Source: Bacillus sp. Y1
GTDB taxonomy: Bacteria; Bacillota; Bacilli; Bacillales; Cytobacillaceae
Length of the DNA: 64,000 nt
Direction: 5' to 3'
NCBI RefSeq assembly: GCF_003586445.1
Contig: NZ_CP030028.1
Span: forward strand, 3,982,501-4,046,500
In this document: one piece after another, positions 1 to 64,000 of the stretch
Layout of the letters: each line of letters opens with the position of its first letter
Position numbering within the stretch: the first letter of the stretch is position 1
Notes under the pieces: model-generated
Databases searched by the model: none
Seen by the model: only the letters and a program-made list of their open reading frames with translations
Told to the model about the DNA's origin: nothing
Position numbers and translations under genes: made by a program

Positions 1-313
1 ATTCTTCACTATTCATTGCCAGTGGTTTCTCGGAAACGACATGCTTTCCTGCTAATATAATCTCTTTATTAATCGCAAAGTGAAGGTGATTCGGGGTGCA
101 ATTATGGATAACCTGGATTTGGCTGTCTTTCAACATATCACGGTAATCACCATAGGCTTTCGAAATTCCAAGCTCCGCTGCTTTTTGGTCAGCGGCTTCT
201 TGACGGGTTTCCCCCAATGCTACTACTTCAACGAATCCAAGTCTTCGGATCGCTTCAATGTGAGTTGGCCCGATAAAACCGGTCCCGATAATACCAACTT
301 TTATCTTCTTCAC
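1..313 (-). CDS. Gfo/Idh/MocA family oxidoreductase, partial (N-terminal 104 residues)
   Basis: This is the N-terminal part of an NAD(P)-dependent sugar or cyclitol dehydrogenase; the rest lies beyond the left edge. The Rossmann motif GIIGTGFIG lies within the first 15 residues, and the family motif EKPLA (as GKHVVSEKPLAMN) is near residue 95. The start is a GTG at 313-311 preceded by AGGAGGA. It follows the ABC permease by about 210 bases on the same strand with no clear terminator between, so it is probably the last known gene of the sugar importer operon and may oxidise the imported substrate. The substrate cannot be read from this fragment. Confidence 0.85.
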   Translation of the reverse strand, partial: MKKIKVGIIGTGFIGPTHIEAIRRLGFVEVVALGETRQEAADQKAAELGISKAYGDYRDMLKDSQIQVIHNCTPNHLHFAINKEIILAGKHVVSEKPLAMNSEE

Positions 314-369
314 TTCTCTTCCTCCTGTTCGAAAAATCTACTCGTGCTGCATTTTGACTGTTTCGTTCT

Positions 370-452
370 TGGTTTTCGCCGATTTGATTTAATTCAGCCA
401 TTTGAAAATGACTTCCACCGATTATTAAATTAATTTCGCCGATTCGAATTCA
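370..452 (-). repeat. Degenerate tandem ~20-bp repeat upstream of the oxidoreductase
   Basis: Read on the minus strand, this gap holds about four imperfect units that begin ATCGG(C/T)G(A/G)A and continue with an AT-rich ATTAATT-like tail. Units start at intervals of roughly 18-21 bases. The stretch stays open in one frame, giving repeated (I)GE/GG-type heptads, but it has no start codon or ribosome site of its own. I see no terminator in this 212-base gap. Function is unknown. Confidence 0.4.
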
Positions 453-525
453 TTCCACCAACTCGAGCTCGAATTCTACGGATAAATCATGAAATTCAAA
501 GGAATCACCATTTTTTTTCGTAAAC

Positions 526-1506
526 CTATCGCTTCATCGCTTTCTTACCGAATGCCACCGCCAAGATGATGATAATTCCTTTGATAATCATTTGCTGACT
601 GACATCCAGACCCATAATGATCAAACCATTATTAATCGTACCAATCATGAGGGAACCTACAATCGTTCCGATAATCGTTCCTACACCGCCGAACAAGCTA
701 GTACCACCAAGAATAACCGCTGCGATAACAGAAAGTTCATCGCCTTCACCGAAAGAAAAACGTCCGGCATTCATACGGCCTGCATAGAGAAGACCAGCTA
801 TCCCAGCCATTAAACCAGTTCCAAGGAAGACCATAAGCTTAATTTTCATTGTCTTAACGCCTGAAAATCTTGCTGCATTTTCATTACCGCCTGTTGCTAA
901 AACTTGACGGCCAAAAGAAGTTTTACGAAGCAATACATGAGCAATAATGGTAAAAACTAAAGTCCAGATTAGAAGTACCGGAACCGGGCCTATATCCCCA
1001 GATCCAAAGATAAAGTTGAAATTCGCATCTACGATCGGTACTGGCGCTGTGTCCGTAACCCACATGGCCGTACCTTTAACTGCTCCCATTGTTCCCAATG
1101 TTACAAGGAAAGAAGGAATGGCTACTTTTGTAACTAGCAAACCATTTATTAAACCCACCACAAGTCCTGTGGCTACACCGCCAATAAGTCCTCCGACAAT
1201 GCCATATCCGGCTTGTAGGGCCAGTGCACCTACCAGTGAAGAAAGGGCAGCAATGGAACCGACAGAAAGATCAATTTCACCTGTACTGATTACAAATGTC
1301 ATCGCCAAGGCCATTAAAGAAATCGTTGCTGTTTGTCTAACAATATTTAATAAGTTATCTGTTGATAAAAACCCTTCATCACTTAAGCTAAGAGAAAAGT
1401 AGATTAATACTCCTACGAAGGCGAAATAAACAATATAATTGCGCCATTCGAAACCTTTTAATCCCAATGTTGCTTGTTTTTGCAAATTAGAAACCTTGGA
1501 TTGCAT
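526..1506 (-). CDS. Ribose-type sugar ABC transporter permease
   Basis: This 326-residue integral membrane protein belongs to the RbsC/XylH/AraH permease family, which forms the transmembrane channel of carbohydrate importers. It has about ten hydrophobic segments, the family motif ISTGEIDLSVGSI near residues 60-72, and a conserved C-terminal glycine-rich stretch (VILGGTSLFGGVGTIIGT). The ATG start has a GAGGAGG ribosome site, and the gene overlaps the 3' end of the ATPase gene by 20 bases, which suggests translational coupling. It works with the ATPase and binding protein immediately upstream. The sugar is unknown. Confidence 0.93.
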   Translation of the reverse strand: MQSKVSNLQKQATLGLKGFEWRNYIVYFAFVGVLIYFSLSLSDEGFLSTDNLLNIVRQTATISLMALAMTFVISTGEIDLSVGSIAALSSLVGALALQAGYGIVGGLIGGVATGLVVGLINGLLVTKVAIPSFLVTLGTMGAVKGTAMWVTDTAPVPIVDANFNFIFGSGDIGPVPVLLIWTLVFTIIAHVLLRKTSFGRQVLATGGNENAARFSGVKTMKIKLMVFLGTGLMAGIAGLLYAGRMNAGRFSFGEGDELSVIAAVILGGTSLFGGVGTIIGTIVGSLMIGTINNGLIIMGLDVSQQMIIKGIIIILAVAFGKKAMKR

Positions 1507-2983
1507 ATTGTAGCTCCTCCTCTGATTTAATCTCCCTGCGCTTCATTTCCTTTTTAATTTTCCCATCATGCATAACGACCACACGGTCACTCAAGGCAAG
1601 CAGTTCCGGTAGTTCGGAAGAGATGACAAGGATAGCTTTGCCTGTTTCGGCCATGGCTCTAATAATCTCGATAATTTCCGTTTTTGCACCAATATCGACA
1701 CCAATTGTTGGTTCATCTAACATTAAGACAGTTGGATCATTCGCAAGCCACTTGGCAAGGACGATTTTTTGCTGATTGCCCCCCGATAACAATCTGGCTT
1801 GTTTAAAAATATGATCGGTTTTAATATTGAGCTTTCGTACAAATTCATTACTAATGTCATTGGATTTTTTATTATCAATAAACGTTCCTTTTTTCACCTT
1901 CGAAAGAATGGGTAGAATCATATTATCCTTGACGCTATGTTCAAGCACCAATCCTTGCATACGCCGATCCTCTGGAATCAGAGCAAGACCGGCATCGATC
2001 GCATGTCTAGGACTCTTTATCGTTTGCTTTTGCCCATCCACATAGATGTCTCCGTTCTCAATCGGGTCAATCCCGAACAGAGCTCGAACTAGTTCTGTTC
2101 TACCGCTTCCCATCAATCCGGCAATGCCGACGATTTCACCTGGCTGAATTTTAAGATTAATATTTTGAACCTTGCCAGCGCTTACGTTTCTTACCTCAAA
2201 GATCGGTGGCACGTCAGTCTCGTAGGAACGTTCCTTCCATTCAAACGCCTGGTCAAACTCCATACCGACAATATGTTGAATAACAGTATCAAGAGTCGTT
2301 TCACTGCAAGTTTCCGTTGTAATGTAACGGCCATCTCGTAAAATCGTGATTCGGTCACATATTTGAAAGATTTCATCCATCCGGTGAGAAATATAGATGA
2401 TGGAATAACCTTTTGCTTTCAATTTGTTAATAAAACCAAATAGCACTTCTGTTTCATTTTTCGTTAAGGAAGAGGTTGGCTCATCCATGATCAGTATTTT
2501 TGCCTCTTGCGATAGTGCTTTGGCGATTTCTGTCATTTGCCAATAGCCAACGCCCAAGTTTTGGACAATATCTGAAGGTTTAATATCTACGCCTAATTCT
2601 TCTAGCAGCTTTTCTGTTTTCTGCTCACAATCTTTATCATCTAAAAGTCCCATCCCTGTTTTCTTCTCACGAGTAAGAAAGATATTTTGGGCTACAGTAA
2701 GAGTTGGAATTAAACTAAACTCTTGGAAAATCATCGATATATTATTTTTTTGAGCCTCTTCATAGCTCTTAATGCTGACAGGCTTTCCTTCAATCAGAAT
2801 TTCGCCGCTATCGGCAGTATAAACGCCGGTAAGGATTTTCATTAACGTCGATTTTCCGGCACCATTTCCCCCCATCAAAGCGTGAACCTCACCTTTTTTG
2901 ACGGAGAAATTGACATCCTTCAGTACGGGAATCCCATTAAATGCTTTATTGACATTTTTCATTTCGAGAATAGGTTGATCCAT
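1487..2983 (-). CDS. Ribose-type sugar ABC transporter ATP-binding protein (double ATPase)
   Basis: This 498-residue cytoplasmic ATPase has two fused nucleotide-binding domains, as in RbsA, MglA and XylG. The first has a canonical Walker A (GGNGAGKST, about residues 39-47) and Walker B (ILIMDEPTS). The second has the degenerate Walker A typical of the family (GLMGSGRTE) and signature LSGGNQQK with Walker B VLMLDEPT. One oddity is a first-domain signature that reads LGVGYWQM instead of the usual LSVG(Q)QQM. It is the second gene of the operon, 60 bases after the binding-protein gene and separated from it by a strong hairpin. Confidence 0.93.
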   Translation of the reverse strand: MDQPILEMKNVNKAFNGIPVLKDVNFSVKKGEVHALMGGNGAGKSTLMKILTGVYTADSGEILIEGKPVSIKSYEEAQKNNISMIFQEFSLIPTLTVAQNIFLTREKKTGMGLLDDKDCEQKTEKLLEELGVDIKPSDIVQNLGVGYWQMTEIAKALSQEAKILIMDEPTSSLTKNETEVLFGFINKLKAKGYSIIYISHRMDEIFQICDRITILRDGRYITTETCSETTLDTVIQHIVGMEFDQAFEWKERSYETDVPPIFEVRNVSAGKVQNINLKIQPGEIVGIAGLMGSGRTELVRALFGIDPIENGDIYVDGQKQTIKSPRHAIDAGLALIPEDRRMQGLVLEHSVKDNMILPILSKVKKGTFIDNKKSNDISNEFVRKLNIKTDHIFKQARLLSGGNQQKIVLAKWLANDPTVLMLDEPTIGVDIGAKTEIIEIIRAMAETGKAILVISSELPELLALSDRVVVMHDGKIKKEMKRREIKSEEELQYAIQGF

Positions 2984-3004
2984 CTAAGTTCACCTTCTTT
3001 TCGT

Positions 3005-3034
3005 GATAGGGGCTGCTTACAAACAGCCCCTATC
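3005..3034 (-). promoter_or_regulatory. Intercistronic hairpin between binding-protein and ATPase genes
   Basis: A perfect inverted repeat, GATAGGGGCTG with CAGCCCCTATC around an 8-base loop, lies in the 60-base gap. On the transcribed minus strand it is followed by ACGAAAAG rather than a U-run, so it is more likely a 3'-end stabiliser or partial terminator that raises binding-protein expression over the ATPase and permease, as known for malE-malF. Confidence 0.7.
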
Positions 3035-3043
3035 GGATTGTAA

Positions 3044-4216
3044 TTATTTCATTGCATCTTGAACTGTTTTTGGAGCATCTGCCCCGTAGATAAGCTTCCA
3101 AGAATCCAATACATTTTCTTTTGTTACTTTAATCGATGGTGAAGCAACATAAGCAGGTGCTTCTTTTCCTAATAGGCCATAACCAGCGAGAATCGCTTGT
3201 GCTACACCCTGGTCATATGGCAACTGTGCTCCAAGTCCTTTTACAAGTCCATCCTGTGCAATCGAGATTGCTACGTTCGTTCCTAAGTCAACAGTTGTCA
3301 CAACTAAATCGTTTTTGCCAGCAGTACGGGCAGCTGCCATAACGCCTTCAGCCGGTACATCCCATGGGGCAAAGATTCCATCAAGGTCTCTATTTTTTGT
3401 AAGCATTGCAGAAGCTACTTTCTCAGCATCGTTTGGACCGGTAATACCGCCTTCTGCTACAATTTTAATATTTGGATATTTTTCTTTGATTCTTGCTTCG
3501 AATGCATCAGAGCGGTTTTTGGTTACGAAGAAGTTTACATCGTGATACACAATCCCAACTTTACCTTTTCCACCAAGTTTTTCAGCCATAATGTCGGCCG
3601 CTGTTGCGCCGTTACCCATGTTGTCACCGGATACAATACTAATGTAATCTTTTCCAGCAACAAGGCCTTCTGCCGCTCCATCCATGAATACTAACTTAAC
3701 CCCTTGTGCAATAGCCTTTTTATAAGCTGGTGCTGTGGATACTGCATCAACTGGAACAGAGATCATAATATCGGGTTTTTTCGCTAAAACGGTTTCAATA
3801 TCGTTTACTTGCTTTTCTGCTTTAAACTGTGCATCTGTAACGGCAACTACTTCGATTCCCATCTTCTTAAATGTATCTTGCATTGCACCTACTGCAGCAT
3901 TCATATAGTCAGTACCGGAGTAATGCATAACAATAGCTGCTTTATATTTTCCATCTTTAATCTTTTTAAGTTCTTCCTCATTTAATTGTAATGATTTTGC
4001 AGAAACAGCTTGTTCGCCATTTGGTCCTTTATCTTGTACTTCTAAATCAGGAATTGCTGGATTGATCGTTAATGGCCCTGATGCTGTTTCTGAATAGTTT
4101 TCATTCTTTTGTGTCTCTTCTTGTTCACCAGAAGTGGATTTATTACCACCACAACCGGTTAGGAATATGCCTAAAATGAATAATAGTAATACCGAAAGTG
4201 AAAAACTCTTTTTCAT
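3044..4216 (-). CDS. Sugar ABC transporter substrate-binding lipoprotein (RbsB family)
   Basis: This 390-residue protein binds the sugar outside the membrane and delivers it to the importer encoded downstream. It has a lipoprotein signal peptide with lipobox LTGC (Cys22), a low-complexity linker to about residue 60, then a type I periplasmic-binding fold (Peripla_BP_4 family) from about residue 75 to the end. From the GPNGEQ at residue 64 onward it matches the C-terminal domain of the kinase fusion at 6526-9090 almost without gaps and, by eye, at well over half of positions. It is the first gene of the operon. The promoter ahead of it is flanked by LacI-type operators. Confidence 0.93.
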   Translation of the reverse strand: MKKSFSLSVLLLFILGIFLTGCGGNKSTSGEQEETQKNENYSETASGPLTINPAIPDLEVQDKGPNGEQAVSAKSLQLNEEELKKIKDGKYKAAIVMHYSGTDYMNAAVGAMQDTFKKMGIEVVAVTDAQFKAEKQVNDIETVLAKKPDIMISVPVDAVSTAPAYKKAIAQGVKLVFMDGAAEGLVAGKDYISIVSGDNMGNGATAADIMAEKLGGKGKVGIVYHDVNFFVTKNRSDAFEARIKEKYPNIKIVAEGGITGPNDAEKVASAMLTKNRDLDGIFAPWDVPAEGVMAAARTAGKNDLVVTTVDLGTNVAISIAQDGLVKGLGAQLPYDQGVAQAILAGYGLLGKEAPAYVASPSIKVTKENVLDSWKLIYGADAPKTVQDAMK

Positions 4217-4265
4217 GTCATAACCCCCACAATGTTTGTTATTTACTTGAAGCTCGTTATTTTGT

Positions 4266-4309
4266 TGGCACCACCTTAAATCTTAAGTGTGGCACCACCT
4301 CCTTTTCAT
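4266..4309 (-). promoter_or_regulatory. Leader direct repeats with an orphan Shine-Dalgarno sequence
   Basis: An exact 11-base direct repeat, TGGCACCACCT on the plus strand, occurs at 4266-4276 and 4290-4300. The copies flank a small palindrome, CTTAAATCTTAAG. Read on the transcribed minus strand the distal copy is part of AAAAGGAGGTGGTG, a near-perfect anti-SD match at 4298-4309 with no gene behind it: the real start at 4216 has its own GGGGG site. It may bind the LytTR regulator or act as an mRNA-stabilising SD. Both readings are inference. Confidence 0.45.
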
Positions 4310-4336
4310 AAATTGAAAGTTTAGTAAATTTTTTCT

Positions 4337-4350
4337 AGTAATCATTTACA
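4337..4350. promoter_or_regulatory. LacI-type operator, downstream of the importer promoter
   Basis: AGTAATCATTTACA is an imperfect match to the palindrome TGTAANCGNTTACA used by LacI/CcpA-type proteins. It differs from the perfect copy at 5454-5467 at two positions. Its place just past the -10 fits repression by the adjacent LacI-family protein. Confidence 0.5.
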
Positions 4351-4357
4351 TTTTAGA

Positions 4358-4386
4358 AGTAGAATAGGAATCTCATGGACTTTCAA
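4358..4386 (-). promoter_or_regulatory. Predicted sigma-A promoter of the sugar importer operon
   Basis: On the minus strand a TTGAAA -35 (4386-4381) and a TCTACT -10 (4363-4358) are separated by 17 bases. A LacI-type operator lies directly upstream of the -35 (4391-4404) and another directly downstream of the -10 (4337-4350). Confidence 0.5.
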
Positions 4387-4390
4387 AAAA

Positions 4391-4404
4391 TGTAAAGGAT
4401 TACA
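4391..4404. promoter_or_regulatory. LacI-type operator, upstream of the importer promoter
   Basis: TGTAAAGGATTACA has symmetric TGTAA/TTACA arms and sits between the lacI stop codon and the -35 of the importer operon. With the site at 4337 it brackets the promoter. Confidence 0.55.
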
Positions 4405-4421
4405 TTTATTATTAAAAATTT

Positions 4422-5420
4422 TTAAATAGTTCTGACAGACTCCCTTACAACCAACTGGTCAGCTAAGATAATTTGCTCGCGTTTGACTTGCTCTTTGTTG
4501 ATGAGCTTCATCAGTAATTCCATCGCGTTTTCACCAATTTCGAATGCTGGCTGTGCAATCGTTGTAAGAGCCGGTTCAAATATTGAGGAGAATTTTAGAT
4601 TATCAAACCCTAGAACAGAAATATCCTCAGGAACCTTAAGACCCTTTGATTTAATCGACTTAATCACTCCCATTGCCATATCATCGCTTGCAGCGAATAT
4701 CGCTGTTGGGAGTTGACCAAGAGCGAAAAACTTCATCATAAGATTAAAACCGCTATCAAATGAGAAGTCACCCTCCTGGACTAACACGGGGTCAACGATA
4801 AGGTTTTTCCTTGCCATTGCCTGATAAAATCCTTTGAGGCGGTCTCGGCTCAATACGATATCGAGGGGTCCGGTGATGCACCCAATTCTTTCGTGTCCCA
4901 AATCGATTAAATATTCCGTTGCCTTTCTAGCACCACTGATGTTATCAATCGAAACAGTTGGGATACTGGAGCCTTCAATATATTCACATGCCAGCACCAC
5001 CGGAAAACTTCGTGCCACCTCTTCAACGGCTGCTGCATCCATTCTGGCGGTTAATAAAACCATTCCATCTGCTTTTTTTTGCTGCAGGATGTTTAAATAC
5101 CCCTTTTCTCGTTCTACATCATTGCCTGTATCACCGAGTAAAACCTGATATCCTTTTGCAACAGCGACAGCTTCAATCCCCCTTAACACCTTTGAAAAAA
5201 AGGGATTTGTAATGTCAGGTACAACAACTAGGATCGTCTTCGTTTCGAGCCTTCTTAGCTGGCGCGCTAAGAGATTAGGCTGATAATTCAATGCTTCAAT
5301 CGCCTTTAACACTTTTTCCGTCGTCGTTTCCCTTACTGTTTCAGGCTTTGTTAAGACTCGAGATACTGTTGCAGTAGATACATTAGCCTTTTTTGCTACA
5401 TCGACAATCCCAACCATCAT
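4422..5420 (-). CDS. LacI/GalR-family transcriptional regulator
   Basis: This 332-residue repressor has the N-terminal LacI helix-turn-helix (VDVAKKANVSTATVSRVL, starting near residue 5), the hinge helix ending NLLARQLRR, and a sugar-binding core domain from about residue 62 related to periplasmic binding proteins. It lies directly upstream of the importer operon on the same strand. TGTAA-type palindromes flank both its own gene and the importer promoter, so autoregulation and control of the importer by the imported sugar are likely. The first two codons are both ATG; either could start translation. Confidence 0.92.
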   Translation of the reverse strand: MMVGIVDVAKKANVSTATVSRVLTKPETVRETTTEKVLKAIEALNYQPNLLARQLRRLETKTILVVVPDITNPFFSKVLRGIEAVAVAKGYQVLLGDTGNDVEREKGYLNILQQKKADGMVLLTARMDAAAVEEVARSFPVVLACEYIEGSSIPTVSIDNISGARKATEYLIDLGHERIGCITGPLDIVLSRDRLKGFYQAMARKNLIVDPVLVQEGDFSFDSGFNLMMKFFALGQLPTAIFAASDDMAMGVIKSIKSKGLKVPEDISVLGFDNLKFSSIFEPALTTIAQPAFEIGENAMELLMKLINKEQVKREQIILADQLVVRESVRTI

Positions 5421-5453
5421 TGTTTTTTTCCTTTCCTGTTTCTATACTCGGAT

Positions 5454-5467
5454 TGTAATCGTTTACA
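5454..5467. promoter_or_regulatory. Perfect LacI/CcpA-type operator upstream of lacI-family gene
   Basis: TGTAATCGTTTACA matches the cre consensus TGWAANCGNTNWCA at every position and is also nearly palindromic. It lies 34 bases before the regulator's start codon. CcpA and the neighbouring LacI paralogue are both candidates to bind it; the sequence alone does not decide between them. Confidence 0.6.
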
Positions 5468-5567
5468 TTCCTTTCGTCTAATCGCCTTTAGACATGCTTT
5501 TTGTCCATTTGGCTGCTAGTTTCTTTCATTCGGAAAGCCCTTTCATTCATTCGAACAAAAAAAGCAT

Positions 5568-5614
5568 TAAAAAAAAAAAAATAAGACCCAGTAATTATTC
5601 ATTACTGAGTCTTA
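5568..5614 (-). terminator. Rho-independent terminator of the LytTR regulator gene
   Basis: On the minus strand an AAGACTCAGTAAT / ATTACTGGGTCTT hairpin is followed by a run of about 13 U residues. It lies immediately after the regulator stop codon and separates it from the lacI-family gene. Confidence 0.85.
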
Positions 5615-5618
5615 CTTT

Positions 5619-6335
5619 TTACAACGATTTACATTTTTGTAATTCAACTAGCTTATGCTTAGAGACCCTAGCTGTTTCTTCGTAATTTTTAAAATGAGCT
5701 ATATACGTTTGGCCGGCCACTTCAATTCTCGTTAAATACTGCAAATTGATAATAAAAGAACGATGGGAAACAACAAATCGCGAATCAAGGAGCTCTTCGA
5801 GATTGGTTAAAGCCTCATTTATTTCCATTTTTTTATCAATCGTATGAATGACCGACTTTCGGTCTGCTTTTTCAATAAAAATAATCTCGTCTAACGAAAT
5901 AAAGGAATATTGATTTTGTTGCTTAATCATTAAATCCTTTTTGACAGGAGCAGATGACGGAACCGTACCGTTTTTCTTCGAAAAGGCTGCTGCCCGCTCT
6001 AAAGCGGAATAAAGCCTGTCTCGCTCAATCGGTTTCACAATGTAATCGATTGCATTCACCCCAAAGGCTTCCAGCGCGTATTCATCATGGCCTGTGATAA
6101 AAATAACCTGCAAGGTTGGCAGAATTTTTTTACACGATTTAACAGCTTCCATTCCGTTCAATAAAGGCATGTTAATATCAACTAACACGATGTCGGGCTT
6201 TTCCATCATTACCTTGTTGATTAAATCCTCACCATTTACTGCTTCTCCGACAATTTGATAGTTCGGAACAGATTTAATCAGATGCTTTAACAATTTTATA
6301 GATGGTGCATTGTCCTCTGCAATCAAAACTTTCAT
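5619..6335 (-). CDS. LytTR-family response regulator
   Basis: This 238-residue cytoplasmic transcription factor has an N-terminal receiver domain (acidic residues EDN at 7-9, phospho-acceptor Asp53 in VDINMP, Lys101 in IVKP) and a C-terminal LytTR DNA-binding domain from about residue 135 (ISLDEIIFIEKADR ... VVSHRSFIINLQYL). It is transcribed divergently from the hybrid kinase fusion across a 190-base gap that contains a perfect inverted repeat. LytTR regulators usually pair with LytS-type membrane kinases; none is present here, so the fusion kinase is the obvious candidate partner. Its targets are unknown, with the importer operon the likeliest. Confidence 0.9.
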   Translation of the reverse strand: MKVLIAEDNAPSIKLLKHLIKSVPNYQIVGEAVNGEDLINKVMMEKPDIVLVDINMPLLNGMEAVKSCKKILPTLQVIFITGHDEYALEAFGVNAIDYIVKPIERDRLYSALERAAAFSKKNGTVPSSAPVKKDLMIKQQNQYSFISLDEIIFIEKADRKSVIHTIDKKMEINEALTNLEELLDSRFVVSHRSFIINLQYLTRIEVAGQTYIAHFKNYEETARVSKHKLVELQKCKSL

Positions 6336-6379
6336 AAATCATCCCTCATGTAATTAGGTTTGGTTTAAACTATATCATA

Positions 6380-6405
6380 TAACATATTAACTAGATAATA
6401 TGTTA
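6380..6405. promoter_or_regulatory. Perfect inverted repeat between regulator and kinase genes
   Basis: Ten-base arms TAACATATTA and TAATATGTTA surround a 6-base spacer (ACTAGA) in the shared divergent promoter region. The symmetry and place suggest an operator controlling one or both divergent genes. It does not resemble the TGTAA palindromes of the LacI-type protein, and no U-run follows it. Confidence 0.5.
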
Positions 6406-6525
6406 AAAAATGAAAAAAATGGATTCCTATTTTTTGTTAGTAGGCACTCTAACTGCATAGAGTATAAGACAGTACATCCGGCTTAGGTAGTTTTTTTCGA
6501 ATCGAAAGAGAATGGTGGAGAAAAA

Positions 6526-9090
6526 ATGGAAATCTTTTATAAAGATAATTTATATAAGGAAGTTCTTCGGACCATGTCCGAGTGTGTAATTATTCTTGAA
6601 AAGTCGGGGAAAATGGTTGCACTAAATGAAAATGTAGAAAAAATACTGGGGATTAAAACAGAGTTCTTGACTGAATCCAGTTTGATGCAACTAGAATATA
6701 TAAATGAAGACGGTTCACCGTTAGCCTATTCTCAGTTACCAGGAATAATAACACTTAAGGATGGTTTTCCCTTCCATGATTTCATATTAGGTATTAACGA
6801 CAGGAATAAGGAACCTAAATGGATCTCAGTCAATTCAACGCCTCTTAAAATTTGTGATAAAGAAGAACTGGCTGCCCTTGTTACCATTTCTGATATCACC
6901 GAACGAAAAAACATGGAAAATGCCTTAATTCAAGCTAAAGAAGAGGCAGAAAAAGCAAATATGGCGAAATCCGACTTTCTTTCAAAAATGAGTCATGAAC
7001 TCCGTACACCATTGAATGGAATCCTTGGTTTTGCACAGCTATTAGAAATGGAAGAAACCTTAAATGATGATCAGCGTGATTTTGTCCAAGAGATTTTAAG
7101 TGGTGGGAGACATTTACTAAGTTTAATTAATGATATTTTAGATTTATCTAGAATAGAATCGGGCCAGATAAAAGTGTCGATCGAAGAGATTGATCTTCTG
7201 ACGATTATCAATGAATGTATCAATATCGTGCAGCCGCAGGCCAACAAGAAGAGTATCAGTATACATAACCAATTGGATCAATGGCAAAACATATTTGTTC
7301 TTGCCGATCCCATTCGTCTTAAACAAATCTTTCTTAATCTTCTCGATAATGCGATCAAATATAATCGGGAAGGCGGAAAAGTTATGATTTTCTCTTATTT
7401 AAAAGGAAACGAGCAGATCATTCATGTTGCGGATACAGGGATCGGACTTTCAGCTGAAGAATATCAAAAGGTATTTGTTCCCTTTTACCGAATAGAAGGG
7501 ACACAGGAAGAAGGTACAGGTATTGGATTGTCTTTAGTAAAACAGCTCGTCCAGCTAATGGGGGGCAAAATTAGTGTAACGAGCCAAAAAGGAATAGGTA
7601 GTGATTTTTTCTTTAGTCTGCCACTTCCAAATGAATTTAAGCCTGTCATGAGATGGGGTGAAGAGGTTGAACTCACTGAGAAAAATATCCGTAAGGAAGA
7701 TGACTATCGTTTATTATATATTGAAGATAACGAGTCGAACTTGAACTTAGTAAGGAAAATCATGAAATCTCAGCTTTCTTATACACTTTTATCAGCTCGT
7801 ACAGGAAAAGAAGGATTAGAAATGGCTGCGAATGAAAAAGTGGACTTGGTTCTGCTTGATCTAAACCTTCCCGATATCCATGGCTACGAAATATTTGATA
7901 GGTTAAAATCAATAAAACAAACGAAAGATATTGCAGTAATTGCTGTAAGTGCCAATGCGCTTCCGCAGGACATTCAACATACATTAGACAAGGGGTTTGA
8001 TAATTATGTAACAAAACCCTTTAATGTAAGAGAGTTTTTGACCATCATAAGAGAAACGCTGAATAGTACGATTAACCAAAATATTCCCATAGATAAAATT
8101 TTAAGCACAGGGCCGCATGAAGAGGTAGCTGTTTCAGCCAAAACACTCCAGTTATCTTTAAAAGACCTGAAAAAGCTTAAGGAAAAGAATTATAAGGCAG
8201 CTATTGCGATGCATTATACAGATAATGACTTTTCAACTGCCATCATCCGTGGTTTGAAAGATACTTTTGAAAAAATGGGTATTGAAGTTGTGGCTGTTAC
8301 GGATGCACAATTTAAGCCTGAAAAACAAATTTCAGATATCGACATTATCATGGCTAAAAAACCAGATGTTATCGTTAGTTTACCGGTTGATCCAGTGGCA
8401 ACTGCTCCCGCTTTTAAAAAGGCTGCAGAAGCAGGAATCAAACTAATTTTTATGGATAGCATGCCTGAAGAATTAGAATTTGGCAAAGATTATGTGAGCG
8501 TTGTTACATCTGACAACTATGGAAATGGTATATTTGCAGCCGAGATTATGGGTAAAGAACTTAAAGGAAAAGGTAATATTGGTGTTATTTTCCACAACGT
8601 TGATTTCTTTGTAAATAATCAACGTGTAGAAGCATTCGAAACTACAATTAAAGAAAAATATCCAAATATTAAAATTGTTGTACGTACTGGAATTACCACC
8701 CCCAACGATGCGGAAAAAGCTGTCTCTGGTATGTTAGCAAAAAATCCAGATTTAGATGGTATTTTTGCTATTTGGGATGAACCCGCGGAAGGAGCACTAG
8801 CTGCAGCACGTAAAGCAGGGAAAACAGATATAGTCATTACGACGGTTGATTTGGGAAGTAATGCGGCATATCAAATTGCTTCTGGAGGAAATATTAAAGG
8901 TCTTGGAGCGCAATTACCTTATGAAAATGGAGTTGCACAAGCAATTATTACGGGATATTCATTACTTGGTAAGGAAGTAGCACCTTTCTATGTTGTACCA
9001 GCGATGAAAGTAACAAAAGAAAATATCTTAAAGGTTTGGAAACTGGCTTATCGTCAAGATCCTCCTAATGCCATTCAAAAGTACTTTTAA
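6526..9090 (+). CDS. PAS-histidine kinase-receiver-sugar-binding protein fusion
   Basis: This 854-residue protein has four parts: a PAS domain (about 10-128), a histidine kinase core with H-box FLSKMSHELRTPLNG (His157) and ATP-lid motifs (N-box Asn271/Asn275, DTGIGL at 303, GTGIGLSL at 330), a receiver (EDN at 400-402, Asp445, Lys497), and from about 529 to the end a whole type I sugar-binding fold. No signal peptide or membrane segment is visible, so all domains should be cytoplasmic. The last domain is a close paralogue of the lipoprotein at 3044-4216 without its secretion signal and linker. It could sense imported sugar and tune the kinase. No Hpt domain is present, so the route to the LytTR regulator is open. 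The reading frame is continuous, with no sign of an artefactual join. Confidence 0.9.
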   Translation: MEIFYKDNLYKEVLRTMSECVIILEKSGKMVALNENVEKILGIKTEFLTESSLMQLEYINEDGSPLAYSQLPGIITLKDGFPFHDFILGINDRNKEPKWISVNSTPLKICDKEELAALVTISDITERKNMENALIQAKEEAEKANMAKSDFLSKMSHELRTPLNGILGFAQLLEMEETLNDDQRDFVQEILSGGRHLLSLINDILDLSRIESGQIKVSIEEIDLLTIINECINIVQPQANKKSISIHNQLDQWQNIFVLADPIRLKQIFLNLLDNAIKYNREGGKVMIFSYLKGNEQIIHVADTGIGLSAEEYQKVFVPFYRIEGTQEEGTGIGLSLVKQLVQLMGGKISVTSQKGIGSDFFFSLPLPNEFKPVMRWGEEVELTEKNIRKEDDYRLLYIEDNESNLNLVRKIMKSQLSYTLLSARTGKEGLEMAANEKVDLVLLDLNLPDIHGYEIFDRLKSIKQTKDIAVIAVSANALPQDIQHTLDKGFDNYVTKPFNVREFLTIIRETLNSTINQNIPIDKILSTGPHEEVAVSAKTLQLSLKDLKKLKEKNYKAAIAMHYTDNDFSTAIIRGLKDTFEKMGIEVVAVTDAQFKPEKQISDIDIIMAKKPDVIVSLPVDPVATAPAFKKAAEAGIKLIFMDSMPEELEFGKDYVSVVTSDNYGNGIFAAEIMGKELKGKGNIGVIFHNVDFFVNNQRVEAFETTIKEKYPNIKIVVRTGITTPNDAEKAVSGMLAKNPDLDGIFAIWDEPAEGALAAARKAGKTDIVITTVDLGSNAAYQIASGGNIKGLGAQLPYENGVAQAIITGYSLLGKEVAPFYVVPAMKVTKENILKVWKLAYRQDPPNAIQKYF

Positions 9091-9128
9091 TTAGCTTGAT
9101 TACGTATCAACCCCAATATTACCGTATA

Positions 9129-9168
9129 AAAGGAGAGGTCGGATTCATGTTGAAACCTGCCTCTTTTT
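9129..9168 (+). terminator. Probable terminator of the kinase fusion gene
   Basis: An imperfect hairpin, AGAGGTCGG with CCTGCCTCT, is followed by TTTTT about 40 bases after the stop codon. Two mismatches lie in the stem. Confidence 0.55.
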
Positions 9169-9469
9169 AGTAGAATAGACCTCTTATTTACGACCTCTTT
9201 TTCTCAGATTTCAGGCTTCATGAACAACTAACTCATAGAATTGTTTTCACTAAAAACCTTCTACAAAATACAGGTGGTGACAACGGTTTTCTTATTAAGC
9301 AGACCTGCCCCGTTTAGATAATCGTCTTACCATGGGAGTACAATAACTTCAACAAAAAGCCTCAATACCTGCTGGGATCTTCGTACCCTGTACTTGAAGG
9401 GATAATCGGAATATAAAAATCTGCTCTGGGTAAAGTAGCAATAGGACTGTTTGAAGGAGGCTATTTTTA
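9169..9469. other. 300-base gap without a recognised gene
   Basis: I find no open frame of useful length and no known structured RNA. The only supported element is the ribosome site GAAGGAGG just before the TerC-family start. Some TerC-family genes have a manganese riboswitch leader, but its conserved loops were not found here. Confidence 0.5.
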
Positions 9470-10240
9470 ATGGATACAGCCCTTATACTAGAATATCTAT
9501 GGGTATTAATCGTATTAATTGGTTTAGAGGGTATTTTGGCTGCAGATAACGCATTGGTTATTGCAATAATGGTTAAACATTTGCCGGAAGAAAGGAGAAA
9601 AAAAGCACTCTTCTATGGACTGGCAGGTGCATTTATTTTTAGGTTCGGTTCACTTTTTATTATTTCTTTTTTAGTTGATGTGTGGCAGGTACAGGCAATC
9701 GGTGCCTTGTACTTATTGCTTATCTCTATTACCCACATTATTAAGAAATTTGTATTAAGAAAAGGAGAGAATAAGAAGACAGGTGTTGAAAAACAAGGAT
9801 CCGGCTTTTGGATGACAGTATTAAAAGTAGAATTAGCGGATTTAGCATTCGCTGTGGATGCTATACTCGCTGCAGTTGCATTTGCTGTTGCATTGCCCGA
9901 GACTGGATTGCCCCGAATTGGTGGTTTAGATGGAGGACAATTTTTGGTCATTCTTGCAGGCGGAATAATTGGACTTGTTATTATGCGTTTTGCAGCTAAT
10001 TTCTTTGTTGGAATTTTGCACAAAAAGCCGGGTCTCGAAACCGCAGCCTTTCTTATTGTAGGTTGGGTTGGTGTTAAATTAGCTGTATATACTTTGTCTC
10101 ATCCTGACTTAGCATATTTGCCTAAAGGATTCGCAAAATCTTTTGAATGGAAACTAACATTTTGGGCAGTGTTGTTACTCATTGCTATACTAGGATGGTT
10201 TCTATCGAAAGAAAAAAAGGTTGAAGAAGAGACATCTTAG
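9470..10240 (+). CDS. TerC-family integral membrane protein (probable metal exporter)
   Basis: This 256-residue protein has about seven membrane spans and the TerC/YkoY family motifs: EGILAADNALV near residues 20-30 and ELADLAFAVDAILAA in the middle, whose acidic residues lie inside the membrane. Bacillus relatives (YceF, YkoY) are implicated in manganese export and metal loading of secreted proteins. The start follows a GAAGGAGG site. It stands alone, with a terminator 33 bases downstream. Metal specificity is family inference. Confidence 0.88.
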   Translation: MDTALILEYLWVLIVLIGLEGILAADNALVIAIMVKHLPEERRKKALFYGLAGAFIFRFGSLFIISFLVDVWQVQAIGALYLLLISITHIIKKFVLRKGENKKTGVEKQGSGFWMTVLKVELADLAFAVDAILAAVAFAVALPETGLPRIGGLDGGQFLVILAGGIIGLVIMRFAANFFVGILHKKPGLETAAFLIVGWVGVKLAVYTLSHPDLAYLPKGFAKSFEWKLTFWAVLLLIAILGWFLSKEKKVEEETS

Positions 10241-10272
10241 AATTTTTCCGTTATTAAAACATCTTGCTTAAA

Positions 10273-10298
10273 AATCACACTTTAAGAGTGATTTTTTC
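10273..10298 (+). terminator. Terminator of the TerC-family gene
   Basis: AAAATCAC pairs with GTGATTTT and is followed by a T-run. Confidence 0.8.
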
Positions 10299-10465
10299 AT
10301 TAAACAACGTTATAGACAAATTACAAATGTTACAAAACAATACTTATTCAACTTGGATAATTTATTGATAAGAGCCCCCAATCTACGATTCAACCTGATA
10401 AATCTATCCATACTCAAAAAGAATTGTTAGATTTAATAGATAGTTATTTATAACAATCGAAACTA

Positions 10466-10513
10466 CACAAAAAGCCGACTCTTTCCTTCTTACTGGAAAA
10501 GAGTCGGCTTTTA
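10466..10513 (-). terminator. Strong hairpin, probably bidirectional terminator
   Basis: AAAAGCCGACTCTTTCC is complementary to the downstream GGAAAAGAGTCGGCTTTT. It lies 36 bases past the end of the decayed gntP gene, whose original terminator it probably was. The 308-base gap 10241-10548 holds nothing else I can support. Confidence 0.8.
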
Positions 10514-10548
10514 TTGATTTTTAAGTAAGAAGAGGCTTAATTATCTTC

Positions 10549-11030
10549 CTAAATAAACACATCTATTATTAAAATAAATCCTAATCCAACCACAGCTGTA
10601 ATGGAGGAAAGTACACTATAAGTAGCAAAGGTCTCTTTCATTGTCATTCCCATATACTCTTTTACAATCCAGAAGGCTGCATCATTCACATGAGAGCCCA
10701 TACAACTTCCGACACCTTTTGCCAGGGAGACCAATACTAAATTCACGTCAGGAGTTTGATTTAAAATAGGGATAACTAAACCAGCAGTTGATAAAGTAGC
10801 AACTGTACCAGAGCCTAGTGCAACACGTAAAATGGCTGCTACTGCCCATGCGAGTAAAACTGGTGAAATGGCTCTCCCTTCAAATAGTTGAGCAATATCC
10901 GCCTACTCCACCATCAATAAGAACTTGCTTAAAGGCTCCCCCTCCACCAATGATAAGAAGTAGCATTCCTAAGGCATTGATAGACTTTCCACATGATCCC
11001 ATTAATGTCTTTCGTTTTTTTATTCTAAAT
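10549..11030 (-). pseudogene. GntP-family gluconate permease remnant, 5' truncated and frameshifted
   Basis: Conceptual translation on the minus strand gives the last third of a GntP/gluconate:H+ symporter. It reads [20 protein letters not shown]..., then [20 protein letters not shown]..., and ends with VGSCMGSHVNDAAFWIVKEY and a final membrane span. A one-base insertion near 10898-10904, where VG should be followed by DIAQL, breaks the frame; only the last 65 codons remain open. The N-terminal two thirds are missing, and the remnant begins at the stop codon of the upstream phosphofructokinase gene, so a deletion has joined the two. Confidence 0.8.
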
Positions 11031-11032
11031 AA

Positions 11033-11992
11033 CTACATAGATAAACTAAGTGCTAATTGATACAATGACATGTCAATTTCGTGTGTTTCTGTCGCAGCTT
11101 GTTCAAATGTGATAGAAGTGATTTTACCATTCTTTACACTAACCATACTTCCGTGATCTCCACTAAGGAGGATATCCACAGCTTTTGCCCCCATTTGACT
11201 ACCTATCATCCGATCATAGGCAGTAGGCGTCCCACCACGTTGTAAGAATCCTAGTACAATCACCCTTGCATCTAGTTGTATGTGGTCTTGTAACTCTCTT
11301 TTTATATCCTCAGCACTGCACACACCCTCTGCAACAATGATGATACAATCCTTTTGTCCACGATCCCTTGCTGTATGAATACGTGCAATAACATCTTTAA
11401 TATCGTAAGATGCCTCCGGAATAATAATTGATTCTGCTTCTGAACAAAGTCCAGCCCATAAGGCAATGTCCCCCGCACCACGTCCCATAACCTCCACAAT
11501 TGAAGTTTTTTCGTGTGAATAAGCGGTATCACGAATTTTATCAATCCCATCAATTGCAGTACTTACTGCTGTATTAAAACCTATTGAATAATCTGTACCT
11601 GATATATCATTATCGATGGTTCCAGGTATCCCCACAACCGGTAGTCCCTTTTCACCTAGTTTCAACGCACCTTGAAAAGATCCATCTCCACCTATTACAA
11701 CAAGTCCATCAATATTTAAATGCTTTAAATTTTGTATTGCTTCATGTTGCCATTCATCCAATTTAAATCGCTCACTTCTTGATGTACGTAGTATCGTTCC
11801 CCCACGCTGTATGATACCATCAACAAACTTTTGATTCATCTGAACGATATTTCCTTCCAACAGACCCTCATAACCATTGTAAACCCCGAATACTTCTAAC
11901 CCCTTATCGATCCCTCTCAAAACTACCGCCCGAATGGCAGCATTCATTCCAGGAGAATCCCCTCCGCTAGTTAGTACAGCAATTCTTCTCAT
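11033..11992 (-). CDS. pfkA: ATP-dependent 6-phosphofructokinase
   Basis: This 319-residue enzyme phosphorylates fructose 6-phosphate to fructose 1,6-bisphosphate. The ATP site includes TSGGDSPGMNAA (8-19) and GGDGS (101-105). Gly104 and Gly124 mark the ATP rather than pyrophosphate type. The catalytic loop GTIDNDI carries Asp127 and Asp129. The full length is normal. Chromosomal pfkA in Bacillus normally lies with accDA and pyk; here it stands alone beside a decayed gluconate permease, so this may be a second copy. The last codons are at the deletion join with the gntP remnant, but the protein looks complete. Confidence 0.93.
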   Translation of the reverse strand: MRRIAVLTSGGDSPGMNAAIRAVVLRGIDKGLEVFGVYNGYEGLLEGNIVQMNQKFVDGIIQRGGTILRTSRSERFKLDEWQHEAIQNLKHLNIDGLVVIGGDGSFQGALKLGEKGLPVVGIPGTIDNDISGTDYSIGFNTAVSTAIDGIDKIRDTAYSHEKTSIVEVMGRGAGDIALWAGLCSEAESIIIPEASYDIKDVIARIHTARDRGQKDCIIIVAEGVCSAEDIKRELQDHIQLDARVIVLGFLQRGGTPTAYDRMIGSQMGAKAVDILLSGDHGSMVSVKNGKITSITFEQAATETHEIDMSLYQLALSLSM

Positions 11993-12157
11993 AATTCCCC
12001 TTCTTTCATTATGTAATTTTTAAAGCGGTTTTAGTGTCGTGCCTACTTAGTTCATCTCTAAGTATGAAAAAATCAAAATACTTCTTTCTATTTGTCTACC
12101 AAGTATTTTATTATTTAATATATTTTTCTTCTAAGTTGGTGTCAACTAACTATAATT

Positions 12158-12187
12158 AAAACCTCTTCCATTTTTGGAAGAGGCTCT
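12158..12187 (-). terminator. Terminator of the decayed tpx gene
   Basis: GCCTCTTCC and GGAAGAGG form a stem followed by TTTTAATT on the minus strand, 5 bases past the tpx stop codon. Confidence 0.8.
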
Positions 12188-12191
12188 TACT

Positions 12192-12601
12192 TTATAATAA
12201 TTCCTTAACCGCTTCAAGTGCTGCTTCATGGTTTGGATGGTTAGTGCCTTCACTTACATACTCAACATATGTAACTTTATCTTTTGCGTCAACAACAAAC
12301 ATGGCACGTGCTAAAAGACGAGTTTCTTCCATAAATACTCCGTATGCCTTCCCAAATGAGAGATCCTTATGGTCTGAATATGTTTTTACATGTTCAAGGC
12401 CGCTTGCACCGCACCATCTTTTCTGTGCAAAAGGAAGGTCCACACTTATTTTTAGTACTTCGACAATGTCAAGTTTTGAAACTACTTCGTAAAATTTCAA
12501 AGTTTGTGCATTACATATTTCTGCTGAAAGAAGATACCTTTGATTTTTTCTGACATATATTCTAAAATTCTCTTTGAGTCATCACATATGGCAATCTTCA
12601 T
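12192..12601 (-). pseudogene. Chimeric remnant: 5' end of an AgrA/LytTR-type regulator joined to the 3' half of thiol peroxidase
   Basis: The minus strand starts with a good ribosome site (AAGGGG) and an ATG at 12601 encoding MKIAICDDSKRILEYMSEKI, which is the N-terminus of an AgrA-like receiver. After about 25 codons the sequence becomes, in another frame, the thiol peroxidase Tpx from AEICNAQTLKFYEVVS onward, keeping its Cys and the motifs SVDLPFAQKRWCGA and SEGTNHPNHEAALEA. The Tpx half lacks its first ~90 residues. The ATG at 12500 that opens the longest frame is internal to Tpx. One deletion that fused two once separate genes explains this. Confidence 0.75.
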
Positions 12602-13052
12602 ATAAATTACCCCTTAAGAAATCGTTTATGTTGCAATTTTTTTACCATTCTACCATATGCTTTGATAGTCTTCCATAAATACAATTTACTATAATATTAA
12701 AACTCTACTTTTTAACCACCTAAAAATCCCCATTTCCTTAATACTAACGATATACTCGTCTCCAATATTCGTGAAAATATATCCAATACTTTAACAACAA
12801 ACTTATTAAGGCAAAATTTAAAGGCATGAGCTCACTACATACCGAATGCATACTATAGATTAATAAGAACTATAGAGAAAGCCTGCCATCACTATCACAA
12901 CTTAATTTTAAAGTAGAATGAAGCAAGTTAAAATAAGCTATTTTTATTTCATCTATATGTTATGATATCTTATCCTATTTTTTATACTAGATTCATAAAT
13001 ATAGATGTACCATTAATTATCTACTATTATAGTTAAGATTGGGGTGTCATCT
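12602..13052. other. 450-base gap without a recognised gene
   Basis: AT-rich sequence with stops in all frames. It must contain the promoter of the methyltransferase gene downstream; TATGATATC-type -10 candidates occur near 12960-12975 but no convincing -35 stands out. I see no structured RNA or repeats. Confidence 0.4.
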
Positions 13053-13832
13053 ATGGATAAAGATCAAAAAGCAAAGGTTCAAGAACAGTTTTCAAGAAGT
13101 GCTGAAGAATATGTTACCAGTGAAACTCATGCAAAAGGAAATGATCTCACAGCTATTGTCCAATGGTTACAGCCTTCTCAACAATGGACAGTGTTAGATG
13201 TAGCAACAGGTGGAGGACACGTAGTCAAGACACTTTCCCCTTATGTAAAACAAATTTTCGCCACAGACCTCACACCTCAAATGCTATCTACAGCTCAAAA
13301 GCATCTTGAAACTAGTTGTAAAAATGTCTCTTATGTCGTAGCTGATGCCGAATCTTTACCCTTTTTAAATGAAACATTTGATGCGGTTACTTGTCGTATT
13401 GCCGCACATCATTTTCCACACCCTCAAGACTTTATAGCCGAAGTATCACGAGTACTCAAACCAGGAAATAGATTTTTACTCATTGATAACATCTCTCCTG
13501 CAGATATTAAGTTGGATGGCTTCATTAACACTCTAGAAAAACTTAGAGATGAAAGCCATTTAAGATGTTACTCTATTAGTGAATGGAAAGCATGGTTTGA
13601 AGAACAGGGTTTGACGATTATTAAATCGGAGAAGCGGAGAAAAAAACTTGAATTTCCAGTATGGGTCCAAAGAACAACTCAATCGGATAAACAAGTAAAA
13701 GCAGTCGTTGGTTATGTACTTGGAGCAGATCAAGAAAAGTTGGATTATTATTCAGTGTTGATAAACGATGGGGAAATTAAATCCATTGAAATTGATGAGT
13801 GGATGGTTATGGTGGAAAAGAATATGAATTAG
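13053..13832 (+). CDS. Class I SAM-dependent methyltransferase (Methyltransf_11/UbiE-like)
   Basis: This 259-residue cytoplasmic enzyme has the SAM-binding motif I VLDVATGGGHV (about residues 50-60), the acidic residue ending strand 2 (ATDLTPQML), and motif VVADAESLPFLNETFD followed by CRIAAHHFPHPQDFIAEVSRVLKPG. These fit the UbiE/YcgJ group. The start at 13053 is chosen because GGGGTG at 13041-13046 is well placed; a GTG at 13044 would put the site inside the gene. It is a single gene with a shared terminator. The substrate is unknown. Confidence 0.85.
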   Translation: MDKDQKAKVQEQFSRSAEEYVTSETHAKGNDLTAIVQWLQPSQQWTVLDVATGGGHVVKTLSPYVKQIFATDLTPQMLSTAQKHLETSCKNVSYVVADAESLPFLNETFDAVTCRIAAHHFPHPQDFIAEVSRVLKPGNRFLLIDNISPADIKLDGFINTLEKLRDESHLRCYSISEWKAWFEEQGLTIIKSEKRRKKLEFPVWVQRTTQSDKQVKAVVGYVLGADQEKLDYYSVLINDGEIKSIEIDEWMVMVEKNMN

Positions 13833-13872
13833 ATAATACACTAAAACACTTTTAGTTTGCATGGCGTAAAAC

Positions 13873-13903
13873 AAAAAGACAAGGAAAGATCCCTGTCTTT
13901 TAA
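13873..13903. terminator. Bidirectional terminator between convergent genes
   Basis: AAAAGACAAGG pairs with CCCTGTCTTTT between the methyltransferase and the NlpC/P60 gene. A-run and T-run flanks serve both directions. Confidence 0.8.
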
Positions 13904-13907
13904 TCTA

Positions 13908-15107
13908 TTAATGAATAACTCTCATAACTCTACCATTAAACGTATTTGCCCAATATCCACTCGACATATTAGCAATGGCTACACCTGTTGAGCTTTGCGA
14001 TCCGATAAATTTGCCACCGCCGATATAAATTCCAACATGTCCATCCTGTTTGTATGTATTAAAGAATACCATATCACCAGGACGCATCTCATTTACAGAT
14101 ACAGGTGTACCCGTATTTTTTAAAGTATCCGTGCTAGCACCAACACGAACACCAGCCTGTGAAAATGCCCAAGAGACAAATCCAGAACAGTCAAAACGTC
14201 CATTCGCGATGTCAGAGGCTGTTCTTCCACCACCAAATACATAGACTGAATTCCCAATATATTTATTGCCTGCATTTATTACAGTCGAAATAGAACCAGA
14301 TGAGACTGCTGTATTTGAAACAGGTATTGAATTAGAGTTGTTAACTGAAGTTCCTTTACTTGTCCCAGTTTGTGATTTCGGTGAGACAGAAACCGCTGTT
14401 ATCGCAGCCTCCGCAGCTCTTTGTAATTCTGCTTTCTGCTCTTGAAGGCTTGAAATTTCTGCTTTACTATCATTTTCTTGGTTTACTAACTGTGCTCTTA
14501 AAGCCTCATTGTTTGCCTTTTGCTCAGCAATTTGAGCTTGCATTCCCTCTAGTTCAACCTTCATACTGTTCAGGTCGTTTAGCTTTTGCTCGACTTCCTT
14601 GTATTTCTCTTGTACTTCCTTTCTATCCGCTTCATGCGCTTCTATCATTTCCCGGTCAGCATCGAGTATTGTTGCAACTACTCCAACACGGTCAATAAAA
14701 TCACCAAAACTTTTTGAACCAAATACTACATCGAAATAACTTAACTGACCACCGCTAGCTTGATACGAAACAGCACGGGCTTTCAAAGTTTCATTACGGG
14801 CCGTAATTCGTTCTTCAATCTCGGAAATTACTTTGTTTAGTTGGTCAATTTCAGCCTGATATTCAACAATTTGGGCATTTGTAGATTCAATTTTAGCGCT
14901 GTTGTCAGCAATAGCTTGTTCATTTTTTTGTATTTGTACTTCTACTTCCGAACGCTGTGCTTGTAAACTACTAAGCTGTTGTTGAGCGCTTACAATATTG
15001 CTTTGAATATTTTGAATGGATTCGGCATTCACTGATGAAACAGTAAGTAAGCTACTAAATCCTACTGTAAATGTTGTAATAATTGTAATTAATGAAGTTT
15101 TCTTCAA
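13908..15107 (-). CDS. Secreted coiled-coil NlpC/P60 peptidoglycan endopeptidase (CwlO-like)
   Basis: This 399-residue exported hydrolase probably cuts D-Glu to diaminopimelate bonds in cell-wall peptides. It has a signal peptide ending SSVNA, a long coiled coil (about 28-240, rich in Q, E, K and L heptads), a Ser/Thr linker, and a C-terminal NlpC/P60 domain from about 280 with nucleophile Cys in RFDCSGFVSWAF and His in DGHVGIYIG. The TTG at 15107 is chosen as start because GGGAGGA precedes it and it begins the signal peptide LKKTSLITII; the ATG 11 codons earlier has no such site. The layout matches B. subtilis CwlO. Confidence 0.9.
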   Translation of the reverse strand: MKKTSLITIITTFTVGFSSLLTVSSVNAESIQNIQSNIVSAQQQLSSLQAQRSEVEVQIQKNEQAIADNSAKIESTNAQIVEYQAEIDQLNKVISEIEERITARNETLKARAVSYQASGGQLSYFDVVFGSKSFGDFIDRVGVVATILDADREMIEAHEADRKEVQEKYKEVEQKLNDLNSMKVELEGMQAQIAEQKANNEALRAQLVNQENDSKAEISSLQEQKAELQRAAEAAITAVSVSPKSQTGTSKGTSVNNSNSIPVSNTAVSSGSISTVINAGNKYIGNSVYVFGGGRTASDIANGRFDCSGFVSWAFSQAGVRVGASTDTLKNTGTPVSVNEMRPGDMVFFNTYKQDGHVGIYIGGGKFIGSQSSTGVAIANMSSGYWANTFNGRVMRVIH

Positions 15108-15530
15108 TTTAGGATCCTCCCTGCTTCTACGCAGCGACACAATTTATATGTATAATTAGCAATTCGACAAATACCTATGATATTAGTATTATATCATCAA
15201 AATCTGACAATAAAGATTACAAATATATTTCAAATATCACTTAATTCAACATGATTTTTAAAAATATAATAGAATTCTAGTTCTGGACGACTGTTACCCC
15301 TGTATGGTTGGAACCTGTTTCATACGAAGAATATGAGGTTGTAACTAAGTTACTTTTAAAATATGAATCTAAGAAAATGACAAAGCATACAAAGAAAAAG
15401 GCATTAATCCCTCTGGATCAATACCTAGATTATCCAATTTAACGAATAAGGTTGAGTTTAAATTAGCTGTTTTATAGAGTGAGATAAAACCATCTAAATC
15501 GTAGCCCAGTCCCGAACCCAGCAAAAGTAA

Positions 15531-15719
15531 AATAGGTGGAGTTTTTCCGGTTAGATACAGTATGAAGCTCGTTTCGGGGCATATAAGCGGAGTTTTTCCG
15601 TTTATGCATAGCAACCCCTGCCCATTTTCACGTTTTTCGAGCCAATAGGCGGAATCTCTCCGACTATTAGAACTATTTTTTATTTTTTTTACTACTTAAG
15701 CGGAGTTTTTCCGTTTATT
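15531..15719. repeat. Cluster of four CGGA...TCCG palindromic repeats (copy A)
   Basis: Four short palindromes of the form (A/T)TAAGCGGAGTTTTTCCG(T/C)TTAT lie at 15531-15553, 15582-15604, 15644-15669 and 15695-15719. Their CGGA (TGGA in the first) begins at 15537, 15588, 15650 and 15701, so spacings are 51, 62 and 51 bases. The sequence between copies is not conserved. The same arrangement recurs at 53921-54106. This accounts for most of the 669-base gap 15141-15809; an 81-codon frame across it is an artefact of the repeats. Confidence 0.8.
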
Positions 15720-15736
15720 TGAAACCAATATAATTA

Positions 15737-15772
15737 AAAGCCAAGCATACAAATGGGTATACTTGGCTTTAT
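15737..15772. terminator. Hairpin with A/T flanks next to repeat cluster A
   Basis: AAAGCCAAG pairs with CTTGGCTTT around a loop of about 15 bases that contains a partial GTATAC match. It is the likely terminator of the gene fragment at 15810-16058 on the minus strand or of both strands. Confidence 0.65.
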
Positions 15773-15809
15773 TGTTAACTATACTATCTAAGTTAATTTT
15801 AGCGTTGCC

Positions 15810-16058
15810 CTATAATAACTGCTGAGATAAACCCGTTATTAAGTTGACACGGGCAACCCCTGAAAACGTTTTTTCTTCCAGTAGAATCACGCGATCCTGG
15901 GATGTGTCATTTCCATAGTATCTTTCCACTTTAAGCTGTTCATTATAGGCACTACTAACTTGTGGATGTTTATATTTAAAAATAACAATGCCGAATATGG
16001 TAACATACAGTAGATAAAAAATGAGAATAATCAAAGCCGCTCTTCTAACCTTTCTTAT
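15810..16058 (-). pseudogene. N-terminal fragment of a phospholipase D/cardiolipin synthase-like protein
   Basis: The frame encodes a basic N-terminus, one membrane span (LIILIFYLLYVTIFGIVIF) and the segment RVILLEEKTFSGVARVNLI that precedes the first catalytic domain in phospholipase D-family proteins; it then stops about 80 residues in, where roughly 500 are expected. AGGAGG at 16072-16067 is spaced 8 bases from an ATA codon at 16058 exactly where the family start should be, so the start codon appears mutated; the only usable start is a TTG at 16034. I read this as a decayed gene. The family call rests on a short segment. Confidence 0.5.
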
Positions 16059-16159
16059 TGAATTAGCCTCCTTTCTAACACATGTAAATCCATAACGACT
16101 GTTACTGTTTGTTCAACATTTTTTACAATATGAAATAACAAAGAAGAAAACATCTCTAA

Positions 16160-17167
16160 CTAGACTTTTCTATTTACTATTTGTGGAGGTTGTTCAAACC
16201 ATTTTTCTTTTATTGCTAATAGTAAACCTAAACCATAATATTTCTTCATATCGTCAGAAATTTTGCCAAGTTTAGAAACAATATCGGTTCTTAAACTGGA
16301 AGTCATCGCCTGATTTACCATTGTAAAACAGAATATTCCCAAACAAGTATTCACAAAAAACAACATTAATTTATCGGAGAATGGAGACATCTCTACATCA
16401 AAAATCTTGTAGTCTCCTGATGCTGATATCGGAATATTTTCTTTATCAAGAACTTCTTGGAGTAATTGCAATACTTTTTCGAGTCCATCCCTACCTTTAC
16501 TAAAATGTTGTTTTAACTCTTTTTCATTCGCTAATTTACTAAAAGTGACAAATACCATTTTTGAAAACTGTGCTCGATGAGCAATTCTAGATAGATTAGA
16601 AATTTCAGCAGCATTAAGTGGTCTTGATCCACCAAAAAGACCATTGAGGTAGGTCATTGAATCAGCAAATTCTATATCACTATCTATCGCTACTTGTGGA
16701 GGTTTCAAATATACTCCTTGTGATAACATCAAATTCACTAGTTCATTCTGTATGTTTACAGAAAAAGCAATGTTTTTTTGAAAATGATTTCGCACATCGC
16801 TTCTAGTGCAATCAGATATTGCAGATGGATAGGTACTCATCGATAGGTGTGTTAGATCAAAACAAAAGTACAAAATAAATGTATCGGAAAATACTTTGTG
16901 TGCATCAATCCTTACGTCTTCATTCGTAAAACCAAGAGGAATTGTAAGATTCTCTTTAATAAATATCTCCTTCAGTTCACTAAGATTTTCTTGAGATTGA
17001 TTTAACATCTTTTCTACCACTTGTTTTATTTCAATATTTTCTGTGCTTGCATAAAAGTACTCAAAAAGCCTTAACTCCATACTACTTTTTATATAGGAAG
17101 ACCAAATGTTTGAGACCTCGTTTACGGTTAGTTCGACAATAGGCCTATTGTTTTTGGTATGACTCAT
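16160..17167 (-). CDS. DUF3231 family protein
   Basis: This 335-residue protein consists of two related halves of about 165 residues (beginning ELTVNEVSNIWSSYIKSSME and ADSMTYLNGLFGGSRPLNAAEISNLS), each predicted as a bundle of four helices. It contains the repeated aromatic-rich stretches typical of DUF3231. The family is abundant in spore-forming Bacillaceae, and its function is not established. An AAAGGAG site precedes the ATG. It is a single gene with no obvious operon partner, as the neighbour downstream is a decayed fragment. Confidence 0.85.
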   Translation of the reverse strand: MSHTKNNRPIVELTVNEVSNIWSSYIKSSMELRLFEYFYASTENIEIKQVVEKMLNQSQENLSELKEIFIKENLTIPLGFTNEDVRIDAHKVFSDTFILYFCFDLTHLSMSTYPSAISDCTRSDVRNHFQKNIAFSVNIQNELVNLMLSQGVYLKPPQVAIDSDIEFADSMTYLNGLFGGSRPLNAAEISNLSRIAHRAQFSKMVFVTFSKLANEKELKQHFSKGRDGLEKVLQLLQEVLDKENIPISASGDYKIFDVEMSPFSDKLMLFFVNTCLGIFCFTMVNQAMTSSLRTDIVSKLGKISDDMKKYYGLGLLLAIKEKWFEQPPQIVNRKV

Positions 17168-17440
17168 TTTATCCCACTCCTTTCTTATTAGTTTTTTCCC
17201 ATTCTGTATTAATTATTTTTGAAATATTAAGACCAACATTTTATAAAACACTACTAATGTAACAAGGTGTTTCATTTATGTAACACATAATTTTAGTTGT
17301 TATACATAACAATAAAGCCTTGACCTATTTTCTATTCCCCACAACAAAAATAGAATATATATAATTAGATTTCAAAATAAATTAGAAAAAATCATATATA
17401 TAATGATTACTTAAAAATGAAGAATAGGTAGGTTAAGAGT

Positions 17441-18277
17441 ATGAAAAAGGCTATTTTTTTGGACATCGATGGAACTTTGGTTAACGATAAACTTATAATC
17501 CCTGAATCAGCCAAACTTGCCGTACAAAAGGCTAGAGAAAATGGCCACCTTGTTTTTATTTGTACGGGAAGATCAAAAGCGCTAATTTTCCCTGAAATAC
17601 TGGAAGTCGGATTCGATGGGATTATTGGTTCTGCTGGAGGATACATAGAAATCGAACAAGAGGTGTTATTACATGTAAATGTTAAAATAGAGGATGTAAA
17701 GCATGTAATAGACTTTTTAACCCATCATGGCATCGAGTTTAATCTCGAATCAAACAGCGGTATATTTACTAGTAAAAATGGTAACACCCGTATCCGTTCC
17801 ATTTTAGAACAATTACAAAATGCTAATCTTAATCCAAAGGTAGAAATCGAAAAAGGATTTGAATCTATTACCAATACGATCATTGAGAGTGAAGACTTAC
17901 TTAGAGATGATATTAATAAGATTTCCTTTTTTGGATCAAAATTACCCCTTGAGAGGATAAAAGAAGAATTCGCATCTAAATTCACGGTCATTCCTAGTAC
18001 AGTAGCTGCATTCGGAGAAAATTGTGGTGAAATATCCATTCTTGGTGTAAATAAGGCGACAGGTATTGAAAAGATCATTAATCACTTAAACATAAAAAAA
18101 GAGGATACCTTTGGATATGGCGATAGCTGGAATGATTTAGAAATGCTTGAATTCGTTCAGTACGGAATCGCAATGGGAAATGCAAATGAAACAGTTAAGA
18201 AAATAGCTAATGATGTGACAGACACACATGATGAGGATGGTATCTATAATAGTTTTAAAAAATATGGATTGATCTAA
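17441..18277 (+). CDS. HAD-superfamily Cof-type phosphatase
   Basis: This 278-residue protein has the HAD motif I FLDIDGTLV (Asp8, Asp10), motif II ICTGRS, a C2B cap domain in the middle and the C-terminal FGYGDSWNDLEMLEFVQYGIAMGNA motif that holds magnesium. These define the Cof subfamily, whose members dephosphorylate sugar phosphates or flavin and pyridoxal cofactors. The next gene, an oxidoreductase, begins 69 bases later on the same strand, so they may be cotranscribed. The substrate is unknown. Confidence 0.88.
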   Translation: MKKAIFLDIDGTLVNDKLIIPESAKLAVQKARENGHLVFICTGRSKALIFPEILEVGFDGIIGSAGGYIEIEQEVLLHVNVKIEDVKHVIDFLTHHGIEFNLESNSGIFTSKNGNTRIRSILEQLQNANLNPKVEIEKGFESITNTIIESEDLLRDDINKISFFGSKLPLERIKEEFASKFTVIPSTVAAFGENCGEISILGVNKATGIEKIINHLNIKKEDTFGYGDSWNDLEMLEFVQYGIAMGNANETVKKIANDVTDTHDEDGIYNSFKKYGLI

Positions 18278-18345
18278 ACAAGCGTTTTCAATTCATACCA
18301 TTAAAATATAATCAAGCTAGCAAAAGAGAATGGGAGGCGTTTTTT

Positions 18346-19356
18346 ATGTTAACGATTGCTTATATTGGAAATGGAAAAAGTACAAATCGCTATCACCTAC
18401 CTTTTTCATTAAAAAACGAAAACATTCGAGTGAAAACTATTTACTCTCGACGAGATAACAGTGTTTGGGAGAAAATACCTGAAGTAAATTATGTTCATGA
18501 TTTAAATAAAATCTGGCTCGACGAAGAGATTCAATTAGTCGTCATTTGTACTCCAGTAGAACACTATGAATATGCTAAATTAGCACTAGAAAATGGCAAA
18601 CATGTATTAGTCGAAAAGCCATTTACACAGACTTCTGACCAAGCAAAAGAGTTATTTACCTATGCAAAAGAAAAGAATCTATTTATCCAATGCTATCAAA
18701 ATCGCCGATTTGATTCAGATTTCCTAACCGTACAAAAGGTGATTAATAGTGGCGTATTAGGAGATATTTTAGAAGTGGAAATGCACTATGATTATTTCAG
18801 ACCTGAAGTACCAAAGTCTTTAAAGTTTTCTAGAGAAAACAGCTATCTGTATGGACATGGATGCCATACAATAGATCAAGTTCTCTCTTACTTTGGTCAT
18901 CCAAATCATATTACTTATGATGTGAGACAACTTCTTGGAAAAGGACATTTTAATGACTATTTTGATTTGGATTTCTTTTATGACTCCAAAAAGGTTTCTG
19001 TTAAATCTAGTTATTTCCGTTTGAAAGAACGTCCTAGCTTTATCGTATATGGCAATAAAGGTGTTTTTGTTAAACAAACAAAAGATAGACAAGAAGAACA
19101 CTTGAAACTATTTTATATGCCAACCAATAAGGATTTTGGGATTGATTTACCAGAGCACTACGGCGTTCTAACTTATGTGGATGATGATGGAAATTATCAT
19201 GAAGAAAAAGTCATTTCTGAAGTTGGTGACTATGGACGGATTTACGATGGAGTGTATGAATCAATCATTCATGGAAAAGAAAAAATTGTTAAGGATGAAG
19301 AAACCATACGGCAGATGGAAATTTTAGAAGAAGGGATTAACCATATCAAAGAGTAA
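18346..19356 (+). CDS. Gfo/Idh/MocA family oxidoreductase
   Basis: This 336-residue NAD(P)-dependent oxidoreductase has the Rossmann start LTIAYIGNGKSTNRYHLP, an unusual variant without the second glycine of GxGxxG, and the family motif GKHVLVEKPF near residue 90, followed by a C-terminal alpha/beta domain containing GHGCHTIDQVL (His of the active site). It resembles the YvaA/YulF group of Bacillus scyllo-inositol or sugar dehydrogenase-like proteins by layout only. A GGGAGG site precedes the ATG. It is likely cotranscribed with the phosphatase upstream. Confidence 0.85.
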   Translation: MLTIAYIGNGKSTNRYHLPFSLKNENIRVKTIYSRRDNSVWEKIPEVNYVHDLNKIWLDEEIQLVVICTPVEHYEYAKLALENGKHVLVEKPFTQTSDQAKELFTYAKEKNLFIQCYQNRRFDSDFLTVQKVINSGVLGDILEVEMHYDYFRPEVPKSLKFSRENSYLYGHGCHTIDQVLSYFGHPNHITYDVRQLLGKGHFNDYFDLDFFYDSKKVSVKSSYFRLKERPSFIVYGNKGVFVKQTKDRQEEHLKLFYMPTNKDFGIDLPEHYGVLTYVDDDGNYHEEKVISEVGDYGRIYDGVYESIIHGKEKIVKDEETIRQMEILEEGINHIKE

Positions 19357-19426
19357 ATACTCTTCAGTTATAAACACCCTATGATATGTCAATAACTAAG
19401 ACATAACCATAAGGAGTTGGAGTACT

Positions 19427-19735
19427 ATGATCCATAAATTAAATAAACTAGGTGAAACCGATAATAATTGGTCCAATCTCAAAATGATTGGAATTAGCTC
19501 AGAAGACCACTATCAATGGTTATGGGAAGTTTATCTTCATTATGGAGAAGTAAAACGTATACTAAGTTCAAAGAGAGCGCTTGGTATGTATGGAGGAAGA
19601 GAAGCAGCGTGGAATTCTGTTGGATATACCCCTCCTGAAATCGAAGAATATGTTAGTAATCTAGGTAAAATGATAGAACAACTGTACATTCCCACGAAAG
19701 ATATAGAAAACCAACATATTTCAGATATATCATAA
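19427..19735 (+). CDS. Hypothetical protein, 102 residues
   Basis: I do not recognise this protein. It has a good AAGGAG site 8-10 bases before the ATG. It is soluble, mixed-charge and rich in Tyr and Trp (HYQWLWEVYLHYGEV), with the striking segment MYGGREAAWNSVGYTPPEIEEYV and no cysteine. It lies 70 bases after the oxidoreductase on the same strand and before a hairpin shared with the convergent phosphatase gene. It is probably real on the ribosome site and normal codon use. Confidence 0.65.
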   Translation: MIHKLNKLGETDNNWSNLKMIGISSEDHYQWLWEVYLHYGEVKRILSSKRALGMYGGREAAWNSVGYTPPEIEEYVSNLGKMIEQLYIPTKDIENQHISDIS

Positions 19736-19744
19736 CATCAGAAC

Positions 19745-19776
19745 ATTGGCCCCTTCTCAAAGAGTTGGGGCATTTT
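19745..19776. terminator. Hairpin between convergent genes
   Basis: GCCCC...CTC pairs with GAG...GGGGC, with a TT/TT mismatch in the stem, and ATTTTAT follows. It may serve both neighbouring genes. Confidence 0.6.
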
Positions 19777-19782
19777 ATCTAT

Positions 19783-20319
19783 TCAAGATTTTGTAGCATC
19801 TTCTATAATCCATTCAGATGCCCTTAATAAATCAGGAAATACGGCATCTGCTAGTGGGTCACTCTCTCCAAGAAATACACCTTTAGTTCCTACTTTCTTC
19901 CCTGCTTGGATGTCAGTGTCAGTATCACCGACCATATAGGACTGAGCAAGGTCAATATGATATCTCATGGCTAAGTCGGTAATCATTTTAGAGCCAGGTT
20001 TTCTGCATTCACACCCCGCTTTTGGCTTATGAGGGCAGTAGGCCACATCTTTAATGATGGCTCCCTCTTTATTTAGTTCACCTATCATGTGTTCATGGAT
20101 CGTTTCCAGTTGATTCACTTTCATGAACCCTAGCCCGACTCCCCCCTGATTAGTCACAACAAAAATATTGTCTCCAAACACTTCATTTAATTTTCGAATA
20201 GCCTCTGGTACACCAGGTAAGAAAAATAATTCCGATGGCTTGTTTACGAATTTTACTCTTTTTGTTAACACTTCGTTTATAACGCCATCTCTATCTAAAA
20301 ATACAGCTCGTTCACTCAT
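19783..20319 (-). CDS. HAD-IIIA heptose bisphosphate phosphatase-like protein (GmhB family)
   Basis: This 178-residue phosphatase has motif I VFLDRDGVINEV, the GmhB zinc-loop residues in YCPHKPKAGCECRKP, and motif IV MVGDTDTDIQAGKKVG. GmhB-type enzymes remove the 7-phosphate from heptose 1,7-bisphosphate; many Gram-positive members act on other sugar or histidinol phosphates, so the substrate is open. The start is at 20319, where GAGGAGGT precedes ATG AGT GAA; the longer frame to 20385 has no site and lacks homology in its extra residues. Confidence 0.85.
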   Translation of the reverse strand: MSERAVFLDRDGVINEVLTKRVKFVNKPSELFFLPGVPEAIRKLNEVFGDNIFVVTNQGGVGLGFMKVNQLETIHEHMIGELNKEGAIIKDVAYCPHKPKAGCECRKPGSKMITDLAMRYHIDLAQSYMVGDTDTDIQAGKKVGTKGVFLGESDPLADAVFPDLLRASEWIIEDATKS

Positions 20320-20434
20320 CTTTATACCTCCTCGATTATTTATTGTAATCAATGAAGTATCACTATAAACATTTCTATAAGACAAGATGATAATTCCTCA
20401 TAGATTTAATTTTCTAAATATTATCACTTTATTC

Positions 20435-20463
20435 TTGACTCTGGGGATAAAACATTATAATAT
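20435..20463 (+). promoter_or_regulatory. Predicted sigma-A promoter of the ppdK operon
   Basis: TTGACT at 20435-20440 is followed 17 bases later by TAATAT (20458-20463). A TATAAT overlapping it gives a 15-base spacer. The TTGACT, 17-base spacer and 4-base gap to the operator are the same as at the gat and aco promoters. Confidence 0.65.
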
Positions 20464-20467
20464 TTTT

Positions 20468-20496
20468 ACAAATGTAACACACCTGAACAAATGTAA
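20468..20496 (+). promoter_or_regulatory. SorC-type operator of the ppdK operon
   Basis: Two exact direct copies of ACAAATGTAA begin at 20468 and 20487, 19 bases apart, with CACACCTGA between. The gat operator has CATACCTGA at the same place. It covers the predicted transcription start, so it should act as a repression site. Assignment to a SorC protein rests on the presence of the same site at the SorC-linked operons. Confidence 0.7.
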
Positions 20497-20533
20497 AAAA
20501 GAGGTGGGATTTATTCTGGGGAGGTGACTTTTT

Positions 20534-21349
20534 TTGGTACATAAAAAAATAGTTTATGTGGTTTCAGATTCAGTTGGAGATACAGCTGAGTTTGTAGTAA
20601 AAGCAGTGGCAACACAATTTAATGGTGGGCTAGTAGAAATTCGTCGCAATTCATATGTAAACGACATTGAAGATATTGATCATGCGATTATGCTAGCAAA
20701 GAGTGATTATTCTATTATTGCCTATACCATTGTTGTTCCGCATCTAAAGGATCATTTAGACAGACGTTCAAGTGAAGAAGGAATAGTAGCGGTTGATTTA
20801 CTTAGTCCGTTAATGAATGCGTTTGTTACTAGATTTAATACAGAGCCTCATCATCAACCTGGCTTAATGCGAAAACTGGATGAGGAATACTTTAAAAAGA
20901 TTGAAGCGATTGAATTTGCAGTGAAGTACGATGACGGACGGGATCCAAGGGGAGTAACAATGGCCGATATTGTTTTGATCGGAGTGTCACGGACCTCAAA
21001 AACACCTTTATCAATGTATCTGGCTCATCAACGATTTAAAGTAGCTAATGTACCATTAGTGCCTGAGATAGACCCGCCAGAGGAACTGTTTGAAATTCCA
21101 CGGAAAAATTGTGTTGGGTTGATAATTTCCCCGGATAAATTAAATGAAATTCGCAGGGAACGGTTAAAGGCTATGGGAATCCCCTCTCATGCCAAATATG
21201 CAAGTTTCGAACGAATTCTTAACGAACTAGACCATGCTGAAAATATAATGAAACGAGTTGGCTGTCCGATCATTGATGTTTCAAATAAAGCAGTAGAAGA
21301 AACTGCTGGTTTAATTTTAGAAGTGTTAAAAAAGAAAAGGAGCTTTTAA
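20534..21349 (+). CDS. Pyruvate, phosphate dikinase regulatory protein
   Basis: This 271-residue bifunctional kinase/phosphorylase (DUF299 family) inactivates PPDK by ADP-dependent threonine phosphorylation and reactivates it with phosphate. Motifs are VVSDSVGDTAEFV near the N-terminus, the P-loop-like IVLIGVSRTSKTPLSMYLA (residues about 147-165) and a conserved C-terminal region. The TTG start has GGGGAGGTGA ahead of it. The ppdK gene starts 4 bases after its stop, so the two are translated together. Confidence 0.92.
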   Translation: MVHKKIVYVVSDSVGDTAEFVVKAVATQFNGGLVEIRRNSYVNDIEDIDHAIMLAKSDYSIIAYTIVVPHLKDHLDRRSSEEGIVAVDLLSPLMNAFVTRFNTEPHHQPGLMRKLDEEYFKKIEAIEFAVKYDDGRDPRGVTMADIVLIGVSRTSKTPLSMYLAHQRFKVANVPLVPEIDPPEELFEIPRKNCVGLIISPDKLNEIRRERLKAMGIPSHAKYASFERILNELDHAENIMKRVGCPIIDVSNKAVEETAGLILEVLKKKRSF

Positions 21350-21352
21350 AAA

Positions 21353-24022
21353 ATGGATAAATTCGTATATTTATTTGATGAAGGTCATGGTGGTATGAAG
21401 GATTTGTTAGGGGGAAAAGGTGCAAACCTAGCAGAAATGACAAATATTGGTCTCCCGGTTCCCTTCGGATTTACGATTACTACCCAAGCTTGTAATACTT
21501 ACTATGAATCTGGTAAATCGATACCAGATATAGTAGAAAAACAAACTTTAGAAGCTCTAAATCGCTTAGAAGAAAAAATGGGAAAAAAGCTGGGTGACGC
21601 ACAAAATCCTTTGCTAGTGTCCGTTCGTTCCGGTTCAGTTTTCTCAATGCCTGGAATGATGGATACTATTTTGAACCTTGGAATGAATGATGAAACAGTA
21701 GTTGGTATGGCTAATTTAACAGATAACCCGCGTTTTGCTTATGATTCGTATCGCCGTTTCATTCAAATGTTTAGTAATGTCGTCCTTGAAATCGGTAGTT
21801 ATTATTTCGAGCAATTTTTAGAAGAAATGCGAGAGCAAAAAGGCTATACCTCTGACCCTGAAATGACGGCAGAAGATTGGAAAGAGGTAATTGATGGCTA
21901 TAAGGAAATCGTGAAAAATCATACAAAAAAAGAATTTCCTCAGAACCCTTTTGATCAGCTCTTCCTTGCAATCAATGCCGTATTTAATTCCTGGAACAAC
22001 CAACGTGCCATCGTATATCGCCGCCTGAATAAAATTCCAGATCATTTAGGTACTGCGGTGAACATCCAAAGTATGGTGTTTGGAAATATGGGAAATGACT
22101 CTGGAACAGGTGTTGCCTTTACTAGAAATCCCTCAACTGGTGAAAAGATTCTTTACGGTGAATACTTAATCAATGCCCAGGGCGAAGACGTTGTTGCAGG
22201 TATACGAACGCCACAGCCAATTGAAACTCTAAAGGCAGATCTACCTGGGGTTTTCAAGCAATTTGCTGAAACATGCAACCTTCTGGAGAATCATTATAAA
22301 GAAATGCAAGATATTGAGTTTACCGTAGAGAGAGGGCAGCTTTTCATTTTACAAACTCGCAATGGCAAGCGCACAGCTCAGGCAGCGATTCGAATTGCTG
22401 TTGAAATGGTGGAAGAAGGTCTTATTAATAGAAAGACAGCCTTAATGCGTGTAGACCCAGATCAATTAAACCAATTACTCCACCGTCGCATCGATGACAA
22501 ACATCCGCGGACATTGTTAGCAAAAGGATTACCTGCATCGCCAGGAGCAGCTACAGGTCAAGTTGTTTTCGATGCAGATGAAGCCGAGGCTTTAGCGAAC
22601 GAAGGAAAGAAAGTGATCCTTGTTAGACCTGAAACGACGCCAGATGATATACATGGTATTGTTGCATCCCAAGCGATTGTAACGAGCCGTGGCGGTATGA
22701 CAAGCCACGCGGCGGTGGTTGCACGTGGAATGGGGAAAGCATGTATTTGCGGGTGTGAATCTTTAATAATTAATTTGAAAGCTAAACATTTTACTGTAGG
22801 AAAAACCATTGTAAATTATGGTGATATCATTACTATTGACGGATCCTCTGGTGAGATTATGCTGGGTGAAATACCGATGATTGATCCTGAGCTATCCGAT
22901 GAGTTTCAACTTTTGCTGGCTTGGGCAGACCAGGAAAGAACTATTGGAGTTCGTGCCAATGCTGATAACCCGGAAGATGCTCTGAAAGCATTTGAATTTG
23001 GAGCAGGTGGGATTGGATTATGCCGAACTGAACATATGTTTATGGATGCTAAAAGGATTCCACTCGTACAAAAAATGATTTTAGCTGAACATTACAATGA
23101 AAGAATGGAAGCGCTTAAAGAGCTTTTACCAATGCAACAAAGTGACTTTGAAGGAATATTTGAAGCGATGCAGGGTTATCCAGTTACTATTCGTTTACTA
23201 GACCCACCTCTTCATGAATTTTTACCTGATAAAGAAGAAATTTTAGTCGAAGTGACAAAGTTGCAAATCACTCACCCAGATTCAGCTGAATTAAAGGAAA
23301 AAGAGCAATTATTGAAAAAGGTTTCCCATTTAGTTGAATTCAACCCAATGTTGGGTCACCGTGGCTGCCGACTTGGTATTATTTATCCAGAAATCTATGA
23401 AATGCAGGCAAAAGCCATTTTTTATGCAGTTGTCACACTTGCCAAAAAAGGGATGGAAGTACAGCCAGAAATTATGATCCCGCTTGTTGGCCACGTTAAC
23501 GAGTTAAAGAAAATGCGCCAGTTGGTCGTGGATATAGCAGATCGTGTTCAGGTAGAAACAGGGGAAACGTTCAAGTACACCATTGGAACAATGATTGAAA
23601 TTCCACGCGCAGCCTTAACAGCTGATCAAATTGCAAAAGAAGCAGATTTCTTCTCATTTGGAACGAACGATTTAACACAAACAACATTTGGTTTTAGTCG
23701 TGACGATGCAGAAGGGAAATTCTTGCAAGCTTATATTGAAAATAAAGTGCTACCGGAAAATCCATTTGCGGTTCTTGATCTAGATGGTGTGGGTAAATTA
23801 GTTGAAACCGGTGTAAAGCTTGGACGTGAAACAAAGCCATCTTTAAAAGCAGGTATATGTGGTGAACATGGAGGAGAAAAGTCTTCAATCGATTTTTGCT
23901 ATCGTGTTGGTCTGAATTATGTTAGCTGTTCACCATACCGTGTTCCTATTGCACGATTGGCGGCTGCACAAGCGCCTATTCGACATGAGCAAAATATAGA
24001 AGAAATTTGTATAACAACGTAA
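21353..24022 (+). CDS. ppdK: Pyruvate, phosphate dikinase
   Basis: This 889-residue enzyme interconverts pyruvate + ATP + phosphate and PEP + AMP + pyrophosphate. The N-terminal ATP-grasp domain has GGKGANLAEM (20-29) and SVRSGSVFSMPGMMD (90-104). The central phosphohistidine domain has SRGGMTSHAAVVARG, with His452 as carrier and Thr450 as the site usually targeted by the regulator. The C-terminal TIM barrel has LGHRGCRLGI and the acid/base Cys in AGICGEHGG. Length is normal. It shares an operon with its regulatory protein, and its promoter shares an operator with the gat and aco operons, which suggests a job in PEP supply for PTS-fed catabolism. Confidence 0.95.
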   Translation: MDKFVYLFDEGHGGMKDLLGGKGANLAEMTNIGLPVPFGFTITTQACNTYYESGKSIPDIVEKQTLEALNRLEEKMGKKLGDAQNPLLVSVRSGSVFSMPGMMDTILNLGMNDETVVGMANLTDNPRFAYDSYRRFIQMFSNVVLEIGSYYFEQFLEEMREQKGYTSDPEMTAEDWKEVIDGYKEIVKNHTKKEFPQNPFDQLFLAINAVFNSWNNQRAIVYRRLNKIPDHLGTAVNIQSMVFGNMGNDSGTGVAFTRNPSTGEKILYGEYLINAQGEDVVAGIRTPQPIETLKADLPGVFKQFAETCNLLENHYKEMQDIEFTVERGQLFILQTRNGKRTAQAAIRIAVEMVEEGLINRKTALMRVDPDQLNQLLHRRIDDKHPRTLLAKGLPASPGAATGQVVFDADEAEALANEGKKVILVRPETTPDDIHGIVASQAIVTSRGGMTSHAAVVARGMGKACICGCESLIINLKAKHFTVGKTIVNYGDIITIDGSSGEIMLGEIPMIDPELSDEFQLLLAWADQERTIGVRANADNPEDALKAFEFGAGGIGLCRTEHMFMDAKRIPLVQKMILAEHYNERMEALKELLPMQQSDFEGIFEAMQGYPVTIRLLDPPLHEFLPDKEEILVEVTKLQITHPDSAELKEKEQLLKKVSHLVEFNPMLGHRGCRLGIIYPEIYEMQAKAIFYAVVTLAKKGMEVQPEIMIPLVGHVNELKKMRQLVVDIADRVQVETGETFKYTIGTMIEIPRAALTADQIAKEADFFSFGTNDLTQTTFGFSRDDAEGKFLQAYIENKVLPENPFAVLDLDGVGKLVETGVKLGRETKPSLKAGICGEHGGEKSSIDFCYRVGLNYVSCSPYRVPIARLAAAQAPIRHEQNIEEICITT

Positions 24023-24028
24023 AATTTT

Positions 24029-24068
24029 CAAAATGAGACGGTATCCTATTGATACCGTCTCATTTTAA
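24029..24068. terminator. Strong terminator of the ppdK operon
   Basis: AAATGAGACGGTATC pairs perfectly with GATACCGTCTCATTT around a 5-base loop, with A and T flanks that suit both directions. Confidence 0.9.
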
Positions 24069-24100
24069 CTAGATTAAGTGTGAATCAATCTTTTAAAAAA

Positions 24101-24436
24101 TCATTTGAAATTTTTTAACTTTTTGAGGGCTTCCCTTGTTTCATCTACGTATCTCATAAGACGATACGGTTTACTTAGTGCCCGTTTTGGAAACTCTCCA
24201 ATGAACTTATTTAAATCATCTCTATATTCTTGTGTAAGTCTGGTTGGTTTCGATAAAATTCGTTTATAAATCTCTTTATATAATTCTCTTTTAGGATTCA
24301 GGTGCATATCAATTTTACGGTGACAATTTGTACACTCTGTACTTGAGATTTTATCGTTTAAGTACTGAACACAATGAAGTGTTTCTTCATGACAACGTGA
24401 ACAATATAGGGAGACATCATACTCTGTGATTTTCAA
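24101..24436 (-). CDS. Small zinc-ribbon protein of the Bacillus 'bh protein' family
   Basis: This 111-residue soluble protein has two CxxC pairs (Cys12/Cys15 in LYCSRCHEE and Cys35/Cys38 in TECTNCHRK) that form a zinc ribbon, followed by a basic helical tail containing TRLTQEYRDDL and FPKRALSKPYRLMRYVDE. The start is a TTG with AAGGAGGGG ahead. Homologues are common in Bacillaceae under the name bh protein and have no defined role. It lies alone between the ppdK operon and a SorC gene. Confidence 0.8.
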   Translation of the reverse strand: MKITEYDVSLYCSRCHEETLHCVQYLNDKISSTECTNCHRKIDMHLNPKRELYKEIYKRILSKPTRLTQEYRDDLNKFIGEFPKRALSKPYRLMRYVDETREALKKLKNFK

Positions 24437-24570
24437 ATCAACCCCTCCTTACCATATATTCCATTAATCACCTTTAATAGGAATATCATTCCGTATTATT
24501 ATGCCAATTTTGACTAGAATTTAATAATATATAATATTCGATTTTCCCTCAAAAAGGTACAAGATAAGGT

Positions 24571-25521
24571 TTAGTGATTAACTTTTTTTAGAATTGTACT
24601 TGCAGTTAATTCATCAGTAATTAAAACATCAATAAACTTCCCTTTTAATGCGCCTAAAATACTTTCTACTTTATGTGTCCCTTCAACAACAGCAATCACT
24701 TTTTTAACACTTTTTAGTTCTTCCAAGGTAATGCCAATCACTTTCGTATTTAATGTATCATGGATAGGCTGACCATCTTCATCAAAAAATCGAAAACCAA
24801 TATCTCCAACGGTCCCCACTTCCCGAAGATGAAGTAGATCCTCTTCTTGAAGGTATCCAAGCTTCATTAAAGTGGAGTCAGTAAAAGGGTTCCCAATACC
24901 AATCAATGCGATATCTACATTCCTTCCGCTTTCTAATACGGTTTGGACATCCTGCATTCCCATCAGCCGATCTTTCAATTCTTCCGTTTCAACAATAGCC
25001 GGAGCATATAAATAAGTACACGTACTGTGTAACTTTTTGGCTAGTTCGCTTGCAAGCTGATTCGCATGGATTTGCACTTGTCTCACACCCATTCCACCTT
25101 CCAATGGAACAACCATAACTTCTTCTCTTCTCTCATAAGGGTATTCAAGGACTAGGTTAGACAGTGTCTCTCCCCATGAAATCCCAATGCTTTTAACGTC
25201 TTTCATATTATTTGAAATATAGTTGGCACCAGCTTGACCTACTTCCCTTTTAGCCATTTCACCGGTTAATCCGTTATTTGGAACAACCACTACATCATTA
25301 AGACCAAAATATCGTTCTAGCTTCCGCTCTAACTCTACTGTGTGGACACTTTCATCCTTAATATACACCTTAACGATCCCTTCATCCTTAGCCTTTTGAA
25401 GCAATTTGGATATAACAGGTCTTGAAACACCTAATTTTTCGGCAATCTGTGCCTGCGTCCAGCCATCATTATAATACATACTGGATACCTTCACCAATTG
25501 TCTCTTCTCTTGCCAATCCAC
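24571..25521 (-). CDS. SorC/DeoR-family transcriptional regulator (gat-linked)
   Basis: This regulator of about 316 residues has an N-terminal helix-turn-helix (WTQAQIAEKLGVSRPVISKLL, about residues 20-41 from the upstream ATG) and a C-terminal sugar-phosphate-binding domain with SWGETLSNLV and VALIGIGNPF. SorC proteins respond to phosphorylated sugars. AAGGGAG abuts the ATG at 25530 but is 9 bases from the GTG at 25521, so the GTG is preferred. It follows the gat/dehydrogenase operon after a hairpin and is the prime candidate to bind the ACAAATGTAA operators of gat, aco and ppdK. Confidence 0.9.
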   Translation of the reverse strand: MDWQEKRQLVKVSSMYYNDGWTQAQIAEKLGVSRPVISKLLQKAKDEGIVKVYIKDESVHTVELERKLERYFGLNDVVVVPNNGLTGEMAKREVGQAGANYISNNMKDVKSIGISWGETLSNLVLEYPYERREEVMVVPLEGGMGVRQVQIHANQLASELAKKLHSTCTYLYAPAIVETEELKDRLMGMQDVQTVLESGRNVDIALIGIGNPFTDSTLMKLGYLQEEDLLHLREVGTVGDIGFRFFDEDGQPIHDTLNTKVIGITLEELKSVKKVIAVVEGTHKVESILGALKGKFIDVLITDELTASTILKKVNH

Positions 25522-25557
25522 ATTAGCCATCTCCCTTCACGGCAATGATTTAATAAC

Positions 25558-25567
25558 AAATGTAATG
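25558..25567 (+). promoter_or_regulatory. Single SorC-type half-site upstream of the sorC gene
   Basis: One exact ACAAATGTAA lies 28-37 bases before the regulator's ATG/GTG, in the opposite orientation to the gene. The second box expected 19 bases on is not recognisable (ACATTTTATA). Weak autoregulation is possible. Confidence 0.4.
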
Positions 25568-25619
25568 TATATGAACATTTTATACCATAATTTTTTAAAA
25601 ATCATCTCACCTATAGCAA

Positions 25620-25650
25620 AAGTGCCGAGAATATTCATTCTCGGCACCTA
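25620..25650 (-). terminator. Terminator at the end of the gat/dehydrogenase operon
   Basis: GTGCCGAGAAT pairs with ATTCTCGGCAC around a short loop, and TTTTGC follows on the minus strand. It stands between the frameshifted SDR gene and sorC. Confidence 0.8.
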
Positions 25651-25653
25651 CCT

Positions 25654-26390
25654 TTAAGAACTCTTATATGTTCTCCCACCATCTAGTAGTAAAATTTGGC
25701 CGTGTACATATTTACCCTCATCACCGCTTAAATATTTTACAGCATTACATACATCTTTAGGCGTACCCAGACGTCCAATTGGTATTTCTTTTCTTAAACA
25801 TTCCTTTGACTCGTCTGTCGGATATAAAACATCCAGCATATCCGACTCAATTACCCTTGGTGCCACAACATTTATATTAATATTGTTATTCCCCAGATCC
25901 TTAACAAGAGATCTCATTAAACCAAATGCCCCGCCCTTTGATGATGTATAGTGAATTCCCCCACCAGAACCTGTGATCGCAGAACCAGATCCAATAATAA
26001 CGACACTTCCCCAGGTTCCATTAAGGGATAAATAGACTTTATACTATAAAATAGTCCGTGAAGATTAACAGCCATCGTCTTTTTCCAAGTAGCCCAATCT
26101 ATATCAAGGAAATTTACCGTTCTAGTGATACCTGCCGAGTAAACAAGTGTATGAATAGTTCCAAACTTCTCCTGTATTTCATTCGCCAGGGATTTCACAC
26201 TCTCCCATGAACCTGCATCCACCTCAAAAGGGAATAGATTATTCAGACCACTTTCTGTAATTACTTTGTTTAACATATTTTTATTTATATCTGCAACTGC
26301 AACATGATGCCCTTCTGCACCAAAATTCAAAGCAATTTCTTTACCAATCCCGTTTGCTCCACCAATAATAAGGATATTTTTTTCTTTCAA
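25654..26390 (-). pseudogene. Short-chain dehydrogenase/reductase with a one-base frameshift
   Basis: Two frames together encode one SDR of about 245 residues. The first has the cofactor motif GGANGIGKEIA and YSAGITRT. The second has YTSSK (catalytic YxxxK), NVVAPRVIESDM and a C-terminal GQILLLDGGRT. The join is at a run of four C (26009-26012; GGGG on the coding strand). One extra G there would restore PGGSVVIIGSGSA and a whole number of codons. As read, the first product stops at 157 residues without the catalytic Tyr/Lys. It starts at a TTG that overlaps the upstream SDR gene. Recent mutation, slippage or sequencing error are all possible. Confidence 0.85.
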
Positions 26391-27094
26391 TTTTTTAACA
26401 CCTCATTATCATTGCTTAGTTCATCAACTTCATAATCAAGATATGGTGAACATAGAAGTAAAGCCTTATTAGCCATTGCCTCTATTATTCTTGTTTTTTC
26501 ATAAGTAGCTAGTTTTTTATCATGAAGAGATGCAGGCGGACAAACTCCCTTCACTTTAATACCTCTTCCCTTAAACTCTCTAGAAAGGCCTCTAGTAAAC
26601 GATTCTAAGGCACTCTTAGTTGCAGCGTAATGAGGTCCTATCTCTCCTGTTTCAGCTGAATGTGAAGATATATTAATAATTGTCCCTTCACCTACTTGAA
26701 GCATAAATGGTAAAATTTCTTGACAACAAAGAAATAGGACATCTAAATTCGTTTCAAATGTGTCTAGCCATTTCTCTGTAGTTAGCTGATCTATAGATTC
26801 TATTGCAACCTTTTCTGCATGATTAACAAGTATATCAATTTTACAACTTTTCTCGATAATCTTACTTACAACTGACCTAACAGCCTCAGGTGTATGTAGG
26901 TTATCTGTTATTACATAGGCAGTGCCACCAAAAGAAAGGATTTTTTCTTGAAGATTAGCAGCATCTTCCTCATTAAAGCGATGAATCCAAACCTCTGCTC
27001 CAGCCTTAGCAAGCTTTTCACAAATTTTTGCACCTAGATTATCGTCCACACCAGTTACAAGTGCTACTTTATGATTTAATGTTAAATCAAACAT
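26387..27094 (-). CDS. SDR-family oxidoreductase
   Basis: This 235-residue short-chain dehydrogenase has the catalytic set Ser (INISSHSAETG) and YAATK, and a long conserved helix after it. Its cofactor loop is atypical: TGVDDNLGAKI where TGxxxGIG is usual, and NHAE in place of NNAG. It is in the polyol operon between the zinc alcohol dehydrogenase and a second SDR, with a 4-base overlap with the latter. It probably oxidises a sugar alcohol or keto-sugar. The altered loop could change cofactor preference. Substrate is unknown. Confidence 0.85.
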   Translation of the reverse strand: MFDLTLNHKVALVTGVDDNLGAKICEKLAKAGAEVWIHRFNEEDAANLQEKILSFGGTAYVITDNLHTPEAVRSVVSKIIEKSCKIDILVNHAEKVAIESIDQLTTEKWLDTFETNLDVLFLCCQEILPFMLQVGEGTIINISSHSAETGEIGPHYAATKSALESFTRGLSREFKGRGIKVKGVCPPASLHDKKLATYEKTRIIEAMANKALLLCSPYLDYEVDELSNDNEVLKN

Positions 27095-27108
27095 GACTTC
27101 CCTCTTTT

Positions 27109-28134
27109 CTACGGTTTTATTAGTACTTTTAAAACCTTTTCAGATGGATTATGTGCACATTCAATTGCCTTATCAAGCTCTGATAATGGAAAACGGTGGG
27201 TAATCATATTTTCTACATCAAACACTTTATTTCTTAACATTTGGATGGCACTCTCATAGTTATATGGATTAGATGAATAAGAACCAATTACTTTTATTTC
27301 ATCATTAAAAAACCTGGAAGCTGGTATGGCTATATCTGTGTCTTTAAATGGAGCAAAAACTAATACAGTACCACCTCTTGCTACACACTCCATTGCTTGA
27401 GGAAGAAGTGACTGAATTCCCGCTGAAATAATAACAATATCTGCTCCCTTTCCATTTGTTAGCTCCATTACCTTTTTAACTACTTCTTCATTTTGGCTGT
27501 TTATTGCTTCATCCGCTCCAAATTCTATTGATTTCTCGAGACGATAAGGATTTATATCGCTAACAATAATCTTTGATGCAAGCAAATGCTTTACGATTTG
27601 AATTTGAAGAAGGCCAATTTGGCCAGCACCCATAATAAAGACTGTATCTCCAGGTTGAGTGTCAATTAATTCAAACCCATGGAGACAGCAGGCGATTGGC
27701 TCAACGAGCGCACCTTCCTCATAACTCATCCCATCCGGGAGTCGCCCCATCGTGTGTCTTACATGTAAAGCGGGAACACGAATATATTCTGAAAAACCAC
27801 CTGGGTCAAGATTTGTTTGTTTAAATTGATCACAAAGGCTGTATGAACCTCTTTTGCAATAATGACATGTGAAACACGGAACATGATGGGCTACAAATAC
27901 TCTGTCACCCACTTGATAATCTTCTACTTTGCCTCCTACTTTAATTATTTCTCCTGAGACCTCATGACCTAGAACAGTTTGTGGGGGAACCTTTTGATCA
28001 AGTACTTTATGAATATCTGTACCGCAAAGTCCACATGCATGCATTTTTATTAATACCTCATCCTCCCCAATGCTAGGAATTGGGCGGTCTTCACACCTTA
28101 TGTTTTCTTTGTCATAAAAGGCCGCTACTTTCAT
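27109..28134 (-). CDS. Zinc-dependent medium-chain alcohol/polyol dehydrogenase
   Basis: This protein of about 341 residues belongs to the sorbitol/threonine/butanediol dehydrogenase group. It has the catalytic zinc ligand region CGLCGTDIHKV and GHEVSGEI, four structural zinc cysteines (CFTCHYCKRGSYSLC), and the NAD fold GAGQIGLLQIQIVK. The start at 28134 (MKVAAFYDKENIRC) matches family N-termini; a longer GTG-started frame would overlap the upstream gene. It probably oxidises the imported polyol or its phosphate to a ketose. The zinc enzyme and galactitol-type PTS together resemble galactitol-1-phosphate dehydrogenase loci, though GatD identity is not proven. Confidence 0.87.
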   Translation of the reverse strand: MKVAAFYDKENIRCEDRPIPSIGEDEVLIKMHACGLCGTDIHKVLDQKVPPQTVLGHEVSGEIIKVGGKVEDYQVGDRVFVAHHVPCFTCHYCKRGSYSLCDQFKQTNLDPGGFSEYIRVPALHVRHTMGRLPDGMSYEEGALVEPIACCLHGFELIDTQPGDTVFIMGAGQIGLLQIQIVKHLLASKIIVSDINPYRLEKSIEFGADEAINSQNEEVVKKVMELTNGKGADIVIISAGIQSLLPQAMECVARGGTVLVFAPFKDTDIAIPASRFFNDEIKVIGSYSSNPYNYESAIQMLRNKVFDVENMITHRFPLSELDKAIECAHNPSEKVLKVLIKP

Positions 28135-28156
28135 TCGTAATTCTTTGTCCTTAGAT

Positions 28157-28615
28157 TCATTTTGACTGTACTGAGTCACAACGTTCACGAATCCCACATC
28201 CTTCCAATTTACTTTCGATAACTTCTAATAATTCCTTATATCCTTCGAGATTACTAGATACCCAGTATCTACCACCTAATAGACGATATTTCCCAATTCT
28301 TATAAAAGCCTTTCCTACATAACCGTAGTCTTTAAGTGTCAGTTCATCTACATCTTTCCATTTATACTCATGCTTTCTCCAAAACCCTTCAAAAATAATG
28401 GATTCAGGTGTTAACGTAATACTAGATGGATTATTTAAACCTATAAGAGAAGATATTAATAATAGAGGCATTGCTACTAAGATTAGTTGATATATACCCA
28501 ATGGGCCATTCATTATTACTCCATGTACTGCCCATATAAACAAACCAATCATTAAAACCACCGGAAAAATAATAGAAAGCCAAAGTACATGTGTACTGTA
28601 TCGATAGTGCTTCAT
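28157..28615 (-). CDS. Small membrane protein with a bacterial PH-like domain
   Basis: This 152-residue protein has two membrane spans in its N-terminal half (LSIIFPVVLMIGLFIWAVHG and ILVAMPLLLISSLIGL), followed by a beta-rich stretch (SITLTPESIIFEGFWRKHEYKWKDVDELTLKDYG) typical of bacterial PH/YdbT-like domains. I know no function for it. It sits between gatB and the dehydrogenase genes of the polyol operon, has a strong GGGGGAAGG site, and is preceded by a terminator-like hairpin. Its presence inside a PTS operon is unusual. Confidence 0.7.
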   Translation of the reverse strand: MKHYRYSTHVLWLSIIFPVVLMIGLFIWAVHGVIMNGPLGIYQLILVAMPLLLISSLIGLNNPSSITLTPESIIFEGFWRKHEYKWKDVDELTLKDYGYVGKAFIRIGKYRLLGGRYWVSSNLEGYKELLEVIESKLEGCGIRERCDSVQSK

Positions 28616-28635
28616 AACCCTTCCCCCATTTGTAG

Positions 28636-28674
28636 AAAAAGCAAAAAAACTCTAAATTAGTTTTTTTGCTTTTT
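28636..28674 (-). terminator. Internal terminator/attenuator after the PTS genes
   Basis: A perfect 16-base stem (AAAAAGCAAAAAAACT with its complement) lies 15 bases past the IIB gene, with a U-rich flank on the transcribed strand. It should reduce transcription of the membrane protein and dehydrogenases relative to the PTS genes. Confidence 0.75.
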
Positions 28675-28688
28675 CTTCTTTTTGTTAT

Positions 28689-28967
28689 TTATTCAATATA
28701 GCTAATAATTTTTTGAATATCAGCATCAATTCCAACTCCTGTAAGGAAAGAAATCGTTTGAATAACTGGTGTGTCTCCAGTATCACTAACCGGTGTAGTC
28801 GTAACAATTAAATCTGCTCCTCTGGCCTTTGAAGGTACCTCAGATGCTTTACATTGTTCAACAATAACATTTATGCCTTTGTTCTTTAGTGTTTCTTCTA
28901 TCTTCTTCGCTACTACAGTTGATGTTGCAACCGCTGTTCCACAAGATACTAAGATTTTCTTTGCCAT
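28689..28967 (-). CDS. PTS galactitol-type EIIB component
   Basis: This 92-residue cytoplasmic phosphocarrier receives phosphate from IIA and passes it to the sugar in IIC. The active Cys9 lies in ILVSCGTAVATSTVV, as in GatB/SgcB. It is the third PTS gene of the operon (IIA-IIC-IIB). The GGGGG ribosome site is well placed. The galactitol family also transports other hexitols and pentitols, so galactitol is not assured as substrate. Confidence 0.92.
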   Translation of the reverse strand: MAKKILVSCGTAVATSTVVAKKIEETLKNKGINVIVEQCKASEVPSKARGADLIVTTTPVSDTGDTPVIQTISFLTGVGIDADIQKIISYIE

Positions 28968-29004
28968 AATAAATTCCCCCTATGTTAATTTCATTAGTTA
29001 TTGT

Positions 29005-30423
29005 TTAAGCCTTGAACGCATTTCCATTTTCCCCTGTTGTAATAACAGGCTTTAACGTCTTTGGATCTAATCCCATTTCATTTGCATATTGTTTTTTAAT
29101 GTCATTTCGTACCCAGTACCAAAGTAAAGCATAGGCAGCCGCTGCAACAATTGCTCCAATAAAGTATGGGTTACTCGGATCTAATAAGCGAACAATAATC
29201 CATGGAATAACGTGGGATCCTAAATCAATCCCAGAAATTTGGGTTGCTCCCTCAGGGAAATCAAAACCGACTGCTCTTCCCATTGTTGTTGCTAAATCTG
29301 CAAGATTAGTAGCAATAAAGAATACAATCATTAAAGTTACGATACTATTGATAATACCTCGAATAATATTTCCTCTTGCTGCTGCAACTGCCCAAACCAC
29401 AGTGAATGGAAGAACCGCAAAATCTGCAAAAGGTAACATTCCGTTATACGGAAGAATTACAGCTAATAATAGAGTGATAGGAACCATGATTAACGCAACA
29501 GCCATATTAGATGCGGTTCCAATTACGATTGCTGTATCAAGGCCAATATAAACATTTTTCCCTGGGAACTTTTTGTTAATTAGGTCTCGAGCTCCTTCAG
29601 AAATAGGAATAAGTCCTTCCATCAAAAGCGCTACCATTCTTGGCATTAGGATTAATACTGCCGACATTTGTATACCCAATGTTAGAATTCCTTTTGCATC
29701 GTACCCCCCTAGGAATCCGATGAGAAGACCTAGTACTAACCCCATTACAAGTGGTTCACCGAATATACCAAATTTCTTTTTTAACGTTTCAGGGTCTGCC
29801 TCAATTTTATTAATTCCTGGTATCTTGTCTAAGATTCTGTTACTTGCGTAGGTGATAGGAGCAAAGTTAACTGTCTCGGAATGAGCCATTGACACTCCCT
29901 TCAGACCAAAATGGTGTTCAACCGCTGGAGCAGTCCAGTCTGCCAACTTAAGTGTAATAGCTGAAACAATTAATCCCACAGCAATTGCTAGAATCATATT
30001 GTCATAAGCATAATAAGTAACAGAAGCAGCAAAGATTAGATGCCAGAAGTTCCAAATATCTACGTTAAGCGTCTTAGTTAAATTCGTAGATAGCATGATT
30101 ACATTTAATACTAATACTAGTGGAATCATTAATGGTGCAACTGGTGTACCAAATGAAATGGCCGCACCTATTGGCCAACCCACATCGAGAATATCAAGAT
30201 TCAGCCCTAATTTTTCAACCATGGCTTGAGCAGCAGGTCCAATTGCTCCGGATAAAAGGCCAATAACAAGATTTACCCCTATAAATCCAATCCCGATAGT
30301 AATACCAGCAGTAAATGACCTTTTGAAGCCTTGCTTTAAAAACAAACCAAAAACCGTCATAATGATTGGAAGCATGATCGAAGGACCTAAATCTAATACA
30401 AAATCAACAGCTTGCTTAATCAT
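29005..30423 (-). CDS. PTS galactitol-type EIIC permease
   Basis: This 472-residue membrane protein of the GatC family has about ten hydrophobic segments. It forms the sugar channel and works with the IIA and IIB proteins encoded on either side. Family features include GPSIMLPIIMTVFGL near the start, GWPIGAAISFGTPVAPLMIP, and GLDTAIVIGTASNMAVALIM. A cre-like site lies upstream of its start in the gap after the IIA gene. Substrate is inferred to be a sugar alcohol from the family and from the dehydrogenases in the operon. Confidence 0.93.
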   Translation of the reverse strand: MIKQAVDFVLDLGPSIMLPIIMTVFGLFLKQGFKRSFTAGITIGIGFIGVNLVIGLLSGAIGPAAQAMVEKLGLNLDILDVGWPIGAAISFGTPVAPLMIPLVLVLNVIMLSTNLTKTLNVDIWNFWHLIFAASVTYYAYDNMILAIAVGLIVSAITLKLADWTAPAVEHHFGLKGVSMAHSETVNFAPITYASNRILDKIPGINKIEADPETLKKKFGIFGEPLVMGLVLGLLIGFLGGYDAKGILTLGIQMSAVLILMPRMVALLMEGLIPISEGARDLINKKFPGKNVYIGLDTAIVIGTASNMAVALIMVPITLLLAVILPYNGMLPFADFAVLPFTVVWAVAAARGNIIRGIINSIVTLMIVFFIATNLADLATTMGRAVGFDFPEGATQISGIDLGSHVIPWIIVRLLDPSNPYFIGAIVAAAAYALLWYWVRNDIKKQYANEMGLDPKTLKPVITTGENGNAFKA

Positions 30424-30443
30424 TGAAAGACCCCCTAGTTTTA

Positions 30444-30457
30444 AGTTAGCGCTTACA
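30444..30457. promoter_or_regulatory. cre-like box inside the gat operon
   Basis: AGTTAGCGCTTACA (minus: TGTAAGCGCTAACT) matches the cre consensus except for the last base. It sits between the IIA and IIC genes, where CcpA could act as a roadblock. Confidence 0.5.
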
Positions 30458-30476
30458 TTTATGGTGAAATAACATC

Positions 30477-30953
30477 CTAAACACTAATTTGGTTTAACTC
30501 TTTGTCTAAAATATCAACAACTTCTTTAGCAGATTGTGCATCTTTTAGCTGGGACATCGCTGCTTCATTTTGAAAAACATCCATTAATCTTTCTAGCATA
30601 ACCAATTGCTTTGAGGGTTCTGTAATAGCTAACATTAGCACAATTTCAACGTTTACTGATGTTTCCGGACTACCCATCATTTTAAATTCAACAGGATTCT
30701 CTAATATTGCAACCGAAATCATAGGGCTTATCACATGCTCTGGATCTGTATGAGGAATCGCCACTCCCATAGTTGCTAGTGGTAATCCAGTTGAAAAAAC
30801 TTTTTCCCTTTCTAATATGGCTGGTAGAAAAGAGTCTTTTACATAATTGAGCTTCTTCAATTCTTCACACAGAACCGCAATGACCTCATCACTATTTTTT
30901 GCTTTTACATTCAAACGAACTACCTTTTCATCAAGGTTTATTAATTTTCCCAT
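30477..30953 (-). CDS. PTS EIIA component, fructose/galactitol type
   Basis: This 158-residue cytoplasmic protein accepts phosphate from HPr at His68 in GVAIPHTDPEHV and hands it to IIB. The fold belongs to the PTS_EIIA_2 family (GatA, FrvA, MtlF). It is the first gene of the polyol operon, with an AGAAGGAGGG site. The promoter and SorC-type operator lie 42-103 bases upstream. Confidence 0.92.
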   Translation of the reverse strand: MGKLINLDEKVVRLNVKAKNSDEVIAVLCEELKKLNYVKDSFLPAILEREKVFSTGLPLATMGVAIPHTDPEHVISPMISVAILENPVEFKMMGSPETSVNVEIVLMLAITEPSKQLVMLERLMDVFQNEAAMSQLKDAQSAKEVVDILDKELNQISV

Positions 30954-30994
30954 AATATATCCCTCCTTCTTTATGTATTACTGAAACAAGCCTT

Positions 30995-31023
30995 TTACTT
31001 TTGTTCAGGTATGTTACATTTGT
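30995..31023 (-). promoter_or_regulatory. SorC-type operator of the gat operon
   Basis: On the minus strand ACAAATGTAA (31023-31014) and ACAAAAGTAA (31004-30995) are direct repeats 19 bases apart with CATACCTGA between. It begins 4 bases after the -10 of the gat promoter and differs from the ppdK operator at only two positions. Confidence 0.72.
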
Positions 31024-31027
31024 AATT

Positions 31028-31056
31028 ATCATAAAATATCATAACGAAACAGTCAA
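31028..31056 (-). promoter_or_regulatory. Predicted sigma-A promoter of the gat operon
   Basis: TTGACT (31056-31051), a 17-base spacer and TATGAT (31033-31028) on the minus strand. Confidence 0.75.
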
Positions 31057-31123
31057 GTTGTTTTTAGATAATTCTAACTATTAACATTTTTCGACACTAA
31101 ATAAAAAGTGGACAATTACACGA

Positions 31124-31148
31124 AAAAGCCTACAAAAAGTAAGCTTTT
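31124..31148 (-). terminator. Terminator of the aco-type operon
   Basis: AAAAGC-TAC pairs with GTA-GCTTTT with one mismatch, 16 bases past the last stop. It ends in a T-rich flank on both strands. Confidence 0.65.
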
Positions 31149-31163
31149 AACGTGCAAATTCTA

Positions 31164-32570
31164 CTATACAGCTGATTGTATTGCTTTTTGTGTTTTTAGT
31201 TTATTGACCGCATTCACTGCGGCTTCGTAGAAAGTCTCTGATAATGACGGATGCGGATGAATCATTTTGGCAGCCTCATCTATCGTCCCTTCTAAATACA
31301 TGAAAGCTGAAGCTTCTGAGATCATTTCCGTTACATGTGACCCGGCCATAACCACACCGATGATTTCACCGTATTTTGCCTCATAGATAATCTTTGTAAA
31401 TCCTTCCGGTTCTCCAGCACTCAGTGCTTTCCCACTACCAGCAAAGTCGAATTTTTCTACACGTACATCAAGCCCCTGCTTTTTCGCTTCCTCCTCGGAC
31501 AGACCAACGGAGGCGATTTCAGGGAGCGTATAAATACAACGGGGCATGACTTTATAGTCGATAACATCCATCTCTCCAGCAGCATTATTCGCGGCAACAA
31601 TTCCTTCTGCACTTGCTGCGTGTGCGAGCTGCCAACCGCCGATTACATCCCCAACTGCATAAACATGATCGTGAGTGGTTTCCATCTTTTCATTAACTTT
31701 AATGAAGGGGCCGTTCTGTTCTAGATTAAGTTCTGTGACTGCGGATAAATTCGGGCGGCGTCCAGTGCTTACGAGTAATGTATCTGCTTGCAATGAAAGC
31801 TCTTTTCCCTTTGAATCCTGGCAAATGACCGTTTTCACACCCTCTGTTTCTTGAACTCTTTGTACTTTTGCACCTGTATGGATGTTGATTCCCTTTTTCT
31901 TTAACATCTTTGTTAAGAATTTTGAAGCTTCCACATCTTCTGTGGGGATGATCCGGTCAGCAGCCTCGACGATGCTTACTTGCGCTTTAAGAGATGCAAA
32001 AATAGTCGCAAATTCAACTCCAATCACTCCGCCACCAATAATAATAACTGATTTAGGAATCTCTGGAATATCAAAGATCGTATCACTTGTATCAAAATGA
32101 ACCGTATCCAGCCCTGCAATTGGCGGCACAGCAGGGGTCGACCCTGTTGCGACAATCACTTTTGCAGCCTTAACAGTCTCTTCCCCATCAGATGTTTTCA
32201 CCTTCACTTCTCCGCCGGGTAGAACCGATCCATATCCGTTATAAACATCAATCTTCCCCTGCTTTAGTAGAAAGGCGATGCCTCCACGTAGTCGCTGAAT
32301 CACATCATCTTTTCGCTTTTTCATTTTGCTAAAAGAAAAGCTAAGGTCACCAGTTTCAATGCCCCAATCCTTCGCCTTTTCAATTTGCTCAATGACTTCA
32401 GAATGTTTCAAATAGGTTTTTGATGGGATACAGCCGCGGTTTAGACATGTTCCACCAAGGAAGTCTGCCTCGATGAGAGCAGTTTTTTTTCCCAACTCCG
32501 CAGCATGTAAGGCAGCTACATAGCCTCCGGGCCCTCCTCCAACCACAACAATATCGTAGGATTTCACCAT
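31164..32570 (-). CDS. Dihydrolipoyl dehydrogenase (E3)
   Basis: This 468-residue flavoprotein reoxidises the lipoyl group of the E2 subunit with NAD+. It has the FAD motif VVGGGPGGYVAALHAA (9-24), redox-active Cys42/Cys47 in GGTCLNRGCIPSK, the NAD motif IIGGGVIGVEFATIF, and the C-terminal HPHPSLSE with catalytic His. It is last in a four-gene operon coding a full 2-oxo-acid or acetoin-type dehydrogenase complex. Length is normal. Confidence 0.93.
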   Translation of the reverse strand: MVKSYDIVVVGGGPGGYVAALHAAELGKKTALIEADFLGGTCLNRGCIPSKTYLKHSEVIEQIEKAKDWGIETGDLSFSFSKMKKRKDDVIQRLRGGIAFLLKQGKIDVYNGYGSVLPGGEVKVKTSDGEETVKAAKVIVATGSTPAVPPIAGLDTVHFDTSDTIFDIPEIPKSVIIIGGGVIGVEFATIFASLKAQVSIVEAADRIIPTEDVEASKFLTKMLKKKGINIHTGAKVQRVQETEGVKTVICQDSKGKELSLQADTLLVSTGRRPNLSAVTELNLEQNGPFIKVNEKMETTHDHVYAVGDVIGGWQLAHAASAEGIVAANNAAGEMDVIDYKVMPRCIYTLPEIASVGLSEEEAKKQGLDVRVEKFDFAGSGKALSAGEPEGFTKIIYEAKYGEIIGVVMAGSHVTEMISEASAFMYLEGTIDEAAKMIHPHPSLSETFYEAAVNAVNKLKTQKAIQSAV

Positions 32571-32584
32571 GTATTATTCACCCC

Positions 32585-33934
32585 CTATACCAATAACTCG
32601 TATGGACTTTCAAGTATTTGCTTTAACTCTGTTAAGAACGCAGCAGCCGGTGCTCCATCCATCGCTCGGTGGTCGAAGGATAGACTAAGCGTCATCATAG
32701 GACGTATTTCAAGAGCACCATTTATAGCCACAGGCTTATCTTGAATTCGACCAACACCAAGAATGGCACTTTCAGGCTGATTAATAATTGGAGTAAATGC
32801 ATCAACTGCATACATACCCAGGTTGCTAATGGTAAATGTAGATCCCTTCATTTGATCTGGAAGTAATTTATTTTCGCGAGCACGTTTACCAATTTCTTTT
32901 GCGTCACTTGTTAACTCTGCAAGTCCCTTACTCAAAACATCTTTAATTACTGGAACCATTAATCCATCCTGGACAGCAACAGCTAGTCCGATATGAACCT
33001 GGCTATGCTGAATAATTTCGTCCCCGTCAATTGATACATTTACCTGTGGATGACGAGCCAGTGCTGCACCTACAGCTTTTACGAGGATATCAGTAAACGA
33101 CAACCGGAAGCCTGTTTGCTTTTCAATTACAGGTAGAAGTGCTAGACGAAGTTCCTTTACCTTCGACATTTCCACTTCAGTCGTTAATGTTACATGTGGT
33201 GCTGTGTAAGCACTTTGTGCCATTCTGTCAGCAATTACTTTTCTCATACCTGTCATTTTTCTGCGCTGTGCTGCTGGTACAGAATTGGCTGCTGGTGGTG
33301 TTGGCTTAGAAGAGTTTGCTGTAACCACATCCGCTTTAACAATTTTCCCGTTCGAACCGCTACCAGTTATGGAGGATAAGTCTACCTGTTCGGCTAAGGC
33401 AATTTTCCTTGCAAGTGGAGTAGCTTTTGATGCTGAAGCAGTAGCCTCTAGATGACTAAGCACATCTTTTTTATGCACACGACCATTTGGGCCGCTGCCT
33501 TTAATAAATACCAATTCAAGTTTATTCGAGCGTGCCATTTGGCGTGCTGCCGGGGTTGCACGTGGTTTCTCACCTTCTTGAATATTACTTACTAGTACAG
33601 GTTCCTCTTGACGTTCGGAAATTACCTCTTCTTTTTGTTCCTCTGCTGGTGGTTCTTCCCCAGCAATCCCTGGTGAACTGTCAGGTACTTTTTCTCCTTC
33701 TTCGCCAATGTAACCAATAATTTGGTTGACCGGTACTTCAGCGTCGACATCAAAGTATTTTTTTAATAATACACCTTCATCATAAGCCTCTACTTCGATA
33801 TTGATTTTGTCTGTCATAATTTCAAAAAGTGGTTCACCGATTTCAACAGTTTCCCCTTCTTCTTTAAGCCACTGAAGGAGGGTACCCACTGCCATCGTGC
33901 TGCTTAGCTTCGGCATAAATATTTCTTTTGCCAT
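32585..33934 (-). CDS. Dihydrolipoamide acyltransferase (E2), acetoin/2-oxo acid type
   Basis: This 449-residue core subunit transfers the acyl group from lipoamide to CoA. It has one lipoyl domain (Lys43 in EIMTDKINIEVEA), then two peripheral-subunit-binding domains in tandem (ATPAARQMARSNKLEL... and ATPLARKIALAEQVDL..., about residues 125-160 and 172-205), a linker, and the C-terminal catalytic domain with HRAMDG (His422, Asp426). One lipoyl and two E3/E1-binding domains is a modest departure from the usual single binding domain. It lies between the E1-beta and E3 genes. Confidence 0.92.
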   Translation of the reverse strand: MAKEIFMPKLSSTMAVGTLLQWLKEEGETVEIGEPLFEIMTDKINIEVEAYDEGVLLKKYFDVDAEVPVNQIIGYIGEEGEKVPDSSPGIAGEEPPAEEQKEEVISERQEEPVLVSNIQEGEKPRATPAARQMARSNKLELVFIKGSGPNGRVHKKDVLSHLEATASASKATPLARKIALAEQVDLSSITGSGSNGKIVKADVVTANSSKPTPPAANSVPAAQRRKMTGMRKVIADRMAQSAYTAPHVTLTTEVEMSKVKELRLALLPVIEKQTGFRLSFTDILVKAVGAALARHPQVNVSIDGDEIIQHSQVHIGLAVAVQDGLMVPVIKDVLSKGLAELTSDAKEIGKRARENKLLPDQMKGSTFTISNLGMYAVDAFTPIINQPESAILGVGRIQDKPVAINGALEIRPMMTLSLSFDHRAMDGAPAAAFLTELKQILESPYELLV

Positions 33935-33949
33935 ATTGCCCCCTCCTCC

Positions 33950-34939
33950 TTACTTATTCTTAACAGTTTCTTTAACAGCTTCGATAATATCTGGAACTTG
34001 CGGAATCGCCGCTCTTTCTAATTTAGGATTATACGGAATCGGAACCTCTTTACCGCCGAGTCGCTTGATTGGAGCATCTAAATAGTCAAATGCTTCGCTT
34101 TCAGCAACCACACTAACGATTTCTCCACCGAATCCTCCCCGTTGCACAGCTTCATGAACAACAATTAAACGTCCGGTCTTCTTTACAGAATTAATAATCG
34201 TTTCTTTATCGAGTGGAACAATGGTACGAGGATCCACTACTTCCACACTGATTCCTTCTTTTTCAAGTTCCACTGCTGCTTCCATCGCTTTATGAACCAT
34301 GATAGCAGTAGCAACAATCGTGACATCTGTTCCTTCACGCTTGATATCTGCTTTACCTAATTCAATTTTGTAGGATTCCTCAGGAACATCACCTGTCGTT
34401 TTATACAATAATTTGTGTTCGTAGAAAATAACTGGGTTATCATCGTCAATGGCTGCTTTTAACAAACCTTTTACATCATAAGCTGTGGACGGCTGAACCA
34501 CTTTTAATCCTGGAATATGAGCCATCCAAGCTTCAAGACTTTGTGAATGTTGGGCAGCAGCACCAGTTCCTGAACCAGCTGGTGTCCTTAGTACCATTGG
34601 TACTTTTCCCTTGCCTCCAAACATATAACGGGTCTTCGCAGCTTGGTTCACCATTTGATCCATAGCAATCGTAATAAAATCAGAAAATTGGAGTTCTAAT
34701 ATAGGACGCATTCCTGTTAATGCCGATCCTATTGCCGCACCAGCAATCGCCGCTTCTGAGATGGGTGTATTACGGACACGTTCAGGTCCAAACTCTTCAA
34801 TCATTCCACGTGTGACACCGAAAGCTCCTCCATAAACACCGATATCTTCCCCAAGAATAAATACATCATTGTTTTCCCGCATTTCTAAGCTCATTGCTTC
34901 CCTTACTGCTTCTAAATAAGTTATTTGTCTAGTAGCCAT
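33950..34939 (-). CDS. TPP-dependent dehydrogenase E1 beta subunit (AcoB-like)
   Basis: This 329-residue protein pairs with the alpha subunit to form the TPP-dependent first enzyme of the complex. The sequence starts [21 protein letters not shown], contains [33 protein letters not shown] and LPGSGTG-type loops, and ends with the transketolase C domain ([16 protein letters not shown]). It is closest by motifs to acetoin dehydrogenase beta subunits. The exact substrate cannot be read from sequence. Confidence 0.92.
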
Positions 34940-34956
34940 ATTTTCTACTCCTCTCT

Positions 34957-35943
34957 TTACGCGTAAACGTCCTCTAGTAAACTATCAAGGGATGGTTCTG
35001 GGCTGCTTTCAGCAAATTTTACAGCATTCTCGATTTCCTGGTTTGCTGCCTCCTGAAGTTGTTTGGCGGTTTCTTCTGTTAATACACCCGCATCGATTAA
35101 CGTTTCTTTAAAACGCTTGATTCCGTCTTTTTCTCTCCATTCCTTTTCTTCCTCACGGGTACGATATTTTTTCGCATCGCTCTTGGAATGTCCTTTCCAG
35201 CGATACGTTTTCATTTCGATTAATGTAGGACCGTTGCCACCACGTGCATGCTCAACTGCTTCATGAACGGTATTCATAATTTCAATCATGTCAAGACCGT
35301 CAACCACATGACCAGGGATTCCGTAACCGCTAGCACGATCAGCAATATTTTCTACACGAGTCATCTCTTTAACCGGACCTGACATTCCGTATTGGTTGTT
35401 TTCACAAATAAAGACAACGGGCAGGTCCCAGATGGCTGCTAGATTCACAGATTCATGGAAACTTCCTTCATTAGATGCACCATCACCGAAGAAACAAAGA
35501 ACCACATAATCTTCTTTCTTCATTTTCGACGTTAGAGCTGCTCCTACAGCAAGAGGAAGACCTCCACCGACAATTCCATTTGCCCCTAAATTCCCTTTTT
35601 CTACATCAGCAATATGCATGGATCCGCCTTTTCCTTTACAATACCCTGTTTCTCTGCCGAAGAGCTCTGCCATCATTTTGTTAACATCGCCTTCTTTTGA
35701 AATACAGTGTCCGTGTCCTCGGTGTGTGCTGACGATCTTATCTTTTCTTCCAATGACCGCTATAGAACCTGCCGCAGATGCCTCTTGGCCAACACATAAA
35801 TGTGTTGTACCGTGAATCAATCCCTTCGCAAAGAATTGGTCAACCTTTTCATCAAAATAACGGATTAACCACATTTCTTTATATAAATCTTTTAATTTCT
35901 GCTCAGTAATCATCTCAGGAAGCTTTAATGTTTTAACCATCAT
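34957..35943 (-). CDS. TPP-dependent dehydrogenase E1 alpha subunit (AcoA-like)
   Basis: This 328-residue subunit binds thiamine diphosphate through the motif [31 protein letters not shown] split across the core (GDG near residue 153, NN at its end). Upstream are [13 protein letters not shown] and [10 protein letters not shown], as in acetoin and pyruvate dehydrogenase alpha chains. It is the first gene of the operon. Unlike classical acoABCL loci no AcoR activator or sigma-54 site is here; the promoter is sigma-A type with a SorC-type operator. It may therefore cleave a different acyloin or diketone derived from a polyol. Confidence 0.92.
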
Positions 35944-35958
35944 TATCTGTTCCTCCTT

Positions 35959-35987
35959 TTACATTTGTTCTATGCTGTTACCTTTGT
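35959..35987 (-). promoter_or_regulatory. SorC-type operator of the aco-type operon
   Basis: On the minus strand ACAAAGGTAA (35987-35978) and ACAAATGTAA (35968-35959) are direct repeats 19 bases apart with CAGCATAGA between. It starts 4 bases after the -10 and extends almost to the ribosome site of the E1 alpha gene. Confidence 0.72.
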
Positions 35988-35991
35988 AAAC

Positions 35992-36020
35992 ATCATATAA
36001 TCTATCCATATTTTAGTCAA
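35992..36020 (-). promoter_or_regulatory. Predicted sigma-A promoter of the aco-type operon
   Basis: TTGACT (36020-36015), a 17-base spacer and TATGAT (35997-35992) on the minus strand. The -35, spacer and -10 equal those of the gat promoter. Confidence 0.78.
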
Positions 36021-36109
36021 GAAAAAAACGTTATTTTTTTGATAATTTTCATTGGACAAATATTGATATATCAACATTGGTAACGGTTCCAAGAATGCTA
36101 TGGATTTAA

Positions 36110-36163
36110 AAAAAGGGAAAAAGGGATCAAGTTTCATTAAACTAGATCCACCTTTTCCCTTTT
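36110..36163 (-). terminator. Terminator of the SAF oxidoreductase-IIA operon
   Basis: A long stem with AAAAGGG-AAAA and GGATC arms paired with GATCC and TTTTCCCTTTT, directly after the IIA stop codon. Confidence 0.85.
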
Positions 36164-36165
36164 GT

Positions 36166-36522
36166 TTACTTCACTGAAATTACTGTTCCTTCATTAATAG
36201 TATTTGGGAAGGAATATGGTGATGCAAAAACCGCTCCAGGAAGAACTTCTTCCATTGGCTCCTGGAAGTAAATGGAGACATGCCCTAATTCCTTAAAGTT
36301 CTTGTTTGCAAGGTCACCTAATGCGGTAATGGTGAAACTCTCTTCACCAAACTGAATTGTTCCTCCCTGCTTTAGTGGCTCTTCTTCTAGATTCTCAAAT
36401 TCATGAATGACAGCCATTTCTCTTAATTCCTTCGGTGCTTGTGGACCAAATAAAATTAATATTTTATCTTCTTTAAACGTTGGTACTAATACTCCAATTT
36501 CTTTTACCACTGATTTTGTCAT
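36166..36522 (-). CDS. PTS glucitol/sorbitol-type EIIA component
   Basis: This 118-residue cytoplasmic phosphocarrier is of the SrlB/GutB family. The active His40 is in ELREMAVIHEFENL. It would phosphorylate the IIB domain encoded at 39184-40203. It is cotranscribed with the SAF oxidoreductase, 30 bases upstream, and not with the other glucitol PTS genes; the same operator type controls both operons. Confidence 0.92.
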   Translation of the reverse strand: MTKSVVKEIGVLVPTFKEDKILILFGPQAPKELREMAVIHEFENLEEEPLKQGGTIQFGEESFTITALGDLANKNFKELGHVSIYFQEPMEEVLPGAVFASPYSFPNTINEGTVISVK

Positions 36523-36552
36523 CTTGATCCTCCCATTTGTTCGCTTGTCTCT

Positions 36553-37830
36553 TTATAGTGTCACAAGTGGACGTTGTTCTGTGCTTGTTGGAAAAAGCTG
36601 ATCTTGAAGTGATCGTAACTTCCATACAGTTGTATTTGTATCTAATTCCACATCATCTTGAGTTAGGAATTGACCTGTCTTGATATCCTTTTTAGCAACT
36701 ACTTTTCCACTGATTAAACCAATTGGTATATGGCCGTTTACCTTCATGTCCCGGTGTGTTTCAAGTACACCACGCACACTATAGCCACCAATTCCATCTA
36801 ATGTCTCACCTGCTTTAATGTCCCGTTTTGCCACAGCAACGGTTTCAGAAATCGGTGCTCCAAGTGGATGAATAGAAGAATCATGTTCTAATACTGCTTT
36901 TGCGATTGTAATTGGAGTTTCTAGACTGGCTAAGTGGTATGGACGATAAAACACATAGTGTGGTCCATTACCCACTTTTAAGTAGCGAAGTTCTTCGTCA
37001 ACTGGTTCAAGATCACTTTTTACAATGACGAATACTCCCGGTGCTAAACCGTTTACATATTCTACAACGCCGAAGTTATCCAGGACTCCTCCATTTTCCT
37101 TTAGGTCTAATTTATCAGCAACATCTTGAACAGTTGCAGATACACCGTGCATTCCGACTTTATCTGGCACTAAGCCAATCGCGTTACTTAAAAGATTCAT
37201 TTCCGCCATTGTTTTTGTTCCATCTTGGAATGCAGCTAGCATATGTGCACTCATATGCTTTGCCTTGGCTTCTGCTGCAGCTACGTCTGGGTTTGATAGC
37301 GGGTTGAATGGATTGTTTTTGCCTTTCCCAGCAACCAAAACTTCTAATCCCATTGTTTTAGCAAATTCATATAATTCTAGAGTCGCTGCTGGCTCATCCC
37401 CTGCAGAGCCTGTGTATACCAATCCAGCATTCGTAAACATTTGGTACATAATTGAACCGATTGTGATATCAACCTCTACGTTAAGTAGGACAATGTGTTT
37501 TTTCGAACGCAAAGCCTCCAGTGACACGTTTGCTCCCACTTCTGGAACACCTGTTGCATCAACAATCACTTCTACATGATTTGACTGGATAACATCTCGA
37601 TAGTCGTTTGATACAACCATTGGATCTTTTCTCGTAGATTGTGAGGAATAATAATCAGCAGCTCTTTGCGCCGCCTGAACATTTACATCACAAACACCTG
37701 TTACGATCATACCAGGGATTTTTGAGATTTGTGCAATCATTCCAAAACCCATTTGCCCTGCACCGATAACCCCTACTTTAATTGGTGCATTTTCACGTTC
37801 ACGTTGTAAAAGCTTAGTGTAAATTGACAT
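36553..37830 (-). CDS. NAD(P)-binding SAF-domain oxidoreductase (homoserine dehydrogenase-like)
   Basis: This 425-residue protein has an N-terminal Rossmann domain (GVIGAGQMGFGMIAQI, about residues 19-34, and DATGVPEVGANVSLEAL), a middle homoserine-dehydrogenase-like domain and a C-terminal SAF domain (from about residue 335: PISETVAVAKRDIKAGETLDGIGGYSVRGV). Homologues often accompany glucitol-type PTS genes in Firmicutes, where the usual sorbitol 6-phosphate dehydrogenase is missing. It is likely the enzyme that handles the phosphorylated polyol, but the reaction is not established. Confidence 0.85.
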   Translation of the reverse strand: MSIYTKLLQRERENAPIKVGVIGAGQMGFGMIAQISKIPGMIVTGVCDVNVQAAQRAADYYSSQSTRKDPMVVSNDYRDVIQSNHVEVIVDATGVPEVGANVSLEALRSKKHIVLLNVEVDITIGSIMYQMFTNAGLVYTGSAGDEPAATLELYEFAKTMGLEVLVAGKGKNNPFNPLSNPDVAAAEAKAKHMSAHMLAAFQDGTKTMAEMNLLSNAIGLVPDKVGMHGVSATVQDVADKLDLKENGGVLDNFGVVEYVNGLAPGVFVIVKSDLEPVDEELRYLKVGNGPHYVFYRPYHLASLETPITIAKAVLEHDSSIHPLGAPISETVAVAKRDIKAGETLDGIGGYSVRGVLETHRDMKVNGHIPIGLISGKVVAKKDIKTGQFLTQDDVELDTNTTVWKLRSLQDQLFPTSTEQRPLVTL

Positions 37831-37916
37831 GAATAAATTCCTCCCAAAAAATTCAATTAATACGCTTACATTTTCTTTTAGAATAGAAATCTTTTAATTA
37901 CATTTTTTAGTCTTAT

Positions 37917-37982
37917 ACAAATGTTATTGATTGTAACAATTCATTTACTTACGTAACATTTGTTACAATGCATATCATTTGT
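37917..37982. promoter_or_regulatory. Three-box SorC-type operator of the SAF oxidoreductase operon
   Basis: ACAAATGTTA at 37917-37926 is followed 37 bases later by TAACATTTGT (37954-37963) and TATCATTTGT (37973-37982), the last two 19 bases apart as on the minus strand. The same three-box layout, 66 bases in all, lies upstream of gutM. It accounts for much of the 366-base gap 37831-38196. Confidence 0.7.
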
Positions 37983-37993
37983 TCCATACTCTT

Positions 37994-38022
37994 AGTTTAA
38001 GTGCTTGTGTAAGCCCTGTCAA
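37994..38022 (-). promoter_or_regulatory. Predicted sigma-A promoter of the SAF oxidoreductase operon
   Basis: TTGACA (38022-38017), a 17-base spacer and TAAACT (37999-37994) on the minus strand, 11 bases before the operator. Confidence 0.6.
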
Positions 38023-38162
38023 GTCATAATATTCAAATATATCAGATAAAAGGGTGAATTAATGGAGTATTTGAGGTTGAAAAAGGTTGTTTATGATTGC
38101 TGTTTAAGTCATTTATTATTGGGGGGAGTGTAGGCCTATTAGACGCATGAAAGTCCAAACAA

Positions 38163-38192
38163 GAAAAAGCTGCACAGTAGGAGTGCAGCTCG
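38163..38192 (-). terminator. Terminator of the gutM-srl-sorC operon
   Basis: GAGCTGCACTCC and its partner GTGCAGCTTTTTC form a hairpin with U-run on the minus strand, 5 bases past the sorC stop codon. Confidence 0.85.
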
Positions 38193-38196
38193 ACTA

Positions 38197-39135
38197 TTAT
38201 CCTTCTACCAGCGCATTTCCTGTTGCTTCATCTGTAATCAGTACATGAATCAAGCCGCCCTCTAATGCAGCTTTGATGGCTAGAACTTTTTCTAAACCAG
38301 AAGCAACCCCTATTACTAAGGGAATCGCTTTCAATTTTTCCAGTTCAATAGCTATCACTCTTTCATTCCATGAATTGTCTACAGGTTTTCCAAATTTATT
38401 GATGAAGTTATAACAAATATCCCCTACAATTTCGTGATCATTAGTGATTTGCTGATGATCTGAACCCATGTATGCTTTAACCATGGTAGAGTCCTCAGGA
38501 CGTCCTCCAATCCCGACAACTGCGATATTGGATTGTTCTGCTAGATTTAGAGTGCAACGTATGGAAGGCTGGCGAATCAATACTTCCTTCCCTTCCTTTG
38601 TATCGACCATTACTGGAACATGGAGCAACTCATACTTGGATTGAAGTGCATTTCCCACTTTGGAAACAATACTATTAGAATGAATATCCACTTGTTCGTT
38701 CCCCATTCCCCCCACTAAAGGGACAACCGTAGCGGATGGAAATACCTGCACTGAATTGATTGCCTTAGCAACTTCTTTTAATGTTGTACCCGAAGAAATC
38801 CCGATGATTTGACCATCCCTAATTACTCTCTGCAAATACTCAGAGGTCGCTTCACCTAATTGTTTTTTTGAAGACTCATGACCTACACTCTCTATACACA
38901 CTACTTCACGTAAATTGTATAGACGCTCAATTTTCCGTTCTAGATTTCTAAACTGATGAATTTGATCATCATGAATAATGATTTCAACAATGCCTTCCTC
39001 CCTCGCCTTTGTTAACACCTTTGAAACAAGAGAGCGGCTGATTCCTATCTTTTCTGCAATTTCCGACTGAGTCGCTCCTTCGTCATAATACATTTGTGCG
39101 ACTTTCACTAGAATCCTTCTATCTTGAATAACCAT
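38197..39135 (-). CDS. SorC/DeoR-family transcriptional regulator (srl-linked)
   Basis: This 312-residue regulator has an N-terminal helix-turn-helix (ATQSEIAEKIGISRSLVSKVL, about residues 19-39) and a C-terminal sugar-phosphate sensor domain (GISSGTTLKEVAKAI, NIAVVGIGGRPEDSTMVKAY). It is the second SorC paralogue in the window and similar in layout to that at 24571. It ends the gutM-srlA-srlE operon, so it likely represses or activates that operon and the SAF/IIA operon through the shared three-box operators. Confidence 0.9.
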   Translation of the reverse strand: MVIQDRRILVKVAQMYYDEGATQSEIAEKIGISRSLVSKVLTKAREEGIVEIIIHDDQIHQFRNLERKIERLYNLREVVCIESVGHESSKKQLGEATSEYLQRVIRDGQIIGISSGTTLKEVAKAINSVQVFPSATVVPLVGGMGNEQVDIHSNSIVSKVGNALQSKYELLHVPVMVDTKEGKEVLIRQPSIRCTLNLAEQSNIAVVGIGGRPEDSTMVKAYMGSDHQQITNDHEIVGDICYNFINKFGKPVDNSWNERVIAIELEKLKAIPLVIGVASGLEKVLAIKAALEGGLIHVLITDEATGNALVEG

Positions 39136-39183
39136 AGCGATCCTCTTCTTTCATAACATACTGCCCTTACAAAAACCAAAATT

Positions 39184-40203
39184 TTAATACATACCAAAAC
39201 TAGCAAAGTAGGCAATTACAACGGATACAATACCTGTGACTAAGCGGCTGTATAATACGGCAGGTACTCCGTAACGCACCGTTTCAGGTTTTGCCTCTCC
39301 AAGAGATAAACCAACGGGAATAAAATCACAACCTACCTGGCCGTTGATAGCAAATAGTGCAGGTAAAGCGTATTGTGGTGGAATATTTCCTAATGCGATT
39401 TGTGTACCGATTAATACCCCAATAACCTGCGCAATAACGGCCCCTGGTCCTAAAACTGGAGATAAGAAGGGCAGAGTACAGACAATAACGATTACTAGAA
39501 GCCCCCACAGAGAACCAGCGAGCGGCGTTAGTGCCTGGGCAATCCAATCACCGACACCAGTGTAGTTGATAATCCCCATTAACATACTAACGAAAGCCAT
39601 AAACGGAAGAATATTTTTAATAAGAATATCCATTGTGTCACGGCCTGCCTGATAGAAAGTTCCGGTTACGTTACCGATTCCTTTCGAAAAACGCAGCAAG
39701 AGATTGTCTTTTTGCTGGCTAGCTACTTCTTTTTTCAACTCGGTATAGCTTTCTTTGAATTTTTCTTTATCTTTTGTATCAAATTTTGGCTCATCCGTTA
39801 CTTCTTGTGCACCGGCGGACTGACTATAGCCTTCAGCAACCGCAACCTCTTTTGGTGTAACACCTGATACAAAGATATCATCAGTAATATATTTCGAAAG
39901 TGGACCTGACGGAGAAGAAGGAAGAACATCGACTGTTAAGATACGTTTCATCGGATATACGCCAATCCTTGCTGTACCACCACAGTCAATAATGACACAC
40001 GCCATTTCTTCTTCTGGATATGATCCCTTAAACCCATCAACTGCCTCAGCACCAGTCAATTCTGCAATTCTAGCAGCAACGGGATGGATTCCGCCTCCTG
40101 TAATTGAAACAATTTTATTCTTCTTTGCATTAGGTTCGATATAAAGTCCAACACCCCAGCCACCTGATCCTTTTGATACAAATACTCCACGATATGTCGT
40201 CAT
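39184..40203 (-). CDS. PTS glucitol/sorbitol-type EIIB(C2) component
   Basis: This 339-residue protein joins a cytoplasmic IIB domain (active Cys74 in [15 protein letters not shown]) to a membrane domain with several spans from about residue 185. SrlE proteins have this layout. The loop [29 protein letters not shown] is typical of the family. It lies between srlA-like and sorC genes. The substrate is a hexitol or related polyol by family. Confidence 0.93.
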
Positions 40204-40219
40204 CTACAACCTCTCCCTT

Positions 40220-40750
40220 CTATGCTAAGTCTACGCCCTCTTTTTTCGCTAAATATTTTGTAATTAATTCTGTCACGATGCCACGAATTAAGATAACAAC
40301 TACACCGACGATAAAGTAACGAACAGCTAAGTCAGCTACTGGCAGCCCTAATTCCTGAATACCGTTTGCAATACCTAAGTATACGAACAGCTCACCTGCG
40401 TTAGCGTAAGGAAACAATCCTGTTACCGGATGAACGAAAGATACCGCTGAATCATAAAAAGCTGGTTTTTGCTTTTCAGGTAAAAAACGACCGAAAGTAT
40501 AAGCCATCGGGTTTGTTAACATTAGAACTGAAAGAACTGGCATTAGTGTATATCGAAGGATAGTATATTTTGCAGCAAACTGAATGATTCTTGTTACTCT
40601 TTCTTCCCCTACGAACTTCATCATTGCATAAGTAAATGTTAATAGAACAACCAGCGTTGGAACAATTCCCGTTACTAGTCCCATAAACGTTTCGCCACCA
40701 GCTTGGAACATCCCAATAAAATGTTCCCCTAACCATTTAATCCATTCCAT
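40220..40750 (-). CDS. PTS glucitol/sorbitol-type EIIC component
   Basis: This 176-residue membrane protein of the SrlA family has about four spans and the family stretch LTNPMAYTFGRFLPEKQKPAFYDSAVSFVHPVTGLFPYANAGELF split across its centre. It forms the channel with the IIB/C2 protein encoded 17 bases downstream. A GGGGG site precedes the ATG. Confidence 0.93.
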   Translation of the reverse strand: MEWIKWLGEHFIGMFQAGGETFMGLVTGIVPTLVVLLTFTYAMMKFVGEERVTRIIQFAAKYTILRYTLMPVLSVLMLTNPMAYTFGRFLPEKQKPAFYDSAVSFVHPVTGLFPYANAGELFVYLGIANGIQELGLPVADLAVRYFIVGVVVILIRGIVTELITKYLAKKEGVDLA

Positions 40751-40766
40751 TTGTTTGACCCCCTTT

Positions 40767-41192
40767 TTATACTCCCATTGACACTTTGTTCTTAGATATA
40801 GTTAACAATGCATTTTCACTTGCTTGTAATAATGCTTTACTATAAGCAGGAAGTTTGTTTTTCCCTTTTTCAGGAATCACATCATTCACATCACTAACAA
40901 TTTCGCCCACATGTTTGCCCTTATACTTCTCTAACGGCTTGAACTTTGTTAGAACGGACATCCCCTTTAACATGTGACACTCATGTATGATGTAGTTGCT
41001 ATCAACAACCAAAATGGCAATCGCTCCCGGCTTGAACTTTCCTCGCTCCATCCCTGAGAACATAAAATAACCATCATTGCCTTTGTAAACGCTAACAATT
41101 TTATCGATATTTCTCTTGTATTGCTTAATTTGAAAAAACGATAAAAGATACTGAACAATGAGAATCGTACAAAGTATAAAAGCAAGCTGCAT
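40767..41192 (-). CDS. GutM family glucitol operon activator
   Basis: This 141-residue protein has an N-terminal membrane anchor (FILCTILIVQYLLSFFQI) and a cytoplasmic domain with DGYFMFSGMERGKFKPGAIAILVVDSNYIIHECHMLKG, which defines GutM (SrlM). In enterics GutM helps activate the sorbitol operon. Here it is the first gene of the srl-type operon, 16 bases before srlA, downstream of the three-box operator. Confidence 0.88.
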   Translation of the reverse strand: MQLAFILCTILIVQYLLSFFQIKQYKRNIDKIVSVYKGNDGYFMFSGMERGKFKPGAIAILVVDSNYIIHECHMLKGMSVLTKFKPLEKYKGKHVGEIVSDVNDVIPEKGKNKLPAYSKALLQASENALLTISKNKVSMGV

Positions 41193-41287
41193 AAAATCTC
41201 TCCTTTTCCCACTTCATAGTCTAGTAGATTCCTAGGCCTCCTCTCCTATAATAACGCTTTCATTTTACTTTAATTCGCGAACCAGGA

Positions 41288-41353
41288 ACAAATGTTACAA
41301 CTTATAACTTCAGCGAAGTTGTTTTTACATTTGTTACAACGTTTAACATTTGT
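41288..41353. promoter_or_regulatory. Three-box SorC-type operator of the gutM-srl operon
   Basis: ACAAATGTTA (41288-41297), then TTACATTTGT (41325-41334) and TAACATTTGT (41344-41353). Offsets of 37 and 19 bases equal those at 37917-37982. A hairpin AACTTC-GCT-GAAGTT (minus strand) lies in the 27 bases between the first two boxes. With the terminator at 41458 this fills most of the 347-base gap. Confidence 0.72.
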
Positions 41354-41362
41354 TATAAACTA

Positions 41363-41392
41363 AGAATAATAAAAAGTCCCTCCACTTGTCAA
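41363..41392 (-). promoter_or_regulatory. Predicted sigma-A promoter of the gutM-srl operon
   Basis: TTGACA (41392-41387) and TATTCT (41368-41363) with an 18-base spacer on the minus strand, 9 bases before the operator. Confidence 0.6.
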
Positions 41393-41457
41393 TAATCTAT
41401 AAAAATAAAATTCTAATAATTCTGTAAGTAAGGCGTATTGAATGATTATGGAATTGA

Positions 41458-41488
41458 AAAGGAGTTGCCTCAGCAACCCCTAGTTTTT
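41458..41488 (-). terminator. Terminator of the SulP transporter gene
   Basis: AGGGGTTGC pairs with GCAACTCCT, then TTTT on the minus strand, about 50 bases past the stop codon. Confidence 0.75.
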
Positions 41489-41539
41489 CTCCATTCTAGA
41501 TAATGAAATATCCCTCATAGCCATCCAAAGCATGACATT

Positions 41540-43261
41540 TTAAATCATATAGATAAAAGGTGTTTCTGTTTCACCTTTGCCATTAGAAGAGAATGTTATC
41601 TTCATCTCCTCAAGTAATTTTTCTATTGATACATAACCTATTTCCTTTTTATATTTTTTATCCCAGCCAGCTCTATAGGCAGTATCTCTTACAGAACCTT
41701 TCATTCCAACAAAATATAATTCGATATTACTTTGTTGTTTTAGTTGATCTTTGAACTCTTCAAGCAATTTACATGCAGTTGTATCCATATCATTAACACC
41801 TGAAAAATCTAATATTACCAAATTCACCTTTGACCTTTGGAATAGTAAATGTCCTATTTTCTCTTCAAGGTAAAATACGTTCGCAAAATGTAAGGAAGAA
41901 TCTATTCTTAAAAAAATTATATCGTCAAGTGTCTTAGCCTCGGGAAATCTTTTCAAATCCCGAAACGTTTTTTCCATTTCAAGATATCCAATTTCTATAA
42001 TACTTGATTTAAACATTCTACTTAATAATTGGTAGAAACTAAAAATAGCACCAATTAAGATTCCCCATTGAATACCTACAAAAAGCGTAGCTAGAAATGT
42101 AACTAACCAACTCCAACCATCGACGGGTTTAATTTTGATTAATTTTTTAAATTGCTTTAAATCAATTAGCTTATAAACCGCAACCATAATGATTGCAGCT
42201 AATACTGCGTTAGGTAGGTAATAAAAATAGGATGTAAAAAATAGGAGTGTAATCAGAATCAGCATTCCTGTAAAAATGGAAACCATTTGAGTAGCCCCAC
42301 CACTTTGGTGGTTGACTGCGCTTCTAGAAAAGCTCCCATTTATAGGTAATATTTGAAAAAACGAACCAAATATATTTGCTAGCCCTAAAGCTTTTAATTC
42401 CCGGTTGGGATTTATTTTATACTTTTCTTTATCAGCAATAGATTTACCTATTGCAAGAGATTCCATAAATCCAAGTAACGCGATAGTGAGTGCAGGTAGA
42501 ATAATTTGTTTAACAGCTGCTAATGTAATAGTAGGAAAAAGAAGTGATGGAAAACCACTTGGAACCATTCCAACAATCTTTACCCCTTCTTTGTTTAACC
42601 CAAAAGAATAAACAATAATTATAGAAAGTAGTATCAGCAATAACGCTGCAGGAACTCGTGGACTTACTTTTTTTAGTAAGACTAAAAAAGCAATGCTAGT
42701 TCCCCCAATTAATAAAGTAACCCCATGTATACGACCAATTTTATTTACCACATCGTGAATTAATAGATGAACTTGAAAGTAATTCCCTAAATCAATACCT
42801 AACAAATGCTTTAATTGACTCAATGCAATGATAATGGCAGCTGCGGACGTGTAACCTCCTAGTACAGAGGGGGAAATAAATCTAACAATAAAGCCTAATT
42901 TTAAAACACCAAATAAAAATTGAAAAATACCTACCATTAATGCTAATAAAATAACAAATGTAACATATTCAGATGTCCCTGGTTGCCCAACTGCGGAGAT
43001 ACCAGAAAATACTAATAAAGATGTGATTGCTGTTGGACCAACTGAAAGATGTCGGGAAGAGGCAAAAAGTGCATATATGAGTAATGGAAGTGTCGAGGCA
43101 TATAGCCCCATTACAGGTGGGAGACCTGCCAGCATGGCATAGGCCATTCCTTGAGGAACAAGCATGACAAATAGCGTAAAACCAGCCAAAAGATCATTCA
43201 TCATTAAATTACGATTGTAAGGTTCCTGCAAATTTAGTGGGATAAATTTTCTAAATACCAT
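41540..43261 (-). CDS. SulP-family anion transporter with STAS domain
   Basis: This 573-residue membrane protein carries about 12 hydrophobic spans (core about residues 25-410) and a C-terminal cytoplasmic STAS domain (about 430-545, with LVILDFSGVNDMDTTACKLL). The family imports sulfate, bicarbonate or other anions. The N-terminal DLLAGFTLFVMLVPQGMAYAMLAGLPPVMGLYAS motif region is canonical. The ATG at 43261 is chosen since GAAGGA lies 11 bases upstream; the ATG at 43285 has no site. It is a single gene between two terminators. Its substrate is not known. Confidence 0.9.
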   Translation of the reverse strand: MVFRKFIPLNLQEPYNRNLMMNDLLAGFTLFVMLVPQGMAYAMLAGLPPVMGLYASTLPLLIYALFASSRHLSVGPTAITSLLVFSGISAVGQPGTSEYVTFVILLALMVGIFQFLFGVLKLGFIVRFISPSVLGGYTSAAAIIIALSQLKHLLGIDLGNYFQVHLLIHDVVNKIGRIHGVTLLIGGTSIAFLVLLKKVSPRVPAALLLILLSIIIVYSFGLNKEGVKIVGMVPSGFPSLLFPTITLAAVKQIILPALTIALLGFMESLAIGKSIADKEKYKINPNRELKALGLANIFGSFFQILPINGSFSRSAVNHQSGGATQMVSIFTGMLILITLLFFTSYFYYLPNAVLAAIIMVAVYKLIDLKQFKKLIKIKPVDGWSWLVTFLATLFVGIQWGILIGAIFSFYQLLSRMFKSSIIEIGYLEMEKTFRDLKRFPEAKTLDDIIFLRIDSSLHFANVFYLEEKIGHLLFQRSKVNLVILDFSGVNDMDTTACKLLEEFKDQLKQQSNIELYFVGMKGSVRDTAYRAGWDKKYKKEIGYVSIEKLLEEMKITFSSNGKGETETPFIYMI

Positions 43262-43320
43262 TTCCACTTTTCCTTCTTTTATCATTTTTTCGAAAACAAG
43301 AAAATTACTACACTATTTAA

Positions 43321-43355
43321 AGAAAACAACTCCCTTCCATTGGAGAGTTGTTTAT
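43321..43355. terminator. Hairpin upstream of the SulP gene
   Basis: AAACAACTC pairs with GAGTTGTTT, flanked by A- and T-rich sequence. It may be a second terminator for the DeoR operon or a leader structure of the SulP transcript. Confidence 0.6.
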
Positions 43356-43555
43356 TTACATTTCATTCGTAAACATGCTCTTGATTTTATTATACTAAAT
43401 CAGTTCTCCATTTGACTCAATAACTTTCATATACCAGGCAAAGTTCTATTTCTTCAAACATCATTCAAAAGAATAAATTAACTTTTATTGTTCAACAAAT
43501 TCCCTCTGGTACATAGAGATCAGGATTTCGAACGTACTACCACCAAATATGAAAA

Positions 43556-43592
43556 GAAAACCCTTGCGAAAATAACGAGCAAGGGTTTTCCT
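43556..43592 (-). terminator. Terminator of the second ribose-type operon
   Basis: AAAACCCTTGC pairs with GCAAGGGTTTT and is followed by CTTTTC on the minus strand. The 352-base gap 43286-43637 holds this and the hairpin at 43321, and no gene. Confidence 0.85.
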
Positions 43593-43637
43593 ATTTTCTT
43601 CTGAGTTGTATTTTAGTCAAATATGATTTGGTACATG

Positions 43638-44381
43638 TTAATCAACAACATAATATTCAGTAGTTCCATCAAGTTCAGGAATCTGCTTATTGGTTATGAT
43701 TAAACATTCTTGAATATCAAACGCCTTACATAATGTATTTTTATTAAACTTTGAGCTGTCTGCTAGTACATAGCATTTATTTGAGTTCGTTTTGACAATA
43801 CTCTTTTTACTTGCTTCTCGAAAGTCGGGAGTATTTACCCCCACATTTAAACCAAAGCCACTGGCACCAAGAAAAGATTTATCAAAGTTTAGATTTCTTA
43901 AAGAAGAGTCTGTTAGTGGTCCTGAGATAGAATCCAAATTTCTATTAACCTCTCCTCCTACAATTGTAATGTTTTCTATATGAGTACCATTAACCTCACT
44001 CAACACCTGGATATTGGAAGTAACTACTCTAATCCCTTTTGATGCAATGTATTTTACAATGGCTGAACATGTCGTGCCTGAATCAATGTATATAACATCG
44101 TCATCTTCTACTAAAGAAGCAGCAAATTTTGCAATTCTTTCCTTGCTTTCTTTATTTAGTAACTTCTTTGTGCCTACAGGAATTTCATGTGAATCCAGCT
44201 TTAATTTAACTGCTCCACCTCGTAAAAGGACAATAAAATTTTCATCCTCCAGAATTTTTAAATCTCTACGAATAGTAGATTCAGAGACCCCCTCAAAAAT
44301 TTTCAATAGATCTTCAATATAAAGGATTTGTTTATTTTCTAATTCATCCATTATTTTTTCTCTTCTGACATAAGGGATCAT
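43638..44381 (-). CDS. DeoR-family transcriptional regulator
   Basis: This 247-residue repressor has an N-terminal DeoR winged helix (RREKIMDELENKQILYIEDLL, then SESTIRRDLKILEDENFIVLLRGGA) and a sugar-phosphate-sensing DeoRC domain (IYIDSGTTCSAIVKYI, KSFLGASGFGLNVGVNTPD). It is the last gene of the sugar operon and probably responds to the phosphorylated sugar produced by the kinase next to it. Confidence 0.9.
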   Translation of the reverse strand: MIPYVRREKIMDELENKQILYIEDLLKIFEGVSESTIRRDLKILEDENFIVLLRGGAVKLKLDSHEIPVGTKKLLNKESKERIAKFAASLVEDDDVIYIDSGTTCSAIVKYIASKGIRVVTSNIQVLSEVNGTHIENITIVGGEVNRNLDSISGPLTDSSLRNLNFDKSFLGASGFGLNVGVNTPDFREASKKSIVKTNSNKCYVLADSSKFNKNTLCKAFDIQECLIITNKQIPELDGTTEYYVVD

Positions 44382-44420
44382 AATTTAATACCTCGATACA
44401 TTTTTATTAAAAGTTTTTTA

Positions 44421-45332
44421 TCACACATATTCGTTTAACTCTAACAGTGTTGGCATTGCATCTTGAGCGCCAATTTTGGTAACCGTTCTTGAACTAACTA
44501 TTGAAGCCAATTCTCCTATTTTCTCAATCGGCAACTCCTTCATAAGTCCGTAAGCTAATGCCCCAGTATAAGAATCTCCTGCTCCTGTTGTTTCGACTAC
44601 ATCTACTGTTCTGCAAGGAATGTGAATGGTTTTCTTTCCATCATATATAATACTGCCTTTTTCACCAAGAGTTATGATTAACAGATTATTAGTATATTGA
44701 TAAAGCTTATCGCAAACCTTTTCAGCCTCGCTTAGCGATGACACACTCTCTCCAGCATAAAAACTAGCTTCCGTTTCGTTAACCACTAGACAATCCACCA
44801 GTTTTAAACAATCAACATCTATTTCATTTGCAGGAGCAGCATTTAATATCACATAGCAATTATACTCTTTCGCCTTTTTAATGGTATATTCCACCAATTG
44901 TTTTGGAATTTCTAATTGCAATATAACGATTTTGCTTTTCTTAAACAAGCCTTCCGCCTGATCGATATCCTCAATCGTCATACTGTAATTAGCACCTTTT
45001 GCTATGGTTGCAACCACACTTCCATCTGAAATTGCATTCACAATGCCAAGTCCAGTGTTTGTATCAGCCTTTGAAACATAGTCAGTATTCAAGCCATACT
45101 TTTTCATATTTGCAATTAATTCCGAGCCAAATTGATCATTGCCAACCTTACCTACCATATAACTTTCAAGTCCCAGCTTGGCACACTGTACTGCTTGATT
45201 GGCTCCCTTCCCACCTCCACAGAAAGTGACACTATCTGCTGTAAAGGTCTCGCCAATTTCCGGAAGTCGTTTTTGCTTAAGGATAATGTCATAATTGATA
45301 CTACCGACTATTGTAACCGCATTCTTTCTCAT
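44421..45332 (-). CDS. Ribokinase-like PfkB-family sugar kinase
   Basis: This 303-residue kinase has the PfkB signatures GGGKGANQAVQCAKLG (about residues 39-54) and VVETTGAGDSYTGALAYGL (about 243-261, catalytic Asp in GAGD). NxxE-type magnesium motif NETEASFY is also present. It phosphorylates the sugar imported by the ABC transporter. It starts 3 bases after the permease stop codon. Ribose is possible, but the TIM-barrel isomerase in the operon argues for another pentose or hexose. Confidence 0.9.
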   Translation of the reverse strand: MRKNAVTIVGSINYDIILKQKRLPEIGETFTADSVTFCGGGKGANQAVQCAKLGLESYMVGKVGNDQFGSELIANMKKYGLNTDYVSKADTNTGLGIVNAISDGSVVATIAKGANYSMTIEDIDQAEGLFKKSKIVILQLEIPKQLVEYTIKKAKEYNCYVILNAAPANEIDVDCLKLVDCLVVNETEASFYAGESVSSLSEAEKVCDKLYQYTNNLLIITLGEKGSIIYDGKKTIHIPCRTVDVVETTGAGDSYTGALAYGLMKELPIEKIGELASIVSSRTVTKIGAQDAMPTLLELNEYV

Positions 45333-45334
45333 GG

Positions 45335-46321
45335 TTATTTACCTACCTCGATAGTTTTGGTATTACTTCTACCAACCCTCATACCTTTTAGTTTCCCTTG
45401 AATTACTTCAAAATAAGCTGCTACTACAATTATAGCTCCGGTTGCAATATATTGCCAAAAACTATCTACACCTACAACAACTAATCCAACTTTTAGAGTT
45501 GATAATAAGATAGCTCCAAGTAATGTACCGATCATATTTCCTCTTCCACCAGCCAGGCTTGCACCACCAATCGCAGCTGCCGCAATCGCATTTAATTCAT
45601 AAGTTTGACCTGCTGCTGGCTCTCCTGACCCTAAGCGCGCTAACAACACCATACCAGCCAAAGCAGCTCCAGCTCCAGAAATGGCATAAGCAAGCATTTT
45701 ACTTTTGTTAACATTTACTCCTGATAAGAGAGTAGCTTCTTCATTACCCCCTATAGCATATATATAAGTCCCGAGTTTTGTATACTTTAAGATGATATGT
45801 CCAATAGCAGCAAATGCAAGAAGTACAAGAATTGATACTGGAAATGCTCCAAAAATATCTGAGTTAAAAATTGATCTGAAATTTTCAGGAATATCCAGAA
45901 CTGGCCAGCCTCCAGTTATAACATAAGCAATTCCTCTGTATGCACTCATTGTTCCTAAGGTAGCAATAAATGGCTGAAGATTTAACTTTGTAATTAATAG
46001 ACCATTAAATACTCCTAAAACAAAACCTATTCCCACTCCACATATAATTGCTAATACAGGATTTAAACCACTTACAAGTAAATCACCTACAACTACAATT
46101 ACAATTGCAAAGATTGATCCTACAGAAAGGTCGATTCCACCTGTAATGATTGCATAAGTAATACCTAAAGCTAATAATCCATTAATAACACTTTGGTCCA
46201 TAATATCAAGTAAATTACTTCCACTTAAATAGACTGGTTCAATAATGGAAAATACAATAACCATAATTATGATCGCTGCTACTAAGCTTAGTTCTCTACT
46301 ATATTCCTTAGTTTTTAACAT
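45335..46321 (-). CDS. Ribose-type sugar ABC transporter permease (second operon)
   Basis: This 328-residue RbsC-family membrane protein has about ten hydrophobic spans, the motif ITGGIDLSVGSIFAI near residue 60, and AAIGGASLAGGRGNMIGTLLGA near the C-terminus. It overlaps the ATPase gene by 14 bases, so translation is likely coupled. It forms the membrane channel of the importer. Confidence 0.93.
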   Translation of the reverse strand: MLKTKEYSRELSLVAAIIIMVIVFSIIEPVYLSGSNLLDIMDQSVINGLLALGITYAIITGGIDLSVGSIFAIVIVVVGDLLVSGLNPVLAIICGVGIGFVLGVFNGLLITKLNLQPFIATLGTMSAYRGIAYVITGGWPVLDIPENFRSIFNSDIFGAFPVSILVLLAFAAIGHIILKYTKLGTYIYAIGGNEEATLLSGVNVNKSKMLAYAISGAGAALAGMVLLARLGSGEPAAGQTYELNAIAAAAIGGASLAGGRGNMIGTLLGAILLSTLKVGLVVVGVDSFWQYIATGAIIVVAAYFEVIQGKLKGMRVGRSNTKTIEVGK

Positions 46322-47825
46322 CTTTGTTTACCCCCATCGCATATTGAAGGATATCTTCTTCAGTAAGATTCTGATTTTCAAACTCTTTCACTTTTTGTCC
46401 CTCACGCATGACAATGATCCGATCACTTAGGCCTAACACTTCAGGCAACTCGGAGGAAACGACGATTATAGATTTTCCCTTTTCAAGTAATTCTTCTAGG
46501 ACTCTATAAATCTCTGCTTTCGCTCCAACATCGACACCTTTTGTCGGTTCATCTAAAATTAAAATCTCAGCATCTGAGGAAAGCCATTTAGAAATCACTA
46601 CTTTTTGCTGATTTCCTCCGCTCAAATTAGTCGTCATATAATGAGGGTTACTAGGTTTTAAGTTGATTTCATCGATATAATAATTACAGTTCTCCGTTTT
46701 TTTTCTATGATTCACGAAGCCGTACTTAGAGAATTTCTCCATTTTAGTAAGACCTACATTGTTTGCATTATTAAAAAATTTGATAAACCCTTGTGTTTTT
46801 CGATTCTCTGGAATGAGTCCAATCCCCATTAGAACACCTTGGCGAGGATTTTTAATATTCACAGGAACTCCCTTTATTTTTATGGTGCCACCTGACTTTT
46901 CCTCTGCACCAAAAATCGTTCTAACTACATCCGTCCTTTTGGAGCCAACTAAACCTGCAAAGCCTAATATTTCACCTTTATGAAGGTGGAAATTAATGTT
47001 TTTAAAGACTCCATTCACACTTAGGTTTTCTACTTCCAATACCTTTTCATCAGTCTTTGGAGACGGTTTGGTTCTTACCGCATAAGCTGAAACATCCCTG
47101 CCTACCATTTTTTTTATTAATTGCTCTCTTGTAACATCCTTTAATTGAAACGTATCTATATGCCTGCCATCACGAAGGACTGTTGCGCTATCACAAATCT
47201 CAAAGACTTCATCTAGTCGATGACTAACGTATAAAATCGTTATTCCATTTTCTCTTAAGTCGTTAATAATAGAAAAAAGTGTTTGTACTTCTTGATTTGT
47301 TAGTGAAGCTGATGGTTCATCAAATGATATGAGTTTCGCATTATGATACAATCCTTTGGCGATTGCTACCATTTGCATTTCTCCTGTACTTAACGTACTC
47401 GCTAAATCTTCGCTTTTAAAGTTACACTTCATTTTAGTAAGGATCTCATTCGCATCATGATGAAGCTTTTTGTAGTCAATAAACATTCCTTTTCTTGGTT
47501 CATGACCTAAAGTAATATTTTGACCCACAGTTAAATCTGGAATTAGACTAACTTCTTGATGAATTTTTACAATTCCATCCTGAATGGCCTCATTGGCATT
47601 TTTATATGAAACTATTCGTCCTTGAATTTCTACCGTTCCTTCATATTCATTATTGACTCCATGGAGTGTATTCAATAATGTTGACTTTCCTGCCCCATTC
47701 TCACCCAATAGAGCATGGATCTCACCTTTCTTTATATCAAAACTCACCCCATCTAGGGCCTTTACTCCAGGAAAAACTTTTGAAATATTCTGAAATCTAA
47801 TGATACTTTCTGTTTGCTTTTCCAT
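46308..47825 (-). CDS. Ribose-type sugar ABC transporter ATP-binding protein (second operon)
   Basis: This 505-residue double ATPase has a first Walker A GENGAGKST, signature LSTGEMQMVAIAKGL and Walker B LISFDEPSA. The second half has the degenerate GLVGSKRTDVV and signature LSGGNQQKVVI with LILDEPTKG. The ATG at 47825 is chosen because AGGGGAATC lies ahead of it; the longer frame would begin inside the hairpin at 47842-47880. Confidence 0.93.
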   Translation of the reverse strand: MEKQTESIIRFQNISKVFPGVKALDGVSFDIKKGEIHALLGENGAGKSTLLNTLHGVNNEYEGTVEIQGRIVSYKNANEAIQDGIVKIHQEVSLIPDLTVGQNITLGHEPRKGMFIDYKKLHHDANEILTKMKCNFKSEDLASTLSTGEMQMVAIAKGLYHNAKLISFDEPSASLTNQEVQTLFSIINDLRENGITILYVSHRLDEVFEICDSATVLRDGRHIDTFQLKDVTREQLIKKMVGRDVSAYAVRTKPSPKTDEKVLEVENLSVNGVFKNINFHLHKGEILGFAGLVGSKRTDVVRTIFGAEEKSGGTIKIKGVPVNIKNPRQGVLMGIGLIPENRKTQGFIKFFNNANNVGLTKMEKFSKYGFVNHRKKTENCNYYIDEINLKPSNPHYMTTNLSGGNQQKVVISKWLSSDAEILILDEPTKGVDVGAKAEIYRVLEELLEKGKSIIVVSSELPEVLGLSDRIIVMREGQKVKEFENQNLTEEDILQYAMGVNKDVKN

Positions 47826-47841
47826 TTCGATTCCCCTTTTC

Positions 47842-47880
47842 ATACCTATAGTCGAACACAATCAATCCGACTATAGGTAT
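47842..47880 (-). promoter_or_regulatory. Intercistronic hairpin between binding-protein and ATPase genes
   Basis: Thirteen-base perfect arms ATACCTATAGTCG and CGACTATAGGTAT flank a 13-base loop. No U-run follows on the minus strand. It occupies the whole gap, as in the other ABC operons of this window. Confidence 0.75.
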
Positions 47881-47894
47881 AAACTAGTATATTG

Positions 47895-48986
47895 TTACTT
47901 TGCTATTGTTGGGTCTACCCATTTAATAATCTCTTCAGCTGGTGTATCTACATTTGTTTCATCAATTAACGCTTGAGGAGTCCAAATTACTCTAGGTACT
48001 TCCTGTCCGCCCAATTGACGAATGGTCATTTCAACTGCAATTTGCCCTTTATATTTCGGGAAAGAATCGATAGTAGCGTCCAATTCACCTTTACGAATAG
48101 ATTCATATGCCTCACCGATTCCATCTACTCCGACTACTAATATATCTTTCCCTGATTCATTTACTGCCTCTTGTGCACCTAAAGCCATCGTGTCATTATT
48201 TGCAAAAATAGCGGCTAGATCCCCATGCTTTTTAATCCATGTTGCAGCAATATCCTTTGCCTTTGCACGATCCCAATCCGCATTTTGTTTTTCAGCAATA
48301 TCAATGTTTGGAGCATTATCCTTCATCCAATTCTCAAATCCTAATGTACGTTGTCTAGCAGCAAACGCTTTTGGCATTCCCACTATAATCGCAACCTTAC
48401 CTTCTCCATTTAATTTTTCTGAGATCCATTGTGCCGCTGATTCTCCGTTTAAATCTGCTTTTGGTCCGACAAAATTTGGAGCCTCCTTGATAATTCCGTC
48501 ATTAACGTTCATTACTGGGATATCCTTTTCGAGGGCACTTTCAACCCCAGGAACAAGATTGCTGTCAGAAATCGGAGAAAGTAACAAAGCACTATACTTT
48601 TTGTTGATCATATCTTTTACAATGGCAAGCTGTCCTTCTTCATCCGCTTCACCTTGTGGGGATTTAACATCAATTGTTAGGTTCATTCCTTTATCACTGA
48701 ACTTTTGAGCCCCTGTTTCCATTCCTTCTTTCAATGTTCTCCAATATTCATTTTCAAAAGCTTTTGCTACAGCACCTAATTTTATTTCTTCAGATAATTT
48801 AGGTACTTCCCCTAAGCTTGATCTTACTTCTTCATATGTTTGACCATCAGCATTATCTGGATTAAAAGCACCTGTATCTTTATCTGGAGATGCACTTCCA
48901 CTACTGCTATTGCTACTACAAGCTGTCAATCCTAAAGAAATTGCTAAAACACCAGTTACGAATAAATTTTTTTTAGACTTTTTCAT
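47895..48986 (-). CDS. Sugar ABC transporter substrate-binding lipoprotein (second operon)
   Basis: This 363-residue lipoprotein (lipobox LTAC, Cys23) has a Ser-rich linker and a type I periplasmic-binding fold starting near residue 68 (IKLGAVAKAFENEYWRTLKEGMETGA split over two strands). It contains GVDGIGEAYESIRKGELDATI, typical of RbsB/XylF-like proteins. It delivers sugar to the importer encoded downstream. A cre box lies 25 bases before its start. Confidence 0.92.
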   Translation of the reverse strand: MKKSKKNLFVTGVLAISLGLTACSSNSSSGSASPDKDTGAFNPDNADGQTYEEVRSSLGEVPKLSEEIKLGAVAKAFENEYWRTLKEGMETGAQKFSDKGMNLTIDVKSPQGEADEEGQLAIVKDMINKKYSALLLSPISDSNLVPGVESALEKDIPVMNVNDGIIKEAPNFVGPKADLNGESAAQWISEKLNGEGKVAIIVGMPKAFAARQRTLGFENWMKDNAPNIDIAEKQNADWDRAKAKDIAATWIKKHGDLAAIFANNDTMALGAQEAVNESGKDILVVGVDGIGEAYESIRKGELDATIDSFPKYKGQIAVEMTIRQLGGQEVPRVIWTPQALIDETNVDTPAEEIIKWVDPTIAK

Positions 48987-49010
48987 TTTTTTATCCCCCT
49001 AGAATTTATT

Positions 49011-49024
49011 AGTAATCGCTTTCA
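49011..49024. promoter_or_regulatory. cre-like box upstream of the binding-protein gene
   Basis: Minus strand TGAAAGCGATTACT matches the cre consensus except for the final base. CcpA-mediated glucose repression of the ABC genes is likely. Confidence 0.55.
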
Positions 49025-49067
49025 GAACTTATGAAAAAAATTTGTGTGCTTATATTTCAGTTAAAAA

Positions 49068-50012
49068 TTATTTATTAACTTTTAACTCAAACATTGAAAA
49101 GAACATCTTGTTTACTGAAATTGCGTCGTTTTTCTCAATCGTTTTTTCAATTTCTGCTAACCCAAGCTGGTCTATTAAGCTACTAATAATATGAATCGCT
49201 TTTACATTTTGCTTAATTTCTTCAACTGGTTCCTCTCTAATAGGGAATGTATCAAAATAGATAGCTCCATCATAATTATACTTTTTCAAATAATACATGA
49301 ATTCTAGTGTCTGCATTAATGATACCGTTCCAACCATTAAGCCGTCATCGTGAGTTCCATAGCCATCATTGATATGAACACCGAATAATTTACCTTTATC
49401 TGCTGCAAGGCTTAAGCCATATGCAGGATTTTCTCGTTTCATGAGCATATGACAGTAATCAACTGTAACTCCAACGTTTTCACGATTGATTTCATTTACC
49501 ATTAACAACGTTAGTCCAATACTATCAATTAATGCATATGATCTTTCTTGATATGGCTTATATTCAATACTGATTTGTAAGTCTGGTGCATAATCAGCAA
49601 GTGCAGTGACATATTCCCTAACTTGACTCCAGGCTTTTTGATAATCAACTTGGAATGGATAGTCAAACCCGTCAAAGCCTAGCCATAAAGTTAAAACTTT
49701 CCCACCTAATACTCTACAGGTATCTGCAGCCTCTTTACACAAGGTAAACGCATCTTCAGCAATCAGCTTATTATTGTTCCCAAATTCACCATTTATAAAA
49801 TGATTTCTAAACCTTAAAGCTAATCCATTTGTACTCATGTTTAAATCTTTTAGGGTTTTATTGATTTCATCTACAGAGTAATTCGAAAAATGTTCTGGAT
49901 AGTTTAAATCAACACATGTAATTCCATCAATCTCTGAAACTTTTTCTAATGCTTTGATAATATCTCCATTGACCTTGGGCATAATTGAATTTATCCTCGT
50001 AGCTAATTTCAT
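49068..50012 (-). CDS. Xylose isomerase-like TIM-barrel sugar isomerase/epimerase
   Basis: This 314-residue protein belongs to the AP-endonuclease-2/xylose isomerase-like TIM-barrel family. Candidate metal ligands are Glu in SIEYKPYQERS, Asp/His in VTVDYCHMLMKR, His in FGVHINDGYGTHDDG and Asp in IYFDTFPIREEP. Such enzymes isomerise or epimerise sugars. The ATG at 50012 has a GGAGGC site. It is the first gene of the operon that ends with the kinase and DeoR regulator. A rhamnose isomerase-like or ketose epimerase activity is plausible; the substrate is unknown. Confidence 0.85.
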   Translation of the reverse strand: MKLATRINSIMPKVNGDIIKALEKVSEIDGITCVDLNYPEHFSNYSVDEINKTLKDLNMSTNGLALRFRNHFINGEFGNNNKLIAEDAFTLCKEAADTCRVLGGKVLTLWLGFDGFDYPFQVDYQKAWSQVREYVTALADYAPDLQISIEYKPYQERSYALIDSIGLTLLMVNEINRENVGVTVDYCHMLMKRENPAYGLSLAADKGKLFGVHINDGYGTHDDGLMVGTVSLMQTLEFMYYLKKYNYDGAIYFDTFPIREEPVEEIKQNVKAIHIISSLIDQLGLAEIEKTIEKNDAISVNKMFFSMFELKVNK

Positions 50013-50064
50013 TGTGAGCCTCCAATTTTTTGTTGAATCTTCTTGTAACTGATTTCTTGAATTA

Positions 50065-50093
50065 AATTTAACACCATAATAAAGCGATTTCAA
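50065..50093 (-). promoter_or_regulatory. Predicted sigma-A promoter of the isomerase/ABC operon
   Basis: TTGAAA (50093-50088), a 17-base spacer and TAAATT (50070-50065) on the minus strand. A partial cre match, TGAAATCGCTTTAT, overlaps the -35 (50079-50092). The phased A-tracts lie just upstream. Confidence 0.55.
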
Positions 50094-50096
50094 TAA

Positions 50097-50153
50097 TTTT
50101 TTTCACATTTTTTCATTTTTTTTAACTTTTTTTCATCTTTTTTAATATTTTTT
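50097..50153. promoter_or_regulatory. Six helically phased A-tracts (predicted bent DNA / UP region)
   Basis: Runs of 6-8 T on the plus strand lie at 50097-50103, 50108-50113, 50116-50123, 50127-50133, 50138-50143 and 50148-50153. Their centres are 9-10.5 bases apart, close to one helical turn, which should give a strong intrinsic bend. The run ends 3 bases upstream of the -35, where the RNA polymerase alpha subunits would bind. Confidence 0.7.
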
Positions 50154-50211
50154 CACATACCTATGTGCTCAGTTATTTTATGGATCCAAAATTTCTTTCT
50201 ACTTTTAACAC

Positions 50212-50255
50212 AAAAAAACACTCAAAAATGTTGATATACAACATAATTGAGTGTT
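50212..50255 (-). terminator. Terminator of the AraC-family gene
   Basis: ACACTCAA..ATGTTG pairs with CAACAT..TTGAGTGT and TTTTTTT follows on the minus strand, directly after the stop codon. Confidence 0.88.
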
Positions 50256-50262
50256 AACTCCA

Positions 50263-51180
50263 CTATAAAAGTTTGTATAGTTCATGGTAATCCTCTTCCT
50301 CAGTAAATTCATACCCTCTAATCTCACTTAATTCAACAGGACGAATCGAAGTGTTGTTTTGCATTTGTTTTTTTCGGTATTGATGAGGTGTTGTATGAAA
50401 CGTGTCTTTAAAAAGTTTATGAAAGGAATTTAAATTTGGAAAGCCACACTCTAACGCGATTTGAATGATGGGCCGGTCGGTTTCTAGCAAATATCGAACC
50501 GCATGTTCCAAGCGTATCCCATTTATATATTTGATAAATGACTGTCCCATATGATGTTGAAAATATCTGGATAGATAGGGAGCCGTAAGTTCCTCTGTAT
50601 CAGCCAACTCTTGAAGTGTGATAGGATTCATATAGTGCTGCTGTATGTAATTGGTTAACCGATTCATCCGTTCAATATCTTTTTCAGAGTTGATAATAAC
50701 ATTTTTCTGATCTTCTTTAAAATGGGTAACCAATTGATACACCACATCTAATAGAAGAGAATGCACTTTAATTTCATAACTTTCTTCCTTCTTTTTTACA
50801 GCTAACATGAGTTGAGCAAGCAATGGCCTGATTTTGTTATAGGATTGCTGGTCGATACTCTGAAATGACTGACAACGAAAGGACTCGTTCTCAATATTAC
50901 TATAAAATTTTTTAATAAAATTTATTGGAATTTGAATAAGTAATAGTTTATTCTCTTGATCAGATTCAACCCCATGCACCTCATTACTGTTAATGAGCAA
51001 AAGGTCATTTTCCTCAAGCACATACTCTTCTCTTCCCACATACACATGTATTTGTCCTTTTAATACTAGTAATAATTCAATTCTGTCATGCCAATGCATG
51101 GCCACATACTTTACACTCGTCATTAATGCGAATACAGGAACCTCTTCTTTAATTACAGCGCTTTCATATGGATATTTCAT
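50263..51180 (-). CDS. AraC-family transcriptional regulator with cupin sensor
   Basis: This 305-residue regulator has an N-terminal cupin (MHWHDRIELLLVLKGQIHVYVG, about residues 28-50) and a C-terminal double helix-turn-helix (ITLQELADTEELTAPYLSRYFQ, then PIIQIALECGFPNLNSFHKLFKDTF ending HTTPHQYRKKQ). It is divergent from the GH43 gene, so it may activate the xylan-degrading genes or the isomerase/ABC operon. An AGGAGG site precedes the ATG. Confidence 0.9.
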   Translation of the reverse strand: MKYPYESAVIKEEVPVFALMTSVKYVAMHWHDRIELLLVLKGQIHVYVGREEYVLEENDLLLINSNEVHGVESDQENKLLLIQIPINFIKKFYSNIENESFRCQSFQSIDQQSYNKIRPLLAQLMLAVKKKEESYEIKVHSLLLDVVYQLVTHFKEDQKNVIINSEKDIERMNRLTNYIQQHYMNPITLQELADTEELTAPYLSRYFQHHMGQSFIKYINGIRLEHAVRYLLETDRPIIQIALECGFPNLNSFHKLFKDTFHTTPHQYRKKQMQNNTSIRPVELSEIRGYEFTEEEDYHELYKLL

Positions 51181-51271
51181 AAAGGCAAGGCCTCCTACTT
51201 TTCTTGTTATATACTTATATACTCATTTTTTTGTAGAAATCCTTTTTTAAAAATTTTTCTGCATTATTAAA

Positions 51272-51300
51272 ACTTAGTTTTTCGAATATACAAAGTTACT
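51272..51300 (+). promoter_or_regulatory. Degenerate XylR-type operator upstream of GH43
   Basis: ACTTAGTTT, 11 bases, AAAGTTACT. The left arm and spacer equal the xynA operator; the right arm agrees at 6 of 9 positions. A TATACT -10 candidate follows at 51311-51316. Confidence 0.45.
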
Positions 51301-51321
51301 TAACTTCGGTTATACTATATT

Positions 51322-51335
51322 TGTAAGCGATTAAA
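51322..51335 (+). promoter_or_regulatory. cre-like box upstream of GH43
   Basis: TGTAAGCGATTAAA matches the cre consensus except at one position and lies just downstream of the -10. Confidence 0.55.
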
Positions 51336-51355
51336 TTATGTTCGGGGGAGCTTTT

Positions 51356-52339
51356 ATGGGGAAAAATTCAAAACCTAACGAGCCTATAGTTACGCATATT
51401 TTTACAGCAGATCCTTCTGCACATGTCTTTGAAGGAAAGCTTTATATCTATCCTTCTCATGATCTGGATCATGATGGGCCTTCAAACGATAACGGTGATC
51501 AATATGCGATGGAAGATTACCATGTGTTATCCATGGATGATGTTAACGAAACATGTGTAGACCACGGGGAAGCGCTTCACTTGAGAGATATTCCTTGGGC
51601 AAGTAAACAGCTTTGGGCGCCAGATGCTGCTTACAAGAACAACACGTATTATTTATATTTTCCAGCTAGAGATAAAGAGGGAATTTTTAGAATTGGGGTT
51701 GCCACAAGCAGGACCCCTGCAGGAACATTTACACCAGAAGAAAATTACATACCAGGTAGCTTCAGTATTGATCCAGCCGTATTCGTCGATAAAGATGACA
51801 AAGCATATGTTTATTTTGGGGGGCTTTGGGGAGGACAGTTGGAAAAATGGCAGGAAGGAACATATAATCCCAATGCTGAAGGTCCAATGCTAACAGAACC
51901 AGCATTAGGTCCAAGAGTCGCTGAACTAAGTGACGATATGCTAACCTTTAAAGGTGAACCACGAGAAATATCAATAGTTGATGAGAGTGGAAATCCAATT
52001 CTTGCGGGTGATGAAGAACGAAGATATTTTGAAGGTCCATGGGTTCATAAATACAATGATCTATATTATCTATCGTATTCTACAGGTACCACTCACAAGA
52101 TTGTTTATGCGGTAAGCAAAAACCCACAGGGGCCCTTTGAATTTAAAGGTACGATACTTACCCCTGTCATTGGATGGACCACCCATCATTCGATTGTCCA
52201 GTTTAAAGATAAATGGTATCTTTTCTATCATGATTGCTCCTTATCAGATGGGGTAGATCATAAACGATCGGTAAAATACGCTGAATTAACCTATAACGAT
52301 GACGGAACGATTGTAACAATAGATCCTTATGAGGATTAA
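51356..52339 (+). CDS. Glycoside hydrolase family 43 (beta-xylosidase/arabinofuranosidase type)
   Basis: This 327-residue five-bladed beta-propeller enzyme has the GH43 acidic triad in FTADPSAHVFEGKLYIY (Asp19), FSIDPAVFVDKDDKAYVYFGG and YFEGPWVHKYNDLYYLSYS. It lacks a signal peptide, so it should act inside the cell on xylo- or arabino-oligosaccharides brought in by an ABC importer. The ATG at 51356 has GGGGGAG ahead of it; a frame extending 6 codons further is unlikely. Confidence 0.9.
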   Translation: MGKNSKPNEPIVTHIFTADPSAHVFEGKLYIYPSHDLDHDGPSNDNGDQYAMEDYHVLSMDDVNETCVDHGEALHLRDIPWASKQLWAPDAAYKNNTYYLYFPARDKEGIFRIGVATSRTPAGTFTPEENYIPGSFSIDPAVFVDKDDKAYVYFGGLWGGQLEKWQEGTYNPNAEGPMLTEPALGPRVAELSDDMLTFKGEPREISIVDESGNPILAGDEERRYFEGPWVHKYNDLYYLSYSTGTTHKIVYAVSKNPQGPFEFKGTILTPVIGWTTHHSIVQFKDKWYLFYHDCSLSDGVDHKRSVKYAELTYNDDGTIVTIDPYED

Positions 52340-52349
52340 AAGCAAAGAG

Positions 52350-52384
52350 CAGCTGACTTTCAGAGAAAGTTCAGCTGTTTTTTC
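52350..52384 (+). terminator. Terminator of the GH43 gene
   Basis: AGCTGACTTTC pairs with GAAAGTTCAGCT with one bulge and a T-run follows. Confidence 0.85.
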
Positions 52385-52460
52385 TATATAGAGGTCATGA
52401 AAACTTATCATAGTAATATTTAACTATTACTCTATAACTATTTTTCAAAATTTACAAAAT

Positions 52461-52489
52461 ACTTAGTTTATTTACTATACAAACTAAGT
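52461..52489 (+). promoter_or_regulatory. XylR-type operator upstream of the xylanase gene
   Basis: Perfect arms ACTTAGTTT and AAACTAAGT flank an 11-base spacer. TTAGTTT...AAACTAA is the core of the known XylR operator in Bacillus. A TATAAT lies at 52500-52505. No XylR gene is in this window. Confidence 0.7.
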
Positions 52490-52583
52490 GTAGGAAAGGT
52501 ATAATAAACTCAAGACAGGATGACATGTTACATAGCTTTCTCAAAAATGAAAGCCCTTTCTTTATCCTATCTAAAACTTACGT

Positions 52584-53815
<1,232 letters not shown>

Positions 53816-53920
53816 CCTTGCTATTCAAACAGTATTTCACACTTAAATTAACAGGCAATTTGATAAGCAAAATGCTTGGAACAAAGTGATATGCTCCCCT
53901 TAAGGTAGACACATTAAAAA

Positions 53921-54106
53921 TAAACGGAAAAATTCCGCTTATCTCGGGAAATACCCCCATTTCCCGTAAAATAAGCGGAGTTTTTCCGCTAATAGGATCC
54001 TAATGTATCAATTTGGGTCTATTTTGATAAGTTAATCGGAATATATCCGCTTATATCTGCTTCTTGAGCCCCTACTATACACATTAACCGGAATTTCTCC
54101 GCCTAT
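53921..54106. repeat. Cluster of four CGGA...TCCG palindromic repeats (copy B)
   Basis: Palindromes at 53921-53942, 53971-53993, 54032-54054 and 54084-54106, of the type TAAACGGAAAAATTCCGCTTAT. CGGA begins at 53925, 53976, 54037 and 54089, which gives spacings of 51, 61 and 52 bases. A different palindrome, CGGGAAAT...ATTTCCCG, lies between the first two. It fills most of the 380-base gap after the xylanase gene. Confidence 0.8.
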
Positions 54107-54144
54107 GAATTACTATCTCTACCTCGAGTACAAAAACGAAATTA

Positions 54145-54186
54145 GCAGTCCAATTCGCAACTGAATTGGACTGCATCTTTTTTTAT
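54145..54186 (+). terminator. Terminator after the xylanase gene and repeat cluster B
   Basis: GCAGTCCAATTC and GAATTGGACTGC form a perfect 12-base stem with a 6-base loop, then TTTTTTTATTTTT on the plus strand. It may also serve the convergent ABC operon. Confidence 0.88.
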
Positions 54187-54195
54187 TTTTTACCT

Positions 54196-55101
54196 TTATC
54201 CTTTAACTGATCCTGCTGCAATACCTTCAACGATTCGGTCACTCAGAAGGAAGTATGCGATTAATACGGGGATAATACTGATCATCAAGGTTGCACCTAT
54301 AGCTCCCCAATCGGTTAAATACTGCCCAACAAAGTTATTTACACCTACCGTAATCGTTTTCCACTTGTCCGAACTCAAGAAGGTATTTACAAATACAAAT
54401 TCATTCCAGTTATAAATCATGTTAATGATGACAGTTGTTGAAAGTACCGGAACGGTCATCGGCAATGTAATTTGAAAGAATATCCTATGAACGGAACAAC
54501 CATCCATAACTGCTGCTTCTTCAATCTCCCTTGGTATGGTTCTATAAAATCCAGTTAGAATCATAATCGTGATAGGCAAATTAAACGCAACGTAAGACAA
54601 AATAATAGAAATGGGATTATCTATTAAATTGACTGATTTAAAAATATTAAATAGTGGAATTAATGTTGAATGAAGTGGAATCATATACCCTGCCATAAAC
54701 AATCCAAGAACTACTCCACTTAGTTTCCAATACATCCTTGTAATGGCAAATGTTACAAAGCTTGCAAGGATAACCGTAAGTACAACGGCTACAACGGTGT
54801 ATAAGACACTATTAAAAAAGTAAACATCAATATGCCCTGCTGTCCATGCCTTTACGTAATTTCCCCATTGAGGATCTTGTGGAAATGCGAATGGGGACAT
54901 ACCGAATACCTCTTGATTCGTCTTCAATGAAAAAAGAAATAACCACACCAGCGGATACACTTGTACAATGGCAATCACTCCTAGGATAAAATAAAGGATT
55001 CCGTATCCTATTCTTGTTCCGAGTGTTTTACTAGTTTTATTTGGTGCCGCTAGAGTCGCATTTGTTTCTGTTCCATACGCAACCTTACTCATTGGTTTCA
55101 C
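54196..55101 (-). CDS. Carbohydrate ABC transporter permease, MalG type
   Basis: This 301-residue permease has six membrane spans and the EAA loop EEAAVMDGCSVHRIFFQITLPM that contacts the ATPase. It is the last gene of a three-gene importer operon that lacks its own ATPase gene; such importers usually share the MsmX-type ATPase encoded elsewhere. It lies 9 bases after the MalF-type gene. Confidence 0.93.
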   Translation of the reverse strand: MKPMSKVAYGTETNATLAAPNKTSKTLGTRIGYGILYFILGVIAIVQVYPLVWLFLFSLKTNQEVFGMSPFAFPQDPQWGNYVKAWTAGHIDVYFFNSVLYTVVAVVLTVILASFVTFAITRMYWKLSGVVLGLFMAGYMIPLHSTLIPLFNIFKSVNLIDNPISIILSYVAFNLPITIMILTGFYRTIPREIEEAAVMDGCSVHRIFFQITLPMTVPVLSTTVIINMIYNWNEFVFVNTFLSSDKWKTITVGVNNFVGQYLTDWGAIGATLMISIIPVLIAYFLLSDRIVEGIAAGSVKG

Positions 55102-55110
55102 TCCCCCTTC

Positions 55111-55989
55111 TTAAAATTGCACATCATCTTTAGAAGATAATAATTTTTGAATGAGCCAAGTCATAATGAGACAGATGACCAATAAACCGAATCCTATCGC
55201 ACTTCCGTATCCGAAGTTGTATTTACTAAATGCCTCTGTATACATATAAGAAGCCATTACCTCACTCGCACCGTTTGGTCCGCCACCAGTTAATACAAAG
55301 ATTAAATCAAAATACTTTAAGGAACCAACAATCGCTAGAATGACCATAACTTTTATCACACCGGTGATTAGAGGAATCTTTATTTTATAGGCTATTTGAA
55401 TAGGGTTTGCACCATCTATTTTTGCCGCTTCAATCAATTCCTCTGGAACATTCTTTAACGCAGCATAAAAAATGATGATATAAAAGCCTGCATACTGCCA
55501 AACAATTGGAATGAATAGAGCATATAATACGATGTTAGAATCAGCTAGCCAAAGTGGTGGGTGATCAACACCCAACATTATTAACAACCTGTTGATCATT
55601 CCATTAGTAGGATCAAATATCTTAGCCCAAAGTTGTCCGATCGCAACGGATGATAACAACATAGGAATTAAGTATATCTTTCTTAAAAAATTGGCTCCTT
55701 TAATTTTACTAGCTAATATAAGCGATAAAATAAGATAACCAACCAAGCTTACAGTTGAGAAAATACCAAGTAAAAGAGAATGCCACGTACTTTGCCAAAA
55801 CTTTTTATCTTGGACTAACTCGATATAGTTTTCTAATCCGATAAACTTCATCTTCCCAATTCCGTTCCATTCCATTAAACCATAATAGCCAGTTAATACG
55901 ATTGGGATATAAATTAAAAGCAGAATTAATATTAACGCAGGCAGGACATAAAGAGTGATTATGAATTTGTTTGACATGACACTTTTCAT
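55111..55989 (-). CDS. Carbohydrate ABC transporter permease, MalF type
   Basis: This 292-residue permease has six membrane spans and the EAA loop EELIEAAKIDGANPIQIAYKIKIPLI. It pairs with the MalG-type protein to form the channel. Context indicates import of xylo-oligosaccharides or related plant-derived sugars. Confidence 0.93.
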   Translation of the reverse strand: MKSVMSNKFIITLYVLPALILILLLIYIPIVLTGYYGLMEWNGIGKMKFIGLENYIELVQDKKFWQSTWHSLLLGIFSTVSLVGYLILSLILASKIKGANFLRKIYLIPMLLSSVAIGQLWAKIFDPTNGMINRLLIMLGVDHPPLWLADSNIVLYALFIPIVWQYAGFYIIIFYAALKNVPEELIEAAKIDGANPIQIAYKIKIPLITGVIKVMVILAIVGSLKYFDLIFVLTGGGPNGASEVMASYMYTEAFSKYNFGYGSAIGFGLLVICLIMTWLIQKLLSSKDDVQF

Positions 55990-56033
55990 TTTCTGAACTC
56001 CCTTCTACTTTGAAAAGCGTTCCTATAAAATGA

Positions 56034-56060
56034 TAGAGGGCATATGCTATATGCCCTCTA
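56034..56060 (-). promoter_or_regulatory. Intercistronic hairpin between binding-protein and permease genes
   Basis: Perfect 12-base arms TAGAGGGCATAT and ATATGCCCTCTA flank a 3-base loop. No U-run follows on the minus strand. Confidence 0.75.
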
Positions 56061-56085
56061 CTCTTTAAAGATGCATTACGCCATA

Positions 56086-57402
56086 TTACTCTTGTTCTTC
56101 GGCAAGTTCGTCCGCATGTTGTTTCACAAAATCCTGCGGTGTCACTTGTTTTCCAAATAGAGCCGTTACTAAATCATGGTGTAATTCGGATACAGCTGGG
56201 CTGGATTGAGTATCAAAATAAGTAGTAACGTTTGATGCTTCACTCAAATCTTTTAAAATTTCAATGTACATTGGAGCAAGATCCAAATTAGCTGTGTCTA
56301 CTTTAGTAGCAGGAATAACACCAGCATCTGTAACTGATTTTTCTCCCCATCTTTTTACAAGGTATGCTGAGAAGTCTTTTGCTTCGTTCTGAACTTTAGA
56401 ATCCTTTGCTACGAATAATCCAACACCAGGTCCACCAACATAACTGTTGATATCTGTACCTTTACCGCCTTCATAAGTTGGGAACTTGAAATAGCCAATC
56501 TTGTCTTTAAATTCCTGCGATACATCAGGACTTGTAGTATAGTTTGGTAACTCCCAAGTAGCTGTTAGAAACATAGCTGCTTGTTCATTCATAAAGTAAC
56601 CTTTTGCATCATCATTTGATAACGCACTAGATCCTTTTACAAACCCACCCATATCCACAAGGTTTTGTACTTCTTCCGCTGCTTTCACAATTGCTGGGTC
56701 GTCCATCTTTGCTTTTCCGTGAATAACATCTGTTAAGATAGTAGAACCACCAATACGATCTGCTAGATACATAAACCAGAAAGAAGCAGGCCATCCATCT
56801 TTAGCACCTACAGTAGCCGGAACCACTCCATTATCTGCTAATGTTTTGACAACGTTCTTATATTCTTCAAATGTTTGTGGTACCTCAAGGTTGTATTTTT
56901 CAAAAATCTCTTTGTTATAGAAAACATAAGAAATGTTCAATTCTAATGGTAGACCATACGTTTTCCCATCAACAGCATAGGATTCTTTTACGCCAGGAAT
57001 AAAAGCATCTTTTAGATTTGCATCAACAATATCATCTAAAGGAGCTAACATATCTCCTTCAACATAAGGCTTAATAAATCCGTCTGACCATGTCATGCCA
57101 ATATCCGGTAACTCATTAGAAGAGGCTAGGACTTTAAGTTTTTCTCTGTACTGATCAGGATTTAAGATTTCTGTTTCCACTTTTATATCTGTGTGTTCTT
57201 TTTCATATTCTTCAATGATGTCTTTAACGATTGAAAACTGTGCATTGGAGCTACCTTCTGGCCATAAATGCATGAACTTGATTACTTTTTTACCATCGGC
57301 ACTGCTTTCTTCCGTGGAACTAGACGACGAACAACCTACTAATGCTAGAGAGACAAGCATGATTAAAGACATTAAAACTGAAACCGTTTTCTTTTTTAAC
57401 AA
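56086..57402 (-). CDS. Extracellular sugar-binding lipoprotein (family 1 solute-binding)
   Basis: This 438-residue lipoprotein (lipobox LVGC, Cys24) has a Ser-rich linker and a type II solute-binding fold like MalE (IKFMHLWPEGSSNAQ, then LPDIGMTWSDGFIKPYVEGDMLAPL). It captures oligosaccharides for the MalF/MalG-type permeases. It is regulated probably by the YesMN pair encoded just upstream, and a cre-like box overlaps its first codons. Confidence 0.93.
   Translation of the reverse strand: MLKKKTVSVLMSLIMLVSLALVGCSSSSSTEESSADGKKVIKFMHLWPEGSSNAQFSIVKDIIEEYEKEHTDIKVETEILNPDQYREKLKVLASSNELPDIGMTWSDGFIKPYVEGDMLAPLDDIVDANLKDAFIPGVKESYAVDGKTYGLPLELNISYVFYNKEIFEKYNLEVPQTFEEYKNVVKTLADNGVVPATVGAKDGWPASFWFMYLADRIGGSTILTDVIHGKAKMDDPAIVKAAEEVQNLVDMGGFVKGSSALSNDDAKGYFMNEQAAMFLTATWELPNYTTSPDVSQEFKDKIGYFKFPTYEGGKGTDINSYVGGPGVGLFVAKDSKVQNEAKDFSAYLVKRWGEKSVTDAGVIPATKVDTANLDLAPMYIEILKDLSEASNVTTYFDTQSSPAVSELHHDLVTALFGKQVTPQDFVKQHADELAEEQE
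57379..57392 (+). promoter_or_regulatory. cre-like box within the start of the binding-protein gene
   Basis: TGAAACCGTTTTCT matches the cre consensus except for the final base. It covers codons 4-8 of the gene, where CcpA could block elongation. Confidence 0.45.
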
Positions 57403-57507
57403 TGAAATTCCCCCTATGACCTTTTACTAGTTTTCCTTACACTTATAATTTAACATTCAGATCATTCTGAAAACAGGTCACAACGATTAGGAAAAATACT
57501 ACTATTT

Positions 57508-58296
57508 TTAGAAAACCCTTTCATTGTTGTTTTTTCGATAGGCACTCGGTGTCATACCCTCTAATTCTCTGAATATCTTAATAAAGTATTTTGCTGTTTT
57601 GTACCCTGACTCTTCAGCAATTTCATTTATGGGGAGACTCGTGGAGATTAATAATTCCTTGGCAAGTTGAATTCTTCTTCTAGTGACATACTCACTGAAA
57701 GTTAATTTGACGTGCTCCTTAAATAGGACACTCAAATAACTCGGATTTAAATGCACATGTTCTGCTACTTCCTTCTGAGTCAATTCATTTTTTAAATTAT
57801 GGTTAATGTAATCAATCGCTTCCCGGATTGGTAAACGTTCAGAGGGATGCTGAGTGCTGGCATTAACAAGTTTGTTATCAACAACCTTTTCAATCATACC
57901 TGCTCGCTCTTGCTTTTCAACTGCTTGAATCGCCTCTTCAACAGCCTCAATTAACACCTTTTTGCTTATTGGTTTTAGTAAATAATTAATAACACCAAAA
58001 CGAAGCGCCTCCTGGGCGTATTGAAATTCTGAGTAAGCGGAAATAACAATGATCACAGGGAAGATATTTTGTTCTTTTACGGTTCGCAATAATTGTAAGC
58101 CTGTTATTTCCGGCATATTAATGTCTGTAATGAGGATATGAACTTTTTGATTTTGCATGAAATCAATCGCCTCTTCCCCGTTAGAGGCGATGACTATTTG
58201 ATGTTCCCCATTTGCCCATGAGTCCAAAGTTTTCTTTAGCCCTTGACGTGTTCTTGGCTCATCATCTACAACCAAAATGGTCTTCGTATTCAACAT
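57508..58296 (-). CDS. YesN-type AraC-family response regulator
   Basis: This 262-residue regulator has an N-terminal receiver (Asp11/Asp12, phospho-acceptor Asp58 in ITDINMPEITG, Lys in YLLKPISK) and a C-terminal AraC double helix-turn-helix (LTQKEVAEHVHLNPSYLSVLFKE, NEIAEESGYKTAKYFIKIFRELEGMTPSAYR). It overlaps the kinase gene by 7 bases. It should activate the ABC importer next to it on sensing xylan-derived sugars. Confidence 0.92.
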   Translation of the reverse strand: MLNTKTILVVDDEPRTRQGLKKTLDSWANGEHQIVIASNGEEAIDFMQNQKVHILITDINMPEITGLQLLRTVKEQNIFPVIIVISAYSEFQYAQEALRFGVINYLLKPISKKVLIEAVEEAIQAVEKQERAGMIEKVVDNKLVNASTQHPSERLPIREAIDYINHNLKNELTQKEVAEHVHLNPSYLSVLFKEHVKLTFSEYVTRRRIQLAKELLISTSLPINEIAEESGYKTAKYFIKIFRELEGMTPSAYRKNNNERVF

Positions 58297-60032
58297 TGTT
58301 CTTCCTCCCCGTTAACAGGTATCACAAAAGAAACCTTTGTCCCCATATTTCCTTCACTAACAATCGTAAGTCCCCTTCTTAAACGATCCTGATAATATAG
58401 TTCAAGTCGCTTATGTACATTGGAAATAGCCATACCATTCCCTTTTTTAGAGTTTATTCCTCCGGATTGCAGGGCCTGTTTAATAGATTCCAATTTTTCT
58501 TGTGTGATTCCGGGACCATCATCTTCTACAAGAATTTGCAAACATTGGGTGTCTGCCGTAGGTTGAATCGATACCGAAATCGTGCATGGATTCAGCTTAT
58601 TTCCAGCTCCATGCAAAACGGCATTTTCCACTAACGGTTGTATTAACAGTTTTGGAATTTTTACCTTTTCATGTTCTGTTGGAAGGGTAAGATTCCATTT
58701 AAGGTGATCTCCGAACCGCATTTTAATAATCTCCATATAGTTTTCTATATGGTGAATTTCTTCTTTAATCGTTACCCAATCATCATCCGTTTGTTTCGTA
58801 ATCGTATATCGGAACAGTTCAGACATAGCAACGACAAACTCGGCTAAATCTTCCTCATCCTTATCCTCAAGGGACCATCTTAGTGCGTCTAACGTATTAA
58901 AAAGAAAGTGAGGATTAATTTGTGCTTGAAGTGCTTTTAGCTCACTTCGACTTCGGGTGATCTCCTTCTGATAGACCATATTAATTAAATGATTCGTCTC
59001 TTTTACTAGTTGATTATAGGTACTATTCAGTTCATTGATTTCATTGATTGTCGTTATACTTGGATTCATAGTTAATGAGCCTGCACTCGCCTGCTGCATC
59101 GTTTCTGTCAGTTTAATAATAGGCTTCGTAATATAAGTGGATAGAAATAGTGAGCTGATGAAAAAAATAATAAAACCAATGATCCCTGAAAGGATAATGC
59201 CCGTACGTAAGACACTTATCCCTTCTGTAAGAGCCTTAATAGGCGTAAGAATAATAAGGGTCCAATCAGTTTCATTTGAAGTTTGTTTCGTTACCATATA
59301 CTCCTGGTTATCCAATAGAATGGTTGTATCTTCATTTTTTAAGATTGGTACTAGTGACTTATCATAATTTGAAAGAATAGGCTTTATATCTTTATCAATT
59401 AAAATAGAATACTGATTGGACTCATCTTGGTTTGGAAACTGAAGGTAGCTTCTGTAAATACTAATAAGGAGGTATCCACCGTTTGCATAATCTCGTCCCA
59501 TTAAGTTCACTCGTCTGAGAGCAAGAATATTATCTGAGTTACTAGGATCATCTCCTATCCAGACGAGGCGACCATTTGCCCGGTTCGCTCGATGAATCCA
59601 CTTTTCATCTATTCTAGTCACCAAACTTTTATCATCCAAAGGTAATAATCGTTTCATATTACTCGTGTATAGTTCAAAGGAAAAAATCCCTTCAGAGTTT
59701 GCTTGAATAATATTAACAATCCCTTCTAACTGTTGCCGTTCTGAAAAACCTACTTCTTGTCCCTCGTAGGCGTTCGTTAAAACTCTTTGAACATTTCCAT
59801 TGGTCATCACTAGTTTAGAGGCAGTACTTATCTGTTTATATATAGATTCCAATCTACCATTTGCTTCCGTAGCCGTCTGATGAATTTGTTTATTCGCATT
59901 ATTTTTTAACATAGCGGAAACTTGATTATAGGTTAATGCGCCGACAATCAGTAACACAATAGCTATAACAACGAGAAAAACAACTAGTATTTGATTTCGT
60001 AAAGTATTCCATTTATGTAATTTAGAGAACAT
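58290..60032 (-). CDS. YesM-type membrane sensor histidine kinase
   Basis: This 580-residue kinase has two membrane spans (about residues 14-36 and 273-298) flanking an extracellular Cache-like sensor domain, then a HAMP domain, a His_kinase domain (LQAQINPHFLFNTLDALRWS) and an HATPase domain (VEDDGPGI, GNGMAISNVHKRL). The His in NPHFLFN is the phosphorylation site. It pairs with the YesN regulator downstream. Confidence 0.92.
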   Translation of the reverse strand: MFSKLHKWNTLRNQILVVFLVVIAIVLLIVGALTYNQVSAMLKNNANKQIHQTATEANGRLESIYKQISTASKLVMTNGNVQRVLTNAYEGQEVGFSERQQLEGIVNIIQANSEGIFSFELYTSNMKRLLPLDDKSLVTRIDEKWIHRANRANGRLVWIGDDPSNSDNILALRRVNLMGRDYANGGYLLISIYRSYLQFPNQDESNQYSILIDKDIKPILSNYDKSLVPILKNEDTTILLDNQEYMVTKQTSNETDWTLIILTPIKALTEGISVLRTGIILSGIIGFIIFFISSLFLSTYITKPIIKLTETMQQASAGSLTMNPSITTINEINELNSTYNQLVKETNHLINMVYQKEITRSRSELKALQAQINPHFLFNTLDALRWSLEDKDEEDLAEFVVAMSELFRYTITKQTDDDWVTIKEEIHHIENYMEIIKMRFGDHLKWNLTLPTEHEKVKIPKLLIQPLVENAVLHGAGNKLNPCTISVSIQPTADTQCLQILVEDDGPGITQEKLESIKQALQSGGINSKKGNGMAISNVHKRLELYYQDRLRRGLTIVSEGNMGTKVSFVIPVNGEEEQC

Positions 60033-60131
60033 ATTTATTTCGCCCTTCTAAACGTAGATAGTTTTTCTTTACTATAACTCATAACCTTTAAACCGTTAAC
60101 ATTTTTTTAGAATAATAGATTAGAAGCAAAA

Positions 60132-60162
60132 GGAAGCACAAACCTATTGGGTGGGTGCCTCC
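60132..60162 (-). terminator. Terminator of the aldose epimerase gene
   Basis: GGAGGCAC pairs with GTGCTTCC, followed by TTTTGCTTCT on the minus strand. Confidence 0.65.
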
Positions 60163-60178
60163 TCCTCCTTGCAATTTT

Positions 60179-61219
60179 TTAACGTTCAATCCCAAACGTA
60201 TAGTTGGTTTTAGATGAGTACTTTTGATCTTTATCCAATACGACAGTTGGAAATTGGGGATGGTGTATTGCATCAGGTAACCCCTGTGTCTCCAAGCAAA
60301 TGCCTAAATATTTTCTAGCAGGAGTATCCCGGAATTGGCCTTCAGCCTTTATAGAATTACCTGAGTACAAAACCACTCCAACTTCATCTGTTTCCATGGT
60401 TAAAATCCTACCACTTATAGGGTCCTTTAGCTCAATCTCTGTATCATGGTTTGTGTTTAATATAAAGGGATGATCATAGCCATTTCCTACTAATATGTTT
60501 TGGTGATAATCTGAGGTGATTCCGGTTTCAATTACCCTTCTCTCTCTAAAATCAAAAGGGGTATTACTAACTTCTAAAAATTTTCCTGTCGGGATAAACT
60601 CATCGTTCAGTTCTAAAAACCGATCACTTTTTATTTTTAAGGCATGCTGTTGGATATCCCTCTTCAGGTTCCCACTCAAATTAAAATAAGAATGGTTGGT
60701 TACCGTAAGCAACGTTTTCTTATCTGAATGAGCTTCATAGTGGATGTTCAATTGATTTTGATTATCTAAGGTATACGTTACTAGTATGTGTAAATTTCCT
60801 GGATATCCTTCTTCACCATCCGGACTGAAATAAGAAAAACGTACTCCATTCGCCAACCTTTCCGCGTCCCAAACGACTTTGTTAAAACCCTTGAACCCAC
60901 CATGCAAATGATTCTCTTGGTTATTTTTTGGGATAGTGTATGTATTCCCGTCCAGTATGAACGAACCACCTTTAATCCTCCCACCTACTCGTCCTACCAC
61001 CGCACCAAGGAAGTATGAATCCTGGATGTAATCGTCTAGTGTATCATGTCCAATTACAACTTCTTCAAAAGTACCTTTTTTATCAGGTACTAGGATACTG
61101 GTAATAATGCAGCCATAATTAATGGCAGTAACTTTCATTCCTTGATCATTTTCCATAGTAAAAGAATATATGGTCTTTTGATCAACTTCCCCAAAGATTG
61201 TTTGAGTGACTACCAACAT
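60179..61219 (-). CDS. galM: Aldose 1-epimerase
   Basis: This 346-residue mutarotase interconverts the alpha and beta anomers of aldoses such as xylose or galactose. It has the catalytic His in NHLHGGFKGFNKVVW and VTNHSYFNLSG, and the acid in RKYLGICLETQGLPDA (Glu). The start has GAGGAGG. It is a gene of the xyl-type operon, following the SGNH esterase by 18 bases, so xylose is a probable substrate. Confidence 0.92.
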   Translation of the reverse strand: MLVVTQTIFGEVDQKTIYSFTMENDQGMKVTAINYGCIITSILVPDKKGTFEEVVIGHDTLDDYIQDSYFLGAVVGRVGGRIKGGSFILDGNTYTIPKNNQENHLHGGFKGFNKVVWDAERLANGVRFSYFSPDGEEGYPGNLHILVTYTLDNQNQLNIHYEAHSDKKTLLTVTNHSYFNLSGNLKRDIQQHALKIKSDRFLELNDEFIPTGKFLEVSNTPFDFRERRVIETGITSDYHQNILVGNGYDHPFILNTNHDTEIELKDPISGRILTMETDEVGVVLYSGNSIKAEGQFRDTPARKYLGICLETQGLPDAIHHPQFPTVVLDKDQKYSSKTNYTFGIER

Positions 61220-61237
61220 GCTTCCTCCTCTGCAAAG

Positions 61238-61894
61238 TTACGAACGGTTCCAATCAAAGCCAACTTTCTTTAGGAATGCACGGGCAAGAACCATATGCCC
61301 TGAAGCTGTAGGGTGGACACGGTCCCAAGCCAATGTTGCTGAATATAGTTCCTTTAATACAGCATTAAAAGCAGCTTGGGTATCTATAAATAAACACCCT
61401 TCCTCTTCTGCTATTTTCTTTACCACTAGCCCGTACTGATCCATGGACTGCCGCATCTGGTCTAGTTCGTTTCTTTCTATATAAAATGGAGTCATAAGAA
61501 CCATCCCCTTTACTAAAGGTTTGGTCTCCTTTACAAGCTTCCTAAGGGTATCCTCGTATTCATCTAGGTATACATGCCATTCCTTAATAAAAGGAGTGTC
61601 AAATTGTCGCCAAACATCATTTATTCCGATCATAATAGAAACCCAATCTGGCTTTTGGTTAATAACGTCCTCTTGCCATCTGATTTTCAGATCGCGTACG
61701 GTATTCCCGTTAATCCCCTTATTGACAACTCTAATCCCAAGTTCCGGATAAACCGCTTGCAATAGGGCATCAACATAAGAGACATACCCCTTACCTAAAG
61801 CCTGAAACAACCCTTCTCCTTCTGGTTTTACTCGTTCACAGTCTGTAACAGAATCCCCAATAAATAATAGTTTTTGAGACGGCTCAATGATCAT
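61238..61894 (-). CDS. SGNH/GDSL-family esterase (acetylxylan esterase-like)
   Basis: This 218-residue hydrolase has block I FIGDSVTDCERV (Ser nucleophile), block III NGNTVRDL and IGINDVW (Gly and Asn of the oxyanion hole), and block V WDRVHPTASGH (Asp and His). It lacks a signal peptide, so it acts inside the cell. In this xylan cluster it probably removes acetyl groups from imported xylo-oligosaccharides. The nearest characterised types are rhamnogalacturonan and xylan acetylesterases. Confidence 0.88.
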   Translation of the reverse strand: MIIEPSQKLLFIGDSVTDCERVKPEGEGLFQALGKGYVSYVDALLQAVYPELGIRVVNKGINGNTVRDLKIRWQEDVINQKPDWVSIMIGINDVWRQFDTPFIKEWHVYLDEYEDTLRKLVKETKPLVKGMVLMTPFYIERNELDQMRQSMDQYGLVVKKIAEEEGCLFIDTQAAFNAVLKELYSATLAWDRVHPTASGHMVLARAFLKKVGFDWNRS

Positions 61895-61916
61895 TTCTAT
61901 TCCTCCAGAAAATAGA

Positions 61917-62678
61917 TTAGTAACCTGTTTCTATCATTCTAACAAAATCATCTACTGTATGGTTCTGAAGGATCATGATTCGAGGAAGTTCATATCGATT
62001 ACTTTGGTCCGTACTTAGACCTCCACCAACTTTGAATGCTCCCTTAATTCCAAGGTCTCTTAGTAGAGAAATCGTATCTGAATTATAGTTCCCATATGGA
62101 TAGGCAAACGCAAAAGTCGTTCTTCCCGTTAAGTCCTTTAGTGCTTCAGTAGCATTTTGGATCTCTACGTACTGTTCCTCTTTACTTAGGTTAGCTAAAA
62201 AAGGATGGGTTACCGTATGATTTTGAATATCTACGCCATTTTCCAATACCGTTAAAATTTCATTTGATGTCATATTCCAGCTTCCATTCACCCAATCAGA
62301 TACGGTAAATTGCGTCGCTTTCATTCCATATTTATTCAAGACTGGATACACATAAGGATAAAAGTCATTTGAGTTATCATCAAATGTCAGTAAGATAGGC
62401 TTTTCAGGCATCGCTGCTTTCCCATCCAGGATGTTAAAGTATTGTTTCATCGTTAATGTCCGATAGCCATTTTCTTTGAGATAAGCCATATGCTTTTCGA
62501 ATTCTTCCAGACTGAATTGATAGGGATTGGTCGGATCTGGATTTGGTTTGACTACATGATATAGTAAAACTGGAATTTTAATATTTGTATTTTTCTCCGC
62601 TGAAACCACTGACACGTACCCCTTAGTTGAAATGAGTAATAAAGAAAAAGCTAGAAGTAGACCCATTACCTTTTTCAT
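61917..62678 (-). CDS. Secreted polysaccharide deacetylase (NodB domain)
   Basis: This 253-residue exported protein has a signal peptide ending VVSA and a NodB fold with VLLYHVV, metal-binding LTFDDNSNDF (Asp-Asp) and NHTVTHPFL (His-x3-His). The ATG at 62678 (MKKVMGLLLAF) has an AAAGGA site; the ATG three codons earlier is too close. Next to a secreted xylanase it may deacetylate xylan, though cell-wall or chitin substrates are also possible. Confidence 0.88.
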   Translation of the reverse strand: MKKVMGLLLAFSLLLISTKGYVSVVSAEKNTNIKIPVLLYHVVKPNPDPTNPYQFSLEEFEKHMAYLKENGYRTLTMKQYFNILDGKAAMPEKPILLTFDDNSNDFYPYVYPVLNKYGMKATQFTVSDWVNGSWNMTSNEILTVLENGVDIQNHTVTHPFLANLSKEEQYVEIQNATEALKDLTGRTTFAFAYPYGNYNSDTISLLRDLGIKGAFKVGGGLSTDQSNRYELPRIMILQNHTVDDFVRMIETGY

Positions 62679-62698
62679 TGGAATCATCCTTTCAATTA

Positions 62699-64000
62699 TT
62701 ACTTTCTAAATTCGCTTAATTGTTCGTTCAATTCCTTTGTTTGCTTATATACCTGCTGATAAATACCGAATAATTTATTATAAGCTTGAACATTCTCTTC
62801 GATTGGCTCGTATGTTTTTGACGTTTGAATAAATACTTCCGCACATTCCTTAAGTGATGAATACCATCCACACCCGTATGCAGCTAAAATTGCTGCCCCC
62901 ATACCTGGTCCTTGTTCGCTTGTAAGCTTCTCTATTTTTGCATTGAAGATATCTGCCTGCATCTGCAGCCATGTTTCATTTTTAGCTCCTCCACCAATGG
63001 AAATGATAGAATTAATTGTTTTCCCGTTTTGTCTAAAGATCTCTAGAGACTCATTTAATGAGAAAGTAATACCTTCAAGGACTGCACGTGAAAAATGCTT
63101 CCGTTCGTGGGCAGCGTCTACACCAATAAAGCTACCTCGAATGTTTGAATCTGCATGTGGTGTTCTTTCCCCAACTAAATACGGAGTAAATAGTAAGCCG
63201 TTACTCCCGGCAGGTACTTCATTAATCCCTTCCAAAAATTCTTCAAAACCTTCATCTCTGGCAAACGTTTCTTTAAACCAGCTTAAACTATAACCAGCTG
63301 CAAGGGTAACGCCCATCGTATAGTAAGCATTTTCTTCACTATGGTTGAAATAATGAACCTTTCCTTCAAAATCCAAGTCATTTCTTGCTTCATAGGAAAG
63401 TATAACCCCAGAGGTTCCGATACTACATAAAGTTTTCCCTTCAGATAGAATCCCAGAGCCAATAGCACCGCACGCATTGTCCGCTCCACCTGCAAACACC
63501 TTTATCCCTTCTGATAACCCCGTTTCCTTTGCAAACTCAGCCAATACGGTCCCAACAAACGCATGCGATTCTACTAAAGGCGGACATAACTGAAGGGAAA
63601 GATTAAAGGCATCTAAAATTTCCGTACTCCATTCATGCTTTGCTACGTTTAGTAATAAAGTCCCCGCTGCATCTGAGTACTCCATATGAATATTCCCTGT
63701 CATTCGGTAACGAAGATAATCCTTAGGAAGCATGAAGACGTTGGCTTTTTGAAACACCTCAGGCTCCTGCTCTTTTACCCAAAGAATTTTCGGTAAGGTA
63801 AAACCCTCAAGCGCTGGGTTTTTAGTGATGTCTAATAACCTCTGTTTCCCCACTACTTCGTAAATTTCCTCACATTGCTTCGTTGTTCTCGTATCGTTCC
63901 ATAGAATCGCATTTCTCAACACTTGTTTGTTTTCATCCAACAAGACAAGACCATGCATTTGTCCAGAAAAGCTAATCCCTTCAATATCTTTTATATCTCC
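62699..64000 (-). CDS. xylB: Xylulokinase, partial (N-terminus beyond right edge)
   Basis: The 434 residues present belong to a FGGY-family kinase that phosphorylates D-xylulose to xylulose 5-phosphate. The sequence runs in from the edge with DIEGISFSGQMHGLVLLDEN, followed by AILWNDTRTTKQCEEI, GGADNACGAIGSGIL (catalytic Asp), CSIGTSGVILSYE and SIGGGAKNETWLQMQADIF. About 65 N-terminal residues are missing. It links the xylan genes to the pentose phosphate pathway. Confidence 0.9.
   Translation of the reverse strand, partial: GDIKDIEGISFSGQMHGLVLLDENKQVLRNAILWNDTRTTKQCEEIYEVVGKQRLLDITKNPALEGFTLPKILWVKEQEPEVFQKANVFMLPKDYLRYRMTGNIHMEYSDAAGTLLLNVAKHEWSTEILDAFNLSLQLCPPLVESHAFVGTVLAEFAKETGLSEGIKVFAGGADNACGAIGSGILSEGKTLCSIGTSGVILSYEARNDLDFEGKVHYFNHSEENAYYTMGVTLAAGYSLSWFKETFARDEGFEEFLEGINEVPAGSNGLLFTPYLVGERTPHADSNIRGSFIGVDAAHERKHFSRAVLEGITFSLNESLEIFRQNGKTINSIISIGGGAKNETWLQMQADIFNAKIEKLTSEQGPGMGAAILAAYGCGWYSSLKECAEVFIQTSKTYEPIEENVQAYNKLFGIYQQVYKQTKELNEQLSEFRK

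Follow-up and report, generated by a model that had tools for sequence, protein, structure and literature searches.

Gene structure and domain order

Sugar-binding proteins are known as partners of histidine kinases on the outside of the cell. A gene of Bacillus sp. Y1 raises the question of whether such a protein can also form the C-terminal end of a kinase without any visible export signal and, if so, what it does there. The gene (6526..9090, + strand; 854 aa) lies in a 64,000-nucleotide stretch of DNA, hereafter the window, from a genome that consists of a single contig of 5.03 Mb. The frame opens with ATG and has 0 internal stops, and Pfam recognizes along it, in this order, PAS, HisKA, HATPase, receiver and Peripla_BP_4 domains. 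The PAS domain (residues 16-128; 6571..6909) matches the PAS_4 model at 24.9 bits, barely above the cut-off of 23.1. It is followed by HisKA (residues 147-213; 6964..7164), with the phospho-acceptor His157 (6994-6996) within FLSKMSHELRTPLNG, by HATPase_c (residues 261-368; 7306..7629), and by a receiver (Response_reg; residues 397-508; 7714..8049) whose Asp445 (7858-7860) falls within VLLDLNLP. Behind the receiver come a linker and lead that appear to be retained with the kinase (residues 513-566; 8062..8223), and an exchangeable binding core (residues 567-854; 8224..9087). The Peripla_BP_4 match itself covers residues 559-802 at 163 bits.

An earlier reading of the stretch, made from sequence only, had described one frame joining PAS, HisKA/HATPase (His157), receiver (Asp445) and a complete RbsB-like fold, and the frame check, Pfam and a fold match all agree with that description. 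It had placed the start of the RbsB-like part at about residue 529. The full domain is indeed present, but homology to free binding proteins opens earlier, at about residues 515-525 and inside their mature N-terminal lead, while the fold begins later, at about residue 555. Judged by its motifs, the protein is a hybrid histidine kinase, with the phospho-acceptor His, the N and G boxes and the Asp of a same-chain receiver all present. Databases and gene-finders label it merely as a substrate-binding protein. Among the 25 of 162 NCBIfam matches listed, no model exceeded its cut-off for the kinase, and HTH_LacI was absent from it in the Pfam scan. An Rfam search of window positions 1-16000 at gathering scores returned 0 matches.

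Distribution and conservation

Five other public loci (L009-L013) encode the fused form, 75-94% identical to the query across residues 1-854; in a sixth (L014) the match is confined to the kinase part. The sequence-only reading had proposed a search for the HisKA-HATPase-REC-Peripla_BP_4 architecture. Searching the binding region against proteins of similar length (8000 candidates scored) gave 83 matches, among them 55 clusters that combine HisKA, HATPase, receiver and binding domain, and one partial kinase (P0043). The rest comprised 23 ABC-ATPase/binding-domain fusions, two proteins that include Gfo/Idh parts, a tandem binding protein and a single odd chimera. The fused kinase thus belongs to a conserved Bacillales family rather than being a singleton.

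At the level of genomes, the fused kinase was found in 17 of 193 members of the same family, including the source genome, in open frames of 845-886 aa. The binding-protein family (E <= 1e-80) was present in 22 of these 193 genomes, 17 of which carry the fused form, and 16 of the 17 kinase genomes, all but G151, have a free relative no more than 20 kb from the kinase on its contig. With a query spanning the junction, 9 of 397 genomes sampled from the order (source genome included) proved to carry the fusion; among 398 genomes sampled from the phylum, the source genome alone did. On present sampling, the fused kinase is a feature of the order Bacillales. Recurrence over the full length in five other loci, and in 55 clusters and 17/193 genomes, excludes that the join at residues 515-535, where the sequence-only reading had allowed for a frameshift, is an artefact of a frameshift or of assembly.

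Altogether, 78 fused sequences were gathered, of which 69 were used for residue counts after removal of 9 exact duplicates. His157, Asn275, Asp303, Gly305, Gly330 and Gly332 are each found in 68 of the 69, the remaining sequence being partial. In the receiver, Asp445 is present in 68/69, and Glu400, Asp401, Ser475 and Lys497 in 69/69. A close relative, the kinase of G187 (P0003; L055:16140-18626), carries an in-frame deletion of 26 receiver residues that takes out Asp445, making it a natural receiver mutant; this loss counts against the signalling route proposed below.

Predicted cellular location

No signal peptide or membrane span is visible in the kinase by hydropathy (peak 19-residue Kyte-Doolittle mean of 1.21), and a pattern search detected a lipobox in 0 of 69 fused sequences. 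The binding-domain search passed 1923 sequences, of which 120 were listed and checked by pattern: 116 have a lipobox, three others have a Met-Gly-Cys variant, and P0165 is a kinase fragment. In the free lipoproteins, homology to the kinase starts directly after the signal and spacer. This flat hydropathy and the lipobox count (0/69 against 116/120) uphold the earlier proposal of a protein that lacks both signal peptide and membrane span and keeps its binding domain in the cytosol. An exported or membrane location was ruled out by hydropathy and, because export signal and lipobox are absent, the kinase is soluble and its binding domain cytosolic as far as sequence tells. The same absence led us to reject the class of transport binding proteins for the kinase, although it shares the Peripla_BP_4 family and type I fold. 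Among relatives, P0009 and G177 show an upstream stretch of 1.8, yet have an internal start and no lipobox. A single hydropathy stretch of 2.19 at residue 746 of P0047, within the binding domain, counts against a cytosolic sensor.

Genomic neighbourhood

Divergent from the kinase gene, at a distance of 190 bp, lies a gene for a LytTR response regulator of 238 aa (Response_reg and LytTR; 5619..6335, - strand). It is followed on the same strand by genes for a LacI-family regulator (4422..5420; Pfam), a free lipoprotein sugar-binding protein (3044..4216) that is 60% identical to the kinase's own domain, and the ATPase (1487..2983) and permease (526..1506) of a CUT2-type sugar ABC transporter, both assigned by Pfam and NCBIfam. 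At the edge of the window is the 5' end of a Gfo/Idh/MocA oxidoreductase gene (1..313, - strand) that continues beyond it, a candidate LgdC by size and place whose score with the NCBIfam LevoglcsnDh model, 197 bits, is below the cut-off of 650.

A LytTR response regulator adjoins the kinase in all 18 distinct loci (17 kinase genomes and the separate contig L009; four further rows with duplicate DNA were left out). Its gene is divergent and 142-256 bp away in 17 of these loci, and on the same strand, 23 bp downstream, in G092. It is usually followed by LacI, free binding-protein, ATPase, permease, Gfo/Idh and TIM-barrel genes, except that in G151 a different Peripla_BP_4 protein takes the place of the free binding protein. 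The adjacent LytTR regulator is likely the target, and output partner, of the kinase. Against this stand the facts that LytTR regulators usually partner LytS-type kinases and that G066 has the LytTR gene and no kinase.

Two further observations concern the layout of the locus. In G147 (L070), the kinase, LytTR, LacI and binding-protein genes are kept while other transport genes replace the importer and catabolic genes; from their layout after the binding protein, these presumably resemble a tricarboxylate (TTT) system. In the window, an 11-nt direct repeat, TGGCACCACCT, occurs at 4266-4300, upstream of the free binding-protein gene, with its copies 24 bp apart. Such a repeat pair (<=1 mismatch) was found in only 7 of 21 loci, and may possibly be an operator.

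Candidate ligand

Anhydrosugars arise from burning plant matter. About 15 kb from the kinase, the locus encodes a levoglucosan dehydrogenase (LgdA; NF052479, 750 bits against a cut-off of 650), the nearest solved relative of which is 6a3f; a sister entry of that structure, 6A3I, is named levoglucosan dehydrogenase (PMC10066097). The dehydrogenase is found above cut-off in 21 of the 193 genomes, of which 15 (out of 17) have the kinase and 6 (out of 176) lack it, an association (Fisher 8e-16) whose significance is inflated by kinship of the genomes. Of the 15 genomes with both genes, G138 has them on different contigs; in the other 14 they share a contig and are at most 50 kb apart. Two kinase genomes, G147 and G151, have no levoglucosan dehydrogenase above cut-off, which counts against the sensing of an anhydrosugar.

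The Y1 locus encodes candidates for LgdB1, LgdB2 and LgdC that are consistent with them in size and Pfam content: two TIM-barrel proteins, of 274 and 335 aa, and one Gfo/Idh protein of 392 aa. In Bacillus smithii, lgdA, lgdB1, lgdB2 and lgdC occur with LacI and an ABC importer (PMC7676230), and LytTR is among the transcription-factor clusters reported around lgdA (PMC10066097). The same dehydrogenase has a binding protein of the family as its neighbour on plasmids of Metabacillus, Klebsiella and Agrobacterium, with identities to the kinase's domain of 65, 61 and 53%, respectively; the Metabacillus plasmid also has a second binding protein, away from the dehydrogenase, that is closer to the kinase's domain (69%). 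The ligand of the kinase is likely an anhydrosugar (levoglucosan or a relative) or another substrate of a 3-keto pathway, rather than ribose.

Binding domain and proposed mechanism

A predicted structure, one of the checks that the sequence-only reading had proposed, shows a full type I binding fold, that of ribose-binding protein, at about residues 555-847, with a fold match to 2ioy. The packing of the domains against each other is not readable from the kinase model, given its pTM of 0.47. Similarity places the domain in the family of the neighbouring importer's lipoprotein, and the nearest free protein among the 120 of 1923 matches listed is 79% identical to it.

We lean towards a reading in which the soluble hybrid kinase senses, in the cytosol, an imported anhydrosugar or one of its relatives, and signals via its receiver to the LytTR regulator. 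An imported sugar (levoglucosan, a related anhydrosugar or another 3-keto pathway substrate) would close the binding domain, and the closed domain would shift the adjacent receiver on the kinase core. This shift would gate the flow of phosphate from His157 to the LytTR regulator, whose changed phosphorylation would in turn adjust the importer and catabolic genes. A regulatory role of the receiver would fit its position behind the kinase and the lack of an HPt domain on the chain, as described for RsbK of Bacillus cereus (PMC4574943).

Alternatively, the binding domain could be a docking or dimerization module that does not sense sugar, with PAS as the true sensor, although we consider this unlikely. 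The query does have a PAS domain, and some of the sugar-contact positions, which are those of RbsB, vary among the fused proteins (N567 in 52/68, N664 in 65/68, and D644 in 62/68 with Glu in the rest). However, R700, W750, D775 and Q796 are invariant in 68/68 fused sequences and the same as in free members, so that the domain does not lack ligand-binding residues, as the sequence-only reading had considered it might. In addition, the pocket columns of type A kinases (the query's group, see below) are more conserved than random core sets (0.012), and the core has been swapped for another that has an intact pocket. In type B kinases (0.127) and in free proteins (0.54), the pocket shows no clear excess of conservation over random core columns, which counts against the sensor reading.

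Exchange of the binding core

In a binding-domain tree, the kinases fall in two groups, A (29 rows, including the query) and B (39 rows). Group A cores are nested within free lipoproteins, their sister being eight free proteins, several of them from the same loci; this nesting is indirect evidence for a direction from free to fused. The kinase parts cut across the A/B split: G158 and P0032 cluster with type A kinases yet carry type B cores, and the kinase part of G158 is 90% identical to type A kinases. A single clade of type A kinases was rejected by the kinase data (p-AU 0.0034, 53 rows), with G158 as the strongly supported case, and a single clade of all fused cores by the binding-domain data (p-AU 2e-5, 65 rows), both p-values being weakened by the definition of the groups after the first tree had been seen. 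Eight of nine kinase-shared diagnostic positions are at or before residue 565, and 46 of 47 positions common to type A and free kin but not type B are at or after residue 569; these positions put the exchange junction near residues 566-568.

The pocket differs between the groups as well. Residue 569 is Trp in 39/39 type B and Phe in 28/29 type A kinases, and residue 774 is Val in 29/29 type A and Ile in 27/39 type B kinases. In a comparison of 19 rows, the four binding proteins that adjoin a levoglucosan dehydrogenase have Trp569 and Ile774, as in type B, while the query has the letters of free type A proteins. Since the pocket of the query is unlike that of the dehydrogenase-adjoining proteins, its ligand need not be levoglucosan itself. 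The query lineage has a core with the pocket of a second group of transporter binding proteins, and may thus recognize another ligand than kinases of the other core type. From these trees and residues we conclude that kinases and transporter binding proteins have exchanged binding cores, and that the exchange altered the pocket. Between G138 and G177 (L065/L068 region), dS is 0.6-0.96 in PAS, kinase core and receiver and 0.20 in the binding core; this low core value is another sign of exchange, and the core seems mobile between strains too. By eye, core type showed no association with which catabolic genes were present.

That related kinases acquired the domain in two separate fusions, in place of one fusion followed by core exchange, would be in line with the wide separation of the fused-core groups in binding-protein trees. 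This scenario appears quite improbable, as lead residues 534-565 are kinase-specific, common to both groups and missing from free proteins, and as it is further opposed by the type B core of G158 on a type A-like kinase part, the rejection of one type A clade by the kinase data, and the contrast in dS between G138 and G177. We are evenly divided on a broader proposal, namely that the core is a plug-in cytosolic sugar sensor, swapped by recombination with the genes for surface lipoproteins of the same-locus importer with the breakpoint fixed immediately ahead of the first ligand-contact loop, and that such swaps would retarget intracellular sensing to another substrate of the locus.

Across 14 ortholog pairs, dN/dS was 0.12-0.29 in the binding core and 0.08-0.30 in HisKA and HATPase combined. 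Purifying selection acts on the binding core; the linker is quick to evolve in places (dN/dS of 1.1 in 2/14 pairs). That the domain is a functionless passenger of a chance fusion, or an assembly or frameshift artefact, is a reading to which the unassigned function and the bare database name of substrate-binding protein lend themselves, but it is very improbable and was rejected on independent genomes (five other public loci at full length, 17/193 genomes) and on this selection.

Comparison with known systems

LacI-family repressors use a periplasmic-binding fold as a cytosolic sugar sensor; they are HTH transcription factors, whereas the output of the Y1 protein would be a kinase. In the Bacteroides hybrid two-component system BT1754, the binding domain is N-terminal, with a membrane span present, and is periplasmic according to the entry title, whereas in the Y1 kinase it is predicted to be cytosolic and lies C-terminal to the receiver. 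CUT2 sugar-binding proteins (RbsB and the putative levoglucosan binders of lgd clusters) share the Peripla_BP_4 family and fold, with 53-69% identity for the lgd plasmid loci, but the kinase's domain differs from them in having neither signal peptide nor lipobox, in standing behind a receiver and in its kinase-specific lead.

RsbK of Bacillus cereus and VirA likewise combine a kinase core with a C-terminal receiver that has an intact Asp. The receivers of both are reported to be inhibitory and RsbK to be a transmembrane sensor (PMC4574943); the excerpted account does not describe a ligand-binding domain behind the receiver, which the Y1 kinase has. Described lgd clusters resemble the Y1 locus in having levoglucosan dehydrogenase, LacI, binding protein, ATPase, permease, TIM barrels and Gfo/Idh, but the figure legend for the Bacillus smithii cluster lists no kinase (PMC7676230), and the excerpted survey of lgdA neighbours names LytTR and no histidine kinase (PMC10066097). 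More generally, binding-protein folds have been noted as sensor domains of cytosolic signalling proteins (PMC9602780).

The individual domains are ordinary; the order, the soluble state and the exchange with lipoproteins appear to be the new part. The sequence-only reading knew of no soluble fusion in this order, and searches of the open-access literature, which covers few subscription journals, likewise brought up no account of the PAS-HisKA-HATPase-REC-binding-domain order, of its solubility or of the lipoprotein exchange. Evolution has here brought a binding protein indoors, behind the receiver of a kinase. Two questions follow: by what means a ligand domain placed after a receiver could act on the kinase, and whether a new core after residue 566 is all that is needed to transfer sensor specificity. 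The kinase is a candidate anhydrosugar sensor, where the literature searched shows transcription-factor genes near the cluster and no studied sensor, and it may offer a natural template for modular sugar biosensors.

Related fusions

In 23 clusters (P0058-P0060, P0062-P0080, P0083), a sugar-importer ATPase is joined to a domain of the binding-protein family found in the kinases. No signal peptide was found between the two parts in P0058, P0059, P0060 and P0078, and in the binding-domain tree, the 13 ATPase fusions included group in a single clade separate from the kinases. These fusions represent a second entry of the family into the cytosol, perhaps with a role in feedback on import. ATPase and binding-protein genes that sit together on a Mesorhizobium plasmid were considered as their source and rejected, being separate genes in another order.

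Other relatives depart from these architectures. In G066, whose genome has no fused kinase, a LacI repressor carries, in addition to the sugar domain of its own, a second, C-terminal Peripla_BP_4 domain (residues 386-644; L071:2871-4952, - strand). P0210, P0212, P0234 and P0257 are kinases without a binding-domain Pfam match (P0212 and P0234 scanned) that bear the JGI name "ribose transport system substrate-binding protein", an annotation probably transferred from the fused family. P0001 (782 aa) is a lipoprotein with tandem, near-identical copies of the binding domain.
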